The translations under genes and the position numbers were made by a program. A stretch of DNA of 60,544 nucleotides from Aporhodopirellula sallentina SM41 (GTDB taxonomy: Bacteria; Planctomycetota; Planctomycetia; Pirellulales; Pirellulaceae). The notes beneath the pieces were generated by a model, which was not told the origin of the DNA, ran no database searches, and saw only the letters and a program-made list of their open reading frames with translations. The stretch spans positions 1-60,544 of the forward strand of contig NZ_ANOH01000315.1 of the NCBI RefSeq assembly GCF_000346505.1, written 5' to 3'. Positions 1 through 60,544 of this stretch are shown in pieces; position 1 is the stretch's first letter; every line of letters begins with the position of its first letter.

Positions 1-2147
1 TCATGACTCTGCACCAACATCTCCGCAATCGCTGCGGTTCCGCCGAAGTTGCCGTCGATTTGGAATGGCGGATGGGTGTCAAACAAATTCGTCAACGTCA
101 TCTTTCGCAACAGATTCGTCAGCAGCTCGTGAGCTCGGTCGCCGTTGTGAAAACGGGCCCAGAAGTTGACCTTCCACGCCATGCTCCAACCTTTGCCAAA
201 GTCGCCGCGGGCTTCGAGTGATTTGCGTGCGGCGTCGTAGAGTTCTGGTGTTGCGTTCTTGGTGATCTGTTTGCCGGGATGCAGTCCGAAGAGGTGGGAC
301 GTGTGACGATGGTGAGGGTCTTTTTCGCCATAGTCTTCGATCCATTCCTGCAAACGACCGGTCGTGGGGCTGATCTGCAGCGGCTGCAGGTTCGACAAGG
401 CGGATTCGATTTGATCGCGGAATTCCTTGTCGAAATTTCCGCTTGGGTCGATCGCGTCGCTGGCTTCCAACAGGCCCGTAAACAGGTCATGAATGATCTG
501 CAGGTCCATCGTGGCGGCATAGGTAAATTCCGACTCGGTACCGTCGTCTTTGATGAACGCGTTCTCGGGAGAGTGCGATGGGTTGGTGACCAGTCGGCCG
601 GCGGCCGGAGTTCCCGCGGGAGCTTCGACCAGGAAATCCAGCATGAATTCAGCGGCACCTTTCATAAGAGGATAAGCACGTTGACGCAGGAATTCTTTGT
701 CGCCGTTGAAACGATAATGTTCCATCAAACCACGACTCGCCCACGCCGCACCCATTGGCCAAATTCCCCAAACGCCGTCCGCCGGCGCCGTCATTCCGTA
801 GATATCCGACAGGTGGTGCAGCGTCCAACCGTCGGCTCCGTAATGGACCTTGGCGGTTTTCTCACCGTACGGCACGAGGCTCTCGACATAGTCGAAGAAC
901 GGCATGTGGCATTCGGACAAATTACAGACCTGCGCGGGCCAGTAATTCATTTGGAAGTTAATGTTGAAGTGATAGTCGCTGTTCCACGGCGCGTCGTAGT
1001 GCTGGGCCCATTTGCCTTGCAGGTTGGCAGGCAGGTAGCCGGGGCGGGAACTGCTGATCAACAGATAACGACCGAATTGAAAGTACAGCGTTTCGAACTG
1101 TGGGTCGTGTTTGCCTTTCTTGATCGCCTGCAGTCGTTCATCGGTGGGCAGGTTGACGGCGTCTGTGGAGCCCAAGTCGAGCTTCACGCGGTTGAAGAGT
1201 TTTTGGTGTGCGGCGACGTGCGCGGATCGTAGTTCTTCGTAAGGTGGGGTTCCGATCGCCGCTAAGAAGTCTTCGCAACGTTTGGTCGCGTCGCCGGAAA
1301 TGTCCGTCGCGTTGTTGTAGCTCGTCGCACCGACGAGCAGCAGCGTCACGTCGTCGGCGCCTGAAACCTTCAGTTCGCCACGTGCGCATTCGACGCTGCC
1401 GCCGTGGACGATCGGACGAAGTTGGGCTTCGTAGTCGACGCCGAGTTTGCCACGCAGGATCAGACGATTGTCTGACGCCGACTGAGTCGTCGTGTTCTCA
1501 CGGGCGAGCCTAGCGGTGAAGTCGATGCTGCCCGGTTGACTGGCGGTCAGACGGACAACGATCGCTTGGGCCGGTTCACTGACGAACACTTCGCGTGTGT
1601 ACTCGATCGCATCAACGCTGTACTGCGTTCGGCTGATCGCGGTGGTGAGGTCGAGGTCACGTCGATAGCCTGAGACTGTTTCGGCGTCGGGGAAATCCAG
1701 AAAGAGATCGCCGAGCGTTTGATAGGATTTGACCTTCATTGGGTCACCCATCATGTTGCGACCCGCGATGCGAGTTGCCTCTGCGTTTTTCCCCTCGAAG
1801 AGCAGACGCCGGACCTCCGGCAGAGCTTCGAGGGCGTTGGGATTGTTGTAGTCGGTCGGCACGCCGTCCCAGACGGTTTCCTCGTTGAACTGAATGCGTT
1901 CGTTGTTGACCCCGCCAAACACCATTGCGGCGAGGCGGCCGTTGCCGACGGGAAGAGCCTGCGTTTCCCAGCGTGTCGCCGGTTTGCGGTACCACAGTGT
2001 TAGAGGCTGCGTAGGCGGGCCGGCGTCTTCAGTGAACTCCATGTCCGCCTTGGGATTGTTGCTCTCGTCGACGCTATGTCGGGCGGCGGAAACGGGGGAC
2101 GATCCGACCAGCGCGGCGGTCATGATAATCAGCAAAACCCGATGCAT
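1..2147 (-). CDS. GH95 alpha-L-fucosidase-like glycoside hydrolase (3' end cut by window edge)
   Basis: The frame stays open from the ATG at 2147 to the window edge, giving about 715 residues; the C-terminal part lies outside. The protein starts with a secretion signal ([21 protein letters not shown]). The N-terminal region has the family signature around '[15 protein letters not shown]'. The (alpha/alpha)6 barrel shows '[12 protein letters not shown]', 'NPSHSPEN' and, at the cut end, '[14 protein letters not shown]', all typical of GH95. Known members hydrolyse terminal alpha-1,2-L-fucosides, or L-galactosides, by inversion, using Glu and Asp with Asn residues in the NxNxQMN segment. Here the role is inferred to be breakdown of fucose- or galactose-rich marine polysaccharide outside the cytoplasm. 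It is divergent from the DUF5060 gene, with a 251-base gap. The exact substrate cannot be told from sequence. Confidence 0.88.
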
Positions 2148-2398
2148 TTTGGTACCTTTGTGTAGCCAGAACTTCTCGTCTATAGAATCTAAGGTCGCCG
2201 TATCGTAGTCGATCACCCCCTCACGGGTACCCACGGGGAGACGAACTGTCGCAATTTTTCAGGCGATGTCGGGGCGTCGGAAGATGCTCGAGGATTTTGA
2301 TTTGATGCAAAGACGTGTTTTTTTGTGAACGGTTTTGCGAATCGGTCAATAGCTTTGAGCGAGACAATCTTCTCGAGTTTTGGCATCCCCAATTGCAG

Positions 2399-4234
2399 GT
2401 GAAATCAGTGAGACCGTTTTTTGCAATCGTTGCTTGTCTAGGCATCATTTCGTCATTGAGCACGACATCCGTTTCGGCGCGGGCGGCGAATCCGCCGGGC
2501 GAATCGGTGGCGGTCGTGTCGGGGACGATGCAGCAGTGGCACAAAATCACGCTGACTCTGCGTGGACCGCACGCGTCGGAAGATGGAAAACCCAATCCGT
2601 TCACTGACTATCGAATGCAGGTCACCTTTGAGCACCCTGAGTCCGGGCTGAAGTATGACGTGCCTGGTTATTTCGCCGCCGATGGTGACGCGGCGAACTC
2701 CTCGGCGAGTTCGGGCGACCGTTGGCGTGCCCATCTCTCTCCTGATCATGAAGGCCGTTGGACGTACAGCGTGTCGTTTCGAAAGGGAAGCAACGTCGCT
2801 GTTTCGGATCAACGCGATGCAGGTCAGCCCGTCGTGGGTGTCGACGGGGTTTCGGGTGAGTTCACCGTTGCTGCGTCAGATAAGGGCGGACGCGATTTTC
2901 GTTCCAAAGGCAGACTCAGCTACGTCGGAAAACATCACCTTCGGTTCACCGGCACCGGGGAGTATTTCTTGAAGTGCGGCGCGGATGCACCTGAGAATTT
3001 TCTCGCTTACGCCGATTTCGATGGCGACTTCAAAAAGGACGGCCAGAAAGACAACTTGGTCAAAACCTGGCAGCCTCACGTGCGAGATTGGAAGCAAGGT
3101 GATCCGACATGGCAGGACGGGAAAGGCAAAGGGATTATCGGCGCGGTGAATTATCTCGCGTCGCAAGGGCTCAATGCGTTCTCGTTTTTAACGATGAACA
3201 TTCAGGGCGATGACCGCAACGTGTTCCCGTACACGACCTACGACGAGCGCAGTCGGTTGGATTGCTCGCGTTTGGATCAGTGGGCGATCGTCTTGGAGCA
3301 CGGAAACAACAACGGCATGTACCTGCACTTCAAGACGATGGAAACCGAGAACGAGATGTTGCTCGACAGAGGCAACCTCGGCCCGCAACGAAAACTGTAC
3401 TACCGCGAACTGATTGCCCGATTCGGGCACAACTTGGCCTTGAACTGGAACCTCGGTGAAGAGATCAACGACGCGTCTCATGAGCAAAAGGTTGCCTGGG
3501 CCAATTACTTCGCGACTCACGATCCCTATCATCACAACATCGTGATTCACAACATGGGCGAGCCGCACTATGACCTGTTAGGCGATGCCTCGGCGTTGAC
3601 TGGGTTCTCTTTGCAAACCAACCGTCCTGACTTCGGCAACGTTCACAAGCGAACGCTCGACTACATCACTCGGTCCGTGGCGGCTGGAAAACCATGGGTG
3701 GTCGCCTGTGATGAACCAGGTGATGCGAAACACTCGTTAATCACTGACGAGGAAGATCCCGAGCACAACAATGCTCGAATGAACGCATTGTGGGGAAACA
3801 TCATGGCCGGTGGAGCAGGCGTGGAGTGGTATTTCGGATACAACCATCCGCACAGCGACCTGACCTGTCAGGACTATCGCGTGCGAGAGAAAATGTGGGT
3901 TCAGTGTCGGCACGCATTGGAATTCTTTCAAAGCGAATTGATTCCGTTTTGGGACATGTCCAATTGCAACGACAAGGTTGAAAATCCGAATGCGTATGGT
4001 TTGCAAAAAGCCGGTGACACGTACCTCGTGTATCTGAAGAAGGGAGGCGAGGCGAAACTCGATCTGACCGACGTGGAAGGTCGATTCAAAGTGCGGTGGT
4101 TTAATCCTCGCACGGGTGGTTCCCTCGATACCGGCGCCGCCAACACAATTCTCGGTGGAGCCAAACGGGAACTCGGCCAGCCGCCGCGCCACGCTGATCA
4201 AGACTGGCTAGCAGTCATTCGGCGCATGGACTGA
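2399..4234 (+). CDS. Secreted DUF5060-domain glycoside-hydrolase-like protein
   Basis: The predicted protein has about 611 residues. I chose the GTG at 2399 because it places a normal signal peptide (MKSVRPFFAIVACLGIISSL, cleaved near SARA) at the N-terminus. The frame is open back to 2315, but that stretch does not look like protein. An N-terminal beta-sandwich (about residues 45-170, 'WHKITLTLRGP', 'FTDYRMQVTF') matches DUF5060. It is followed by a TIM-barrel-like region with 'FSFLTMNIQGDD', 'NLALNWNLGEE' and 'WVVACDEPGD'. The C-terminal beta domain ('YLVYLKKGGEAKLDL', 'VRWFNPRTGG') matches the putative collagen-binding domain that often ends these proteins. Acidic residues in NLGEE and CDEPG could be catalytic, but that is inference. 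It sits divergent to the GH95 gene, so a shared role in polysaccharide degradation is likely. The substrate is unknown. Confidence 0.82.
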   Translation: MKSVRPFFAIVACLGIISSLSTTSVSARAANPPGESVAVVSGTMQQWHKITLTLRGPHASEDGKPNPFTDYRMQVTFEHPESGLKYDVPGYFAADGDAANSSASSGDRWRAHLSPDHEGRWTYSVSFRKGSNVAVSDQRDAGQPVVGVDGVSGEFTVAASDKGGRDFRSKGRLSYVGKHHLRFTGTGEYFLKCGADAPENFLAYADFDGDFKKDGQKDNLVKTWQPHVRDWKQGDPTWQDGKGKGIIGAVNYLASQGLNAFSFLTMNIQGDDRNVFPYTTYDERSRLDCSRLDQWAIVLEHGNNNGMYLHFKTMETENEMLLDRGNLGPQRKLYYRELIARFGHNLALNWNLGEEINDASHEQKVAWANYFATHDPYHHNIVIHNMGEPHYDLLGDASALTGFSLQTNRPDFGNVHKRTLDYITRSVAAGKPWVVACDEPGDAKHSLITDEEDPEHNNARMNALWGNIMAGGAGVEWYFGYNHPHSDLTCQDYRVREKMWVQCRHALEFFQSELIPFWDMSNCNDKVENPNAYGLQKAGDTYLVYLKKGGEAKLDLTDVEGRFKVRWFNPRTGGSLDTGAANTILGGAKRELGQPPRHADQDWLAVIRRMD

Positions 4235-4256
4235 CCGGCGCAGGGACTGACCGGCG
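4228..4256. repeat. Two-copy direct repeat across the stop codon of the DUF5060 gene
   Basis: The 13-mer GGACTGACCGGCG occurs at 4228-4240 and again at 4244-4256, period 16. The first copy contains the TGA stop (4232-4234) of the preceding gene. The rest of the gap to 4416 is G-rich and shows no gene. Confidence 0.8.
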
Positions 4257-4416
4257 TTGGGGGCGCGGCAGAGGCACAGGCAGGGGCGAAGGCTGGTGCA
4301 AAGGGACGATTGCTCGGTGACGTGGTTTCGACCGAGTTGCCGTCCCGGTAAGCTCACGTGAAAACGCGCCTCTCCGGTTGAGGTTCGATTCCCTGTCACG
4401 CTAGACGATCACTGCC

Positions 4417-5559
4417 ATGAAATCGATGTTTCTCTGTTCACTCTTTGTGAGCGTGTTTACGACCGGATTGTTCGCCGCCGAGGGCGAACCGGTTGCCGTG
4501 CGATCGTGGCCCAACGGTGTGGTCTCGATTGAAAACCAATGGGGATTGTCGCTCGCGATTGTTCCCCGTGCGGATGATAAAGTGTCTGTCCCCGACGACG
4601 TCGATCAGGTCATCGTCGTGGAACAGGCAGAGTGGGGACACGTGTTGTCGCGACTACCGAATCAACCCAAGACAACTTGGGGGCGGTCTACGTCGGATTC
4701 GATGACGGACGCCAACGCGATGACGGTTCGCTCGATGGGGCCAACGATGACTCGCATCGACGTTGATGGCGTCGGTGTTGTCGTTGCGACCGGGGATTTG
4801 TCGCAGAACAAGGTGGGCGATTCGGCGGGCGACTTCGTTGACGTGGACGCTTTGGTGCTCTGCGATGTTGGGCCTGGACAAATGGCCCATGAATCGGTCG
4901 TCAGTGTCGTCGACACGGTCAATCCACGTTGGGGACTGCCCTTGGCCGTGAATCCCGACCAAGTGACAGGCAAAGGCCGAACGGGCAACACGTTTGCCGT
5001 ATCGGCATCGGAGCGTGGTCCAGAAGAAACCGAAACGGTTCTCCTCAGTCAAACACCGTGGGAGATGCCGGAAGATCTCGCGGCGATGTTTGATGCGATG
5101 GAAAAAGCGTGCCGGAAGTCGCAAGAGGTCTTTGCCGAACTGTCGGTCTCGCAGTTGAACTTCCAACCGGCCAACGGAACCCACACGCCTCGGTGGAATG
5201 CCGAGCACATGATGGGACGACAGTTGCTGTTCTTCTCTCAGATCTATCACGCGATCGATCCTGCCGTGACCGTGATGGATCTCAATCCAAAACAAATGCC
5301 AAAGGACTACGAGTTCGCGCATCCAGATTGGGACGGTGTCGAAGAGGCTCGTCAGATGCAGCGGGCTAGTGACTTCTGCCGCCGGTTTGCCTACCTACTC
5401 GACGGCATCGAACTCAATGAAAAGGCACCGGGAAGCCGATGGCCATCGCTGCGGGCATTGTTGGTTCAAATGCAAAAGCACTACGGCGAGCATACCGCGA
5501 ACACGCAGAAGAAGTTTGCGTTACCCGGATGGCCTGAGGCGAGTGGCGAATCGGAATAA
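4417..5559 (+). CDS. Secreted protein with C-terminal DinB-like four-helix domain
   Basis: The protein has 380 residues with a clear signal peptide (MKSMFLCSLFVSVFTTGLFA, cleaved before AEGE). Residues about 20-200 form a beta-rich N-terminal domain that I do not recognise. Residues about 205-365 look like a DinB/YfiT-type four-helix bundle: 'EDLAAMFDAMEKACRKSQEVF', 'TPRWNAEHMMGRQLLFFSQIYH' and a late 'MQKHYGEHTAN'. Histidines in these places (AEHM, IYH, HYGEH) are where DinB-superfamily proteins bind a divalent metal. The family includes thiol-dependent transferases, but most secreted planctomycete members have no known reaction. It converges on the next operon with 26 bases between the stop codons. 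The DinB call is fairly safe; no enzymatic role is claimed. Confidence 0.75.
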   Translation: MKSMFLCSLFVSVFTTGLFAAEGEPVAVRSWPNGVVSIENQWGLSLAIVPRADDKVSVPDDVDQVIVVEQAEWGHVLSRLPNQPKTTWGRSTSDSMTDANAMTVRSMGPTMTRIDVDGVGVVVATGDLSQNKVGDSAGDFVDVDALVLCDVGPGQMAHESVVSVVDTVNPRWGLPLAVNPDQVTGKGRTGNTFAVSASERGPEETETVLLSQTPWEMPEDLAAMFDAMEKACRKSQEVFAELSVSQLNFQPANGTHTPRWNAEHMMGRQLLFFSQIYHAIDPAVTVMDLNPKQMPKDYEFAHPDWDGVEEARQMQRASDFCRRFAYLLDGIELNEKAPGSRWPSLRALLVQMQKHYGEHTANTQKKFALPGWPEASGESE

Positions 5560-5585
5560 CCGCAGGTGTCGAGACGGGTGTGATG

Positions 5586-6476
5586 TCAGTCGAGCGGTAG
5601 CACGTCGACACTGACCTTCAACTCCGGTTGTCCTCCGCCCATGACGATTCCACGCATCGGGCTGATATCGTCGTAGTCTCTTCCGAGGCACATTGGGATA
5701 TGGTCGGTGCCGGCGCGGACGGCGTTGGTGGGGTCAAAATCAACCCAACCGACCTCGGATCCTGCGTACACGCTGATCCACGCGTGGGATTCGTCACTAC
5801 CGACGAGCCGAGGTTCACCTTCGGGTGGATAGGTTCGCAGGTATCCGCTGATGTATCGGGTGGGCAATCCGAGACTTCGCAGGCACGCGATTTGGACGTG
5901 CGCGAAGTCTTGGCAAACGCCCGCTTTCATCAGGAACGCGTCCTCGGTGGTTGTGTTGACATCGGTGGCCTGCGTGTCGTAACGGAAGTCGTTATGAATG
6001 TGTTTGGTTAACGCGTCGACCGCATCGACAATACTCGTGTGAGGCTGCATGATTTCGCGGGCGTAGTCGGCGAACTTCGGGCTGAGTTCGATACGCGGCG
6101 ATTCAAAGACGAACTCGCGCGCGTCCCAGTCGACAGGTTTGTCACCTCGACGGACCATCGACGCGAGTTCGGTCCAGGCCGGTGCGGAGGCGAGGTTTTC
6201 GGCATCGGGGGCCGAAACGGTCACTCGACTGGTCACTCGGACGAGCAATGACTGGTGCAACGATTCGATCGAAAACGAGTCGACCATGTTGCCGTAGTAG
6301 TCCGGGTGCCGGAGGATCGATGCCGGTGCAGGATCGATCTCCACTTCGCACGAATGGCATTTCAGTTTCGCTTGATTGCGCGGCCGCATCCGAAGTTGGT
6401 TCTGGCACAACGCCACCGGTTCGCTGTAACGGTACGCCGTCTCGTGGATGATTCGGTAGTTCGCGGTTTGAGTCAT
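5586..6476 (-). CDS. Transglutaminase-like protein of the ATP-grasp/alpha-E cluster
   Basis: The protein has 296 residues. The N-terminal 80 residues match the bacterial transglutaminase-like N domain ('YRIIHETAYRYSEPVALCQN'). The core carries the papain-like triad: Cys178 in 'KAGVCQDFAHV', His221 in 'DESHAWISVY' and an Asp (probably 238) in 'WVDFDPTN'. There is no signal peptide, so it is cytoplasmic. In this cluster type the protein is usually read as a peptidase or amide-bond editor that works with ATP-grasp ligases; no substrate is known. It is the last gene of the minus-strand operon, 90 bases after the fused ATP-grasp/alpha-E gene. The family call is firm and the role in the cluster is inferred. 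Confidence 0.9.
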   Translation of the reverse strand: MTQTANYRIIHETAYRYSEPVALCQNQLRMRPRNQAKLKCHSCEVEIDPAPASILRHPDYYGNMVDSFSIESLHQSLLVRVTSRVTVSAPDAENLASAPAWTELASMVRRGDKPVDWDAREFVFESPRIELSPKFADYAREIMQPHTSIVDAVDALTKHIHNDFRYDTQATDVNTTTEDAFLMKAGVCQDFAHVQIACLRSLGLPTRYISGYLRTYPPEGEPRLVGSDESHAWISVYAGSEVGWVDFDPTNAVRAGTDHIPMCLGRDYDDISPMRGIVMGGGQPELKVSVDVLPLD

Positions 6477-6566
6477 CAGGCGACAGCGTGGGAAACAGAT
6501 GAGAGCGTGGGGAAAAGGTGGGCTCGGATCACGGTGGAGGTTGTGAGGATGTCGGCTCGTTGTTTT

Positions 6567-9492
6567 CTACGTCGGTTTGTCGGCGGGGCCGGGCGGTAGG
6601 AGTGCGAGTGGCGGGAGTGTTTTTGATGGTTCGCCAGTGAGCGACTGGGAGACCGATGTGTGAATCAAGTATCGGGCTTCCAGTGCGTTGGCGAGCCTCG
6701 GCATTCCGATGCACACCTGTTCGAGCAATTCGGCGAGAGCACCACGCTCCTGGTTTGCCCCGCACTGGGTGAGTTTGACGATGTCGGCCACGAGCAATCG
6801 GCGCATCAGGTCCGCGGCGATCCGTTCATCCGCACCCAACCCGACTTGCGACGCCGATGTGGGGAGTTCCAGGAGTACCTGTTCGATGTCCTGCAATTGG
6901 AACCTCAGTGAACGAGGGTTCGATTCGTCGGTGACCAACAGGTCGATGGTGGGTGCCGGTTGGACGAGTGACAGATAGCGCGATCGATACGTCATCAAAC
7001 TGTCCGTCGCATCCAAAATCGCTTCGCAAAGGTTGCTTTCGTTTGCCAACGGCACCGTCATCGTGGCGTTGAGCAGTTCGGCGGTTTGGTGAGCCCGTTC
7101 GATGCGGCGTCCGAGCAAAACGAAACGCCAACCATGAGTGCGGGTCAAACTCTCCGCCGACAGCCCACTGAACGCGAGCAGCAGCGTCACGCAGTGATTG
7201 AGTCGTTCAATCGCTGCGATCACGTTGGCACCGCGAGGCCGACTTTGCACGACGATCTCGTTGTGAAGGCTACGCAGAATCCGATACGCGTCCAGCGAGA
7301 TCCGGTCGCGAACCGCCGATGCGTTTCGCAGGGCACCGACCGCGGCGGATTGGAGCCCTCGCGAGGTGCCGCAATCGAATACGCTCGCTGGCAACATCAG
7401 GTCGAGCTGCGGCATTGCACGGCCGAGTCCCTCGATCGCATAGTCGGGTTCGAGTTGACCCATCGCGGCGAGGGCTTTGACGAGATGCGGCATCTCGGAC
7501 AGTTCATCGTACTCATCTTCACCGGCCAAACGCGTTAGCGTCGTCCGCAGCAATCGTGCGATCGATTCGCACCGCTCGGTGTATCGTCCGAGCCAGAAAA
7601 GATGTTCGGCAACCCGGCTGGGCAGTTCTGCTCCGCTGCGGCGAAGGCGGATTGTTTCGGATTCGGGTGACAACAACGTTGCTTCGTGGTCGATCGGCTC
7701 ATCGCTGACGATCCAGCAATCTTGCGTCATTTGTCCGCTCGTCGGGGAGCGGCCGAGCAAATCCGGTTTCGGACTCACGCGAGCCAAACCACCGGGCAGA
7801 ACCTCGATGCCGTCCGCCGTTTGCAACTGGAACGATCGCAGCGTGAGGTGCCATGGTTTGAGCTTTCCATCCACCCATGCCGGCGTCAGGCTGTGCGAAA
7901 GACGTTCTTGTCCGACGTAGCGATGCGGGTTGGCTTTGATCTTTTGAACCAACTCGGCCTTCTCTTCCGATGTCATGTACTCCGGAACGGACGGTTTGGC
8001 GTCGTTGACCGAATAGGCGCTGCGGATGATCAGTTTATCGAGGTTTTCCAAAACGAACTGGCACGGGCCTTCGTCGCCGCACCAATAGGTTGCGACGCTC
8101 GGCAAGAGCATCTCCTCGCCGAGCAGCTTTCTCGCCGACGCGGCCAAGAACGGGAGGCAGTGCGGGCATCTCCGCGATGGCGGCACCGATCGCGTTGACG
8201 ACCGACACATGACCGCCACGGATGGTTTGCAACAAACCCGTGCAGCCTTCCATCGAAAGCGGATCGAGTTCGAGTGGATCACACTTGCGGTCCGAAACAT
8301 GACGCCAAAGAACTTCGATCGGCAACAGCCCGCCGAGTGTTTTCAGGTTCAATCGTTCGCCACGAACGGCGAGGTCGCGGCCCTGGACGAGCGTGTAACC
8401 GAGATACCGCGCGAGGTACGCGTCCTCGAATTCGCGGTAGCTGCCCGGACCAGGAGTCAGCAACGCGACGCGCGGGTTGTCACGTGCTCGAGGTGCGAGT
8501 GAGCGGAAGTGTCCCCGGAGCGATTCAAAGAAAGGGGCCAACCGACGAACGTTGGCACGTCGATGCAAGTGCGGCAACGCACGGCTGAGGACGATTCGGT
8601 TTTCCAACAGGTAACCGAGTCCGCTCGGGGCGCGTGTGCGGTCGCCTGTGACCCACCAACGCCCACTATCGCCGCGAACGACATCGAACGCGGTGACATG
8701 CAGGCGGCGGGACATGCCTTCCTTTGCCATCGTGGCGGCTTCGTTCTCGCTTGACTTTGCCGAACGTCCGAGCCGGTGATAGACGCGGTAGAAACGTGGG
8801 TTGCCCCAAACGAGTTCCGGGGGAATGACACGGTCGGTGACCAAGTGCTGCGGGCCGAGAAGGTCGTCGAGCACCGCTTCGAGGACGCGAACGCGTTGGG
8901 CGAGTCCGTCCGCGAGTCCGACCCAGTCCTTTTCTTGGAATGCGACCGGCAGCGCCGCTAACTGCCAGGGACGTGACGGGTCGACGGGGGGTGTCGCCCT
9001 GGCCCCGTCGCCTCTTTGATTGCCAGCTTGTTCGAGCGGACCGGTACCCAATGGCCCGCTGCCGAGCACACCGCTGGGGAGTGCCGCGGTGCCGCCCGCC
9101 GCGATGCTTTGCGGTCCCGTTGTCAGCGGATTGACGACACTCGCGGGGGCGTTGAAGTCTTGGTTGCCGTCGGACGGTTTTTGATTGGCGTCGACCTGGA
9201 ACGTCAGCCCGTTTTCGCGGATGAGCTGTTCGATCTGTTGCGAACGCTCGTCCAGTCCGGACGGGCCGATTCGGTTGAGCGTGCTTTCCACGGTCGACCA
9301 GTGTGGACGAATGGCGCCGTTTTCATCGCGTGATTCGTCGAAACGGCCCGCCTGCTTTTCATAACTGGCGAGCGACAATGGGGCTGCGATGCTGGTCGAC
9401 AATGTGGTCTGGGCTCCGGTTTGAATGCCGATAGGGAACGAGATCGCATGTCGCGCTAACCTTCCCTCCGATCGACTACCCGCCTTGAGCAC
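6567..9492 (-). pseudogene. Circularly permuted ATP-grasp + alpha-E fusion, broken by one frameshift
   Basis: Two overlapping frames, 9492 to 8035 and 8300 to 6567, together encode one protein. The first ends correctly at '...NAIGAAIAEMPALPP' and the second continues with 'FLAASARKLLGEEMLLPSVATYWCG'. Removing one base from the GGG at 8152-8154 joins them; 2,925 bases then give exactly 975 codons (974 residues). The N-terminal half is COG2308-type permuted ATP-grasp ('RPHWSTVESTLNRIGP', 'RAPSGLGYLLENR', 'LLTPGPGSYREFE'). The C-terminal half is alpha-E/DUF403 ('SRVAEHLFWLGRYTERCE'). About 75 Gly/Pro/Asn-rich residues are inserted near residue 105. Where the free ATP-grasp copy in this operon has 'VVKAAGESGGYG', this one reads 'LIIRSAYSVNDA', so the Lys and Gly loop are lost. 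It may be a non-catalytic partner. The break could be a sequencing error. Confidence 0.85.
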
Positions 9493-9513
9493 GCCGATTC
9501 ACGAATGCTCATT

Positions 9514-12500
9514 TTAGAGCCGACGCAAATCCATGGTAACCGGGTACGGTTCCGATCCGACCACGGGTGGCAAATTAGGGACTACTATTTCTCCACCCGT
9601 CATCGTGAACGCATCGAATCTCGCCGCACGCCGCGATTCAGCCTCTTTCGCGTTGATCGGGAAGTTCTCGCTCGATACCCCACCTGGGTGTACTGCGTGG
9701 TACGTGCACCCCCCGACGCTGCGGCGAGCCTTTAAATCGACCAGGTCGAATTGCAGTGGCGTGTGAATCCCGATGGTGGGATGCAGGCACCGTGGTGGTT
9801 GCCACGCACGATACTTCACGCCGGCCACGCCCTGCCCGGTCACGCCGGTTTTGTGCAGGGGCACACGGTGGCCGAAACACGTCACCGCGTATTGATTCGG
9901 ATCCATCCCCTCGACCAGGATCTGCAATCGTTCGAGCGACGAGTCCACGAACCGCGCTGTTCCGCCCGAGCCGGGTTCCTCGCCCATCACGTACCAAGGC
10001 TCGATCGCGCTGCGGAGTTCCATGCGGACTCCATCAACGACCAATTCACCCATCAGTGGGAAGCGGAACTCGTGGTGAGGCGCGAACCAGTCGGCCTTCA
10101 CCGGGGAGCCTAATCGTTGTAGTTCGCCGGTGAGTTTGTTCAGATCGTCCCAGACGAAATGCGGCAGCAGATAGCGGTCATACAACATCGGTCCCCACGG
10201 GACGAGCGGTTCTTGATACGGGCTATCCCAAAACGCAGCCACGATGGCGCGAATCAGCAGTTGTTGCGAAAGGCTCATTTGCGCGTGCGGCGGCATCTCG
10301 AACCCACGCAGTTCGACCAGCCCTAAACGCCCCGTCGAGCTGTCGGGGGAATACATCTTGTCGATGCAGATTTCGGCGCGGTGTGTGTTGCCGGTGGTGT
10401 CAACGAGCAAATCGCGGAACAACCGGTCGACGATCCACGGTTGGACGTCGGCACCGAACGGAGGTAACTGTGCCAGGGCGATTTCCATCTCGTAGACGGA
10501 ATCGCTGCGGGCTTCGTCCATCCGCGGTGCTTGGCTGGTCGGGCCGATGAACTTGCCGCTGAACAGGTAGGATAGCGCCGGATGGTTGTGCCAGAAACGG
10601 ATCAAACTGCCGAGCAAATGAGGCCGCCGCAGAAACGGGCTGTCGGTCGGTTTGGCACCGCCCATGACGACATGGTTTCCGCCGCCGGTGCCGGTGTGAT
10701 GCCCGTCGAGGTCAAACTTCTCAGTGCCGAGACGCGACAAACGTGCTTCTTCGTAAAGCGTCTCGGTCAGCGTGACCAACGATCGCCAAGTCGACGACGG
10801 TTGCGTGTTGACTTCGATCACGCCCGGGTCAGGGGTGACTTTGAAGTAATCAATCCGGTCGTCCGGTGGCGGCAGGTAACCTTCGACGACAACCGGTAGG
10901 TCGGTCAACGCACAGGTCTCTTCCACTGCCGAAACAAGGTCGAGGTAATCTTCGAGTCGCTGCGCCGGAGGCAGGAAGACGTGCAGGCGTCCGAACCTTG
11001 CTTCGACACAAAGTGCGGTATGCACGATGTCGTTGTGGGTCGGCAAATCATCTTCATCGACGTCATCGAGCGTTTGTTCGTTGACCGCCAAAGCCGTTGA
11101 TTCAGCGGGACCGCCGATGCGTCCGCCACCACCGCCGGTGGTCCCGCCCTGGCGTGCGGCGACATAGCTTTCCATTCCACGCGGTGTACCACCGCTTGCA
11201 CCGGGGCCGCGGTAAGGCGGCGGCAGTGGATTGTGGCTGATCGTGGGGTCGAGCGGTGTGGTGTAGAACGGCGCCGTGCTGAAGGAGTCCGGTGGGAGCG
11301 TTTCGAGCGGGAGTCGCAGTCCGATCGGTGATTCACCAGGGATCAGGTAGATTTTCTCGCTGCGGACCGGCCAACGACCGCCCATCCAACCAGGGTGAGC
11401 TTGCCACCAAGCGCGACGCAGCGGCAGAACGTACCCGACCGGCGTGCCGAGGCCGTTGCCGAACGTCCGCATCAACATCGCCCGCTCATTGGGGTCTTTG
11501 AGACGCGGGTCGGCCGGGTCGATGTCGACGGGAAGACGGTCTTCCTTCCAGAGGTAATGGAAGATGTCTTCGTGGACCGGGAAGGTCATCTTCGCACTGA
11601 TGTTGAGTTCGCGCGAAAGCGTTCGGATGAACCGACGGGCATCTTCGTGCGTGTGTTTGTAGTCGCGACCTTCGTCGGCCAGCCATTTTTCGTCGTTCCA
11701 GATCGGTTGGCCGTCGCGGCGCCACAAACAGGTCAGCGCCCATCGGGGCAGTTGTTCGCCGGGATACCATTTGCCTTGCCCGTAGTGCAGCAAGCTGCCC
11801 TTGGCGATTTGGTCGGTCTCGGTGAGCTTTTCACGGAAGCGTTTGAGCAGCACGTTGCTGAGCACGCGTTTGTCTTCGCCGACCGCGTCGGTGTTCCACT
11901 GCGGGTGGTCCATGTCGTCGATCGAAACGAACGTCGGTTCGCCGCCCATCGTCAGTCGCACGTCACCGGCGTTGAGTTTCTCATCGATCAGGTCGCCCGC
12001 TTTGAGGACTTCCTTCCACGTCGATTCGGTGTACGGTTTGGTAACGCGCGGGTCTTCGTGAACTCGCGTCACTTTCATGACGTGTTCGAACGTTACCTCG
12101 CACGGTTCGTGGCCACCGGTGATCGGAGCCGCGCCGGTGTACGTCGGCGTGCACGCGAGAGGAATGTGCCCCTCGCCGGCGAGCAATCCGCTCGTTGGGT
12201 CGAGTCCGACCCAACCTGCACCGGGCAGATAAACCTCGGTCCATGCGTGCAGATCACAGAAGTCTTCGGTCGGTCCCGATGGGCCGTCGAGTGATTCTTG
12301 GTCGGCGGCGAGTTGGATGAGGTACCCCGAAACGAAACGTGCGGCCAATCCCATGTGACGGAACGTCTCGACCAGCAACCACGCCGAGTCACGGCACGAA
12401 CCGCTGCAGAGAGTCAGTGTTTCTTCGGGGGACTGAACGCCGGGTTCGAGCCGGATGTTGTAGTAGATCTTCTGCTGCGCGGCGCGATTGATGTCGACGA

Positions 12501-12933
12501 TGAAGTCGATCGTGCGGTCGTTGGACTGCGGCAGCGATTGGATCCACGCGTCCAAGGCGGGAGTCAGTTCGCCCGGTTCCAAGTAAGACGACAATTGCCG
12601 TTTGGTGTCTTCGTCGTACTCAAACGGGAAGGCTTCCGCGGTGTCGTCGACGAAGAACTCGAACGGGTTGATGACCGTCATGTCGGCAACGAGGTCGACG
12701 GTGACGCAGAGATGGTCGATCGGCTTTTCGAAAACCAAACGTGCGATCGGGTTGGCAAACGGGTCTTGTTGCCAATTCACAAAGTGTTGATCGGGCGAAA
12801 CCGTCAATTGATACGACTGAATCGGTGTCCGGCCGTGATAGGCCGGTCGTAATCGAACGAGTTGAGGCCCGACCATGATGGGCTTGTCGTACTCGTAGGA
12901 GGTTTTGTGGTGCAACGCGACGCGAATCGTCAT
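9514..12933 (-). CDS. Transglutaminase + DUF2126 putative amidoligase fusion
   Basis: The protein has 1139 residues, normal for this family (COG4196-like). Residues 1-90 are the transglutaminase N domain ('HHKTSYEYDKPIMVGPQLVR'). The transglutaminase core has Cys180 ('CSGSCRDSAWLL'), His229 ('DLHAWTEVY') and Asp245 ('GLDPTSG'). From about residue 310 the DUF2126 region begins ('RLTMGGEPTFVSIDD', 'GQGKWYPGEQLPRWAL'). It continues to the C-terminus with 'TGTGGGNHVVMGGA' and 'RRPHLLGSLIRFWHNHP'. A Gly-rich linker ('GGTTGGGGGRIGG') sits near residue 600. DUF2126 is described in Pfam as a putative amidoligase. The inferred role is ATP-dependent amide-bond formation paired with an amide-cleaving domain in one chain. 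It is cytoplasmic, with gaps of 52 bases upstream and 21 bases downstream in the operon. Confidence 0.93.
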   Translation of the reverse strand: MTIRVALHHKTSYEYDKPIMVGPQLVRLRPAYHGRTPIQSYQLTVSPDQHFVNWQQDPFANPIARLVFEKPIDHLCVTVDLVADMTVINPFEFFVDDTAEAFPFEYDEDTKRQLSSYLEPGELTPALDAWIQSLPQSNDRTIDFIVDINRAAQQKIYYNIRLEPGVQSPEETLTLCSGSCRDSAWLLVETFRHMGLAARFVSGYLIQLAADQESLDGPSGPTEDFCDLHAWTEVYLPGAGWVGLDPTSGLLAGEGHIPLACTPTYTGAAPITGGHEPCEVTFEHVMKVTRVHEDPRVTKPYTESTWKEVLKAGDLIDEKLNAGDVRLTMGGEPTFVSIDDMDHPQWNTDAVGEDKRVLSNVLLKRFREKLTETDQIAKGSLLHYGQGKWYPGEQLPRWALTCLWRRDGQPIWNDEKWLADEGRDYKHTHEDARRFIRTLSRELNISAKMTFPVHEDIFHYLWKEDRLPVDIDPADPRLKDPNERAMLMRTFGNGLGTPVGYVLPLRRAWWQAHPGWMGGRWPVRSEKIYLIPGESPIGLRLPLETLPPDSFSTAPFYTTPLDPTISHNPLPPPYRGPGASGGTPRGMESYVAARQGGTTGGGGGRIGGPAESTALAVNEQTLDDVDEDDLPTHNDIVHTALCVEARFGRLHVFLPPAQRLEDYLDLVSAVEETCALTDLPVVVEGYLPPPDDRIDYFKVTPDPGVIEVNTQPSSTWRSLVTLTETLYEEARLSRLGTEKFDLDGHHTGTGGGNHVVMGGAKPTDSPFLRRPHLLGSLIRFWHNHPALSYLFSGKFIGPTSQAPRMDEARSDSVYEMEIALAQLPPFGADVQPWIVDRLFRDLLVDTTGNTHRAEICIDKMYSPDSSTGRLGLVELRGFEMPPHAQMSLSQQLLIRAIVAAFWDSPYQEPLVPWGPMLYDRYLLPHFVWDDLNKLTGELQRLGSPVKADWFAPHHEFRFPLMGELVVDGVRMELRSAIEPWYVMGEEPGSGGTARFVDSSLERLQILVEGMDPNQYAVTCFGHRVPLHKTGVTGQGVAGVKYRAWQPPRCLHPTIGIHTPLQFDLVDLKARRSVGGCTYHAVHPGGVSSENFPINAKEAESRRAARFDAFTMTGGEIVVPNLPPVVGSEPYPVTMDLRRL

Positions 12934-12985
12934 AGAAAAACCGGGGTATGATCAAAAGGAATGAAACGGCGTCTGTAGGAATTTC

Positions 12986-13936
12986 TTACGCTGAAACGGG
13001 AGCTTGGAAGTAATCTTCGGCGAGCGTGTTGCCGATGTCGTTGAGTTCTCTCTGCAGGTGGTCAACGAACTCGTGCATCCCGCCGGCGAGTACTTCTTCG
13101 ACTTGGGTGTGCGCGAGTCGGTGTTTGAGGGCGTCGACCTTGGTGCTCGATTCGCTCGAGGACTGATTGCTCGACGCTTGATCGATTTCGCCGAGCGACC
13201 ATCCTGCCGAGGCAACGCACCGGTGGACGCTGCGTGGGAACGTCCGGTTGAACAGGAAGAAGCCAACGACGTTGGGAATATCGATCTCGTGATGGTCGCG
13301 CCGGTAGGCTTCGAATCCGCTGATCGCGAGAAGCAGCGCCGACCACTGCATGTCGTCGATCGCCGTGCCGACGTGTTCGACCGAAGGCAGCAGGTTGAAG
13401 TACTTCACATCGAGGATACGGGATGTCTTGTCCGCACGTTCGAGCATCCGACCGACGTTGGCAAAGTGCCACGCGGTGTCCTGGGCCATCGTGCTCTCGA
13501 GCACTCCGCTCCACAGCAACGTCTGTTGGCGAATCTCGTCAAAGAACTTGCTCGTCCGGTCGAGCGATTCGTTGCGCGAAGCCTCGTTGACAAAGAGATA
13601 GAACTCGTTGATCTGTTCGAACGCTTCGGAGGACAGTTTTTCGCGAACTCCACGTGCATTTTCGCGTGCGGCACGCAAACACGTCAGCATGGAGTTGGGG
13701 TATTCGTCGTCGAACGCGAGAAAGTTGACCACGTTCTCTTGGTTGGGAACGCCGTACTTTTCAGTGAACCATTCTTCATCGCCGGTGACGCGGACGAGCG
13801 GTTCCCAAGGGTCAACGAGGTTTTCAGGTTGATCCAGAATCAGGTGCAGCGTGACCTCGAGAAACCGGGCGAGGTTTTCGGCACGCTCGATCTGGCGACT
13901 CATCCAATAGATCGATTCGGCGACGCGGGAGAGCAT
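12986..13936 (-). CDS. Alpha-E (DUF403) domain protein
   Basis: The protein has 316 residues and is an all-helical stand-alone alpha-E protein (COG2307). It opens with the signature 'MLSRVAESIYWMSRQIERAENLARFLEV', the same motif found in the C-terminal half of the fused gene downstream ('SRVAEHLFWLGRYTERCE'). A second conserved stretch is 'HFANVGRMLERADKTSRILDV', matched in the fusion by 'RFVLLGRRIERAHQTAELLNA'. The biochemical role is unknown; comparative genomics links it tightly to permuted ATP-grasp proteins. It lies between the ATP-grasp gene (112-base gap) and the transglutaminase-DUF2126 gene (52-base gap). Having a free and a fused copy in one operon suggests two paired ATP-grasp/alpha-E units. 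Confidence 0.92.
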   Translation of the reverse strand: MLSRVAESIYWMSRQIERAENLARFLEVTLHLILDQPENLVDPWEPLVRVTGDEEWFTEKYGVPNQENVVNFLAFDDEYPNSMLTCLRAARENARGVREKLSSEAFEQINEFYLFVNEASRNESLDRTSKFFDEIRQQTLLWSGVLESTMAQDTAWHFANVGRMLERADKTSRILDVKYFNLLPSVEHVGTAIDDMQWSALLLAISGFEAYRRDHHEIDIPNVVGFFLFNRTFPRSVHRCVASAGWSLGEIDQASSNQSSSESSTKVDALKHRLAHTQVEEVLAGGMHEFVDHLQRELNDIGNTLAEDYFQAPVSA

Positions 13937-14048
13937 GTTGTGAACTGATATAAGAAGGAGAATGGAAGGTGCGGTGTGAACGCATTCTGGCGGACAGTTG
14001 GGCGACTGTGGGGGAGAAATCGCCGGGACAAACCGAGTGGTGACGCAA

Positions 14049-15581
14049 TTACGGACGGGCGACGATCTGGCCGGGGCTGGCCACGACCCAAGTATCCTTG
14101 CTGCCTCCGCCTTGCGACGAATTGACTACCAGTGATCCTTTTTTCAACGCAACTCGTGTGAGTCCGCCGGGCAACACCCAGACATCGTCCGGTCCTTCGC
14201 AAAGAATGTAAGGGCGAAGGTCAACGTGACGGCCCTCGAGCGTTTCGCCGGTCATGGTCGGGACACGGGAAAGTTGCAGGGTTGGTTGGGCAACGTAGTT
14301 GCGTGGGTTCTCGCGGATCTTTTCTGCGAACTCGGCTCGTTGTTGCTCGGTCGCGTGAGGTCCGATCAGGATCCCGTACCCGCCCGATTCACCCGCCGCT
14401 TTGACGACCAACTCGTCGAGGTGCGCGAGCACATAATCGCGGTCTTCGTCGCGTTGACATAAGTACGTCGGCACGTTGTTCAGGATCGGTTCTTCGCCGA
14501 GGTAGTACCGGATCATTTCGGGGACAAACGCGTAGACCACTTTATCATCGGCAACACCGGTTCCCGGGGCATTTGCCAGAGCAACGTTGCCGGCTCGATA
14601 CGCACGCATCAGGCCAGGAACGCCGAGTACGGATTCTTTGTTGAACACCTCCGGGTCGAGGAAGGTGTCGTCGACGCGGCGATAAATCACGTCAACCTGC
14701 TGACGCCCGTCGGTCGTTCGCATGTAAACGTGATCGTTCTCAATCAGCAGGTCGCGACCTTCGACCAATTCGACGCCCATTTGATGTGCGAGGAACGAGT
14801 GCTCGTAATACGCACTGTTGTACACACCCGGGGTCAGCACGACGACGGTCGGGTTGGGCATGTCCTGCGGGGCCATCCGCCGGAGCATTTGGTAGAGACG
14901 GGCCGGATAATCATTGACCGGCCGAACGCTCGAGTCGGAGAACGCGCGGGGGAAGTTTTTCTTCATCACCGCGCGGTTCTGCAGCACGTAGGACACGCCG
15001 GAAGGGCAACGCAGGTTGTCTTCGAGAACAAACACCGATCCGGCGTTGTCGCGAACCAGGTCCGTGCCGGTGATGTGGCACCAAACACCGGCAGGCGGCT
15101 TCAGCCCCTTACACTGCGACATGTACTGAGGGCACGAATCGATGATGTTTGCCGGGATCAATCCGTCGTTGATGATCCGGCGTTCGTTGTAGACGTCATC
15201 GAGAAAGAGGTTGAGCGCGCGAATACGCTGTTTCAAACCAAGTTCAATGTCTGACCAAACCGTCGCCGAAATGATGCGAGGAATGATGTCGAAAGGCATG
15301 ATTTTCTCAGTGCCCTCTTCATCGCTGTAGACGGTGAACGTGATTCCCATTTGATAGAGGGAACGTTCGATCGCACGTTGACGACGAATCAGTTCGCCGG
15401 CGGGAAGTCGGTTCAGCAGGTCAACAAGAGCCACGGAATCCGGACGAGCCACGCTGTCGGCACTGACGACTTCGTCATAGAAACCTTCCGATTGGTAATT
15501 CTCCAACCGAGGATAATCTGTCATCGAGGATGTTGTGTCCGAGGTTTGTGACTGCGACTGAGATTGCATACAGGTACCCAT
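14049..15581 (-). CDS. Circularly permuted type 2 ATP-grasp protein
   Basis: The protein has 510 residues. After a Gln/Ser-rich start (ATG 15581; a second ATG at 15569 and a third before 'TDYPRLENY' are possible) come the COG2308 blocks: 'IRRQRAIERSLYQMGITFTV', 'VLEDNLRCPSGVSYVLQNR', 'VVVLTPGVYNSAYYEHSFLA', 'VDVIYRRVDDTFLDP', 'VVKAAGESGGYGILIGPHA' and 'VLPGGLTRVALKKGSLVVNS'. The Lys and Gly loop expected for ATP binding are intact, unlike in the fused copy of this operon. Members are predicted to join an amine to a carboxylate through an acyl-phosphate; the real substrate is unknown. It is the first gene of the operon. A perfect inverted repeat lies 64 bases upstream of the start. Confidence 0.93.
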   Translation of the reverse strand: MGTCMQSQSQSQTSDTTSSMTDYPRLENYQSEGFYDEVVSADSVARPDSVALVDLLNRLPAGELIRRQRAIERSLYQMGITFTVYSDEEGTEKIMPFDIIPRIISATVWSDIELGLKQRIRALNLFLDDVYNERRIINDGLIPANIIDSCPQYMSQCKGLKPPAGVWCHITGTDLVRDNAGSVFVLEDNLRCPSGVSYVLQNRAVMKKNFPRAFSDSSVRPVNDYPARLYQMLRRMAPQDMPNPTVVVLTPGVYNSAYYEHSFLAHQMGVELVEGRDLLIENDHVYMRTTDGRQQVDVIYRRVDDTFLDPEVFNKESVLGVPGLMRAYRAGNVALANAPGTGVADDKVVYAFVPEMIRYYLGEEPILNNVPTYLCQRDEDRDYVLAHLDELVVKAAGESGGYGILIGPHATEQQRAEFAEKIRENPRNYVAQPTLQLSRVPTMTGETLEGRHVDLRPYILCEGPDDVWVLPGGLTRVALKKGSLVVNSSQGGGSKDTWVVASPGQIVARP

Positions 15582-15948
15582 CTCTCGCGTCGGTCAGTCC
15601 GCCCCTGACAACGTCGAAATAAAACGTGAAGAAGAGAGCCCGTAGTGTATCGCAAACGGACTTCCGATACACCAATTCAATGGGATTGTTGCGCAATGAG
15701 GCGACGGTCACCGCAATTCGCCACTATTGGTAGCCAGGTCGCCACGATCCATTCGGTTGCAGCCAGGAATTGGGGATCGATTCCGTGGTGAAAGTCGCCC
15801 AGTTTTCAATGATTCACGGGGGCCACCGAATCTCCTGGCGAGTTTCGCAGCCGCCGTGGATTTTGGAATAGGTCGTGTCCGCTCTCTGTAGCGGAATTGG
15901 CCAGAATTCAGCCCGTCGAAGTCTTGCGATATCGGCTACTGTATTCTT
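15582..15948. other. Non-coding gap upstream of the ATP-grasp operon
   Basis: This 367-base stretch separates the DGC-domain gene from the ATP-grasp operon; both are read on the minus strand. It should hold the operon promoter, but I see no convincing -35/-10 pair. It contains the inverted repeat at 15645-15672 and a smaller hairpin (TCCGCT/AGCGGA, 15878-15895) with no T-run. No coding frame is supported. Confidence 0.6.
15645..15672 (-). promoter_or_regulatory. 8-12-8 perfect inverted repeat in the ATP-grasp operon leader
   Basis: GTGTATCG (15645-15652) and CGATACAC (15665-15672) are exact reverse complements around a 12-base spacer. The repeat lies 64-91 bases upstream of the first start codon of the operon. 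It could be an operator for a dimeric repressor or a leader hairpin. There is no U-run beside it, so a terminator is unlikely. Confidence 0.5.
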
Positions 15949-16344
15949 TCAAGCGATCGAGTCTGCCTGGGTGACCTGGCGTTTTTCGGTCTGTTGTTGG
16001 GTTACTTGTTCAATAACCGCCTCCATGACCGCGGCGAAATGATCTGAGTCCGGAAACGCTGCGTTTTTCTTGATCCCGATGTCGTGCAGGCGAATGTGGA
16101 CGTCGGGTTCTCGTTGGACCTGGCCGAACACGCCAAGGCTGCAGTGAATCGGGCAACCGTCGATCACCCAAATCTCTCGATCGGTCAGCTTTTTTAGGAA
16201 CAGCGGTTTGGCGGCGCCGATCCCTGCCAAGCATGACATTTCGGCGATGCCTCGGCGATCGAGTTCTCGAGCCACCTCGTCGGCCAGATGCCCCGCGTTG
16301 GAGCATCCTGAGCAGGCGAACAAGATAGGCCGTTTCGTTGACAT
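15949..16344 (-). CDS. DGC-domain putative zinc-binding protein
   Basis: The protein has 131 residues. The cysteine pattern matches the DGC domain: Cys11 and Cys14 in 'FACSGCSNAGH', Cys38 in 'MSCLAGIG', and Cys64 and Cys68 in 'VIDGCPIHC', which includes the naming motif Asp-Gly-Cys. These cysteines probably bind zinc or another metal; no reaction is established for the family. It follows the RIC gene by 13 bases on the same strand, so the two are likely co-transcribed. The context suggests a part in metal or redox handling during nitrogen-oxide respiration, which is inference. Confidence 0.85.
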   Translation of the reverse strand: MSTKRPILFACSGCSNAGHLADEVARELDRRGIAEMSCLAGIGAAKPLFLKKLTDREIWVIDGCPIHCSLGVFGQVQREPDVHIRLHDIGIKKNAAFPDSDHFAAVMEAVIEQVTQQQTEKRQVTQADSIA

Positions 16345-16357
16345 TGGTTATTCCTTG

Positions 16358-17059
16358 TTAAAGTGCGAGGGCTTTGACGAACAAAACGTTGTTTTCTTTG
16401 TGGATGTGTTGATGCATGTCGGCTTCCAGTCGTGCCAGTGAATCCAACATGGCGCGATAGGTGTTGCACGCCCACTCCGGTGGAGCGTAGCCGTCGGTGG
16501 ATTCGTTCAGAACCGCGAGGGCGTTTCCCGCCTGATCATGCTCATGCTCCATCTGCCGAATCGGATTCGCCACGCTGCCGCAGAAGAACTCGGGTTGATC
16601 GGAGGAGGACTCGAGCTGCCGCACGATCGGAAACAGGATCTGTTCTTCCTTCATCATGTGAGGTTCGAGTTCGGACTTCAGAGCGACGAAGGCCTCACGC
16701 ATCTGGTGCAGTCGTGCGTCTTTGTCGCCGTGGACCCGCGAGACCTTCTCGGTCATGGCATCGAGCCTCGGCAATTCTTCACGCAGGTAGGCGTGGTGCG
16801 TGGTTTCGATGTGGTCGGCGAGTTCGGTCAACGTCATCGAGTCGACATCAACGTGACTGTCGCTATGCAACGTAGCGTCGTTGGCGTGTATTCGTTCCAT
16901 TACCTCTGCGGTATCGATACCGCGTTTCTGGCACGCTCGGTCCAACGACACCTTGCCACCGCAGCAGTAGTCAATCTTGAGGCTTTCGAAGACGCGTGCG
17001 CGATTCGGGCTCTGGCGGACCAAGTCACCTACGGTTTGTTCCGGGTTGAGAGTTAGCAT
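16358..17059 (-). CDS. ric: Iron-sulfur cluster repair di-iron protein (RIC/YtfE/ScdA family)
   Basis: The protein has 233 residues from the ATG at 17059; a GTG 33 bases upstream is also in frame. The N-terminal ScdA domain has 'VGDLVRQSPNRARVFES' and the hallmark 'IDYCCGGKVSLDRAC'. The C-terminal hemerythrin-like domain supplies di-iron ligands in 'ETTHHAYLREELPRL', 'SELEPHMMKEEQILFP', 'MEHEHDQAGNAL' and 'MHQHIHKENNVLF'. Known members repair Fe-S clusters damaged by nitric oxide or peroxide, and some release NO. It sits downstream of the nap genes on the same strand, consistent with protection against NO made from nitrite. An NsrR-like dyad lies about 100 bases upstream of its start. Confidence 0.93.
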   Translation of the reverse strand: MLTLNPEQTVGDLVRQSPNRARVFESLKIDYCCGGKVSLDRACQKRGIDTAEVMERIHANDATLHSDSHVDVDSMTLTELADHIETTHHAYLREELPRLDAMTEKVSRVHGDKDARLHQMREAFVALKSELEPHMMKEEQILFPIVRQLESSSDQPEFFCGSVANPIRQMEHEHDQAGNALAVLNESTDGYAPPEWACNTYRAMLDSLARLEADMHQHIHKENNVLFVKALAL

Positions 17060-17157
17060 GGTGTGCTTTGATTGTGAGAAAGAAACTGCCACGCAGAGCA
17101 GAGCTGCCGCAACGGATCGCCGGCGGCAAATACGCTCGCTCTGTCCATGCCTCCAGT

Positions 17158-17178
17158 GTGCAAACTTTAAATATGCAC
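17158..17178 (-). promoter_or_regulatory. NsrR-like imperfect dyad upstream of ric
   Basis: Read on the minus strand the 21 bases are GTGCATATTTAAAGTTTGCA followed by C. The outer GTGCA/TGCAC arms pair perfectly and the A/T core is partly symmetric. The layout resembles NO-sensing NsrR operators (ATGC, A/T core, GCAT), and ytfE/ric genes are classical NsrR targets. The site lies 99-119 bases upstream of the ric start. The assignment is tentative; no regulator gene is in the window. Confidence 0.35.
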
Positions 17179-17238
17179 GTCAAGGTGTATTATTGGGGCG
17201 GCTGGATTTCGAGTCGCTTCGTTGGTCGCGCCGCGGGG

Positions 17239-17529
17239 CTAGCTGTCGAGCGTGGGGAGTCGGTTGCGAATGATTTTGGTCGTTGGGTCGCCCGGCATGA
17301 TCGTGTCGCACCACATTTCGCCTTCGAACAGGTATCGCACCTGGATTGCCTGAGCATCGTTTTCTGCAAACGATCTGGCGGCATCGGCGAGCGAAACCGT
17401 CGCATCGGTTTTGCTCGATTTCAATTGCACGTGTTGAACGTCGGCGCCCTCGGATAAATCTGCGAATAGCTGCATGACTTGGTCCTTCGCCCATTCGGCC
17501 TGCAGGATCTCGGGAAGGTCGTCGTTCAT
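17239..17529 (-). CDS. Small uncharacterised protein in the nap region
   Basis: The protein has 96 residues from the ATG at 17529 ('MNDDLPEILQAEWAKDQVMQLF'). An in-frame GTG at 17631 would add 34 residues of low-quality sequence. The product is acidic and soluble with no cysteines beyond one in 'GEMWCDTIMPGD' and no signal or membrane segment. I do not recognise the family. It lies 166 bases after the ferredoxin gene and before ric on the same strand, so it may belong to the nap transcript. The steady acidic-amphipathic composition and same-strand context argue that it is real. Confidence 0.6.
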   Translation of the reverse strand: MNDDLPEILQAEWAKDQVMQLFADLSEGADVQHVQLKSSKTDATVSLADAARSFAENDAQAIQVRYLFEGEMWCDTIMPGDPTTKIIRNRLPTLDS

Positions 17530-17695
17530 CGAAGGCTCGTGCGGCAAGGTGTGATTCCGAGTTGAAGAAAGTGGGAGATGAGAAACTGTTCGAGGCCGCA
17601 TCGGCGGGGCGGCGTTCGTCGCGGTTGACACGCGTGACGAAAAGCGGTGCTGGCTTTGAGGCGTCCGCGCAAGAGCCTCTTGGTTCTTGTCTGTG

Positions 17696-18553
17696 TCAAT
17701 CGTGTCGTTGAGCGAGTCCCGGTCGGGCGAAGGCGGGCATTAGCAGGATCGCGTTTTCCGGTGCCGGGCAAACGTATCGGCAGACACCACATCCGGTGCA
17801 ATCGTTTTCGTTGACTGTTGGCTTTCCTTGCGTGACGACGATGGCCCCTTCGACAGGACACCGTTCGCTGCAAACGGTGCAAAGTGTGGAATGATGAGCC
17901 AGGCACAAGTGTTCGGTGATCCGAGCCGTTCCCATGATTGGCGAGATCGAATCGATCAGAACTCCGGGTTCGCAGGATGCAATGCACGGGAAGTCTTCGC
18001 ACATCATGCATGCGGAGTGATCAGCCTCGATGATCGGCGTTCCGGCAACATCGCCCAATCGATCGGGAGCTTTGACGATCGCATCATGGGGACAGGCGGT
18101 GATGCAGTCGCCACATCGTGTGCAGCCGGATAGGAACTGAAACTCATCGATGGCTCCAGGCGGGCGATGCAGTGGGAGCGTTTGGGCGGCTCGCTTGGTG
18201 CCAAGGTCCGTTGGCGGAACCGGTGCAATGTTGATCCCGTTGATGCTGCGTGGTGCTTCCTGCGTGTTCGGGCGGTCTTCAGGTTTGGGCAGTCGTGTGA
18301 CCAGGGGCGGAAACCGCGACTGTGGCATCAGTCTCCAGAGCCGACCTTGGATCAAATCGCGTCGGCTGCGATTGGTTGGCCGAGTTCGGAATAGAAATCT
18401 GCATGCACGAAGGGGAAAACGAATGGCCGCCGCGAACTGTTTCTTGAACGCCGTCCGGTAGCTCGCGATCCGGTTCGCGCCTGCGTTCTCGCTCGTTTCC
18501 TTATCATCCACACGGGGGTGCTGTTGTCGGCGTCGCGTCAAACCCGGCACCAC
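17696..18553 (-). CDS. NapF/NapG-like 4Fe-4S ferredoxin
   Basis: The protein has 285 residues from a GTG at 18553 that directly follows the stop of the NapB-like gene, which suggests translational coupling. The Cys motifs are 'CTRCGDCITACP', 'CMMCEDFPCIASC', 'CTVCSERCP' and 'CTGCGVCRYVCP', enough for four [4Fe-4S] clusters as in NapF/NapG. The basic N-terminal 90 residues contain no Tat motif and are poorly conserved in appearance, so the true start may be further in. The probable role is electron transfer or NapA maturation on the cytoplasmic side. No NapH accompanies it. Confidence 0.82.
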   Translation of the reverse strand: MVPGLTRRRQQHPRVDDKETSENAGANRIASYRTAFKKQFAAAIRFPLRACRFLFRTRPTNRSRRDLIQGRLWRLMPQSRFPPLVTRLPKPEDRPNTQEAPRSINGINIAPVPPTDLGTKRAAQTLPLHRPPGAIDEFQFLSGCTRCGDCITACPHDAIVKAPDRLGDVAGTPIIEADHSACMMCEDFPCIASCEPGVLIDSISPIMGTARITEHLCLAHHSTLCTVCSERCPVEGAIVVTQGKPTVNENDCTGCGVCRYVCPAPENAILLMPAFARPGLAQRHD

Positions 18554-18554
18554 A

Positions 18555-19364
18555 TCAATTCGACACGACGTTCAGAGGAGGCAGCATTGGAACGCTCTCT
18601 GGGCTGAACTTCTGGGCGTCGGGCATTTGGTCCAGCGTTGCCGAGGGTGCGTGGCACTGCGTGCAGTTGGTTCGCCATGGGTGTGTTGATTCCATACCGG
18701 CCCAACCGTTGGGGCCTCCGTGGCACGCGTTGCAGTTTTCTCGCATCCACCGAGAGTGCGGGATCGTTGGTGGTGCCCCCGGGTAGGCTCGCTTGCCTTG
18801 CTTCGGTGCAGGCAACCCGACGAAGCTGGTCTGTACGGTCGCGTCGACGTTTTGGAACGGCGCCGGGGCCATCGGTGCGTGACACTGGACACAGTTGCCG
18901 AGGAATTGATGAGACATGACACTGGCTTTCAATCCCGCCATCTTCACGCCATTCCCATGGCAGGCGTAGCAAGCCGCGTCGGTTGTGTTCTCGACCGGGT
19001 GCGGGATGACCGGCGGCGCACCGTTGAACGCCCGGCGGGACCCTCGCTGTTTACTGGACGCTTCCTTTTCGGCTTCGCTCGGTTCGATCTTGGTGTAGAG
19101 ATCGTACTCGGGTTGCGGCAGCGTTTGTCCCTGAGCACTCCATGTCGCCGTCGGGCCCATCGCGGTCTGGGATACCTCGGCATAAGAAACCGCTGGGATC
19201 AATTTCGGATCGGCTTTAACTTCGTCTTGGTCGTACTGCGTGATCAGTGCGGTTTCGTCCATTCCATCGGGTTGGGGCACACCATCGCTGATGCCGATGG
19301 CGTAACCGATAAACGCGATCGCAATCACACAGGCGAAAAAGATCGGGGCGAGGCGTTTTAACAT
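18555..19364 (-). CDS. napB: Tetraheme NapB-like cytochrome c with duplicated NapB domain
   Basis: The protein has 269 residues. The N-terminus is an uncleaved anchor or signal ('IFFACVIAIAFIGYAIG'), so it faces the periplasm. Four CxxCH heme sites are present: CYACH 132-136, CVQCH 158-162, CNACH 211-215 and CTQCH 234-238. Two tandem blocks share 'R(R)AFNGAPPVIPH...CYACHG...CVQCHAP' and 'KRAYPGAPPTIPH...CNACHG...CTQCHAP', the NapB signature. Ordinary NapB is about 150 residues with two hemes, so this is an internal duplication. The inferred role is to feed electrons into NapA. It lies 109 bases downstream of napA. Confidence 0.87.
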   Translation of the reverse strand: MLKRLAPIFFACVIAIAFIGYAIGISDGVPQPDGMDETALITQYDQDEVKADPKLIPAVSYAEVSQTAMGPTATWSAQGQTLPQPEYDLYTKIEPSEAEKEASSKQRGSRRAFNGAPPVIPHPVENTTDAACYACHGNGVKMAGLKASVMSHQFLGNCVQCHAPMAPAPFQNVDATVQTSFVGLPAPKQGKRAYPGAPPTIPHSRWMRENCNACHGGPNGWAGMESTHPWRTNCTQCHAPSATLDQMPDAQKFSPESVPMLPPLNVVSN

Positions 19365-19473
19365 GACGGGAATCCTCCGTTGACGATTCGCTCAGCGACC
19401 GTCAGGTAAAGGAGTTTCGAGTCCGTGACGATCGCATTCGGGACGGGCACGCGGTTTGAACGGGATGAGTGGA

Positions 19474-21903
19474 TCACGAATCCGCCTCCGTCATTTTCCG
19501 AACCCGAGCAGCGCATTTCTTGTAGTCGGGTTGTTTGGAGATCGGGCAGTATGCCTCGAGTGTCACGTTGTTGATCATCTTCGTTTCGTCAAAGAACGGA
19601 ACAAAGATCGTTCCGCGTGGTGGTCGGCCTCGACCGTCGATCCATACTGGCAACTGGCAGGAACCGCGGCGTGATTCGACGACTACCGTTTCGCCCTGTC
19701 GAATATTAGCGTCCTTGGCATCCTCTTTATTCATTTCGACATAACCCGTCGGCATTGCTCGGCTCAACTGCGTCACGCGGCGAGTCATGCTTCCGGTGTG
19801 CCAGTGTTCCAGCACGCGTCCGGTGCACAGCCACAATGGATAGTCTTCGTCAGGCATCTCCGGTGGTGGTTCGTAATCGTGGAACCAAATCTGAGCTTTG
19901 CCGTCTTTCGTGGACGAATGATAGAAGTCGAATTCTTCTCCCTCGGCGACAAACGGATCGTCGAATCCGGAGAATCGGAAGCGGGTTTCCCGCCATGATC
20001 CGTCTTGTTGTTCGACGACCGGCCATCGTAGCCCGCGGGCTTTGACGTACTCCTCGTATGGGGCCAGGTTCTTGTGCTTCATGGTTGTGAACTGGCGATA
20101 CTCCTCGAACAGATGTTTATCGACGTTCGTGTCGTAGTAGTGTTCGAATTCCCAGATCGGGATTTCTTCGCCGGATTCGTCCTTCACCGCAAAGATGAAT
20201 TCGCCGTCCTTGTCCTGCATGCCTTCGTGCCCCATCTCAAACAGTTTGCGGGCGATGGCGATCGTCATCCAACAGTCGTCGCGTGCATCGCCGGGCGGAT
20301 CGACCATTTTGAACCACTGCTGAGTGCGACGTTCGCTGTTGCCAAACATTCCATTCTTTTCGACCCACATCGCGGCCGGCAAAATCAAGTTGGCCAATGC
20401 GGTGGTGGGGGTTGGGTAAACGTCGCTGACGATCAAGAACTTATCCGCGAGTTGTTCCTTGTCGTTGAACAGTTTGTTTAGATTCGGCAGCGTTTGTCCC
20501 GGATTGGTGACTTGCACGAACATTGTCGTGATGTCGCCGCCTTCGTCGGTCGGCATCGTGAATTGGTCAAACATCTTGACCGTGTGATAGCCGGGCGTTC
20601 CGTTGATCCGTCCTTCGGGAACGTTCCAGAACTCTTCGCATTGTTGACGGTGTTCCGGGTTGGCGACGACGCGTCCGCCGGGCAACGCGTGTGACAGTGT
20701 TCCGACTTCGCGAACCGTTCCGCACGCCGAGGGTTGCCCGGTCAAACTGGTTGGGGAATCGCCGGGTTTGCCGAAGTGTCCCGACAGCAAATGCACACCG
20801 TGAACGAGCGTGTTGATCGCTGTGCCCATTGTGTGTTGGTTCATACCCATGCACCAAAGGCTGGTGATCCGGATGTTCCTGTCGCCGAACAGGTCACCGA
20901 GCATGCGGATTTGTTCGACCGACAAACCGGACAGTTCGGAAACTCGTTCGGGAGTGTATTCGGCAATCCGTTTGCGAAACTCGTCTTCGCTGATGGCTTC
21001 ACCCATCAGCGTTTTGCCTGATTCGGGGTGAGCCCGGAAGTTGCAGTGGTCTTTTACAAACGACGTGTCGTAGGTGTTGTTTTCGATCAGCAGGTGCATG
21101 ATGCCGAGGGCGATTGCGACGTCACCGTGCGGCTTCATGTTCAAGTATTCGTTGGCGGCGTCCGTCGTTCGTGTTCGGCGGGTTCCGATGTCAATGATGC
21201 GCACCTTTTCGCCACGTGATCGCCGATCAGTTACACGAGAGAAGAGAACGGGGTGCATCTCCGCCGGGTTGTTACCCCAGGTGATCAACACGTCGCATTC
21301 ATCGAGGTCTTGATAACAACCTGCTGGTTCGTCGACCCCATAGGTTCCTAAGAAGCCCGTCACGGCGGATGCCATGCAAAGTCGAGCGTTGGGGTCGATG
21401 TGGTTGTTGCTGAGGCCGCCTTTCATGAATTTTTGGGCCGCGAAACCTTCTGGAATGGTCCATTGGCCGCTGCCGTAGAACGCAAACGTTTGTGGCGAAT
21501 CAAAGATACGCTTGGCGATGATGTCGAGAGCTTCGTCCCAGGAGATCGCTTTCAGAGTTCCGTCATCTTGGCGAAGCAATGGCTCCGTCAAGCGATCTTC
21601 GCCGTATAAAATGCCGCCGACGTGATACCCTTTGACACACAACAGTCCCTTGTTCACGTCCGCCGCTTTGTCACCTGCGACCGCAACGACACGTCCGTCT
21701 TCCACGCCGACTTGAACGTGGCATCCGGTTCCGCAAAACCGACAGGGAGCTTTGTTCCAAGTCAAACCTTCTCCGTCGGGCAAGTCAGCGACGCCCGGAT
21801 CGGCCTGCACAACCGGTAGCGATCCGCCGGTTACCAACGAACCGGCCGCGGCCATCGCGGCTGACTTCAGAATTTCCCGTCGATCTGAATTCATCATCTT
21901 CAT
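19474..21903 (-). CDS. napA: Periplasmic nitrate reductase catalytic subunit NapA
   Basis: The protein has 809 residues, close to the usual 800-830. A Tat signal is present ('SDRREILKSAAMAAAGSL'). The [4Fe-4S] cluster cysteines are 54, 57, 61 and 89 ('CRFCGTGC' and 'GLLCVKG'). Cys176 in 'NARLCMASAVTGFLG' is the expected Mo ligand, with bis-MGD binding regions along the rest ('CDVLITWGNNPAEMHP', 'WCMGMNQHTMGT', 'LWLCTGRVLEHWHTGSMTRR'). It reduces nitrate to nitrite in the periplasm. Transcribed after napD and before the NapB-like cytochrome. Assimilatory NasA is less likely because of the Tat signal and the nap neighbours. Confidence 0.96.
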   Translation of the reverse strand: MKMMNSDRREILKSAAMAAAGSLVTGGSLPVVQADPGVADLPDGEGLTWNKAPCRFCGTGCHVQVGVEDGRVVAVAGDKAADVNKGLLCVKGYHVGGILYGEDRLTEPLLRQDDGTLKAISWDEALDIIAKRIFDSPQTFAFYGSGQWTIPEGFAAQKFMKGGLSNNHIDPNARLCMASAVTGFLGTYGVDEPAGCYQDLDECDVLITWGNNPAEMHPVLFSRVTDRRSRGEKVRIIDIGTRRTRTTDAANEYLNMKPHGDVAIALGIMHLLIENNTYDTSFVKDHCNFRAHPESGKTLMGEAISEDEFRKRIAEYTPERVSELSGLSVEQIRMLGDLFGDRNIRITSLWCMGMNQHTMGTAINTLVHGVHLLSGHFGKPGDSPTSLTGQPSACGTVREVGTLSHALPGGRVVANPEHRQQCEEFWNVPEGRINGTPGYHTVKMFDQFTMPTDEGGDITTMFVQVTNPGQTLPNLNKLFNDKEQLADKFLIVSDVYPTPTTALANLILPAAMWVEKNGMFGNSERRTQQWFKMVDPPGDARDDCWMTIAIARKLFEMGHEGMQDKDGEFIFAVKDESGEEIPIWEFEHYYDTNVDKHLFEEYRQFTTMKHKNLAPYEEYVKARGLRWPVVEQQDGSWRETRFRFSGFDDPFVAEGEEFDFYHSSTKDGKAQIWFHDYEPPPEMPDEDYPLWLCTGRVLEHWHTGSMTRRVTQLSRAMPTGYVEMNKEDAKDANIRQGETVVVESRRGSCQLPVWIDGRGRPPRGTIFVPFFDETKMINNVTLEAYCPISKQPDYKKCAARVRKMTEADS

Positions 21904-22050
21904 TTGTCGGCTCGGTTTGTTGAAAAGATTCGATAGGGATTGTTAAGAAACGGCGACGGACCAACGCGACACTCACGATTCATCTCGCGTCTTCATGCAG
22001 AGAGAATGTTGAAAGATGAGTGGTGATTGCCTCGTTATTCTTTCGCGTGT

Positions 22051-22368
22051 TTAGACGTTTGTTCGGTTAGCACCTTGAGTGTCTTCCGGTGTGTCGTCTT
22101 GCGAGTTTGTATCGTTGCTTGCTTCTTCTTCACATTCGCTATCAAAAGCCACCATTGCGATGGCAACATTTGTTACGCTTGTTATCTGTTGTAACGTATC
22201 CCAAATCTCGCGGTCGCGGATTGTGTCATCACTATCGACCACAATTGCTAGTTTTCTATCGTTGGCTTGACCTAGATCAATTTCAGGGATCGCCTTGATG
22301 GCGTCCAATGCCTCTTGGTTTTGTTCAACTGGCGAGTCGAACGTGAGGACGAGTCCACTAATCGGCAT
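22051..22368 (-). CDS. napD: NapD-like Tat-signal chaperone for NapA
   Basis: The protein has 105 residues from the ATG at 22368 ('MPISGLVLTFDSPVEQNQEA'). This start gives the normal NapD beginning; the frame extends 69 bases further upstream without protein-like sequence. The ferredoxin-like fold pattern is visible ('IKAIPEIDLGQANDRKLAIV', 'QITSVTNVAIAMVAFD'), followed by an acidic tail rich in Asp, Asn and Ser. NapD proteins bind the NapA Tat signal and hold export until cofactor insertion is complete. It is 147 bases upstream of napA and divergent from the cytochrome gene at 22491. Confidence 0.85.
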   Translation of the reverse strand: MPISGLVLTFDSPVEQNQEALDAIKAIPEIDLGQANDRKLAIVVDSDDTIRDREIWDTLQQITSVTNVAIAMVAFDSECEEEASNDTNSQDDTPEDTQGANRTNV

Positions 22369-22490
22369 GTTGAAAGCGATCTTAAAAACGGAAAAACAAA
22401 CAGAGCGAATGTGAATAGGGGTTTTGTGAACCTGCACCTGAGTGTATATGTTGGGGCGTGTCAGTGGAACCGTGTTTTGGACAAAAATAA

Positions 22491-23150
22491 ATGGCTCGAT
22501 CGATCAATCTGATTTTTGTCGGCACGGTGCTTGTGGTCGTCTCGATGGTGGGCGTGGTTATCGCACGTCAATCCACTTTCAAAGCATCGCCCAACACGCA
22601 ACAGGCTTCCGATAACGCATCTTCGAGTGATGCTCATTCTGCAGGTGGCGAGACGACGAGCTTTCCAGTCGTTATTCATCAACCGGATGGTCCCCCGCGA
22701 GTGAAGTTGGCTGGATTAGATCCGCAGGGCCGCACCGGCGAGGTCGCGTGTTCGACGTGCCACGCGGTTCGGCAACCGAACTTTGAAAACAAGACAACGG
22801 AAACGCTCGACGAGTTTCACCAAGGATTGGTCGTCGCCCACGGCAATCTTTCGTGCTACTCGTGTCACAATCCGGATGGTTCGGACACGTTGCGGCAGGC
22901 TGACGGAACGAAGATCGAATACCAAGACGTGATGACCCTGTGTTCGCAGTGTCACGGCCCCCAGGCCACCGCATATGCCCACGGAGCGCACGGTGGAATG
23001 AACGGGCATTGGGATCTGTCTCGTGGTCCTCAGGTGAAAAACAATTGTGTCGACTGCCACGACCCGCACTCCCCCGCGTATCCCAAGATGGTCGTCGGTT
23101 TCAAGCCCAAGGACCGGTTCAACACTCCGGTGGAAAACGCAGGTCATTAG
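22491..23150 (+). CDS. Membrane-anchored tetraheme cytochrome c of the nap quinol dehydrogenase module
   Basis: The protein has 219 residues. Residues 6-25 form one N-terminal membrane anchor ('NLIFVGTVLVVVSMVGVVIA'). The periplasmic part has four CxxCH sites: CSTCH 87-91, CYSCH 122-126, CSQCH 151-155 and CVDCH 186-190. Extra His residues ('DEFHQGLVVAHGN', 'AYAHGAHGG') could be distal ligands. It is not NapC/NirT, whose heme spacing and length differ. It heads a three-gene plus-strand run with an Fe-S protein and an NrfD-type subunit, the arrangement of cytochrome/Fe-S/NrfD quinol dehydrogenases. Transcribed divergently from napD with a 122-base gap. The inferred job is to pass electrons to the NapB-like protein. 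Confidence 0.87.
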   Translation: MARSINLIFVGTVLVVVSMVGVVIARQSTFKASPNTQQASDNASSSDAHSAGGETTSFPVVIHQPDGPPRVKLAGLDPQGRTGEVACSTCHAVRQPNFENKTTETLDEFHQGLVVAHGNLSCYSCHNPDGSDTLRQADGTKIEYQDVMTLCSQCHGPQATAYAHGAHGGMNGHWDLSRGPQVKNNCVDCHDPHSPAYPKMVVGFKPKDRFNTPVENAGH

Positions 23151-23328
23151 GAACGCAATATGTCGACGACACGTTCGATCATCTCATTCTGCCGACGCAA
23201 TGTGTTCGAGGGAGGCTGTTCCTCCGCGACAACTGCGTGTTGTTCTGCCTTCGTGTTGGCCGCCCGATTCCTGAAGACCACACGACGATTCCTGCCCGGC
23301 GCCGCGTCAACTTTTTTGCAGAGATGTT

Positions 23329-24255
23329 ATGACTGATAAACCGTCTCTTCCCGTTGTCGAAAACTTCTCGCGGCGTGCCGCGGTGAAAGGCGCGTTTGCC
23401 ACGCTCGGGGCTGGAGCGTTTGTTGCAGCGGTTTCGCCCCTGCGGCAAGCAGCCAAGAATTCCTCGGCCGCGGAATTCATGCAGACGCACTACACCGAGT
23501 TGTCGCCCGAACAGAAAGCCGACGTGATCTCGCGGTTGGAAGCGGAAGCAAAGGAAAAGTATGACGCGGACGTTACGATCGCAGATGACCGTCCCATTGC
23601 GGGAACCAAGTTTGTCTACGCGATCAATCTGAGTGTTTGCAACGGCAACGGGAAATGTGTCGAGGCCTGTCACAAAGAAAACAATCACGACCGCGACACG
23701 AATCAGTCCTACATCCGTGTGCTCGAGATGCCCAAAGGCACGATGGACATGGAGAAGGGATCGACGACCTACAGCGGCGCCGTTCCGAAAGACGACAAGT
23801 TCTACCTGCCTGTTCAATGTCAGCAGTGTGATGAACCGCCGTGCGTCGATGTTTGTCCGGTCAAGGCGACGTGGAAGGAAGAAGATGGCATTGTCGTTGT
23901 GGATTACAACTGGTGCATCGGTTGTCGATACTGCGAAGCCGCCTGTCCTTACCATGCCCGGCGATTCAATTGGAAAAAGCCCGAAGTGCCGGCGGATGAG
24001 GTCAATCCCAATCAGAGCTATCTGAGCAATCGGATTCGTCCGGTCGGCGTGGTTGAGAAGTGCACGTATTGCCTACACCGGACTCGGCGAGGCCAACTGC
24101 CGGCATGCTTGGAAGCCTGCCCTACCGGTGCCCGTGTGTTCGGAAACATTCTCGATCCGAACTCGAACATCCGCTGGATTTTGGAAAACAAACGTGTCTA
24201 CATCCTTAAAGAGGAACTCGGCACCAAACCCGCGTTCTTTTACTACTTTGATTAA
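23329..24255 (+). CDS. Tat-exported 4Fe-4S protein (NrfC/PsrB-like) of the nap module
   Basis: The protein has 308 residues. A Tat signal is visible ('ENFSRRAAVKGAFATLGAGAF', Arg15-Arg16). Four cluster motifs follow: 'CNGNGKCVEACHKEN', 'CQQCDEPPCVDVCP', 'CIGCRYCEAACP', and 'CTYCLHRTRRGQLPACLEACP'. In the first motif the usual second cysteine is Asn (C-x2-N-x2-C-x3-C), so that cluster may be changed or have another ligand. NrfC/PsrB-like proteins connect an NrfD-type quinol site to a periplasmic acceptor. It is followed after 15 bases by the nrfD-like gene. Confidence 0.9.
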   Translation: MTDKPSLPVVENFSRRAAVKGAFATLGAGAFVAAVSPLRQAAKNSSAAEFMQTHYTELSPEQKADVISRLEAEAKEKYDADVTIADDRPIAGTKFVYAINLSVCNGNGKCVEACHKENNHDRDTNQSYIRVLEMPKGTMDMEKGSTTYSGAVPKDDKFYLPVQCQQCDEPPCVDVCPVKATWKEEDGIVVVDYNWCIGCRYCEAACPYHARRFNWKKPEVPADEVNPNQSYLSNRIRPVGVVEKCTYCLHRTRRGQLPACLEACPTGARVFGNILDPNSNIRWILENKRVYILKEELGTKPAFFYYFD

Positions 24256-24270
24256 GGAAGGGACAGCAGC

Positions 24271-25536
24271 ATGAGCAGCGTCAGCGCACCGTCACCGACA
24301 AATCAACCGAGTGAGACAACGTCTCATATTTCGAGCTACCCGAAATTTATCGGCCGATCGTTGTGGTTAGCCACCGAAGGTTCGCTCGGGTTCTACGCCT
24401 GGATGACGATGCTTACGGCGTTGTTTCTGGTGGGGGCCAACGCATGGGCAAATCAAGTCGCCGGCGGGATGATCGGCACAAACATGACCGACCAGGTTTC
24501 GTGGGGGCTGTACATCGCGAACTTCACGTTCATGGTCGGGTTGGCCGCAGGCGGTGTGATGATGGTGATCCCGGCTTACCTTTATCATGACCGAAAGATG
24601 CATGACGTCGTCATCATCGGCGAGCTGTTGGCGATTGCCGCGATTGTGATGTGCCTGATGTTTGTCGTCGCCGACTTGGGACGGCCCGATCGGTTTTGGC
24701 ATCTGCTACCCGGCATCGGGAAATTCAATTTTCCCATCTCCATGTTGACCTGGGACGTGATCGTCCTGAACGGTTATCTGCTGTTGAATCTGCATATTTG
24801 CGGATACTTGCTCTACATGCGGTTCCTCGGTCGCAAGCCGAATCCGGTATGGTACATCCCATTTGTGATGGTTTCGATCGTCTGGGCGATTTCAATCCAT
24901 ACGGTTACCGCGTTTTTGTACTGCGGGCTCGGAGGGCGTCCGTTCTGGAACACGGCATTGCTCGCCCCACGGTTTCTTGCCTCCGCGTTTGTGTCAGGTC
25001 CCGCGTTCATCATCGTGGCGATGGTGTTGATTAAAAGACTCGCCGGTGTCGGTGGTTTGGATCAACCGATTGCGACGCTGACCAAGATCATTCGCGTCAC
25101 CATTTTGGTGAACCTGCTGATGGTTGCGTCGGAACTGTTTACCGAGTTTTACACCGGCGGAAGCCACGTCAGCGCGGCCAAATACCTGTTCTTTGGGCTG
25201 CACGGAAAGACTGCTTTGGTTCCGTGGACATGGACCGCGATCGGATTGAATGTGACTGCCGCGTTGTTGTTCCTGTGGCCAGGTTTATTGCAGTTCCGAT
25301 GGCGACCGCTGTTGGTTGCCGCGTGCTGCATGGCGTTTGTGGGGGCATGGATCGAAAAAGGCATGGGCCTGATCATCCCCGGTTTCGTCCCCAGTACGCT
25401 TCACGAAATCGTCGAATATGTTCCCAGCCAACTCGAGTGGAAAGTCACCGTTGGCATTTGGGCGTTCGGTTTGATGATCTTCACGATCGCGATCAAGACA
25501 GCCCTGCCGACGCTCAAGCATCCTGCTGAACATTGA
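24271..25536 (+). CDS. NrfD/PsrC-family integral membrane quinol-oxidising subunit
   Basis: The protein has 421 residues with about ten hydrophobic helices, for example 'FMVGLAAGGVMMVIPAYLY', 'LLAIAAIVMCLMFVVADLG' and 'WDVIVLNGYLLLNLHICGYL'. This matches the NrfD/PsrC fold. 'DLGRPDRFWHLLPG' after the third or fourth helix is a typical family segment. NrfD proteins bind quinol in the membrane and hand electrons to the partner Fe-S protein. Together with the two genes upstream it forms a cytochrome/Fe-S/NrfD module that probably supplies NapA in place of NapC. Its last codons and stop lie inside a 15-base tandem repeat. Confidence 0.93.
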   Translation: MSSVSAPSPTNQPSETTSHISSYPKFIGRSLWLATEGSLGFYAWMTMLTALFLVGANAWANQVAGGMIGTNMTDQVSWGLYIANFTFMVGLAAGGVMMVIPAYLYHDRKMHDVVIIGELLAIAAIVMCLMFVVADLGRPDRFWHLLPGIGKFNFPISMLTWDVIVLNGYLLLNLHICGYLLYMRFLGRKPNPVWYIPFVMVSIVWAISIHTVTAFLYCGLGGRPFWNTALLAPRFLASAFVSGPAFIIVAMVLIKRLAGVGGLDQPIATLTKIIRVTILVNLLMVASELFTEFYTGGSHVSAAKYLFFGLHGKTALVPWTWTAIGLNVTAALLFLWPGLLQFRWRPLLVAACCMAFVGAWIEKGMGLIIPGFVPSTLHEIVEYVPSQLEWKVTVGIWAFGLMIFTIAIKTALPTLKHPAEH

Positions 25537-25629
25537 GACGCCGAACACTGAGTTGCTGAACACTGAGTTGCTGAACACTGAGTTGCTGAACACTGAGTTG
25601 CTGAACACTGAGTTGCTGAACACTGACGC
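25525..25629. repeat. Seven 15-base tandem repeats that copy the nrfD-like stop codon
   Basis: The unit is GCTGAACACTGAGTT. Copies start at 25525, 25540, 25555, 25570, 25585, 25600 and 25615; the four central ones are identical and the outer ones degenerate. The first copy encodes the last residues (Ala-Glu-His-stop) of the membrane subunit. Because 15 is a multiple of three, each later copy repeats that stop in the same frame. It lies between the nrfD-like gene and the convergent MazG-like gene. Confidence 0.95.
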
Positions 25630-25649
25630 GCTAACCTATTTAGCTCTGG

Positions 25650-26051
25650 TCAGTCGGCATCGTCCATGTTCGAGAATCGGTTGTCGTCTGCGGGGTACTT
25701 CTCGGCGTTGCGAATCATTTTGGCTTTAAGCGTTGTGGCGAGGTCGATGTCGAGTTTGTTGGCGATAGCGAGCAGATACGCGAGGCAATCGGCGACTTCT
25801 TCCCCGATGGCGTGTCCCGTTTCCGGATCTTCCATCGCACGCAGCGACTGTTCGGGCGTCAGCCACTGGAAGTGCTCCATCAGTTCAGCCGTTTCGATCG
25901 CCAAGGACATGACGAGATTCTTGGGCGTATGAAAGCGGTGCCAATTGCGCTCATCGACGAACGATTCCACCACGGCTTTCAGTTCAGAAACGGTCGTTTC
26001 GCGGTCGTTATTAGCGGGGGGATGCGGGTTGGTGTTGGGAGGTGAACTCAT
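25650..26051 (-). CDS. MazG-like nucleotide pyrophosphohydrolase
   Basis: The protein has 133 residues from the ATG at 26051. The frame is open to 26447, but the extension is Ser/Thr/Arg-rich and overlaps a repeat, so I exclude it. The all-alpha NTP-PPase signature is seen: 'DERNWHRFHTPKNLVMSLAI', then 'ETAELMEHFQW', then 'GEEVADCLAYLLAIANKLDID'. The acidic E-x-x-E and E-x-x-D pairs bind Mg2+. The reaction is hydrolysis of a (d)NTP to (d)NMP and pyrophosphate, probably as housecleaning; relatives prefer dCTP. It is divergent from the SppA-like gene and convergent with the nrfD-like gene. Confidence 0.88.
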   Translation of the reverse strand: MSSPPNTNPHPPANNDRETTVSELKAVVESFVDERNWHRFHTPKNLVMSLAIETAELMEHFQWLTPEQSLRAMEDPETGHAIGEEVADCLAYLLAIANKLDIDLATTLKAKMIRNAEKYPADDNRFSNMDDAD

Positions 26052-26399
26052 GGGAGGAATCAATTGGGTTGGAGTGTCTGGGCTGAGGTGTTTGGGTTGG
26101 AGTGTCTGCGTGACGCGGTTTGTTGAGCCGGCAGGTCGCTGCGTTGGATCGGCTGTGAGGGATCGTAGGAGGCCGCGAAGTATCCGAGGCGTCGTAGGAA
26201 TTTGGGATGACAAAGTTTGACAATTGTGACGCGGTTGTCGATCGTTCGCCTCGGTAGGAATGCACCGATCGCGAACGGGTTTCGCAAAACCCTCGCTGGG
26301 GGCGGCTGAGTGGTCGATGTTCAGACGGTGTGCATCTTCGTTTTCGCGACGGATTGAGCGAGAACGGCCACTGATCGAACTTCCAAGGATGGATTCTCC
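26052..26399. other. Divergent intergenic region between the MazG-like and S49 genes
   Basis: This 348-base gap must hold promoters for both genes. A 17-base direct repeat (TTGGGTTGGAGTGTCTG) occurs at 26064-26080 and 26092-26108, period 28. A TTGACA at 26217-26222 could be a -35 for the rightward gene, but no good -10 follows. No other gene is supported. Confidence 0.55.
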
Positions 26400-27650
26400 A
26401 TGTTCGCGCAAACCGAACGCTGTCGTGCTGATCGCCAATCGTCGCATCGCAGCGCGCCGTTGGCTATCTGCGGTGTGCTCGCGTTTGCCTGTCTGTCGCT
26501 TGGTGTGCTCGCCGGGTGCAATACGCCGATCAAAGCACTGGTCGGCGGCAACATGAACCTGGGCGGGAATATGGGGGTCGATGGCGACATCCGCATGACC
26601 GGCGAGATGGTCACGGTCACCCGGAACGACAACACCGCTTCACCGGTTCAGACGGTCGTTGTTGACGGAAGCCACACTTTGGGTGGAGGTCGGATTGCGA
26701 TCGTGGACGTTGACGGCCTGATCGTTAATCGAAACTTCAGCGGTCTGAATTCGATGGGCGAAAACCCTGTCGCGCTCTTTCGAGAAAAGATCCGGCGGAT
26801 TGAATGCGACGGATCGGTCGCCGCCATCGTGCTGCGAATCAACACGCCCGGTGGTGGTGTGACGGCGAGTGATATTCTGGCCCACGATATCGCGAGGCTG
26901 AAACAATGCCGCGATATTCCGGTGGTGGCCTGTTTGATGACGACGGGGTGTGGCGGTGGCTACTACCTCGCGACACACGCCGATCAAATTGTTGCCCACC
27001 CGACGTCAGTGGTCGGCGGGATCGGGGTGATCCTCAATAGCTACAACATGGAAGACACGCTCGCTCAGTACAACATCATTCCTGTTCCGGTGAAGTCAGG
27101 CGACAAGATCGATCTGGGGACGCCGGAACGGACGATGGAGGAACGGGAGCGGGCGATCTTGCAACGGATGGCGAATCAATTTCATGATCGGTTCATTGCT
27201 CAAGTGCGACGCTCCCGCGGGCATCGGTTGAGCGAAACCGAAGACATGCTCGCGCTCGGATTGAGCGACAGGGAAAAAGATGCGAGGGATCTCGAAGAAG
27301 ATCAGTTCGGCGATGAGTCCGACGGCGGTTCCGATCGTGACCTCGGCGAGTTATTCGATGGGCGCGTTTGGACGGGCGAGCAGGCGGTTGACCTCGGGTT
27401 GGTCGACAGCACCGGTTACCTCGATGATGCGATCGACATTGCCGGTCGGATGGCGGGGCTTTCATCGGACGCTCCGGTCGTGCTGCTGCGTCGTGATAAC
27501 GATCGCGCGTTGAGTGAGTTTGACGTGACGCCGAACTCGCCGATGAGCAGTTTGTTGCCGCTGAGTATTCCAGGGTTGGATCGTTCGAAGATGCCGACGT
27601 TCCTGTACCTGTGGCAACCTGAGCCGAGCTTTGTGACGGCGGGCGGCTGA
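26400..27650 (+). CDS. S49 (SppA-like) lipoprotein lacking the catalytic serine
   Basis: The protein has 416 residues. A lipobox 'LGVLAGC' with Cys40 marks a lipoprotein. The S49 fold is clear: 'GRIAIVDVDGLIVNRNF', 'VAAIVLRINTPGGGVTASDI', 'VVACLMTTGCGGGYYLATHA' and 'TSVVGGIGVILNSYNMEDTL'. Active SppA has Ala-Ser-Gly-Gly-Tyr-Tyr with Ser as nucleophile; here the equivalent is Cys184-Gly185-Gly-Gly-Tyr-Tyr, so Ser is Gly. The partner Lys is kept (Lys236 in 'VKSGDKIDLG') at family spacing. It is either an inactive scaffold or uses Cys184 in an altered geometry. An Asp/Glu-rich insert ('DLEEDQFGDESDGGSDRDL') lies near residue 310. The usual role is cleavage of leftover signal peptides at the membrane; that cannot be assumed here. 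Confidence 0.85.
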   Translation: MFAQTERCRADRQSSHRSAPLAICGVLAFACLSLGVLAGCNTPIKALVGGNMNLGGNMGVDGDIRMTGEMVTVTRNDNTASPVQTVVVDGSHTLGGGRIAIVDVDGLIVNRNFSGLNSMGENPVALFREKIRRIECDGSVAAIVLRINTPGGGVTASDILAHDIARLKQCRDIPVVACLMTTGCGGGYYLATHADQIVAHPTSVVGGIGVILNSYNMEDTLAQYNIIPVPVKSGDKIDLGTPERTMEERERAILQRMANQFHDRFIAQVRRSRGHRLSETEDMLALGLSDREKDARDLEEDQFGDESDGGSDRDLGELFDGRVWTGEQAVDLGLVDSTGYLDDAIDIAGRMAGLSSDAPVVLLRRDNDRALSEFDVTPNSPMSSLLPLSIPGLDRSKMPTFLYLWQPEPSFVTAGG

Positions 27651-27692
27651 TCCGAAGTCGTTGTCGCCGCGTGAGAGATGTCGGCGCATGAA

Positions 27693-27721
27693 AAACGGCG
27701 ACCAACATGTGGTCGCCGTTT
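27693..27721 (-). terminator. Rho-independent terminator for nrdJ (possibly bidirectional)
   Basis: AAACGGCGACCA (27693-27704) pairs with TGGTCGCCGTTT (27710-27721), a perfect 12-base stem with a 5-base loop. On the minus strand it ends in five T, so it should stop transcription leaving nrdJ, whose stop is at 27784. It may also end the S49 gene transcript on the plus strand. Confidence 0.8.
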
Positions 27722-27783
27722 GCTGAATGTTTCACCTCGCCGGAGCGATTGCGTCTGAGGGCGTTCGCCCCGCGGGGCTGCGT

Positions 27784-30700
27784 TTAGCTGCAGCCCATCG
27801 AGTTTCCGCAGTTGTGGCAGAGGTAGCAGTTTCCGTTGCGGACCGTGATGCTGCCGCAGTTGTCACAGCTCGGTGCGTCGGTTTGGAACCGCGAGAACTG
27901 GTCGGCTTGGCCGCCGAGTTGGTTTTCGGGTTTGGGTTCCGAGTGACCGTTCCGTGAGGAGCCGTTGGTTCCCGAAATGCTGGCCATCATGATTGCTCGC
28001 TCGGCGATCGCGACGGCGGCACCGGCATCGTTCTTGAGTTCCTGCATCACCGAACTGGTTGCTTTCGCAGCCGGCGGGGTGCCAGCGACGGCGACACCGT
28101 TTTCGACAGTCACACCACCGAGGATTTCTCCGCCCGATGCGGTTTCCGGTCCGTTGCCCGGCGAAGCCTGTGGTGCGTGGTCGTGACCGGACATGAACGT
28201 GATTCCGAGCCAACGCGCGATGTAGTCGACGACGCTCTTGGCGATGCGGATGTCTTTATTGGACGTGTGTCCCATCGGTTCAAAGCGGGTGTGGCTGAAC
28301 TTGTTGACGAGCACGTCGAGCGGCACGCCGTACTGCAGTGCGATCGACAACGCGGTGCCAAAGCTGTCCATGATGCCGCCGATGGTCGAGCCTTCTTTGG
28401 CCATCGTGATGAAGATTTCACCCGGACGACCATCGGGATAAAGACCGACGCACAGGTAGCCTTCGTGGCCGGCAATGGTGAATTTGTGCGTGAGGCTTTG
28501 GCGGGTGTCGGGCAGACGTTCGCGGCTCGGCTTGTAGACGATTTTCTCAACCGTCTTGGTGATGACTTTCGCTTCACCGGCTTCGTTCGATTCGTCTTGT
28601 TTGGTGTTGAGCGGTTGCGACTGCTTGCTGCCGTCACGGTAGATCGCGATCGCTTTGAGCCCGAGTTCCCATCCCCAGAAATACGCGTCGGCGATGTCTT
28701 GCGGCGTGACATCGTTTGGCATGTTAACGGTCTTGGAGATCGCACCGGAGAGGAACGGTTGAGCGGCGGCCATCATGGTGATGTGGGCACGCCATCCGAT
28801 GCTGCGGACGCCGTTGGCTGGTTTGAACGCACAGTCGAAGACGGGCAGGTGTTCGTCCTTGAGGCCGGGTGCACCTTCGATCGTGTCGTTTTCGTCGACG
28901 TACTTCAGGATCTCGTCGATCGTGACTTGGTCGTAACCCAACGTCTTCAAACCGAGTTTGACGGTTTGGTTGACGATCTTGAGCATCCCGCCGCCGGCGA
29001 GTTGTTTGTATTTGACGAGTGCGATGTCCGGTTCGATCCCGGTCGTGTCGCAGTCCATCATGAAGCTGATGGTTCCGGTCGGAGCGAGAACCGTCGCCTG
29101 GGCGTTTCGGAAGCCGTACTTCTTACCAACCTTGGTGACTTCGTCCCACAACTCTTGAGCGGCTGCCTTGAGTTCCTCAGGGCCTTCGTCGCTGATGTCG
29201 TCACAGGCATCGCGGTGCATTTGCATCACGCGATTCATGGGTTCTTCGTTGCCCTTGTATCCTTCAAACGGTCCGACCACGGCTGCCATCTCGGCACTGG
29301 TGCGGTTGGCTTCGCCGTGCAACAACGCGGTCAACGATCCGCACATGCCGCGGGCCGCGTCGCTGTCGTAAGGCAGGCCGGCGGTCATGACTACGCTGCC
29401 GAGGTTCGAATAACCGAGACCGAGTGGACGGTACAGGTGGCTGTTGCGGGCGATCGGCTCGGTCGGGTAACTCGCGTGGTCGACGAGGATTTCTTGAGCG
29501 ATGAAGAAGATACGTGCCGCGGCGCGGAAACGCTCGACGTCGAAGCTGCCGTCTTTGCCGACGAACTTCATCAAGTTGATGCTCGACAGGTTGCACGCCG
29601 TGTCGTCGAGGAACATGTACTCGCTGCAGGGGTTCGATGCGTTGATCGCTCCGCTGTTAGGGCACGTGTGCCATTTGTTGATCGTGGTGTCGTACTGCAC
29701 GCCGGGGTCGCCGCAGTGCCATGCACACTCAGCCATCTTGTTGAGCAGTTCTTTGGCGTCGTACTTCGGTGGGGTTTCGGTTGGTTTGTCCGTGACCCAG
29801 CGGGTTTGCCATTGTTCGCCTTGGCGGACGGCGTCCATGAAGTCGTCGGTCAATCGGACCGAGAGGTTGGCGTTCTGGAAGCAGACGCTGCTGTAGGCTT
29901 CACCGTTGAAGTTTGACTCGTAGCCTTCACGGATCAACGCGTGTGCCTTCTTCTCTTCGGCCCATTTGCACTCGATGAACTCGAGAATGTCCGCGTGCCA
30001 AACCTTGAGCGATTGCATCTTGGCGGCGCGGCGGGTTTTGCCACCCGACTTCACGACGCCGGCGATCGAGTCGTAAACACGCATGAACGAGAGTGGGCCC
30101 GATGGAGTTCCGCCGCCGGAGAGTTTTTCACGTTGGCTGCGGATTGTCGATAAGTCGGTTCCGGTACCGCTGCCGAATTTGAACAGCATCGCTTCGCTGC
30201 ATGCCAAACGCATGATGTCTTCCATGTTGTCATCAACGCTTTGGATGAAACATGCCGAACCCTGCGGGTACTCGTAAGGGTTGTCTGGTTGTGCGGTGGT
30301 TTGCGTTTCAGCGTCCCAGTGCCAGTTGCATTTTGCACCGGTCACGCCGTACTGAGTGTGTAGGCCGACGTTGAACCATACCGGGCTGTTGAAAGCACCA
30401 TGTTGGTGCAGGCACAACCAAGTCAGGTCGCGATAGAAACGCTCGCCGTCTTCGGCGGTGTCGAAGTAACCGTCGGCGAGACCCCAGTCCGTAATGGTAC
30501 GGGTCACGCGGTGGACGAGTTGACGAACGCTGCGTTCGCGTTCGCCTTCGGTGTTCGGATCGCCGTAGAAGTATTTCGAGACAACGACGTTGGTCGCCAA
30601 TTGGCTCCAGTTCGAAGGGACTTCGCAATCGTTTTGCTCAAACAGGACTTTGCCGGTTTCGTCTTTAATTGCAGCGCTGCGAAGGTCCCACTGCGTCGTC

Positions 30701-30945
30701 GCGAACGGCGTGCGTCCGTCGTCGGGGCAGAAGCGGGCGTCGATTTTCAATCCGGTGCGTTCGCCACGCGGGGCGGCGTTGAATTTTTGGCGGGCGTATT
30801 CGACGCCGTGTTGGGAGTCGACCTTCTCCAAGGCAGGGTCGTTGTGGGGTGACCGCGTTTCCACCCCGGCGTGTGCGCCGCGGTCTGACTCGGAAGCGGT
30901 GCGATTGGACTCGGCGGCGGTTTTGGTTGGCAAAACGGTGGACAT
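27784..30945 (-). CDS. nrdJ: Adenosylcobalamin-dependent (class II) ribonucleotide reductase
   Basis: The protein has 1053 residues. It reduces ribonucleotides to deoxyribonucleotides using a cobalamin-generated thiyl radical, so dNTP synthesis here does not need oxygen. Visible signatures are 'QGSACFIQSVDDNMEDIM', 'KFGSGTGTDLSTIRSQREKL', 'NASNPCSEYMFLDDTACNLS', 'FRNAQATVLAPTGTISFMMD' and 'PNDVTPQDIADAYFWGWELG'. A C-terminal Zn-type cysteine cluster reads 'CDNCGSITVRNGNCYLCHNC'. A domain around residue 830 ('HKFTIAGHEGYLCVGLYPDG') is common to long NrdJ proteins. Two NrdR-box-like sites lie about 225-275 bases upstream of the start. The product is cytoplasmic and the gene is monocistronic. 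Confidence 0.96.
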   Translation of the reverse strand: MSTVLPTKTAAESNRTASESDRGAHAGVETRSPHNDPALEKVDSQHGVEYARQKFNAAPRGERTGLKIDARFCPDDGRTPFATTQWDLRSAAIKDETGKVLFEQNDCEVPSNWSQLATNVVVSKYFYGDPNTEGERERSVRQLVHRVTRTITDWGLADGYFDTAEDGERFYRDLTWLCLHQHGAFNSPVWFNVGLHTQYGVTGAKCNWHWDAETQTTAQPDNPYEYPQGSACFIQSVDDNMEDIMRLACSEAMLFKFGSGTGTDLSTIRSQREKLSGGGTPSGPLSFMRVYDSIAGVVKSGGKTRRAAKMQSLKVWHADILEFIECKWAEEKKAHALIREGYESNFNGEAYSSVCFQNANLSVRLTDDFMDAVRQGEQWQTRWVTDKPTETPPKYDAKELLNKMAECAWHCGDPGVQYDTTINKWHTCPNSGAINASNPCSEYMFLDDTACNLSSINLMKFVGKDGSFDVERFRAAARIFFIAQEILVDHASYPTEPIARNSHLYRPLGLGYSNLGSVVMTAGLPYDSDAARGMCGSLTALLHGEANRTSAEMAAVVGPFEGYKGNEEPMNRVMQMHRDACDDISDEGPEELKAAAQELWDEVTKVGKKYGFRNAQATVLAPTGTISFMMDCDTTGIEPDIALVKYKQLAGGGMLKIVNQTVKLGLKTLGYDQVTIDEILKYVDENDTIEGAPGLKDEHLPVFDCAFKPANGVRSIGWRAHITMMAAAQPFLSGAISKTVNMPNDVTPQDIADAYFWGWELGLKAIAIYRDGSKQSQPLNTKQDESNEAGEAKVITKTVEKIVYKPSRERLPDTRQSLTHKFTIAGHEGYLCVGLYPDGRPGEIFITMAKEGSTIGGIMDSFGTALSIALQYGVPLDVLVNKFSHTRFEPMGHTSNKDIRIAKSVVDYIARWLGITFMSGHDHAPQASPGNGPETASGGEILGGVTVENGVAVAGTPPAAKATSSVMQELKNDAGAAVAIAERAIMMASISGTNGSSRNGHSEPKPENQLGGQADQFSRFQTDAPSCDNCGSITVRNGNCYLCHNCGNSMGCS

Positions 30946-31093
30946 AGATTACTGGCTCCGGAAAGAAGTCATCCTTGTGGCGGTCATCCTTGCGCAATTC
31001 TTTCTGAAGATTCGAAAGTTGCTGCGGATTTCAGAAACGATTCATTGATCAAAAAATCAACTCACATCGCCTTCCCACATGTCAGCTACTCAC

Positions 31094-31145
31094 TCCCAAA
31101 AAATTGGGAAGGGCGGGCCATTGGTATCGGTAATACGTGACCCGC
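31094..31145 (-). other. Consecutive hairpins in the putative nrdJ leader
   Basis: TCCCAA/TTGGGA with an A4 loop (31094-31109) is followed by GCGGG (31113-31117) pairing with CCCGC (31141-31145), with an inner GTAT/ATAC stem. They lie between the NrdR-like sites and the nrdJ start, on the transcribed leader if transcription begins near those sites. I could not match them to the cobalamin riboswitch core. Function unknown. Confidence 0.35.
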
Positions 31146-31170
31146 AAACTCGCCGTGAAACGAATTGCTA

Positions 31171-31218
31171 TCACTACCGGTAGTGGCTTCCATGCCTTCG
31201 AGGCACTACATGTGGACG
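31171..31218 (-). promoter_or_regulatory. Tandem NrdR-box-like operators upstream of nrdJ
   Basis: CACTACCGGTAGTG at 31172-31185 is a perfect palindrome with the NrdR half-sites CACTA and TAGTG; the consensus centre TATA is CCGG. A second, weaker box starts CACTACATGTGG at 31204. The two CACTA starts are 32 bases apart, matching the roughly three-turn spacing of NrdR box pairs. NrdR represses ribonucleotide reductase genes when dATP is plentiful, so the location fits. Between them is a small hairpin (TGCCT/AGGCA, 31193-31205). Confidence 0.5.
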
Positions 31219-31923
31219 ACGCACGGAATGTTAGGGATTTGTGAGGATGTGTCAACGAAAAAATTTGAGGCGTCCTAAGTTGCGTCTCCGGCATGAGTTG
31301 CGGAGTGGCCTCGTTTCCGACCTGCGCGCTATGTGTGTCCCCCTTTTCGACGTAAAGTGCGTGCGGCTTGCGGGTTAGTAAAACGCCGACGGCGGCCCAA
31401 ACCGGCCGTGGAAAAACTGTCAGAAGTTGCTTTTTTTACAAGCTCTTCTTGAGAAGCTCATCGGAACCGACAGCGGAGGTGGCAAAATGGTTCGGTTACA
31501 CGAAGTGTGTGTCGCGTGTCGGTCGGGTTCTAACTCCTTTGGGGGTGGAGCAGGCTGAGCCGATGACCGCGAAGTTGGCATTCGTATCGATCGGGCTGGG
31601 CTCCCGGAATCGGACACTTAGGGTGGTGTGCGCCTCGTTGGCCTCTGTTTCACGCATCCGTCCGTGACGCGACATTTCGGGGTGAGTGTTTGGGGCTCGG
31701 GATTTCGATTGGCTGGGATCTCGATTGGTTTGGGGCCTCGATGAGGGTGCTTCGAAGGAGGTGCCTGTGCCGCAGGCGGGGGCCCTGTTGTCACGGATGT
31801 GGGCCGATACCCTACGACTCAGTGCGACGGCGGCGTCGGACGGAGGGCTGTTTCCTCTTTGCTAAGCTGCCTTGTTGCGGTCGTTCCGCATGCAAAATAC
31901 TGGCTTTTATTGGGTCGTTTGAC

Positions 31924-33738
31924 GTGTTGAGTAATCGCGAGTTTTCTAAACGTGGAAGTGCCGGCCGTTTTCGAGAACGGCCGTGGCATCGAAGTCTTGA
32001 GCAATCCCCGGCAGTCGCCTCTGGCGTGATGTGTCTGATCGTCGCAGTTGGCATGTTTTCCGGTGGGTGCGACAAACCGCCGCCCGTGACGATGGCGAAG
32101 ACTCCCCGTCCGGTCACCGTGATGGTCTTGGAGAAGTCCAAGCCCAGGTCGACTTACTCGGCGTCGGGCAGCGTGAAGTCGTGGAAGACCGAAGAGATCG
32201 GTTTCGAAGTGCCCGGCCGCGTCGAGTGGGTTCGTGAACCGGGGCAAGATATCGATGGTCGGATCGTCGACCCGGATGGCAACTTAGTGCGCCCCGGCAC
32301 TCCGCTGGCGCAGATCGAGCCGACCCGGTACAAGATCGCCGTCGAGTCCGCCGAAGCCGATTTGGAGATTGCGAAGCTTCGAAAGGAGAGCCTGAAAATT
32401 CGTTTGGAGGAAACGCTCGACGCGGAGTTGAAGTCAGCCGAGGCAAATTTGAGCTTGGCCAACGACGAATTTGATCGTGTCCAGCGGTTGAAGAAGCAGA
32501 ACGCCGCCTCGACGTCGGAGTTCGACCAAGCCTTCAATTCGGTTCGCACCAACGAGGCGACGATCAATTCGATCCGGGCGAGCATGAAGCAGGCGGAGGC
32601 AGAACTGCAGTCCGCCGAAGCCGAGATCAAACGGGCCCAACAGGCGCTGCGCGATGCGCAACGTGATCTGGAGAACACGACGCTTTACGGTTCCTATCAG
32701 GGACAGATCTCTGACGTGATGGCGGTTCCCGGCAGCGTGGTCGATGCCGGCACGCCGGTGTTGACGTTGCAGATGACCAACCCGATCACGGTCGAGGTGG
32801 AGTTGTCGGCGGCGCAGTCTCGCATCATCCGAAGTCGGCGTGATTTGATGACGCGGTTCGACCTGCCCGACGGAACCGAACATGAATCGTTAGGTTTGGT
32901 TTACAGCATCGATCCGAGCGCGGACCCAACGACGCGTACATTCACGCTGACGTTGCTGTTGCTCAACGAGAAGTTTCGAGACGAACTTCCACCGTCGATA
33001 TCATCCGATTCGGTTGCCCGCAGTGAAAACGTCTGGCCGTTGCAACTCAATCGCATGATGGGCACCCCGGATAATGTCTTCCTCGTCGAAGAGGATGCGA
33101 TCGTTCGTGACGACAAAGGCGCGTTCATCTATTTGATCACCAACGCCAAGTTGCAGCAGCCGATTCCCGAGGTGATGAAGGTTCGTCCCCAGCGAATTGT
33201 GGAAAGGGAACTACGCATCCCGTTTTTGGGAAACTGGGTCTTTCAGTCAGTCGATTTTGTCAACGAGGATGGCACCCCCGCCGAAGTTCCGTTGTCGACG
33301 TTGTACGTCGGCAAGATCGAAGACGGGGACTCGGCGCCGCCTCATTGGGACGGTGAATCGGTGGCACTCGATGCGGGGTCGGTTTGGATGCTGCGTCCCG
33401 GCGATTTGGTGACCGTGGATTTGGCGAGCACCGTGTCCGAGCCCGGTTTCTATGTGCCGATCGAAGCCCTTTACCGTGAGTTGGATCAGACGTACGTCTT
33501 CACCGTACAGAGCGGCATCGCGAAACGGATTCAGGTCACCGCGAAAGCGCAAGACAGTTCCAGCGACGGTGCCTTGTTTGAAATCCAATCGTCGCAATTG
33601 ACCGAGGGGATGCCGTTGATCGGTGGCGGTGTTCACTACCTGCACGATGGCGATGCGGTGCAGGTTGTCGGCAGCGGCGTGGAGGATGTCTCACGGACAC
33701 CTTCGGTGGATGAATCCGTCGACGGGGAGGCATCGTAA
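31924..33738 (+). CDS. RND efflux periplasmic adaptor (HlyD/MFP family) lipoprotein
   Basis: The protein has 604 residues from the GTG at 31924, which puts basic residues before 'VMCLIVAVGMFSGGC', a likely lipobox ending in Cys. The membrane-fusion-protein plan is visible: a lipoyl half 'VRPGTPLAQIEPTRYKIAVE', then a long coiled coil (Ala/Glu/Lys-rich, about residues 150-255). Next come the second lipoyl half 'YGSYQGQISDVMAVPGSVVD' and the beta-barrel region 'VEVELSAAQSRIIRSRRDLM'. It should bridge the inner-membrane pump to an outer-membrane channel; no channel gene is here. Its TAA overlaps the ATG of the permease by one base (TAATG), implying coupled translation. At about 600 residues it is longer than common adaptors (about 380), with extra C-terminal beta segments. 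Confidence 0.85.
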   Translation: MLSNREFSKRGSAGRFRERPWHRSLEQSPAVASGVMCLIVAVGMFSGGCDKPPPVTMAKTPRPVTVMVLEKSKPRSTYSASGSVKSWKTEEIGFEVPGRVEWVREPGQDIDGRIVDPDGNLVRPGTPLAQIEPTRYKIAVESAEADLEIAKLRKESLKIRLEETLDAELKSAEANLSLANDEFDRVQRLKKQNAASTSEFDQAFNSVRTNEATINSIRASMKQAEAELQSAEAEIKRAQQALRDAQRDLENTTLYGSYQGQISDVMAVPGSVVDAGTPVLTLQMTNPITVEVELSAAQSRIIRSRRDLMTRFDLPDGTEHESLGLVYSIDPSADPTTRTFTLTLLLLNEKFRDELPPSISSDSVARSENVWPLQLNRMMGTPDNVFLVEEDAIVRDDKGAFIYLITNAKLQQPIPEVMKVRPQRIVERELRIPFLGNWVFQSVDFVNEDGTPAEVPLSTLYVGKIEDGDSAPPHWDGESVALDAGSVWMLRPGDLVTVDLASTVSEPGFYVPIEALYRELDQTYVFTVQSGIAKRIQVTAKAQDSSSDGALFEIQSSQLTEGMPLIGGGVHYLHDGDAVQVVGSGVEDVSRTPSVDESVDGEAS

Positions 33739-36700
33739 TGGGATTGCCTGCTGCCGCGGCGAAGTATCGAACGATTGTGGTTTCGTTGTCTTTGATGGCG
33801 ATGCTGTGGGGAACAATCACTTTCTTCACGATGCCGCGCCGAGAGGATCCGCAGTTCACGATTCGGGTTTGCGTTGTCTCGACGTCATGGCCGGGGGCGC
33901 CCGCCGAAACCGTGGAAGAGTTGATCACCGACAAGATCGAGCAGACTTTGATCAGCATCGAGGAGGTCGACTTCACCCGTTCGACCACTTTGACGGGACA
34001 GTCGACGATCTTCGTTGAACTCGAGGACAACGTCCCGCCGTCGGACATTCAAAACGTTTGGGACAAGGTCCGAGCGCGAGTCGACTTGGTGCCGATGCCG
34101 GCGGCGGATATCCGTCCGGTGGTGAACGACGAGTTCGGCGACACCTCGGTGTTGTTGCTCGCGGTACACCAAACGCCTTCGCATGATCGTGAAAAAATTC
34201 GCGAGCAAGATGCCTATTCCGATCGGCAACTCGAGATCTACGCGGAGGATATCCAGGACGCGTTGCGGTTGCTGCCGGGCGTCGCCAAGGTCGAAATGTT
34301 TGGCGAACGCGATGAAGCGATCTACATCGAAACGGATCTCGCCAACTGGGCTCAATTGCAACTGACGACCACGCAGTTGCAGGCCCTCGCGACGCAGCGA
34401 AACATCATCCAGGCCGGTGGCGAACTCGACACCGAATCGGGGCACTACAGCGTCAAGACGGAAGGCGAGTTCAACGCCGTTCAAGAGATCGAACAGATCG
34501 CCAGCACGGTGCGAACGGGGCGAGGCGACAACAGCGTGCCGCTCAAACAACTCGGGCTGAAAGTGACCCGTGGCGTGGAAGATCCCGCGGACTATTTATG
34601 TCGTTTCGGTGATGAGTCGGGAGCGACGCCCGCCGTGATGTTGGGGATCACGATGAAGTCGGGGGCCAACATCATTGATGTTTGCACGACCGCCAAACGA
34701 CGCGTCGACGAAATGATGCATGTCGAGAAAAGACTGCCGCCCGACATCGGTGTAACGGCTGTCTCGGATCAATCGACGAGTGTCGAAAAGAAGATTACCG
34801 ATGTGATCGTGAACGTGGTCGAAGCGGTGTTGATCGTTGTCGTGGTGGTGTATGTCGTTGTCGGTTTTCGTACGTCTTTCGTCATGGCGGCGAACATCCC
34901 GATCGTGGTGATTGTGTCTATCGGATTGATCTCATTGTTTGGCGTTGAGTTGGAACAGATCTCGCTCGCGGCTTTGATCATTTCGCTCGGTCTGCTCGTC
35001 GACAACGCGGTGCAGGTGTGCGATCAAGCTCGTTCGAATCAGATGGCTGGCATGAAGCCGTTTCCTGCGGCGATCGAAGGTGCCAACACTTTGGCGGTTC
35101 CGATGTTGGTCGGGACACTGACGACGATGGCGGCCTTTGTGCCGATGTTGTTTTCGCTCGAGGGAGGCGGCAAAGAGTACGTGTACAGTTTGCCGGTCAC
35201 GGTCTCGACCACGTTGGGGCTGAGTTGGCTGTTGGCGATGACGTTGTGTGTGATCCTCGCGGGGTTTTTTATTCGCGCGCCGAAGTCAGACCGATCGGGT
35301 TCACCGATCATTGCCGCCTATGAAACGGTGACGGGCTGGTTTCCGCGGTTGAGGAAACGCAAAGCATCGATCGCGTCTGCTGGACGCGAGAGTCTGCCTC
35401 ACCGTGTTTACAACGTGATCGGTGGTTGGGCGGTGACTCACTACTGGATCACGATCCTGCTGACCATTGTCATGGTGGTGGGAATCTTGATGTTGCCGGT
35501 CAGTTCCGAGTTCTTTCCCAACGCGGCGGGAACCCAGTTCGCCGTAAAGGTGATCCTTCCCGAGACGGCAACGATTGAACAAACCAGCCGCGCCGCGGAG
35601 GAGGTGGAAAACATCATTCGTCGGTTGAGTCAGGAGCAACCCGAAGGAAAGGGATGGCTGCGTTCGTATCGGACTCTCGTCGGTGGCGGAGGTTCCCGTT
35701 GGCATCTGAGTTGGAGTCCGGAGCCGAAGAATCGTGCGTTCGCCGAGATACTGGTTCGCACCACCGACACTTCGGTCACGCCGCTCTACGTGCAACGCGT
35801 GCGCGAGGTGGCCGAGCGTGGTGACGCGTCGCTCGGGATCTCGCCGGTGATCGGAGCGAGAGTGGTGCCGGTGCAGTTGGCGTTGGGGCCGCCGGCGGAC
35901 CCGTTGGTATTTCGGATATTGGGCAGCGGGTTTGCCGATCCGGACGTGCTCAGGACCGCTGCCGATCGTCTCAAACAGATTGTCGCCGCTCAGCCGGAGA
36001 CGTGGGACGTGTCGGATTCATGGGGCATCGACGGATATCAAATTCGAGTCGCGGTCGACCCCGATCGAGCAACCCTCGCCGGGGTGACGAATTCCCAAGT
36101 CGCCAAGACGTTGAACTCGTATTACTCCGGACTGCAACTGACCACCTTCCGTGAAGGCGATCACCAGGTTCCGGTGTACTTTCGGTTGGAACAGAAACAG
36201 CGTGAATCCATCAACGGTCTGCAGGAATCGTTCGTTGAAGGCGACAACGGAAAAGTGCCGTTGGCATCGATCGCGACGCTCGAACCGACGTTTGAACTCG
36301 CGAAGATCGGCCGCCGGAATATGAATCGAACGATCGAGGTAAGTTCCCGGATGGAACCTGGCGTGACGGGAAACGATGTCGTCTCGCGTGTCTTGAAGTC
36401 GGACGAAATGGAAGCGCTTAAAGCGAGTTTGCCTGTCGGCTACTGGATCGAACCGGGAGGCTCTTACGAGGAAAGCGTCGAATCGGGCGGTCAGATGATG
36501 AAGTCGTTTGCGATCTCGTTCGTGCTGATCATTCTGTGTTTGCTGTTTCAATACAACGGTTGGTTGCGCCCGCTGATCATCCTCTCGACGTTGCCGATCG
36601 CTTTGGTGGGGGCATGGCTGGGTTTGTATCTGTTTGACGAATCGCTCGGTTTTATGCCGCAGTTGGGGATCCTTGCTTTGTTCGGCATCGTGCTCAATAC

Positions 36701-37043
36701 GGCGATCATCTTCATTGAGTTTGCGGATATCTTGGTTGCCGAACGATTGGCGGCAAAACGGGCCGCCGATCCGCAGTCGACGAAACAGGATGGCAGCGAA
36801 AAGGGGGGCACCTATCGTCTTTCGAACAATGAACTGCGAGAGTGCTTGGTGGAAGCAGGCAAACAGCGGATGCTGCCGATCTTTTTGACCACTGCGACCA
36901 CGGTCGGAGGATTGATTCCGTTGGCTCTCAGTGGCGGGCCGCTATGGGAAGGGCTCGCGTACTGCATGATCGTCGGTTTGAGTTTGACCACGGTTTTGAC
37001 ATTGGTGATTATTCCGGCGTTGTATGCTGCCACCCGACGTTGA
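33738..37043 (+). CDS. RND-family efflux transporter permease (AcrB-like)
   Basis: The protein has 1101 residues, slightly long for AcrB-type pumps. Helix 1 ('IVVSLSLMAMLWGTITFFTM') is followed by porter-domain sequence ('VVSTSWPGAPAETVEELITD'). Two six-helix bundles follow, one around 340-520 and one after 900. In helix 4 the proton-relay pair reads Asp-Asn ('GLLVDNAVQVCDQA') where AcrB has Asp-Asp. In helix 10 the AcrB Lys position is not Lys ('GIVLNTAIIFIEF'). Both changes occur in some RND subfamilies. The substrate is not predictable. Residues about 815-1070 hold the second porter half and an inserted charged loop ('ADPQSTKQDGSEKGGTY'). Confidence 0.92.
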   Translation: MGLPAAAAKYRTIVVSLSLMAMLWGTITFFTMPRREDPQFTIRVCVVSTSWPGAPAETVEELITDKIEQTLISIEEVDFTRSTTLTGQSTIFVELEDNVPPSDIQNVWDKVRARVDLVPMPAADIRPVVNDEFGDTSVLLLAVHQTPSHDREKIREQDAYSDRQLEIYAEDIQDALRLLPGVAKVEMFGERDEAIYIETDLANWAQLQLTTTQLQALATQRNIIQAGGELDTESGHYSVKTEGEFNAVQEIEQIASTVRTGRGDNSVPLKQLGLKVTRGVEDPADYLCRFGDESGATPAVMLGITMKSGANIIDVCTTAKRRVDEMMHVEKRLPPDIGVTAVSDQSTSVEKKITDVIVNVVEAVLIVVVVVYVVVGFRTSFVMAANIPIVVIVSIGLISLFGVELEQISLAALIISLGLLVDNAVQVCDQARSNQMAGMKPFPAAIEGANTLAVPMLVGTLTTMAAFVPMLFSLEGGGKEYVYSLPVTVSTTLGLSWLLAMTLCVILAGFFIRAPKSDRSGSPIIAAYETVTGWFPRLRKRKASIASAGRESLPHRVYNVIGGWAVTHYWITILLTIVMVVGILMLPVSSEFFPNAAGTQFAVKVILPETATIEQTSRAAEEVENIIRRLSQEQPEGKGWLRSYRTLVGGGGSRWHLSWSPEPKNRAFAEILVRTTDTSVTPLYVQRVREVAERGDASLGISPVIGARVVPVQLALGPPADPLVFRILGSGFADPDVLRTAADRLKQIVAAQPETWDVSDSWGIDGYQIRVAVDPDRATLAGVTNSQVAKTLNSYYSGLQLTTFREGDHQVPVYFRLEQKQRESINGLQESFVEGDNGKVPLASIATLEPTFELAKIGRRNMNRTIEVSSRMEPGVTGNDVVSRVLKSDEMEALKASLPVGYWIEPGGSYEESVESGGQMMKSFAISFVLIILCLLFQYNGWLRPLIILSTLPIALVGAWLGLYLFDESLGFMPQLGILALFGIVLNTAIIFIEFADILVAERLAAKRAADPQSTKQDGSEKGGTYRLSNNELRECLVEAGKQRMLPIFLTTATTVGGLIPLALSGGPLWEGLAYCMIVGLSLTTVLTLVIIPALYAATRR

Positions 37044-37121
37044 TTGTGGAACTCCCGCGACGGATTATCTCGGGCGAGTTAACATGGTGGTTTTCAGTAG
37101 CCCGGAAATAGGAGAGAGGAA

Positions 37122-37901
37122 TTGGCGAGCACTCACGATGTGCCCAAACGGAAGGTGGCGGTCGCGTTGATGGCGCATCCCGATGACGCCGAGATGACCT
37201 GCGCGGGAACCCTCATTCGGTTGTCGCGGTCGGGGTGGGAGATCCACATTGCGACGGTGACCGCCGGGGACTGTGGCTCGCAGTCGCTCGGTCCCGAGGA
37301 AACGGCAGCGATGCGAGTGGAGGAAGGAACGCGGGCGGCGGAGCTTGCCGGGGCGACTTTCCATTGTCTCGGCGAACCAGATGGTCGCGTGGTTTACGAT
37401 CGGCAATCGCTGCAAAAGACGATCGATCTGTTTCGCAGAATCACACCGAGTCTGGTGATCACGATGCCGATGTCGGACTATCATTCCGATCACGAAATGA
37501 CCGGCCGACTCGGGCGGGCGGCGAGTTTTGTTTATGCGGCGCCCAACGCTTCTGATGTTCCGCTCGGCGATGGGGCGACGGTGCCGCGAGTTTATTACTG
37601 TGACGGACTCGGTGGGCGGGATCGCATGGGTGACCTGATAGAACCGACCACGTTTGTCGACATTTCAGGACAACTCGAGCTGAAGGCTTCAATGTTGGCC
37701 TGTCATCAAAGCCAGCGGGATTGGTTGCGGTCGCACAACGGCATCGATAACTACATCGAATCAATGCGAACGCACAGCGTTGAGAGAGGTCGCCAGTGTG
37801 GCGTCGATGCTGCGGAGGCATTCGTGCAACACCGAGGACACGGGCACCCGGCCGATGATCTGTTGTTGGAGATGTTCGGCCCGGGCAGACGCGGCAATTG
37901 A
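37122..37901 (+). CDS. PIG-L family N-deacetylase
   Basis: The protein has 259 residues. The TTG at 37122 is chosen because a purine-rich Shine-Dalgarno (GGAGAGAGGA) ends just before it. The metal-binding motif is 'MAHPDDAEMTCAGTL', with a second His in 'MSDYHSDHEMTGRL'. 'SMLACHQSQRDWLR' is also typical. PIG-L proteins use Zn2+ to remove N-acetyl groups from GlcNAc-containing molecules such as GlcNAc-inositol, bacillithiol precursors or cell-wall sugars; a subgroup called BshB acts in bacillithiol synthesis. The real substrate here is unknown. It is 78 bases after the RND permease and may be read from the same transcript. Confidence 0.9.
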   Translation: MASTHDVPKRKVAVALMAHPDDAEMTCAGTLIRLSRSGWEIHIATVTAGDCGSQSLGPEETAAMRVEEGTRAAELAGATFHCLGEPDGRVVYDRQSLQKTIDLFRRITPSLVITMPMSDYHSDHEMTGRLGRAASFVYAAPNASDVPLGDGATVPRVYYCDGLGGRDRMGDLIEPTTFVDISGQLELKASMLACHQSQRDWLRSHNGIDNYIESMRTHSVERGRQCGVDAAEAFVQHRGHGHPADDLLLEMFGPGRRGN

Positions 37902-37943
37902 AAGAGCCGATGAGGTGGCAACGAACGAGTTGCCAAACCGGTT

Positions 37944-37978
37944 AAAAAAACGGCCGCATTCCGATGTCGGAGTGCGGC
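37944..37978 (-). terminator. Rho-independent terminator for the leuCD transcript
   Basis: GCCGCA (37953-37958) pairs with TGCGGC (37973-37978), extended inward by TCCG/CGGA around an ATGT loop. On the minus strand the hairpin is followed by seven T (complement of 37944-37950). It is about 115 bases past the leuD stop and 43 bases past the PIG-L stop on the other strand. Confidence 0.8.
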
Positions 37979-38091
37979 GCGGTGGAAACGCTCATTCGCG
38001 GTTGTTCGTCCTGACGTTGTTCATGCCGAGATGTTTCGGGCGTTTAGCCGGTGGGCGACACTAGCGGACGCCACCGGAAAGCGTGACCCGA

Positions 38092-38685
38092 TCAGCTAAA
38101 CATCTTGGCTTCGTAGGCACTGATCTTATCTTCATGTTGCAGTGTCAGTGCGATGTCGTCGAGGCCGTGCAAAAGTTTGTGTCGACGGCTGGGATCAACC
38201 TCGAACGATCGCTCGAACCCTTCGCCGTCGGAGACGGTTTGGTCTTCGAGGTTAACCGTCAATTGGTACGGGTTGCCTTTGGCGGCACGTTGGAAGAGTT
38301 CTTCGACGTCTTCTTCGCTGAGCACGATCGGCAGCAAACCGTTTTTGAACGAGTTGTTGTAGAAGATGTCTGCGAACGACGGCGCGATCACCGCGCGAAA
38401 GCCGTAATCGTCCAGAGCCCAAACGGCGTGTTCACGGCTGCTGCCGCTGCCGAAGTTCTGCCGTGCGATGAGAATCGAGGCGCCTTTGACGTTGACTCGG
38501 TTGAGTTCGAAGTCGGGGTTCTCGGTCTCGCCGTCGTCGAGGAAACGCCAGTCGAAGAAGAGGAATTGGCCGAAGCCGGTTCGTTCGATTCGTTTGAGGA
38601 ATTGCTTGGGGATGATCGCGTCGGTGTCGACGTTGGCTCGGTCGAGGGTGGCGACGACGCCTTGATGAATGGTGAAGTTTTGCAT
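38092..38685 (-). CDS. leuD: 3-isopropylmalate dehydratase small subunit
   Basis: The protein has 197 residues from the ATG at 38685 ('[20 protein letters not shown]'). The frame is open upstream to 38868, but that part is not protein-like. Signatures are '[21 protein letters not shown]', '[21 protein letters not shown]' and '[20 protein letters not shown]', the swivelling domain of aconitase-type enzymes. With LeuC it isomerises 2-isopropylmalate to 3-isopropylmalate in leucine synthesis. It follows leuC after 167 bases that contain a short imperfect repeat. Confidence 0.95.
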
Positions 38686-38738
38686 GATGGGAGCGTGTGT
38701 GGAGAGCGGTTGACGGGAGTGCCTATTCAATGGGCCGC

Positions 38739-38790
38739 GACAACAATGGGCAGCAACAGCGATTGGCAGTGACAACAATGAGCAGCGACA
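38739..38790. repeat. Two-copy imperfect 20-mer repeat between leuC and leuD
   Basis: GACAACAATGGGCAGCAACA (38739-38758) recurs as GACAACAATGAGCAGCGACA (38771-38790), 18 of 20 identical, period 32. It sits in the leuC-leuD gap. No function is evident. Confidence 0.75.
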
Positions 38791-38852
38791 AACGGGGCGT
38801 GGGAAGGAGTCCGTCTGGGCTCGCTGCCCACGCCGCTGCGGACGGGAGTTGG

Positions 38853-40310
38853 TTACTTGTAGTCCCAATCTCGAATGTCAACGAAGTGGCCTGCCACCGA
38901 TGCCGCGGCAGCCATGGCAGGACTGACCAAGTGAGTACGTCCGCCTTTACCTTGGCGGCCTTCGAAGTTTCGGTTGCTGGTACTCGCACATCGTTCGCCG
39001 GGGGCGAGTTTGTCCGGGTTCATTGCCAGGCACATGCTGCAACCGGCTTCACGCCAATCCATTCCGGCTTCGGTGAAGATTTTGTCGAGGCCTTCCTTCT
39101 CGGCTTGGGCTTTGACCTGTCCGCTGCCTGGAACCACCATCGCGTTGACTTTGTCGCTGCAGCGGTGTCCTTTGACGACCGCGGCGGCGGCACGCAAATC
39201 TTCGATGCGGGCGTTGGTGCAGGATCCGATGAAGACGCGGTTGATGTCGATCTCGGTGATCGGTGTGCCCGCTTTGAGGTCCATGTACTGCAGCGACAGA
39301 GCGGTCGTCTTTTGCTCGGTCGGGTCCGTCGAATCGCCCGGGTCCGGGACACGCGCGTCGATGCCAACAACCTGCCCCGGGTTGGTGCCCCATGTGACTT
39401 GAGGTTGGATGTCGCTGCCTTGGTAGACGTTGCTGCGATCGTAAGTGGCACCCGAATCCGACGGCAGTTTCTTCCACCGTTCGACGGCGGCGTCGAAGTC
39501 TTTCGGCGCTTCGGGACGGCCACGCAGGTAGTCAAACGTGGTTTGGTCAGGGGCGATCATGCCGGCGCGGGCTCCCGCTTCGATCGACATGTTGCAGACC
39601 GTCATCCGTTCTTCCATCGTCAACGCGCGGACGCAGTCGCCGGTGTATTCGAGAACGTATCCGGTGCCTCCCGCGGTCCCGATCTGTCCGATCAGGTACA
39701 GGATCATGTCTTTGGCGGTGACGCCTCGAGGCAGTTCGCCGTCGACCCGCAGTTCAAACGTTTTCGGTTTGTACTGCAGCAGCGTTTGGGTCGCCAAAAC
39801 GTGTTCGACTTCGCTCGTTCCGATCCCGAACGCGAGCGCACCAAAGGCTCCGTGCGTAGCGGTGTGCGAGTCGCCGCAAACGATAGTCATGCCTGGTTGG
39901 GTGTACCCATTCTCAGGCCCGATGACGTGAACAATCCCTTGGCGGACGTCGTGGATGTCGAACAGTTCGACACCGAACTCTTTGCAGTTTTCACGCAGGG
40001 TTTCGATCTGTTTGCGACTGATCGGGTCTGCGATGGGCAGACTGCGGTCGCTCGTCGGGACGTTGTGATCGGGAGTCGCGATGGTGCGTTCGGGCCGGCG
40101 AACTCCACGGTTGTTGATGCGGAGGCCTTCAAACGCTTGTGGGCTGGTGACCTCGTGTACCAAGTGCAGGTCGATGTAGAGAATCGACGCTTCTCCCTCA
40201 GGAGCGTGCACCAAATGGTCGTCCCAGATCTTGTCGAGCAACGTACGGTTGCCGGTCGGGGCGGGTGTAGAGGCCGTTGCTTCCGCAGCGGCAGCGTTTG
40301 AGTCAGACAT
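38853..40310 (-). CDS. leuC: 3-isopropylmalate dehydratase large subunit
   Basis: The protein has 485 residues, a little longer than the usual 465-475 because of an Ala/Thr-rich N-terminus ('[17 protein letters not shown]'). Family motifs are '[15 protein letters not shown]', '[20 protein letters not shown]', '[20 protein letters not shown]', '[17 protein letters not shown]' and '[20 protein letters not shown]'. The cysteines in 'GSCTN' and 'GCSMC' bind the [4Fe-4S] cluster. It forms the catalytic half of the LeuCD isomerase. Transcribed with leuD on the minus strand. Its start is 218 bases from the small unknown gene, room for its own promoter. Confidence 0.96.
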
Positions 40311-40528
40311 CTAGCGGGGCGAGTCAAAAAGCAGGGAAACGAGGGGCGAGAACCAATTCCCACCGCATCGTCCACACTGTCGACACTCGGACGCAAAATG
40401 TCAAGCGAAGGCGTCTTCGTCGCCACAACTCGGCGTCCTATCAGGCCGCATCTGCAGTCTGCAGACCGCACCTGCGTCTGATCGCCTCGCAGTTGTGGCC
40501 TGTCTACTTGTTGTCGGTAACCTCCGAC

Positions 40529-40729
40529 CTAAACCGGTTCCTCGATGTACTCTTTGACCTGTTCGGTTTGGCCCGGAACGATCCGGGTGATGCTGACCTT
40601 GGTCCGTCGCAGTTCGTCGACTTCGTTGATCAGTTGCGAGATCAGGTCGGCGACTTCGGATCCGGCGTTTTCGCCGATGTTGACCATCAGTGCTTTCCGT
40701 GAGTTGTAGCTCAGTCCTCGATTTTCCAT
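40529..40729 (-). CDS. Small conserved-looking protein of unknown function
   Basis: The protein has 66 residues ('MENRGLSYNSRKALMVNIGE' at the N-terminus). It is hydrophilic and has a helix-forming middle ('EVADLISQLINEVDELRRTK') and a C-terminus ending 'VKEYIEEPV'. No signal or cysteine is present. It lies between glmS and leuC on the same strand with 134 and 218 bases either side. Composition and clean start support a real gene. I do not recognise it. Confidence 0.6.
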   Translation of the reverse strand: MENRGLSYNSRKALMVNIGENAGSEVADLISQLINEVDELRRTKVSITRIVPGQTEQVKEYIEEPV

Positions 40730-40863
40730 GATAGAAGTGTCCGTCGCGAAAGAAGTAGGGTCATCGATGAGAAAAACCTGCAGAACAGGCGTTCAGTTAT
40801 TTTAGTTCGTGGTCGCAGCTGTTGAAAAGGATAATCTTAATTTTTCTTCCCACAATGCAAACT

Positions 40864-42717
40864 TTACTCAACCGTCACGCTCTTAGCTAAGTTGCGTGGT
40901 TTGTCCACGTCACAACCCCTCAAAACTGCAATATGGTACGAAAGTAATTGCAGCGGTACGACAGTTATAATCGGCTGCAGGAACTCCGGAGCTTCGGGAA
41001 TCGTGATGACATCGTCCGCGATTTTGCGGATTTCTGTGTCTTCGGAGCTCGCGATGGCGATCACGGGGCCTCCGCGTGCCTTCACTTCTTCCATGTTTGA
41101 GAGCACTTTGTCGTAGGTGGTGCCTCGGGGCATGATGAAAACGCTCGGGGTGTCGGCATCGACCAACGCGATCGGGCCGTGCTTCATTTCCGCCGCCGGG
41201 TAGCCTTCGGCGTGGATGTAGCTGATTTCTTTGAGTTTGAGGGCCCCCTCGAGTGCGGTGGGGAAGTTGTACCGACGTCCGAGGTAGAGGACGTTGCTCG
41301 CCGATTGGTACTTCTCGGCGACCTTTCGAACTTCCGCGTCGCAGGTCAATGCTTGCTCGATCATCGCCGGCAGGCGACGGAGGTCCTCGATAATTCGCTC
41401 TCCGGTCTCGAAACTGGTGTGTCGAGTCCGGCCGAAATACAGGGCCAACATCGCCAACACGCAGCACTGACTGGTGAAGGCTTTCGTGCTCGCAACGCCG
41501 ATTTCCGGGCCTGCGTGAAGGTAGACGCCGCCGTCGGAGGCCTGTGCAATGGAACTGCCGACGACGTTGCAGATTGCCAACGTCCGGTGCCCTTTTCGCT
41601 TGGTTTCGTTGAGAGCCGCGAGGGTATCGGCGGTCTCGCCACTTTGCGTGATCCCGAACACGAGGGTGTTGTTTTCGATCGGCGGGTTGCGGTACCGCAG
41701 CTCGCTGGCGTATTCGACGCAGACCGGAATTCTCGCGAGTTCCTCGATCATGTATTCGCCGACGAGGGCGGAGTGCCAACTCGTTCCGCAGCCGGTCAGG
41801 ATGATTCGTTCGACGCTGCGAAGTTGCTGCGGCGTCAGGTTGAGCCCGCCGAAGACCGCGGTCGCGTCTTGGTCGTTCAGGCGACCCCGCATCGCGTTTC
41901 GCAGGGCGTCGGGTTGTTCGTAGATTTCCTTGAGCATGTAGTGCTCGTAGCCGTTCAGGCTGACTTCACCCGATTCGGCTTCGAGCGGTTGGATATTGAC
42001 GCGGACTTTGCCGCTGTCGCGATGCAGTACCGAGAAGCCATCGGCGGTCAAAACCGCGAGTTGATGGTCGGCGAGATAGACGATCCGGTCGGTCCGGCCG
42101 GCGATCGGGGACGCGTCGCTGGCGACGAAGTACTCGCCCCGTCCGACGCCGATAACGAGTGGACTGCCGAAGCGAGCAGCAATCAGGAAGCCTGGTTTGT
42201 CGCGGAAGACCACGGCCAAACCGTAGGTCCCGCGGAGTTGGCCGATCGCCCACTGGACCGCGGTCACGTAGCGTGCGTGCGGTTGGTCGTCGGTCGGTGG
42301 CGTTTGGGCGAGACCTTCGGCGATCAAGTGAGCGATGACTTCGGAGTCGGTCGCCGATGTGAATTGGTAGCCTTTCTCGATCAAGCCATCCTTGAGGGCC
42401 TGATAGTTTTCGATCACCCCGTTATGAACCAGGACGACTTCGCCATCGCCGCCGATGTGCGGGTGCGCGTTCTCTTCCGTTGCCGGCCCGTGGGTGGCCC
42501 AGCGGGTGTGGCCGAGCCCGAGCGTGCCCGGCGGAGGCGTGCCCAGGCGGTCAGCGAGCGATTGAATTCTGCCGACCGATCGCGTGATCGCAATGTCCGC
42601 GTCGCCAAAAATCGCAACCCCGGCACTGTCGTATCCGCGATATTCCAGCCGGCGGAGTCCGTCAATCAGGAACTCTGCCGCGTCTTCGCCGCCAACATAT
42701 CCAACTATTCCGCACAT
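40864..42717 (-). CDS. glmS: Glutamine--fructose-6-phosphate aminotransferase (isomerizing)
   Basis: The protein has 617 residues, normal length. The N-terminus 'MCGIVGYVGGEDAAEF' exposes Cys2, the glutaminase nucleophile. 'GLGHTRWATHGPATEENAHP' belongs to the class II amidotransferase domain. Two SIS domains follow ('LTGCGTSWHSALVGEYMIEE', 'FGITQSGETADTLAALNETK', 'NVLYLGRRYNFPTALEGALK'). The family C-terminus 'NLAKSVTVE' is intact. It makes glucosamine-6-phosphate for peptidoglycan, lipid A and other amino-sugar polymers. A perfect inverted repeat lies 76 bases upstream of the start. No glmS ribozyme-like sequence was recognised. Confidence 0.97.
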   Translation of the reverse strand: MCGIVGYVGGEDAAEFLIDGLRRLEYRGYDSAGVAIFGDADIAITRSVGRIQSLADRLGTPPPGTLGLGHTRWATHGPATEENAHPHIGGDGEVVLVHNGVIENYQALKDGLIEKGYQFTSATDSEVIAHLIAEGLAQTPPTDDQPHARYVTAVQWAIGQLRGTYGLAVVFRDKPGFLIAARFGSPLVIGVGRGEYFVASDASPIAGRTDRIVYLADHQLAVLTADGFSVLHRDSGKVRVNIQPLEAESGEVSLNGYEHYMLKEIYEQPDALRNAMRGRLNDQDATAVFGGLNLTPQQLRSVERIILTGCGTSWHSALVGEYMIEELARIPVCVEYASELRYRNPPIENNTLVFGITQSGETADTLAALNETKRKGHRTLAICNVVGSSIAQASDGGVYLHAGPEIGVASTKAFTSQCCVLAMLALYFGRTRHTSFETGERIIEDLRRLPAMIEQALTCDAEVRKVAEKYQSASNVLYLGRRYNFPTALEGALKLKEISYIHAEGYPAAEMKHGPIALVDADTPSVFIMPRGTTYDKVLSNMEEVKARGGPVIAIASSEDTEIRKIADDVITIPEAPEFLQPIITVVPLQLLSYHIAVLRGCDVDKPRNLAKSVTVE

Positions 42718-43157
42718 CGCTTTGATTAAGCCTTGGTTATTCAGGGTCGCGGGGCAAAAGCACGCTTTTGACGAACGCGATTGCTATGATCACAAACGGT
42801 GAACGAGTCTACACCGTTTGGTCGGTTTCGGTTCGCAAAATAACTTGTGATCCTCTCGGTTTCGCAGCTAGATCAGCCGACGTCAAGAGCGAGCAACGAT
42901 GCGGCCCAGGTAGGGGGTACCTTAGTCGTTCCTTGGGTGTTTTGCAATTTACTTTTGTTCTCGCCCCGATGTACGGTTTTTCGGGCCCTGGTCGGTGAGA
43001 GGTTCGGCGGAGCGGCGACGCCGTTTTCATTTGTCTTTCCCGACCTATCGCCAGCCCGATTTGTTCGACCCAACCGATGAAAGTCGGCCGGCTTCGATGC
43101 GACTGACTGGAAAGAGCATCGGCCGAATTCTTCGTTCCGAATTGATGGAATCCCGTT
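42718..43157. other. Divergent gap between glmS and the DUF502 gene
   Basis: This 440-base region must carry leftward (glmS) and rightward (DUF502) promoters. It holds the perfect inverted repeat at 42793-42820. I found no tRNA, small structured RNA of known type, or credible coding frame in the rest. Confidence 0.6.
42793..42820 (-). promoter_or_regulatory. 9-10-9 perfect inverted repeat in the glmS leader
   Basis: CAAACGGTG (42793-42801) and CACCGTTTG (42812-42820) are exact reverse complements with a 10-base spacer. It lies 76-103 bases upstream of the glmS start. It could be a repressor site or a leader hairpin. No T-run follows on either strand. Confidence 0.5.
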
Positions 43158-43805
43158 GTGAAGCATCATGTCACCCGGCAACTCTCGTTTTTGCGAGCAA
43201 CCGCGATCGGTGGAGTCTTCTTTCTGCTGCCTTTTGCCGTGCTGTGTTTTTTCCTGGGCCAGATCGCTCAGGTGGTTTTCGCGATCGCGGTGGAAATTCA
43301 GCCAATCCTGCGAGACTATTTGGGCATCAACGATGCCACCGGGTACGCGTTGATCTTTGCAATCGCTCTGTTGGTGTTGATCCTGGCTTGTTTCACCGCA
43401 GGGATTTTGGCCAGCCGATCGGTGGCGAAACAGTTCACCGGTTGGGTCGAGAAGTATCTGTTGATGATGTTTCCACGTTACGCGATCTTCAAAGAACAGC
43501 TCAGCGGAAACATTGGCGGGGAAGTCTCGAGGAATCGCCTCAAACCAGTCCACGTGCGGCTCGAGGGTTATTCCCGAATTGCGTTTGAGGTAGAGAGGAC
43601 CGAGGATTCGCAGTCGGCCACGCATCCCGAACATGTGACCGTGTTCCTACCCGGATCGCCTGACCCGTGGAGTGGATCGGTGATTAACGTCACGCCGGAT
43701 CGAGTTGAGCCGATCGAGACGCCCTTCCCCGACGTCTTGGGGGCTTTCGAAAAGCTCGGGGTGGACTCGCAGAAAATCTTGCGAGGCGAATCGGTGCACG
43801 ATTGA
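43158..43805 (+). CDS. DUF502-family membrane protein
   Basis: The protein has 215 residues from a GTG at 43158 ('MKHHVTRQLSFLRATAIGGV'). Two transmembrane helices are seen at about 15-40 ('GVFFLLPFAVLCFFLGQIAQ') and 63-85 ('YALIFAIALLVLILACFTAG'). A soluble C-terminal domain follows, with 'HVTVFLPGSPDPWSGSVINV', a recognisable DUF502 segment. The function of DUF502 is unknown; it is often an inner-membrane protein. It is divergent from glmS. The family call is likely, the role unknown. Confidence 0.8.
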   Translation: MKHHVTRQLSFLRATAIGGVFFLLPFAVLCFFLGQIAQVVFAIAVEIQPILRDYLGINDATGYALIFAIALLVLILACFTAGILASRSVAKQFTGWVEKYLLMMFPRYAIFKEQLSGNIGGEVSRNRLKPVHVRLEGYSRIAFEVERTEDSQSATHPEHVTVFLPGSPDPWSGSVINVTPDRVEPIETPFPDVLGAFEKLGVDSQKILRGESVHD

Positions 43806-43973
43806 TTTAACGTGCCTGCCGCGACCGATGCCTGGGGATATCCGTGATGCCCTTGTCGGTTTATCCTAACAAACAGTTGTTTTGTGAAAAAACGGACACC
43901 CCCTCTCCTCCACTGAACGTTCTCTCCTTCGGGCTGGTTCGTCGCCGGTTCCGGTCAATCAGGCTCTGTCGCG

Positions 43974-45677
43974 ATGAGCGAATTCCTTCTTTATTATCGT
44001 CGACCTGATCCCACGACGTGGGTGTACATGTCGTCGTTTTTGACGATCGGATTGTTCTTCGTTTTTCGGCGTTTTTGGAGCATCCGTAATCTCGACATCC
44101 TGCTGCTGATTTTGCTCGCGCCGGGATTGTTGATGGTCAACGAAGGATACCGTCGACAAACCCGTTTGGATCGAGAGCTGGTTCAAACGCTCGCCCAGCA
44201 ACGATCCGCTGGCGAGTCGCTGTCGATAGAGGACTCCACGTCATCGCAGGAGAAAACGAAGCCGGGGGCGTCCGGTTCAGATCAGGCGGCTCCGGTGCAG
44301 ACGAGTGTTCGCGGCAGCGAGCCATTTCCAAACGATTCGTCGGAACCCGCGGGGGACGCAGAACTTTTTGGGGACGCAGCACTAGGGGACGCAGAACTTT
44401 TGCGAGACTCGGACGCTCCGAACGAATCAGGTGGTCAGACGCTCGTTTCCCAGTCGCAAGATTCAGCCCCCGCTCCTGATCCAACCGCTCTGGATACAGC
44501 CCCCGCTCTGGATGCACACCAATCTGCTGAGGTCGCGGACCCTCGGACTCCCGAACAGATCGCAGCCTACGATTCAGCGACGTCGATGCGGCGGAACGGA
44601 TTCATTTGGTTGTTTGTGATCGAGATGGGTTTGATGATCCGCATGTTGCTCGACCCGTTGATGGTCCGGCGGCCTTTGTTGGATCCGAACCTGACGACCG
44701 GTGGGTTGAACTTCCTCGGTATCTCTCTGTTCATTTTCATGATGGCGAACGTGGTCGCCAGCACGCCGGAAATCCAACGCGAACAAGGCCCCGAACTTGG
44801 CCCGGGCTACGCGTTGATGAACATGTTACCGACGATTCCAGTTCGCCCCATCAGCGAAGTGATCGGAGGAGCCGAACCGCCAACGCTCGATGAGTTATCG
44901 CCGGCGCAGCAGAGTCGCGCCGCGATCGCAAAGATCATCGCCATCATCAGCCAATCGGCGATCCTGATCGGAATCCTGCTGATCGGCAATCGCCATTTTG
45001 GAAACCTCCGCGCCGGAGCGGGCTGTGCCACGTTGTATCTGTTGATGCCTTACACGGCGCAAATGACCGGTCGGGTCGATCACGTGGTGCCGGCGGCGCT
45101 GCTGCTTTGGGCGATCCTGCTGTACCGTAAACCGTTCTTCTCGGGATTGTTCGTCGGGGCCGCTGCGGGACTGGTTTACTACCCGTTCTTTCTGTTGCCG
45201 CTTTGGTTCAGTTTCTATTGGCAGCGAGGGGCTCGGCGTTTTGCCATCGGCGTTCTGTCGATGATTGGTGTGTTGATGGCGCTGCTCGTGCTCGACGGGA
45301 CCGAGCCTTTCTTTGAACACTTACGACAGATGTTCGGGCTCTTCTTCCCGACGCAGGACCCGCGTGGTGTTTGGGAACTCGGGTGGAATCCGGTTTGGCG
45401 TCTGCCGGTGATCGTGGCCTTTGTCATCCTGAGTATCTTTCTGGCGATTTGGCCCGCCCAGAAGAATCTTGGCATCCTGATCAGTTGCTCGGCGGCTTTG
45501 ATGATCGCGGCTCAGTTTTGGCACGGCTATGGCGGCGGGTTGTACATGGGATGGTTTCTGCCGCTGTTGCTGCTTACGATCTTCCGGCCCAATCTTCAAG
45601 ATCGCATCGCTCTGAAAGTAATCGATGCGGCCGCCACGTCGCCGCCACGCGCGCCCGCCCAAATGGATGCAGCCTGA
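43974..45677 (+). CDS. Polytopic inner-membrane protein of unknown function
   Basis: The protein has 567 residues. Two N-terminal helices ('YMSSFLTIGLFFVFRRFW', 'NLDILLLILLAPGLLMVNEG') are followed by a long Asp/Glu/Ser-rich region (about residues 70-200) with small internal repeats ('GDAELFGDAALGDAELL', 'DPTALDTAPALDA'). Then come about nine helices ('FIWLFVIEMGLMIRMLL', 'LNFLGISLFIFMMANVV', 'AIAKIIAIISQSAILIGILL' and others). The multi-helix C-terminal half with short loops recalls GT-C-type membrane glycosyltransferases, but I see no firm catalytic motif. Only 5 bases separate its stop from the MutS-like start, so the two are probably one operon and may work together. Confidence 0.75.
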   Translation: MSEFLLYYRRPDPTTWVYMSSFLTIGLFFVFRRFWSIRNLDILLLILLAPGLLMVNEGYRRQTRLDRELVQTLAQQRSAGESLSIEDSTSSQEKTKPGASGSDQAAPVQTSVRGSEPFPNDSSEPAGDAELFGDAALGDAELLRDSDAPNESGGQTLVSQSQDSAPAPDPTALDTAPALDAHQSAEVADPRTPEQIAAYDSATSMRRNGFIWLFVIEMGLMIRMLLDPLMVRRPLLDPNLTTGGLNFLGISLFIFMMANVVASTPEIQREQGPELGPGYALMNMLPTIPVRPISEVIGGAEPPTLDELSPAQQSRAAIAKIIAIISQSAILIGILLIGNRHFGNLRAGAGCATLYLLMPYTAQMTGRVDHVVPAALLLWAILLYRKPFFSGLFVGAAAGLVYYPFFLLPLWFSFYWQRGARRFAIGVLSMIGVLMALLVLDGTEPFFEHLRQMFGLFFPTQDPRGVWELGWNPVWRLPVIVAFVILSIFLAIWPAQKNLGILISCSAALMIAAQFWHGYGGGLYMGWFLPLLLLTIFRPNLQDRIALKVIDAAATSPPRAPAQMDAA

Positions 45678-45682
45678 TACGG

Positions 45683-47815
45683 ATGTCCGAACATTCTTCC
45701 CAGCCCGAATCGGGCAACCGAGCCGAATCTGATCATGTCGCGGTCGGTTCCGATCCTCTGAATTCCCACACCACCAACGCAAGCGATGCGACTCCGGTAG
45801 ACCCTCTCGACAGTTGCCAGGAGGCCCGCGACCGGTATCGCGGGCAGTTGTCGAGCATCGATGCTGAGTTGCAACAGTATTCCGCAACCGATTCAAAGTT
45901 CGGCACGGTCCGCGTCACGCTGTTTTTTGCGATGGTCATCGGCATCGGTTTTTCAACGACCACCGGCCATCCGTTTTGGATCGCCGTCGCGATCGTTGCG
46001 TTTTTGGCTTTCCTCGTCGCGGTTGTCAAAAACGAAACGGTTCGGATGCAGATTGAAATCCGGCAAAACGAGGCTCGGACGCTGCGACGACTCTGTGCCC
46101 GGCTCGATCGGGACTGGGCCACGCTCGTTGCCGATCCGATCGGGCAAATTTCTGACGTTGTCAAACTCAACGAACGCCAACGCTACCTTGCCGGGGATTT
46201 GGATCTGCTCGGTGATTCATCTCTGTTTCAACTGGTATCGATGGCGGCGACGACCCCTGGTCAGAGAACGCTCGCGGGTTGGTTGACCGAACCGGTCGAT
46301 CCCGCGGTAGCGCAGGACCGACACCACGCCGTCGCCGCACTCGCCGATCAACGTGACGCACGGTTGCGTTTTTATACGCTCGCTCGTGAAGTAGGTACGT
46401 CGACCGGAGACCCGGAGTCGTTCGTGCAGTGGGCCAGCAGTCCACCGTGGCTTCCTTCGCGTCGTTGGCTATCGCCGTGGTCAAACCTGACCGCGGTGGC
46501 GTCGGTGTTGTGTTTGATAGCGCTCGTCGCGGCAACATTGATGCAGGACCGAGACCTCACGCGAATCTCGTTCTTTGCGTTGATCGGGATCGCGGTGTTG
46601 AACCTGTCCATCGCCTCGTTGATGCTCGGTCCGGTCGCACAGATCTTTTCGGTCGCGATTCAGTCTCGACGCAGCGTTGATGATTACGCGGAGTTGTTCC
46701 AGTCGGCAGAGTTGCTACCAACTGATGCACCGGAGGGGGCTTCGTCGAACGAGTTGACTGCGAGAATTCGTCGAACGTTCCTTGGAGACCCTGGTCATGG
46801 CGGCCAATCGGCCGGGCTCGCGATGAGGGAGTTGGGATCGATCGCGAAAGCCGGTGCATTGAAGCATTCCGCAGCCACGTTCTTAATCTATCTTCCGTTG
46901 CAAGCGTTCGGTCTCTGGGATGTCCGCGTGCTGCGTCGGCTCGAAGAATGGAAAGAACGTTATGCCAAGAACGCCGAGGATTGGTTTACCTCGCTCGGTG
47001 AACTCGAATCGTTATTGTCGCTCGCCGCACTCGCTGATGAGTACCCTCGTTGGGCGGCCCCGCAGTGGAGTGCCGGGGGCTTTGATTCGAAGAACAATTC
47101 CGACTCCGCTGACGATTCGATCGTCCGTTGCGAACGGCTCGGGCATCCCCTCCTGCAGGACACGATGCGGGTCCGCAACGACGTCTCCATTGGTCCGGCG
47201 GGAACGTTGCTGTTGGTCACCGGTAGCAACATGTCGGGAAAGAGCACGATGCTGCGCAGCGTCGGTCTGAACGTTTCCCTCGCCATGGCGGGCGCACCGG
47301 TCTGCTGTTCGGCGATGCGTTTGCCCGCGATCGAAATGGCAACGAGCATCCGAGTCAGCGATGACCTCAGCCAAGGCGTTTCGTTTTACATGGCAGAGCT
47401 GAATCGTTTGGCCGCCGTCGTGGAGCATGCTCGCCAGCTCCACAGATCGGCTCAAGCGGAGGCCGCAAACGGTTCGAGCCAACGCCGTGAGTCACCTCGA
47501 CGTTTGTTGTTTCTGTTGGACGAGATTTTACAAGGAACCAATAGTCGCGAACGCCAGATTGCGGTCACCCGCGTGTTGGGAATGCTCGTCGAGAGCGGCG
47601 CAATCGGGGCGATTACGACGCACGACCTCGAACTCGCCGATGAACCTGAGTTGATGCGGATCGCTCACACCGTCCACTTCCGCGAAACGATCACGCCGGA
47701 TGCTGATGGTGATGAACGAATGACGTTCGACTACCGGATGCGAGACGGAGTGTCACCGACAACCAACGCACTCCGATTGCTCGAGATGGTTGGCCTCGGT
47801 GAAGAGTCATCTTAG
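45683..47815 (+). CDS. Membrane-anchored MutS-like ATPase
   Basis: The protein has 710 residues from the ATG at 45683; the frame is open earlier but that overlaps the preceding gene. It lacks the mismatch-binding N-terminal domain of MutS1. Instead it has two hydrophobic helix pairs, one near residues 76-116 ('VTLFFAMVIGIGFSTTTG', 'WIAVAIVAFLAFLVAVV') and one near 260-315. The MutS lever/clamp region follows. The ABC-type ATPase has Walker A 'TGSNMSGKSTMLRSVG', 'SDDLSQGVSFYMAELNRLA' (signature), Walker B 'LLFLLDEILQGTNSRERQ' and 'ITTHDLELAD'. It is a MutS-related family without a proven role in mismatch repair. The membrane segments suggest action at the inner membrane, with the adjacent membrane protein as possible partner. 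Confidence 0.87.
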   Translation: MSEHSSQPESGNRAESDHVAVGSDPLNSHTTNASDATPVDPLDSCQEARDRYRGQLSSIDAELQQYSATDSKFGTVRVTLFFAMVIGIGFSTTTGHPFWIAVAIVAFLAFLVAVVKNETVRMQIEIRQNEARTLRRLCARLDRDWATLVADPIGQISDVVKLNERQRYLAGDLDLLGDSSLFQLVSMAATTPGQRTLAGWLTEPVDPAVAQDRHHAVAALADQRDARLRFYTLAREVGTSTGDPESFVQWASSPPWLPSRRWLSPWSNLTAVASVLCLIALVAATLMQDRDLTRISFFALIGIAVLNLSIASLMLGPVAQIFSVAIQSRRSVDDYAELFQSAELLPTDAPEGASSNELTARIRRTFLGDPGHGGQSAGLAMRELGSIAKAGALKHSAATFLIYLPLQAFGLWDVRVLRRLEEWKERYAKNAEDWFTSLGELESLLSLAALADEYPRWAAPQWSAGGFDSKNNSDSADDSIVRCERLGHPLLQDTMRVRNDVSIGPAGTLLLVTGSNMSGKSTMLRSVGLNVSLAMAGAPVCCSAMRLPAIEMATSIRVSDDLSQGVSFYMAELNRLAAVVEHARQLHRSAQAEAANGSSQRRESPRRLLFLLDEILQGTNSRERQIAVTRVLGMLVESGAIGAITTHDLELADEPELMRIAHTVHFRETITPDADGDERMTFDYRMRDGVSPTTNALRLLEMVGLGEESS

Positions 47816-47847
47816 GCGGCCGATCGCATCTGGTTTGTGTATCGCGA

Positions 47848-50490
47848 CTAGCGAGTGGGCCGCCGGATCGTGAGTTTTCTGCGATAAATCGCGTCGCCGT
47901 TGGTCACGTATAAATGTTCGTGATCCGGACCAGCGAGCACACAACTCGTCAGCGGTTTGTTGGGATTGGGTGCGGGGAGTACTCCGCACATTCGGCCCGT
48001 CGCGTCGAAGATTTGCACTCCCACGGCACTCGTGATGTAGTACCTTCCTGCCGAGTCGACGGCCGATCCGTCGCCCCGAGAGGCGTCGACGTAGGGTGGT
48101 GGTTCGTTGAACGGGAAATCGCCTTTGGGATCAATCGGCAGTCGCAACGTGATCGTTGGCATCTTGGAGTCGAGGGTTCCCTCCGCTCCGACACGCATCA
48201 TCCATGCGTGCTGACCTCCGTGATCCGACACCACGAGCGTGCCGCCGTCGGGCGAGAGTACGATACCGTTGGGCCGCGTGATCCCGGTGTCCATCACTGT
48301 TCGTTCGCCTGTTTTGGGATTGATGCGAGTCACCTGTTTGGCTTTCGTTTCCGTTATCAGGATGTATCCGTCGTCGGTAACCGCTAAGTCGTTGGGTGTT
48401 ACGTTTTCAGCGACAACGTCAACGTTCCCATTGCCGAGGTTGATGGCGATGACACGTTTCTTTCTCCCTTGGCATCCATACAGCGTGCCATTGGGGCCGA
48501 ACTCGAGTCCGCTAACCGCTTCGGCAGCGATCTTGTCTTGGGTTCCGTCACTCGCGTTGATGCGGTAGATCGCTGGCTCTCGCATGTCGCTGAAGTAGAA
48601 ATTACCGTCATCGTCCGCACACGGTGCATCGGCGAAACCGATCCCATCGACGACCACTTCCCACGTTTCCGAGGGAATCAGTAGGTTCAAAAGAGTGACG
48701 TCGCCGCGGAGGTCGTCGGACGTGTCGGTGGACGGTGTGTGCTCGGCGTCTCGCCACAGCCATTTCATGGCGTCAGGAAAGCGTGAGCTGCCGTAGTCCG
48801 CGTTGTGAGCGTAACCCTCGGCCCAGTCGAAACGCGCGTCATAGCCCATGTATTGAAGGCTCGCTGCCATTCGCTGGTTCGCCCACGGCCAACTGCCAAA
48901 ACGGTTGTCGATATCACCGCTGGTGTCGGCCATGTAGACACGAATCGGTTTCGGTTCGGTTTTGCGAACGATCGCGGGATACGCGTTTCCGCCGCGCAGG
49001 TTCGTGAAACTACCCACGCTCGAGTAGACCTTGGAGAAAAGATCAGGACGCTGCCACGCGACCGTGAACGCGCAGATCGCTCCGGAACTCGATCCGCCGA
49101 TCGCACGCCCTTTCGGATCCTTAGTGATGTTGTACCGGCTTTCAACTTCCGGAAGGATCTCTTCGGTAAGGAACCGTGCATAGCGGTCGCCGAGACTGTC
49201 GTATTCGAAACCCCGATTCGATGACTTATTCTTGAACCGTGGTTTGGACAGGTGATGTCCCGGATCGATGAACACACCAATCGTCGGTGGCATGTCCCCT
49301 TTTGCGATCAGGTTGTCGAAGACCGTGGGAATCCTCCACCGGCCCTCCCGGTTTGACAATCGTTTGCCGTCTTGAAACACCATCAACGCGGCGGGTTTTG
49401 ACTCGTCGTATTGCTCGGGAACGTAGATCCACCAATCGCGAGTCGTGTTTGGAAAGATTGTTGACTCCCACGCTGGCATTTTGAACAGGTTTCCCTGCGG
49501 GATATCGTCGTGGACGACGGCGTCCTGATGAGGCTGCCATTGGGGGTTGGTTTCGCGGTTCACAACTTCGTCGCTCTTCGCGTTCTCGTCCCACAACCAT
49601 CGCAGTGCGTTGGGCAGTTCGACGCCACCGTACTTTGACGTATGGCCTCCCTCGGTGATCACAAGTTTGCTTTGATAGCCGGCAAACCGAAGCGCAGCGG
49701 ACATGTCATGGTTAGCGAGTGGCCAACTCCCGTGCACGTTGTTCAGGTCGTCTTTGCCTTCCTGCAGGTAGACTTTGATCGGTTTGGGATCGCCTTGCGT
49801 TTTGCGAATCAAACCCGGGTAGGCCCACCCGCCGCGGATGTTTGTGAAGCTGCCGATGTGGCTGAGTACTTTGCCGAATTGGTCCGGCCTCTCCCACGCG
49901 GCCGTCCACGCGCAGATGCCTCCGGAAGAGATGCCACAAACGGCACGGTCTGCCGGGTCGGTTGATACTTCGATCCCTTTCAACGCGGTGGGCAGAAACT
50001 CGTCGACGAGAAACCGTACGTAACGATCCGACATCGAGTCATACTCGAAGGAGCGATTGCTGCGCGGTTTCGCTCCGGGTTGCACCGGCGGAATCGTTCC
50101 TGGATTCACGAAGACCGCGACCGTCACCGGAATTTCACCACGGTGAATCAGATCGTCGAGCACGTGAGGTACACGGAAATTTCCCTTTTCTCGTGCGTAG
50201 TTCAGCCCGTCCATGAACACCATCAAATTTGCGGGTGTTTGCGAGTTGTACTGGGCCGGAACGTAAACGCGATAATCGCGAGTCGTTCCCGGGTAAATAT
50301 CGCTGCGATTGAAGGTCCCAGAGGTGACTGTTCCGCGTGGGGGATCGGATTGAGTTTTCGCGTGCGGGTTGACATCGTCCGTGGACGGCTGAGCAAACGT
50401 TTTGTGGATGGATCCGCAAGAGAAGATGCAAAGAAGAATGGCGATGCGATGAATGGTAATGCATCGAAGAGATGTGAAACGAGTTCTCAT
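47848..50490 (-). CDS. Secreted tandem esterase + SMP-30/gluconolactonase fusion
   Basis: The protein has 880 residues with an N-terminal signal ('ILLCIFSCGSIHKTFA', cleaved before QPST). Two enterochelin-esterase-like alpha/beta-hydrolase domains follow in tandem. Domain 1 has Ser188 in 'CGISSGGIC' and His283 in 'TEGGHTSKYGG'. Domain 2 has Ser468 in 'GGSSSGAIC' and His562 in 'AEGYAHNADYG', with one extra residue before the His. Shared blocks such as 'YPGTTRDYRVYVP'/'FPNTTRDWWIYVP' show internal duplication with a 280-residue period. From about 600 a six-bladed propeller ('GIGFADAPCADDDGNFYFSD', 'RPNGIVLSPDGGTLVVSDHG') matches SMP-30/gluconolactonase. The probable role is hydrolysis of sugar esters or lactones outside the cytoplasm; the substrate is unknown. 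Convergent with the MutS-like gene. Confidence 0.88.
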   Translation of the reverse strand: MRTRFTSLRCITIHRIAILLCIFSCGSIHKTFAQPSTDDVNPHAKTQSDPPRGTVTSGTFNRSDIYPGTTRDYRVYVPAQYNSQTPANLMVFMDGLNYAREKGNFRVPHVLDDLIHRGEIPVTVAVFVNPGTIPPVQPGAKPRSNRSFEYDSMSDRYVRFLVDEFLPTALKGIEVSTDPADRAVCGISSGGICAWTAAWERPDQFGKVLSHIGSFTNIRGGWAYPGLIRKTQGDPKPIKVYLQEGKDDLNNVHGSWPLANHDMSAALRFAGYQSKLVITEGGHTSKYGGVELPNALRWLWDENAKSDEVVNRETNPQWQPHQDAVVHDDIPQGNLFKMPAWESTIFPNTTRDWWIYVPEQYDESKPAALMVFQDGKRLSNREGRWRIPTVFDNLIAKGDMPPTIGVFIDPGHHLSKPRFKNKSSNRGFEYDSLGDRYARFLTEEILPEVESRYNITKDPKGRAIGGSSSGAICAFTVAWQRPDLFSKVYSSVGSFTNLRGGNAYPAIVRKTEPKPIRVYMADTSGDIDNRFGSWPWANQRMAASLQYMGYDARFDWAEGYAHNADYGSSRFPDAMKWLWRDAEHTPSTDTSDDLRGDVTLLNLLIPSETWEVVVDGIGFADAPCADDDGNFYFSDMREPAIYRINASDGTQDKIAAEAVSGLEFGPNGTLYGCQGRKKRVIAINLGNGNVDVVAENVTPNDLAVTDDGYILITETKAKQVTRINPKTGERTVMDTGITRPNGIVLSPDGGTLVVSDHGGQHAWMMRVGAEGTLDSKMPTITLRLPIDPKGDFPFNEPPPYVDASRGDGSAVDSAGRYYITSAVGVQIFDATGRMCGVLPAPNPNKPLTSCVLAGPDHEHLYVTNGDAIYRRKLTIRRPTR

Positions 50491-50558
50491 CGGCTGTGAA
50501 CCTCGGGTGGGGAAATGCGAGGGAGGAAGGCGGGGCCGGTTAATTTCGGCGTGCCATG

Positions 50559-50570
50559 ATTGTACTCAAT
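50559..50570. promoter_or_regulatory. ATTG-N4-CAAT inverted repeat upstream of the LysR-type gene
   Basis: ATTGTACTCAAT is a perfect 4-4-4 inverted repeat in the divergent gap between the esterase gene and the regulator. LysR-type proteins often bind such T/A-flanked dyads near their own promoter. With only 8 paired bases this could be chance. Confidence 0.25.
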
Positions 50571-50745
50571 CCGATCGACGGAGTTTTCTAGTCAGGCGAC
50601 ATCGCCGAACGATCCCGCCAATGGTCTTGCGATCAACGCACCGTTACGATGGCTGCGATGTCAACAACGCATAGCGCGTGCGCGGCCTATTCGTGGCGGG
50701 CAACAATGTTTTGCCTCGGGCGCGTGATCAACGAGAGAATCCGAC

Positions 50746-51633
50746 ATGGACATGGACCAACTGGCGTACTTTCAGTGCGTTGCCGAAACGAAAAACTTCA
50801 CTCACGCTGCGGAACGGCTGAGCCTTTCGCAGTCGGCACTCAGTCGTGCGATCCAGCGACTCGAAGACGAAGTCGGGCAGCCTCTCTTTGAAAGGAAGCC
50901 TCGCTGCGTGGAGTTGACGGACGCTGGTCTGATCTTTCAATCTCGCGCCGAACAGATCCTGCTGATCGTCGAAGACATGAAGGCGGAAATCTGCGACGAC
51001 GGGCAGACGGGGCGACTGCGGATCGGCGCGATTCCAACAATCGCACCGTACTTTCTCCCCGAGTTGCTGCGTCAGTTCGCGGACCAGTTTCCCAATGCCA
51101 ATCTGATCGTGCAGGAAGACACGACAGACAACCTCGTGCGGCGGTGCAAACAAGGCGAACTCGATGTGGCGATCCTCGCGTTGCCCATCCCTACGAAGTA
51201 TGTCGAGATCGACAATCTGTTCGATGAAGAGTTGAGTCTCGTGATGCCTCCGGATCATCCGTTGACAACGAAAAAGCAGATTCGTCTGAGCGACATCCAA
51301 CACGAGCCGTTTGTGCTGCTCAACGAAGCTCACTGTCTCTCGGATAACATCGTCTCGTTTTGTCGGCAGCGGTCGGTTCACCCGCTCGCGGTCGAGCGAG
51401 CGAACCAGTTGGCGATGGTTCAAGAACTCGTTGCGTTGTCGCACGGAGTTTCGCTGATACCTGAAATGGCGAAGAACCTCGACCAGACCGATCGCCGCGT
51501 CTATCGTTCATTAAGCGGTGCGAAACCCAAACGTACGGTCGTCGCGATTTGGAATCCATACCGGTTCCAAAGCCAACTGTTGATCCGATTCCGAGAGGCG
51601 ATCCACGACTACGTCAGCAAGCAATTCTCGTGA
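50746..51633 (+). CDS. LysR-family regulator with OxyR-type redox cysteines
   Basis: The protein has 295 residues. An N-terminal winged helix-turn-helix ('[20 protein letters not shown]', '[20 protein letters not shown]') is followed by a substrate-binding-like domain. Cys197 and Cys206 in '[14 protein letters not shown]' sit in the context and nine-residue spacing of OxyR Cys199 and Cys208, which form a disulfide on peroxide exposure. '[13 protein letters not shown]' also fits OxyR. The inferred role is a peroxide-responsive activator; no catalase or peroxidase gene is next to it. An alternative start is the ATG six bases downstream. It is divergent from the esterase fusion. Confidence 0.85.
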
Positions 51634-51652
51634 GGCCGATCACGATCCGTCC

Positions 51653-52732
51653 TTAGCAACCGAAGCCTTCTGATTCGGCGAAACAGATCCGTTCGCGTGA
51701 GATTTGTGACCAATCGAAGCGAGCGATCATTTCATCGTGCCAACGGCGAAGCTCCCAGCTCGCTGTTTCGGTTTGGCTCGGAAACGTTTCTTGGGTTCCC
51801 ATCGCTGACCGAGCCGCCCAGGCGACGATCGTCTCCGGTGCAACGCCCTGTTCTCGGTACTGTGACAATCGCGTGTCGCCATGGCGTTTAGCCAGTCGGC
51901 GGCCGTCCTCTCCGACGACGAGCGGGGCATGCGCATACGTGGGAGGCGGGGCGCCGAGGTAGTGATAGAGCTGCAGTTGGCGGAACGTGCTGACTAGCAA
52001 ATCATCGCCGCGGACGACTTCGGTGACTCCCGCATCGATGTCGTCAACCACGACAGCGAGCTGGTACGCCGCGACGCCTTCTTTGCGGGTGACCGGGAAG
52101 TCACCGATCGCGGTCGTTGGGATGCAGTGCACATTGCCCGCGATCTGATCGCTAAAAGTCATCGGCGTGGGATCGATTCGAAACCGCAGGCAGTAGCTGC
52201 CTTCCTCAGGCATCGCCTGCCCGAACCGCCAACCGCTGCAAGTGCCCGGATACAGCGTTGATTCTGCGTCGACAGAAAGTTGGCCTTCGGCGGTGAACTG
52301 GCCTTCGGCGATGAGTTCGCGTTCGAAGGTGAGTTGGCCGTCAGACGACGGAGCACTCGGTGGACGTTGTTCGTGGGGCGCTGAGGCGGCCGTTTCGATG
52401 TCTTTGCGGGAACAGGTGCACGGGTAAACGCGGTCGTCGGCGAGGAGCCGATCGAGCAGTTCCTGGTAGAGTTCCGTGCGTTGTGTTTGAATTATCGGGG
52501 AGCCGTCATGTTCAATCCCTAGCCACGCGAGGTCCTCGATCGCCTGGTGGGTTGCCCACGGTTTCACTCGTGGCGAGTCAATGTCTTCGATCCGCAGCAG
52601 CAGGCGGGCGTTTTGCGCGCGGGCACTCCAGTAGGCGATCAAGAAAGTCCGCGCGTTGCCGAGGTGTTGAGCCCCGGTTGGAGACGGGGCCAACCGGCAG
52701 ACTGGATTTGTCGCGGTGGTTTGGGAGAGCAC
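51653..52732 (-). CDS. gluQRS: Glutamyl-Q tRNA(Asp) synthetase
   Basis: The protein has 359 residues, about 60 longer than E. coli GluQRS. It attaches glutamate to queuosine in the anticodon of tRNA-Asp. The HIGH-like motif is 'LAPSPTGAQHLGNARTF' and the KMSKS-like motif is 'GRRLAKRHGDTRLS'. 'RIEDIDSPRVKPWA', 'VDDIDAGVTEVVRGDDLL' and the lack of an anticodon-binding domain distinguish it from GltX. The zinc site is split: Cys105/Cys107 ('PCTCSRKD') and Tyr161/Cys165 ('LYPGTC') are about 55 residues apart. The gap holds a degenerate repeat ('EGQFTAEGQLS'). It is 15 bases after asnS. Confidence 0.9.
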   Translation of the reverse strand: MLSQTTATNPVCRLAPSPTGAQHLGNARTFLIAYWSARAQNARLLLRIEDIDSPRVKPWATHQAIEDLAWLGIEHDGSPIIQTQRTELYQELLDRLLADDRVYPCTCSRKDIETAASAPHEQRPPSAPSSDGQLTFERELIAEGQFTAEGQLSVDAESTLYPGTCSGWRFGQAMPEEGSYCLRFRIDPTPMTFSDQIAGNVHCIPTTAIGDFPVTRKEGVAAYQLAVVVDDIDAGVTEVVRGDDLLVSTFRQLQLYHYLGAPPPTYAHAPLVVGEDGRRLAKRHGDTRLSQYREQGVAPETIVAWAARSAMGTQETFPSQTETASWELRRWHDEMIARFDWSQISRERICFAESEGFGC

Positions 52733-52747
52733 GTCGGCGATTTCGTG

Positions 52748-54136
52748 TCAGAATTCCGCGTTGCCGGGAGTTCTCGGAAAAGGGATCACATCACGGATGT
52801 TGGTCATCCCTGTCGCGTACTGGACAGCACGTTCGAGGCCGAGCCCGAATCCGGCGTGCGGTACGCTGCCGAAGCGACGAAGGTCGATGTACCACCAGTA
52901 TTCCTTCTCATCGAGTCCCGCTTCGTTCATACGTCGAAGCAGGACGTCGAGGCGTTCTTCTCGCTGGCTGCCGCCGATGATTTCGCCGACGCCTGGTACC
53001 AACACGTCCATCGCCGCGACCGTCTTTTCATCGTCGCTAACTCGCATGTAGAACGGCTTGATCGTCGACGGGTAGTCGGTCAGGATCAAAGGCCCGTCGA
53101 CGAGCTGGGTGAGGTATTTCTCATGTTCGGCTTGAAGGTCAATTCCCCATTTGACCGGATACTCGAACGACTCCTTCGACGACGTCAGGCGATCAACAGC
53201 CTCGGTGTACGTCATGTGTTCGAAAGGTTTTTCGATCACTGATTTCACTTGATCGATTTTTCCCTTTTCGATCCGTTGGTCAAAGAACTCCATGTCCTCG
53301 GCGCAGTGTTCCAATACATCCGAAAAGATGTGTTTGAGGAACGACTCGGCGAGCTTCATGTTGTCGCGAAGGTCGAAGAACGCGGCCTCCGGTTCGACCA
53401 TCCAAAATTCAGCCAGGTGCCGCGACGTGTTGCTGTTCTCGGCGCGGAACGTCGGGCCGAAGGTGTAGATCTTCGACAACGCGCTGGCGTAGGTTTCGCC
53501 TTCGAGTTGGCCACTGACGGTCAGGTGCGTGGGTTTGCCAAAGAAATCCTGTGACGGATCGAACGGACGGTTGCTGCCGGCGAGTTTTTCGAGGTCCAAC
53601 GTCGTCACGCGGAACATTTCGCCCGCGCCTTCGCAGTCACTCGCAGTCACAATCGGAGTGTGCAGGTAATAGAAACCGGCATCGTCGAAAAATCGGTGGA
53701 TCGATTGACTGAGCCGATTGCGGACCCGCATCACCGCGCCGAGCGTGTTCGTGCGGGCACGCAGGTGGGACCACTCGCGGAGCTTTTCGAACGAATGGCG
53801 TTTTTTCTGCAACGGGTAGGTTTCGCCGTCGCACCAACCGATCACGCGAACGGATTGTGCGTGCAGTTCCGTGGATTGCCCCTTCGCGGGTGATTCGACC
53901 AGCTCACCTTGAACGACAACACTGCAACCCGCGGTCAGTTTTTGGACCTCGGACGCGTAGTTGTCGAGTTCGCCCGGAGCAACGACCTGGAGATTACCGA
54001 GGCAGGTTCCGTCGTTAACCTCAATGAAACTGAAGCCCCCCTTGCTGTCGCGGCGGGTGCGAACCCAACCGCGAACTTCAACTCTTTGAGGCAATGTTTC
54101 GCAGCGTCGACAAGCGTCGATCGTCTTCCAATCCAT
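52748..54136 (-). CDS. asnS: Asparaginyl-tRNA synthetase
   Basis: The protein has 462 residues, normal for bacterial AsnRS. The N-terminal OB-fold ('[20 protein letters not shown]', '[17 protein letters not shown]') recognises the anticodon. Class II motifs follow: motif 2 around '[20 protein letters not shown]' and motif 3 in '[20 protein letters not shown]'. The ending '[14 protein letters not shown]' is characteristic of AsnRS over AspRS. It charges tRNA-Asn directly with asparagine. It lies between the symporter gene (41-base gap) and gluQRS (15-base gap). Confidence 0.96.
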
Positions 54137-54177
54137 GGAGTACTCACTTTGGGGTTATCGAAAGGATCCACCACTAT

Positions 54178-55919
54178 TTACCAGAAATAGTAGTAGAGGC
54201 CCATGGTCGCCAAGATAATTAACCCGCCCGCGATCTGGGCGCCCTTGGATGATTCGAGGTTCATCTTCTCGTTCACTGGCATCAGGACCGGGGGTCTTGA
54301 GAGGATTCACCAAGGTCACGACCAAACCGGTCAACAGCACGATGAAGAAGCACAACGCCATCCGGTCGAGGAACGCGATCTGATCGGCGTACCACCAACC
54401 GTTCTCGACCATGATCGGACCGAGGAACCATTTGAACGCACCGTAGGCGATCACGTTCACGATGATACCAAGCGTTCCATAATATTTCGGCGTTCGGGGC
54501 GAAAAGAAACCGAGCAGGAACACAGCCAGAATGCCTGGCGAGATGAACCCTTGGAACTCTTGGATGTAAGTGAAAATGCTGGTGAAGTTATCCAGCGATG
54601 GGGCAACCAACGCGGACAACAGAACGAACAGGACAACGAACACTCGGCCGACCATGACCAGTTTGTTTTGGTCTTTCTCGTGAGTGACCTTGGCATACAA
54701 GTCCATCGTCGCGAGCGTGGATGCCGAGTTCAACATCGATGCGAGCGAGCTGATCACGGCACCCGAAAGAGCCGCCAGGATGAACCACGAGATCATCGGG
54801 TACGGTTTGATCAGGTTCCGAACCAGCACAGGGAATGCCCGGTCGTAGTCGTATTCGTTGGTCGCTGAATTAAACAAGTCTTCGGCAAACAAGTTGTACG
54901 CCAGAATCCCGGGGATCACGACCAGGAACGGAATCAACAACTTCATGAACGCCGCGAACACGATCCCCTTCTGGCCTTCGGCGAGCGACTTCGAACCCAG
55001 GGTTCGTTGAACGATGTATTGGTTCAAACCCCAGTAGAAAAAGTTCGGAATCCAGAGGCCAACGATCAGAGCCGTCCACGGCAACTCGGGGGTCTTCCTT
55101 GGGCCGGACCATGTGGGTTTTTCCGCCGCTGCCGTTGGGGCCGTTGACCGCGACCGCTTCATTGTCGACGCCGTCGTTGAGCAAAATAAACCTTCTCCAG
55201 AACCCGGCTTCTTCTAAATCAGCAACGGTCGCGTCGGAGTTAGCGACTTTCGTTTCGATCAACTCTTCGGCCGGGCGATCCGACAACTGAATGAACGCCA
55301 TCGTCATCACCACAATGCCGCCCACGATCAACGCTGAACCCCAGACCAAATCGGTCCACGCACAGGCTTTGAGTCCGCCGACGAAAACGTATGCCGCCGC
55401 AAACAACGCGATCAACCAACACATCGCGGTCAAATTGTTCAGGACCGGAACCGTGTTGTAGTACTCGGAGATAAACTTCGCACCGGAAAAGATCACCGAT
55501 GACGTTGCGACGAACACCAACGTCACCACGGCCGGGATGGCCATCACCAAACGGGCGATCGGTCCGAAACGGTATTCCAAGAATTCAGGAATCGTGAACA
55601 AGCCTGCCTTGAGGAACCGCGGCAGGAACAGGAAGCCGACCACTACCAACGTGACCGCCGCCATCCATTCGTAGGAGGCGATCGCCATCCCCAACCAGTT
55701 TGCCGCCGATCCCGACATCCCGACGAATTGTTCGGTCGAAATGTTAGCGGCGATCAACGAGAATCCGACCAACCACCACGTCAGCCCACGGCCGGCGAGA
55801 AAGTAATCCGATGCGTCGTTTGTCGGGTCGCCGTCATCTGGTTCGGACGCCATCCAGATGCCCAGCGCGATCACGCCGATCACGGATCCGAGAAACAGTA
55901 CAACTTCGAGAATATTCAT
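54178..55919 (-). pseudogene. SSS-family sodium/solute symporter, broken by two frameshifts
   Basis: Three frames must be joined. The first (from ATG 55919) is good through 'KTHMVRPKEDP'. The second carries 'ELPWTALIVGLWIPNFFYWG' to 'VVTLVNPLKTP'. The third ends 'NLESSKGAQIAGG...MGLYYYFW' and stops at 54178. Removing one base from GGGGG at 55088-55092 and one from GGGGG at 54290-54294 gives 1,740 bases, exactly 580 codons. The product would have 579 residues and about 13 helices, with SSS signatures ('SDYFLAGRGLTWWLVGFSLI', 'ANISTEQFVGMSGSAANWLG'). The neighbour galM suggests a sugar as substrate. Both breaks lie in five-G runs, so sequencing error is likely; true decay is the alternative. 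Confidence 0.85.
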
Positions 55920-56016
55920 GGCGGACTAATCAGATGGCGGGGATGGGGCATGGTTGCTCGGGAGCGACGCCATGCGTTGACGCATGTTTTACGATATTCA
56001 GCGCGCCCGTGTGAGC

Positions 56017-57066
56017 CTATGAAATGAAGCGATGGACGGTTTTTTCGTGAAAACTCTCGCCTGGACGCAGTACCGTCGAGGGAAAGTTCGCGTGGTTGGG
56101 CGCATCGGGGTAATATTGCGTCTCGAGACAGAACGACGTGTGCGGAGGATACCCGGCACTCGAGGCATCGCCTTTGAGATTATTGGCTGTATACAGTTGC
56201 ATGCCGGGGAAAGTCGTTTCCAGTTCCATGACGCGGCCCGACACCGGATCGGTCACGCGAGCCGCGGGGCGTAGTGTCCCGGTTTCGCCGTCGATGACGT
56301 AGCAGTGGTCGTAGCCTTTTGTCGCGGGCAAGGATTCGATGTGTCTGGCAAACGGCATGGGTTTGCGAAAGTCAAACGGCGTGTTGTCGACGTCCAGGAT
56401 GTCGCCGGTTGGGATTTGATCCTCGTCGGTGTCCAGCAGTTTGCTGCTGTGAATCATTGCCTCGTGATTCAGTGCGATGCCGGAATCGACGCCGCCGAGA
56501 TTCCAGTAACTGTGATTGGTCAAATTGACGGGAGTGGGCGCCGTCGTGGTGGCCCGGTACTCCAGCGTCAACTCATTCGCATCGTTCCAACCGTATTCCG
56601 CCGTCACGGTCAATTCACCGGGGAACCCTTCGTCGCCATCAGGGCTGACCAGGGTGTAGCGAACACGGTCTTCGGTTTCGCCACGAGCCTCATCGGCCGG
56701 GATCAATTCGGTAGACCAATTATGATGCGAAAAGTTGACCGCTCCCCCGTGCAGGCAATGCTTGCCCTTGTTGACGGTAACTTGATGTTTGACCCCGTCG
56801 ATGGTGAATTGGCCCAGTCCGATCCGATTGCAAAAACGACCGATCGTGCTGCCGAAACCGGAGTGCTTCCCCAGGTAACCTTCGAGCGATTCGAAAACGA
56901 AGTTGATGTTCTCACGTTTGCCGGACCGATCCGGCACGACCACCTCCAACAGCGACGCGCCCCAGTTCATCACGCTGACGTGATTGCCTGATTTGTTGGT
57001 CAGCGTGACTTTGGTCACCGGAGCCCCGTCGGACGTCTCGCCAAAAGGGACGGCAATGATACTCAT
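56017..57066 (-). CDS. galM: Aldose 1-epimerase (galactose mutarotase)
   Basis: The protein has 349 residues, typical length. The beta-sandwich motifs are present: 'STIGRFCNRIGLGQFTIDG', 'GKHCLHGGAVNFSHHNWS', 'PTPVNLTNHSYWNLGG' (catalytic His) and 'TSFCLETQYYPDAPNHANF' (catalytic Glu in LETQ). It interconverts alpha and beta anomers of galactose, glucose or related sugars. No signal peptide, so cytoplasmic. It precedes the symporter by 97 bases on the same strand, suggesting uptake and anomer conversion of the same sugar. It is 206 bases after the kinase gene. Confidence 0.94.
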   Translation of the reverse strand: MSIIAVPFGETSDGAPVTKVTLTNKSGNHVSVMNWGASLLEVVVPDRSGKRENINFVFESLEGYLGKHSGFGSTIGRFCNRIGLGQFTIDGVKHQVTVNKGKHCLHGGAVNFSHHNWSTELIPADEARGETEDRVRYTLVSPDGDEGFPGELTVTAEYGWNDANELTLEYRATTTAPTPVNLTNHSYWNLGGVDSGIALNHEAMIHSSKLLDTDEDQIPTGDILDVDNTPFDFRKPMPFARHIESLPATKGYDHCYVIDGETGTLRPAARVTDPVSGRVMELETTFPGMQLYTANNLKGDASSAGYPPHTSFCLETQYYPDAPNHANFPSTVLRPGESFHEKTVHRFIS

Positions 57067-57272
57067 GGTGTTGATTTGAAGGTCGAAGGAGTCGGGCGGC
57101 GCAGCGGCACCGGCATCTGCAGCGGTCGGCTGCAGGAGTTTACCCGCACATCACGTCGATTCACCAGTCCCGCAGGACGCGACGTCTCGACGCAGCGAGG
57201 CAGGCGTCCACCAACGACATGCGGTTTTCTGAGACGCCAGCGGAGAGGCATGCTGAGATTTCAGCCGAACGT

Positions 57273-59738
57273 CTACCAGAGACTCGCCCACGTTCGCTGA
57301 TGTGCTTCTTCGAACGACGGCAAATCGCTCGGCGGTGCTCCTTCGATTTTCTCGCACGCCTCGCGGTAGAAAATCAGGTACTCGACGAAGTCAAACCATG
57401 GCGGCTTGTCGTCGATCGTGTTTACTTTGTTGAGCATCTCGGTGACTTCCGCGAGAGACTCACGCGATCGTTGCAACGTTTCGACGGCTTGCTGGGTTTG
57501 ACCGCGTTGTTGGTAGGCGATGGCCAACGGGGCGTCGACCAACCAACTCGCCGGCCATGACCGATCACGCTGGGCCGTCTTGAGCAGGTCGATGGCCTCG
57601 TCAGATTTCCCGGCGCGCAGGTGAGCAATCCCGGCGGTGTATTGCTGGACGTTCAGCGGCAATTCGTGAGGCGACTCCGGTGGACGCTGACGCCCGGTAT
57701 TCACCGAACCTGGGGCCGGCGGTCGTCGTGGGTGATCGCGTGGCCCCGGTTTCGGGCGGTAAGGGGGCCGATACGGCAACGGCGAATCCAAGTACGCATC
57801 GTGAGGTGACGGGGACCCGGGCGGCTCCATTCGAAAATCTGCCCAATCAAGCGGCTGCGGATCGTTGTTCGGTTTTTTCTGAACTGCCCACGGTGACCCT
57901 GCGGGCGGAAAGTCCGGCGGGCGGTTGCCTCGCGCGTCCGGCAAGATTCGAGGTGCGTCGAGTTCTTTTCGTGTCCATCGGGCGAGCTTACCGAATGACT
58001 CGTCGCTGATGCCGGTCGGGCAGGTCAGGCAGTTGCGAACGAACTCCCACTGCTGAATCGGTTCGTCCTTCTCGATCCGGGCGTCGAGTTGTTGGCACAA
58101 CTCGCGAGCCGCCTGTTCTTTTCCGGTCCAGTCGAACAGGGCGACGACGCCCCACCACTGCGGAGTGTCGGTGGGCGAACCGAGCGACATCGCGTACTCA
58201 TAGTCGGCGGCGGCTTCGTTCCAAAGGTTCAGCCGCGTGTAGAACTGCGCCCGGCTCACCCATGGTAAGTCGTAACTAGGTTGCTGCTGGATCGCTGCGT
58301 CAAAGTTTTCCCGCGCCGCCTTCCAACGTCCCGCCCCGGTATGCGTTTGAGCGTTGGCGACGAGTGAATTGGCGGTTGCCACGACGAGAGCGAATTGTTC
58401 AACGTCCCGTTTGGCTTGGTTGGCCTCGCGGAGTGCGATCTCCTTTAAGTCTCGCTCGTGATAGGCCACCCGCATCTGCCAAATGCTGACTGCGGTTCCG
58501 ATGATCATCGCGAATGCAACCATTGAAAACGTCGCGATCGCAACCCGGTGCCGCCGCGTGAATTTTCGGAGCTGATAGACCAGCGTTGGTGGTCGGGCTT
58601 GGATCGGTTGCTCGGAAAGATGCCGGTGGATGTCGCTGGCCATCTCCGCCGCCGAATCGTAGCGGCGGTTGCGATCCTTCTCGAGTGCCTTCATCACGAT
58701 CCAGTCCAGGTCGCCGCGAAGGCTCGAGCAAAGCCGTTTGGGATCGACCCGCCTCGCCGTCGAAACGGTGGTCGCATGGTCGTTGATGGTCGTCATGCGT
58801 TGGCTCGGCCGTGGCGGATCTTCCTCGCGAATGATCCGCCGCATTTCATCGAGCCCCGCCGAGTCGAGACGCTCGCGATCGAAAGGCGTATCGCCGGCTA
58901 ACAACTCGTACAGCAGGACGCCGAGGGAGTAGATGTCGCTGCGGGTATCGACATCCAATCCGCTCATCTCGGCTTGTTCGGGGCTCATGTACAGCGGTGT
59001 GCCCATCATTGAGAAGAACCGCGTGTAAATGGTTTGGTCGGTGAGTGATTGACCGATCGCCTTCGCGATCCCGAAATCGATCACTTTCACTACCGGGCGG
59101 TCATCGTGCAGGGTCACCATCACGTTGGACGGTTTGATGTCACGATGGATCACTCCTTTCTGATGAGCGTGGTGTACCGCCGAGCAAACGTCGGTAAAAA
59201 GGGACAGGCGTTCTCGGATCGATAGTTGGTGCGCGTCGGCGAACTCGGTGATAGGCACTCCCCGGACGAGTTCCATGACAAAGTAAGGTCGTCCGTCTTC
59301 GGTGACTCCCGCGTCAAAGACTTTGGCGATGTTGGGATGGTCCATCATCGCAACGGCTTGGCGTTCGGCATCGAACCTCGCCAAGACTTCCTTGGTACCC
59401 GTTCCCGGTTTGACGATCTTCAGAGCAACCTTTCGTTGCACCGGGCGTTCTTGCTGGGCGACGTAAACCAGCCCAAAGCCGCCTTCGCCGATTTGTTCCA
59501 TCAGCCGATACGGCCCGATCAGAGAGCCGATCGTTTGAGAAGTCAAGCCAGGTGAGGCATCGATCGGTGGTTTGTCCAACGCGTTCTCGGGCGCGTCGTG
59601 AGCACGGAGCAACGCTTCGACGCCCGCCCGCAGTTCGACATCGTCGCCACACGCCTCGTCAAGAAACGCTTTGCGTTTGTGCGGGTCTTCGAAATCGATC
59701 GCGTCGACGAAGATGGAACGTTCGCTCGCATTTGCCAT
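57273..59738 (-). CDS. Transmembrane Ser/Thr protein kinase with C-terminal repeat region
   Basis: The protein has 821 residues from the ATG at 59738; a TTG five codons upstream is also in frame. The kinase domain (about 75-385) has 'IGEGGFGLVYVAQQ', Lys in 'VALKIVK', 'HRDIKPSNVMV', 'VIDFGIAKA' and 'GTPLYMSPEQAEM'. One helix follows ('VAIATFSMVAFAMIIGTAVSI'). The rest is TPR-like ('GRWKAARENFDAAIQQQPSY', 'LNLWNEAAADYEYAMSLG') with a Pro-rich segment ('PYRPPYRPKPGPRDHPRRPP') near 655. It begins 16 bases after the sigma factor stop, so the two are co-transcribed. Probably a membrane sensor kinase linked to that sigma factor; the signal is unknown. Confidence 0.92.
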   Translation of the reverse strand: MANASERSIFVDAIDFEDPHKRKAFLDEACGDDVELRAGVEALLRAHDAPENALDKPPIDASPGLTSQTIGSLIGPYRLMEQIGEGGFGLVYVAQQERPVQRKVALKIVKPGTGTKEVLARFDAERQAVAMMDHPNIAKVFDAGVTEDGRPYFVMELVRGVPITEFADAHQLSIRERLSLFTDVCSAVHHAHQKGVIHRDIKPSNVMVTLHDDRPVVKVIDFGIAKAIGQSLTDQTIYTRFFSMMGTPLYMSPEQAEMSGLDVDTRSDIYSLGVLLYELLAGDTPFDRERLDSAGLDEMRRIIREEDPPRPSQRMTTINDHATTVSTARRVDPKRLCSSLRGDLDWIVMKALEKDRNRRYDSAAEMASDIHRHLSEQPIQARPPTLVYQLRKFTRRHRVAIATFSMVAFAMIIGTAVSIWQMRVAYHERDLKEIALREANQAKRDVEQFALVVATANSLVANAQTHTGAGRWKAARENFDAAIQQQPSYDLPWVSRAQFYTRLNLWNEAAADYEYAMSLGSPTDTPQWWGVVALFDWTGKEQAARELCQQLDARIEKDEPIQQWEFVRNCLTCPTGISDESFGKLARWTRKELDAPRILPDARGNRPPDFPPAGSPWAVQKKPNNDPQPLDWADFRMEPPGSPSPHDAYLDSPLPYRPPYRPKPGPRDHPRRPPAPGSVNTGRQRPPESPHELPLNVQQYTAGIAHLRAGKSDEAIDLLKTAQRDRSWPASWLVDAPLAIAYQQRGQTQQAVETLQRSRESLAEVTEMLNKVNTIDDKPPWFDFVEYLIFYREACEKIEGAPPSDLPSFEEAHQRTWASLW

Positions 59739-59754
59739 GATACGACGCGGCAAC

Positions 59755-60327
59755 TCAGGCCGGCCCGTCTCCTTCCATCTCGCGGCGGAGCCAGGCGCGT
59801 GCGTACGCCCAGTTGCGTTTGACTGTTCGCGGAGAGACGCAGAGCAGTTCCGCTGTTTGGTCGATCGTCAGGCCGGTGAAGTAACGCAGTTCGACGAGCC
59901 GCGCCAATTCCTGGTCCTCGCTCTCGAGTTTTTGCAACGCTTCGTCGAGAGCGAGCAGGGTTTCGGAGTCTTCGGGGTGTTCTACGACATCTTCGGACGA
60001 CAAGTCGATTCGCTGACGATCGCCGCCACGTTTTTCGGTTTTCCGGCGACGTGCCGCTTCGATCAAAATCCGCCGCATCGATTCCGCCGCCGCAGCAAAG
60101 AAGTGCCCGCGGCTGTCCCAGCTCGGCAGGTCTTCGCTGCCGACCAACCGCAGAAAAGCTTCGTGAACCAATGCAGTCGGCTGGATCGTATGCCCTGCCG
60201 GTTCCCGCGTCATCTTTTGTGACGCGAGTCGCCGTAGCTCGTCATAAACCAGCGGCAGCAATTGGCCCGCCGCCTGACGGTCGCCCTGGTCAATCGCACT
60301 GAGAATCTGTGTTACTTCGCTAGCCAT
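59755..60327 (-). CDS. ECF-type RNA polymerase sigma factor (planctomycete kinase-linked group)
   Basis: The protein has 190 residues. Region 2 includes 'LVHEAFLRLVGSEDLPSWDS' and 'RGHFFAAAAESMRRILIEAA'. Region 4 has the helix-turn-helix 'LTIDQTAELLCVSPRTVKRN'. The pattern ('LLPLVYDELRRLASQKM', 'TIQPTALVHEAF') matches the Sigma70_ECF family common in Planctomycetes, often paired with protein kinases in place of a classical anti-sigma factor. The kinase gene follows at once, so activation through phosphorylation is the natural inference. Confidence 0.93.
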   Translation of the reverse strand: MASEVTQILSAIDQGDRQAAGQLLPLVYDELRRLASQKMTREPAGHTIQPTALVHEAFLRLVGSEDLPSWDSRGHFFAAAAESMRRILIEAARRRKTEKRGGDRQRIDLSSEDVVEHPEDSETLLALDEALQKLESEDQELARLVELRYFTGLTIDQTAELLCVSPRTVKRNWAYARAWLRREMEGDGPA

Positions 60328-60452
60328 GGAGTTCTATTGTAGCCCGTTTCGGATCACACCAGAGCACCATGCGAGATCCACCAGCACCAAGGGCCACCCT
60401 TTGCAACATTTTCTCATGAAATAATCTCGCAGAATCCCAGACACGGATGCGG

Positions 60453-60515
60453 ACCACGAAATACACGAAAAGAGGGACGGCGACCAGCTTTCGTGGCATT
60501 CGTGCGTTTCGTGGT
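60453..60515. repeat. Inverted repeat of ACGAAA/TTTCGT units
   Basis: ACCACGAAATACACGAAA (60453-60470) and ATTCGTGCGTTTCGTGGT (60498-60515) are inverted copies, 16 of 18 positions complementary. Another TTTCGTGG unit lies at 60489-60496. It is in the non-coding region upstream of the sigma factor gene. It has the look of a dispersed intergenic element, but only one copy is in this window. Confidence 0.65.
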
Positions 60516-60544
60516 GATCAACTCCCGCAACAACCGGCGTCTGA

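Follow-up and report, generated by a model that had tools for sequence, protein, structure and literature searches.

The stretch of Aporhodopirellula sallentina SM41 DNA analyzed here (60,544 nucleotides, hereafter the window) carries a cluster of five minus-strand genes in which ATP-grasp, alpha-E and transglutaminase-like sequences each appear twice. This arrangement raises the question of how many of the encoded proteins could form amide bonds, how many could cleave them, and what the apparent doubling means. The original prediction counted three potential ligase units and two amide-cleaving units, and took their doubling as the point of interest. Comparative genomics by Iyer 2009, known here through PMC5666114, PMC6376114 and PMC3597751, had already described the co-occurrence of these families and predicted a function in peptide synthesis or modification, so this part of the prediction agrees with what is in print. 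A literature search for a product or substrate of the operon enzymes found none; a search for an unrelated pathway assigned to close homologues, which would speak against the prediction, likewise turned up none.

Architecture of the five-gene cluster

The open reading frame list and a Pfam profile search confirm the order, strand and families that had been proposed: ATP-grasp (AG), alpha-E (AE), transglutaminase-DUF2126 (TGDUF), ATP-grasp/alpha-E fusion (FUS) and transglutaminase (TG). The E-values exclude chance for all the families of the cluster, and the successive intergenic gaps measure 112, 52, 21 and 90 bases. The features are the following:

14049..15581, minus strand: AG, stand-alone circularly permuted ATP-grasp (CP_ATPgrasp_2, E 2e-170; profile positions 1-374 of 374)
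12986..13936, minus strand: AE, stand-alone alpha-E, all-helical (Pfam Alpha-E, E 2.5e-94)
9514..12933, minus strand: TGDUF, transglutaminase-like plus DUF2126 (DUF2126, 1229 bits; Transglut_core, 1e-15)
8035..9492, minus strand: FUS frame 1, N-terminal ATP-grasp part (CP_ATPgrasp_2 profile positions 1-256)
6567..8300, minus strand: FUS frame 2, end of the ATP-grasp plus alpha-E (CP_ATPgrasp_2 positions 249-374; Alpha-E, E 2.5e-66)
6666-7625, minus strand: alpha-E domain of FUS (Pfam Alpha-E)
8145..8170, minus strand: FUS frameshift zone (DNA alignment with the relatives G003, G009 and G001; extra base near 8151)
5586..6476, minus strand: TG, stand-alone transglutaminase-like (Transglut_core, 4e-21; Bact_transglu_N, 1e-24)
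15582..15948, minus strand: gap upstream of the operon (best sigma-54-like site 7/12 in 400 bases, simple consensus)

The genome contains only two alpha-E domains and three ATP-grasp type 2 matches (AG and the two FUS pieces), all of them within the cluster. The cluster is almost certainly a member of the amidoligase/peptidase systems of the Iyer type, and the operon probably belongs to a widespread, previously predicted enzyme system in which amide bonds are both made and cleaved.

From the sequence we infer that the five genes may share one transcript. No terminator-like sites were detected in the four intergenic gaps, and 4-base overlaps of AE with TGDUF and of FUS with TG exist in several relatives. 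What counts against a single transcript is a weak minus-strand site resembling a promoter at 9539-9511, directly ahead of FUS, although promoter-like sites in the region are about as frequent as in shuffled sequences (3 versus 2.3).

The structure model of AE is all-helical (mean pLDDT 91). The protein is composed of two internally duplicated halves (half-to-half hhalign E 2.4e-21), each carrying an ER motif, of which E17, R18 and E166 are invariant and R167 is conserved in at least 90% of the rows of a 35-row alignment (A2). The two ER motifs are also retained in the alpha-E domain of FUS, in 23/23 and 22/23 rows (alignment A4).

With respect to cleavage, the prediction of two units is consistent with the Cys-His-Asp triads of both transglutaminase-like enzymes. 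The TGDUF triad (C180, H229, D245) is invariant in a 32-row alignment (A5), and that of TG (C188, H231, D248) is present in all 77 aligned rows. The DUF2126 part of TGDUF is likely to be a second ligase on the strength of its Pfam name, a putative amidoligase; a GS-like fold would be expected for it. A profile search of PDB sequences gave no match below E 0.4 for this part.

The frame break in the fusion gene

FUS was described as a single ATP-grasp/alpha-E fusion. This holds for the 12 same-genus genomes, where both parts share one frame in every case; in the window the gene is split into two frames, 9492-8035 and 8300-6567, which overlap by 266 bases. DNA alignment with three relatives (G003, G009 and G001) shows that the window gene is one base longer near 8151. 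Both parts share one frame in all 15 relative loci with FUS that were compared. A fusion-type alpha-E is present in 40 genomes; in 38 of these its open frame is 853-966 aa long, leaving only the window genome (591 aa) and G015, whose copy lies in pieces on two contigs. Programmed frameshifting that yields FUS as two products could make use of the overlap, but these single, long frames in relatives leave this explanation, already disfavored, with practically no probability.

The gene could also be a true pseudogene in an operon that is decaying in this strain. For instance, its frame is broken by one extra base while all 12 congeners keep a single frame, and dN/dS ahead of the break (0.067 and 0.096) is slightly higher than that of the entire gene when G003 and G009 are compared (0.049). 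However, purifying selection persists past the break, where dN/dS against G003 is 0.038, similar to AG (0.037) and AE (0.025); the remaining four genes are intact; and the assembly is a draft of 491 contigs. We therefore regard decay as rather unlikely. The FUS values, ranging from 0.036 to 0.096, indicate a gene that is not decaying and, since the congeners have a single frame and selection continues beyond the break, the latter would be either very recent or an assembly error.

Active-site residues of the two ATP-grasp domains

The ATP-grasp domains of AG and FUS separate cleanly in a tree, and an alignment of 68 AG and 86 FUS sequences (AG numbering) reveals different active sites. The residues of AG predicted to bind Mg2+, D174, E187 and N189, are each present in 68/68 sequences, the latter two within an LEDN...PSG motif located at 14997-15026. 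In FUS, E187 and N189 are found in 0/86. Position 187 is occupied by A (31), G (24), S (21), R (5), D (3), T (1) or N (1) and position 189 by R (78), W (3), Y (2), H (2) or Q (1), while the window FUS has G and R, respectively, in the stretch VTGDRTRAPSG (8620-8652) that replaces the LEDN motif of AG. Similarly, K347 is present in all 68 AG and absent from all 86 FUS. A further plasmid sample, consisting of 9 of 117 matching records, gave the same result: neither E187 nor N189 in 5 FUS, and both in 4/4 AG.

Judged by these residues, the ATP-grasp domain of FUS seems to be catalytically inactive in all the relatives examined, and it is very likely to be unable to activate a carboxylate. D188 is retained in 65/86 FUS, K394 in 48/86 and an Asp at position 187 in 3/86, which leaves room for residual binding of a nucleotide or metal. 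Because the predicted Mg2+ ligands are absent from all FUS (86/86, and 5/5 more) and kept in AG, two ligases, AG and DUF2126, are likely instead of the three originally counted.

The chemistry of AG itself might resemble that of glutathionylspermidine synthetase (GspS). Its motif, E-x-N-xxx-P-x-G behind a conserved D, has the same spacing in 14/14 GSP_synth loci, which were recovered with a pattern that demanded D, E and N but not P-x-G and which include one locus, L169, below the Pfam cut-off. E. coli GspS has D318, E330 and N332 at the corresponding motif and itself lacks P-x-G. In a model of trypanothione synthetase, Mg2+ is held by Asp330, Glu344 and Asn346 (PMC3581523). A profile comparison (hhalign) of AG with E. 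coli GspS alone gave no match, the likeness being one of motif spacing only. The ATP-grasp of the Yersinia bercovieri Anbu operon has been reported to release phosphate from ATP (PMC6376114).

A small-molecule system has to be considered at this point, in which AG would, like GspS, make an amide of an amino acid or a polyamine. This product would store nitrogen or serve as a redox thiol, and the transglutaminases would be the amidase, as in bifunctional GspS. The motif spacing is consistent with it, as are the annotation of GspS as a fused amidase and synthetase and the closest solved relative of AG, 3n6x (phmmer E 8e-159), which is annotated as a putative glutathionylspermidine synthase. However, the name of 3n6x is an annotation and not the result of an assay. 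Even with the regulatory data described below, which also favor it, we judge this reading unlikely.

Conserved modules, possible nitrogen control and a proposed amide cycle

The cluster consists of two old modules, AG-AE and TGDUF-FUS-TG, that appear joined or apart in several phyla, and the identical five-gene order was found in 15/80 loci drawn from several phyla. AG and FUS being old separate groups, the doubling carries little of the weight first given to it. A stand-alone alpha-E accompanies FUS in 39/40 relatives and in 36/37 of another set, with one exception per survey (G050 and G262). DUF2126 always occurs with FUS among 60 relatives (38/38), while another survey contained two genomes with TGDUF and no fusion-type alpha-E (G290 and G292); two relatives, G016 and G021, have FUS without DUF2126.

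Nitrogen may control some of these systems. When ntrC is mutated in Burkholderia cenocepacia, the cluster I35_5080-83 (DUF404/407, DUF403 and two transglutaminases) shows changes of -6.0 to -9.4, and its regulation by NtrC goes alongside that of urea and polyamine transport genes (PMC5491218). A marine metagenome study reports an association with urea-metabolism domains. Both observations are in line with the small-molecule system discussed above. Sigma-54-like sites lie upstream of 18/80 TGDUF genes, compared with 0.9% in shuffles. With a simple consensus, none of 13 loci in the genus has a 10/12 site within 250 bases upstream; one congener, L045, has such a site 279 bases upstream. A role of the system in the nitrogen economy of this genus is possible but doubtful. 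Nitrogen-control sites point to a growth condition to examine, at least in some Proteobacteria.

The only proteasome-family match of the genome is an Anbu on another contig (G000:C399, locus L053), which has an adjacent transglutaminase; the five-gene operon contains no Anbu gene. This Anbu carries an SGLRSVRDK stretch resembling the Anbu-2 type, for which a basic S1 pocket suited to acidic substrates is described (PMC5666114). These features, together with the published prediction cited above, would suit a peptide-tagging or poly-amino-acid system in which all ligases are active, FUS included, so that three ligases build what the transglutaminases and Anbu trim. Small families without a Pfam match, which could be substrates, do recur near the module in Pseudomonas-type loci; but no small gene recurring across phyla was seen among the 25 largest neighbor families listed (open reading frames of at least 60 aa). 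Since E187 and N189 are also gone from every FUS examined, we judge this system with all ligases active improbable.

We somewhat favor the reading that the operon of this lineage has brought together two ancient modules, both belonging to a single predicted amide-conjugation system, with FUS as a dead paralogue that scaffolds or gates the ligase. AG would activate a carboxylate with Mg-ATP to an acyl phosphate and join it to an amine, AE would be its substrate-binding partner, and DUF2126 would act as a second ligase. FUS, a fused paralogue of the AG-AE pair, would not ligate but could bind the substrate or partners of AG-AE, and we lean slightly towards its working together with that pair. 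The transglutaminase-like Cys enzymes would hydrolyze or transfer the amide, making the conjugate both makeable and removable, the Anbu-transglutaminase pair at the other locus could complete turnover, and nitrogen limitation may turn the cycle on in some Proteobacteria. Two observations speak against this reading: Y. bercovieri Anbu used as bait showed no specific interaction with co-expressed operon proteins (PMC6376114), and the Anbu structure paper rates the peptide-synthesis idea as less likely (PMC5666114). A far-reaching version, which we consider quite improbable, would make FUS a pseudo-ligase kept across bacterial phyla, its dead ATP-grasp being fused to an alpha-E of tandem repeats, and the obligate partner of AG-AE. 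Jointly with the Cys amidases and DUF2126, the pair and FUS would then attach and remove an amide tag, perhaps acidic and induced by nitrogen starvation, on proteins or peptides, and Anbu-2 would clear it. If true, bacteria would possess a conjugation cycle in which one subunit is dead and dedicated to that role. The Anbu, alpha-E and ATP-grasp families are widespread, yet our searches found no substrate for them in print; telling workable ligases apart narrows the experiments to AG and DUF2126 for chemistry and to FUS as a binding partner.

Several known systems resemble the operon. GspS and trypanothione synthetase share the D...E-x-N residues with AG, although there is no significant profile match, and the P-x-G spacing is shared with the 14 GSP_synth loci. 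In GspS the ligase is annotated as fused to an amidase, and in the window it adjoins Cys hydrolase-like genes; the GspS amidase family presumably differs from the transglutaminase-like enzymes found here. The Iyer 2009 systems, as far as they are described in the papers citing them, combine circularly permuted ATP-grasp and alpha-E, and the window has the same families in one neighborhood. The Anbu operon (ATP-grasp, alpha-E, transglutaminase, Anbu) shares the AG and AE families and their order, but the window operon lacks Anbu and is joined instead to the TGDUF-FUS-TG module. In B. cenocepacia, DUF404/407, DUF403, transglutaminase-like and large transglutaminase-like genes are clustered as here (PMC5491218), although under NtrC/sigma-54, whereas the window's genus has no sigma-54-like site within 250 bases. 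Finally, RimK/RimB and the Pseudomonas rlo operon (PMC12239564) pair an ATP-grasp with a peptidase as the window does, although their peptidases are aspartic; the rlo operon also has an inactive enzyme partner, which there is the transglutaminase, whereas in the window the putatively dead partner is a ligase.

The operon and its interrupted fusion gene

The five genes at 5586-15581 of the window lie on the minus strand in the order stand-alone ATP-grasp (AG), stand-alone alpha-E (AE), transglutaminase-DUF2126 (TGDUF), ATP-grasp/alpha-E fusion (FUS) and stand-alone transglutaminase (TG), as the original prediction had it, and their families score far above chance level in Pfam. From AG to TG the intergenic spacings are 112, 52, 21 and 90 bases; a gap of 367 bases stands upstream of AG, the first gene, and a convergent gene is found 26 bases past TG. 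A DinB_2 protein (4417-5559) is encoded convergently with the operon end, and has relatives at the same place in genomes G003 and G009. Cys, His and Asp are retained in the transglutaminase domains of both TGDUF and TG.

The proposed fusion of ATP-grasp and alpha-E in the fourth gene is a single frame in 12 of 12 same-genus genomes, but in the window it is not, since two frames are present there.

Frames of the FUS gene in the window
9492-8035, minus strand, frame 1, overlapping frame 2 in another reading frame
8300-6567, minus strand, frame 2, overlapping frame 1 in another reading frame

The ATP-grasp domain is divided between these frames (Pfam), which were handled separately in all analyses, and alignment to three relatives places one extra base near 8151. 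With synonymous changes close to saturation, dN/dS is 0.067 ahead of the break and 0.038 past it (against G003), the other operon genes giving 0.037 (AG), 0.025 (AE) and 0.033 (TGDUF). Because the sequence past the break evolves like a working gene, we take the break to be either very recent or an error of the assembly, a draft in 491 contigs.

AE (12986-13936) contains an internal tandem duplication: hhalign detects homology between its two halves (E 2.4e-21, probability 99.4), against at most 0.5 in each of 20 shuffled controls. Each half carries an ER motif within a long helix. The predicted model is of high confidence (pLDDT 91); no fold stands out in its comparison with solved folds, and the sequence search of the PDB gave no significant relative.

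The ATP-grasp site of the fusion protein

Three potential ligase units had been proposed for the operon. Judged from its sequence, one of them, FUS, is probably a conserved pseudo-ligase, a correction to that count. In a first set of 28 AG and 20 FUS, residues invariant in AG were gone from FUS. In the larger set that takes in the first (AG above 400 aa, FUS above 780 aa), E187 and N189 (AG positions) are kept in 68/68 AG and 0/86 FUS, the latter having Arg at N189 in 78 and Asp at E187 in 3. The broken FUS of the window, outside these 86, has G and R at the two positions. Plasmids add 9 sequences (of 117 records that matched, sorted by match length in advance), which come from Actinomycetota, Acidobacteriota, Alphaproteobacteria, Deinococcota and Bacillota; among them, both residues are present in 4/4 AG and missing from 5/5 FUS. 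K347 is absent from 86/86 FUS, and the glycine-rich GGYG stretch is lost in most of them, in a poorly aligned loop. D188 and K394 are often kept (65/86 and 48/86), so residual nucleotide binding may be possible. As FUS is under purifying selection (dN/dS) and the ER motifs of its alpha-E are retained, we read it as a putative pseudo-ligase with a job and not as a relic. In the literature searched, outside which most subscription papers lie, no inactive ATP-grasp of this class is described and no product of the operon families is established.

Placed in one tree (quick method without bootstrap, midpoint root, several FUS branches long), the ATP-grasp domains of 68 AG and 86 FUS separate cleanly: a branch supported at 100 has all AG on one side and all FUS on the other. 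From this the in-operon copies, about 30% identical, are judged to be old paralogues. The solved relative 3n6x matches both AG and the FUS ATP-grasp domain over nearly their full length.

Among 60 relatives, 39 have both FUS and a stand-alone alpha-E, one (G050) FUS alone, three the stand-alone alpha-E alone and 17 neither. The types were told by open-frame length and score, G040, with a long open frame, being tallied as stand-alone and the fusion of G015 being in pieces; the Fisher test on these counts ignores kinship. A further 39 genomes (39 of the 80 loci listed in the scan described below, mostly picked for AG-AE not adjoining TGDUF) comprise 36 with both types, one with FUS only and two with stand-alone alpha-E only. 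From these counts, FUS seems to depend on the active AG-AE pair more than the pair on FUS, which suggests a joint complex. DUF2126 is accompanied by FUS in 38/38 relatives, and FUS occurs without it in two more.

Two separable modules

DUF2126 is present in 38/60 relatives, a count that includes the genome of the window and every one of its 12 congeners. The order AG, AE, TGDUF, FUS is found in 12/12 congeners, with TG next in 10/12; in locus L033 TG was not found within the stretch examined, and L044 stops at a contig end before TG. In a scan of named genomes (best 80 loci of 584 relatives), the top match among those listed is L073, from a Rubripirellula sp. MAG (Pirellulaceae), with 65% identity, though records very near the window may be omitted; it sits beside the window's genus in the ATP-grasp domain tree, which puts the window in Planctomycetota. 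By a 900-base rule, and with many contigs short, the 80 loci listed comprise 15 with the full five-gene order, 28 with TGDUF-FUS-TG and no AG-AE adjoining, 10 with TGDUF-FUS-TG and a divergent AG-AE, and 27 with other or cut arrangements. The two modules, AG-AE and TGDUF-FUS-TG, are also apart in order-level relatives (L065-L068). Since they are separable in other genomes, the operon is a joining of modules; the doubling in one transcript, singled out originally as the point of interest, is not peculiar to this genome.

Extra loci in G009 (L042 10486-17207) and G025 (L048 6727-13697) hold two tandem transglutaminase-DUF2126 paralogues with a 4-base overlap, a shorter DUF2126 gene (~700 aa) and a divergent transglutaminase. 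Plasmids of Tsukamurella, Sinorhizobium and Sphingomonas carry FUS-transglutaminase pairs with no adjoining DUF2126 gene.

Plasmid FUS-transglutaminase pairs
L171, 5839-9221
L172, 5938-9239
L173, 5893-9239

The cluster is genuine, and an ordinary representative of a system already known from prediction; what deserves keeping is the pseudo-ligase correction, the tandem architecture of alpha-E and this assembly's frameshift.

Neighbouring genes, regulation and known systems

Three small families recur near TGDUF-FUS-TG in Pseudomonas-type loci, and could possibly be substrates or unrelated neighbours; the L149 and L113 examples have no Pfam matches.

Examples of the small families
L149, 16792-17121 (9 loci)
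L113, 17364-17888 (5 loci)
L090, 16800-17084 (4 loci)

Another family lies close to core genes in six gammaproteobacterial loci (median 15 bases). Its single member scanned with Pfam (L088 6152-7273), directly 3' of alpha-E, is a zinc-ribbon zinc peptidase, Peptidase_Mx.

Upstream of the operon (15949-25536) stands a respiratory nitrate-reductase-like set with Fe-S proteins and NrfD.

Genes of the upstream region
19474-21903, NapA-like
18555-19364, NapB-like
16358-17092, ScdA/hemerythrin-like protein
15949-16344, DGC-domain protein

As none of 20 loci, with a few kb of flank each, gave a nitrate-reductase-like match near the operon, this proximity was given no weight.

In a Burkholderia cenocepacia ntrC mutant, the DUF404/407, DUF403 and two transglutaminase genes change by -6.0 to -9.4, according to PMC5491218. 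Sigma-54-like sites of at least 10/12 occur upstream of 18/80 TGDUF genes and 10/38 AG genes, as against 0.9% and 0.6% in shuffled sequence, with 250 bases scanned, mononucleotide shuffles and related species counted apart. The window's genus gave 0/13 within 250 bases; a 400-base scan placed a 10/12 site 279 bases upstream in congener L045.

Anbu rises in nitrogen-limited Pseudomonas putida (as cited in PMC5666114). The Anbu of the window's genome is on another contig, with a further transglutaminase gene starting 4 bases after the Anbu gene (L053 1640-3218). The SGLRSVRDK stretch of this Anbu resembles the published description of Anbu-2, whose pocket is basic and may be suited to acidic substrates (PMC5666114).

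E187 and N189 lie within a motif D...E-x-N-xxx-P-x-G, whose spacing recurs in GSP_synth in 14/14 loci (one under the Pfam cut-off; D, E and N were required, P-x-G was not). E. coli GspS has D318, E330 and N332 and, unlike AG, lacks P-x-G. A profile comparison of AG with this protein did not align the motif residues, and the putative residue equivalence is by motif. In modelled trypanothione synthetase, the residues corresponding to the AG motif hold Mg2+ (PMC3581523).
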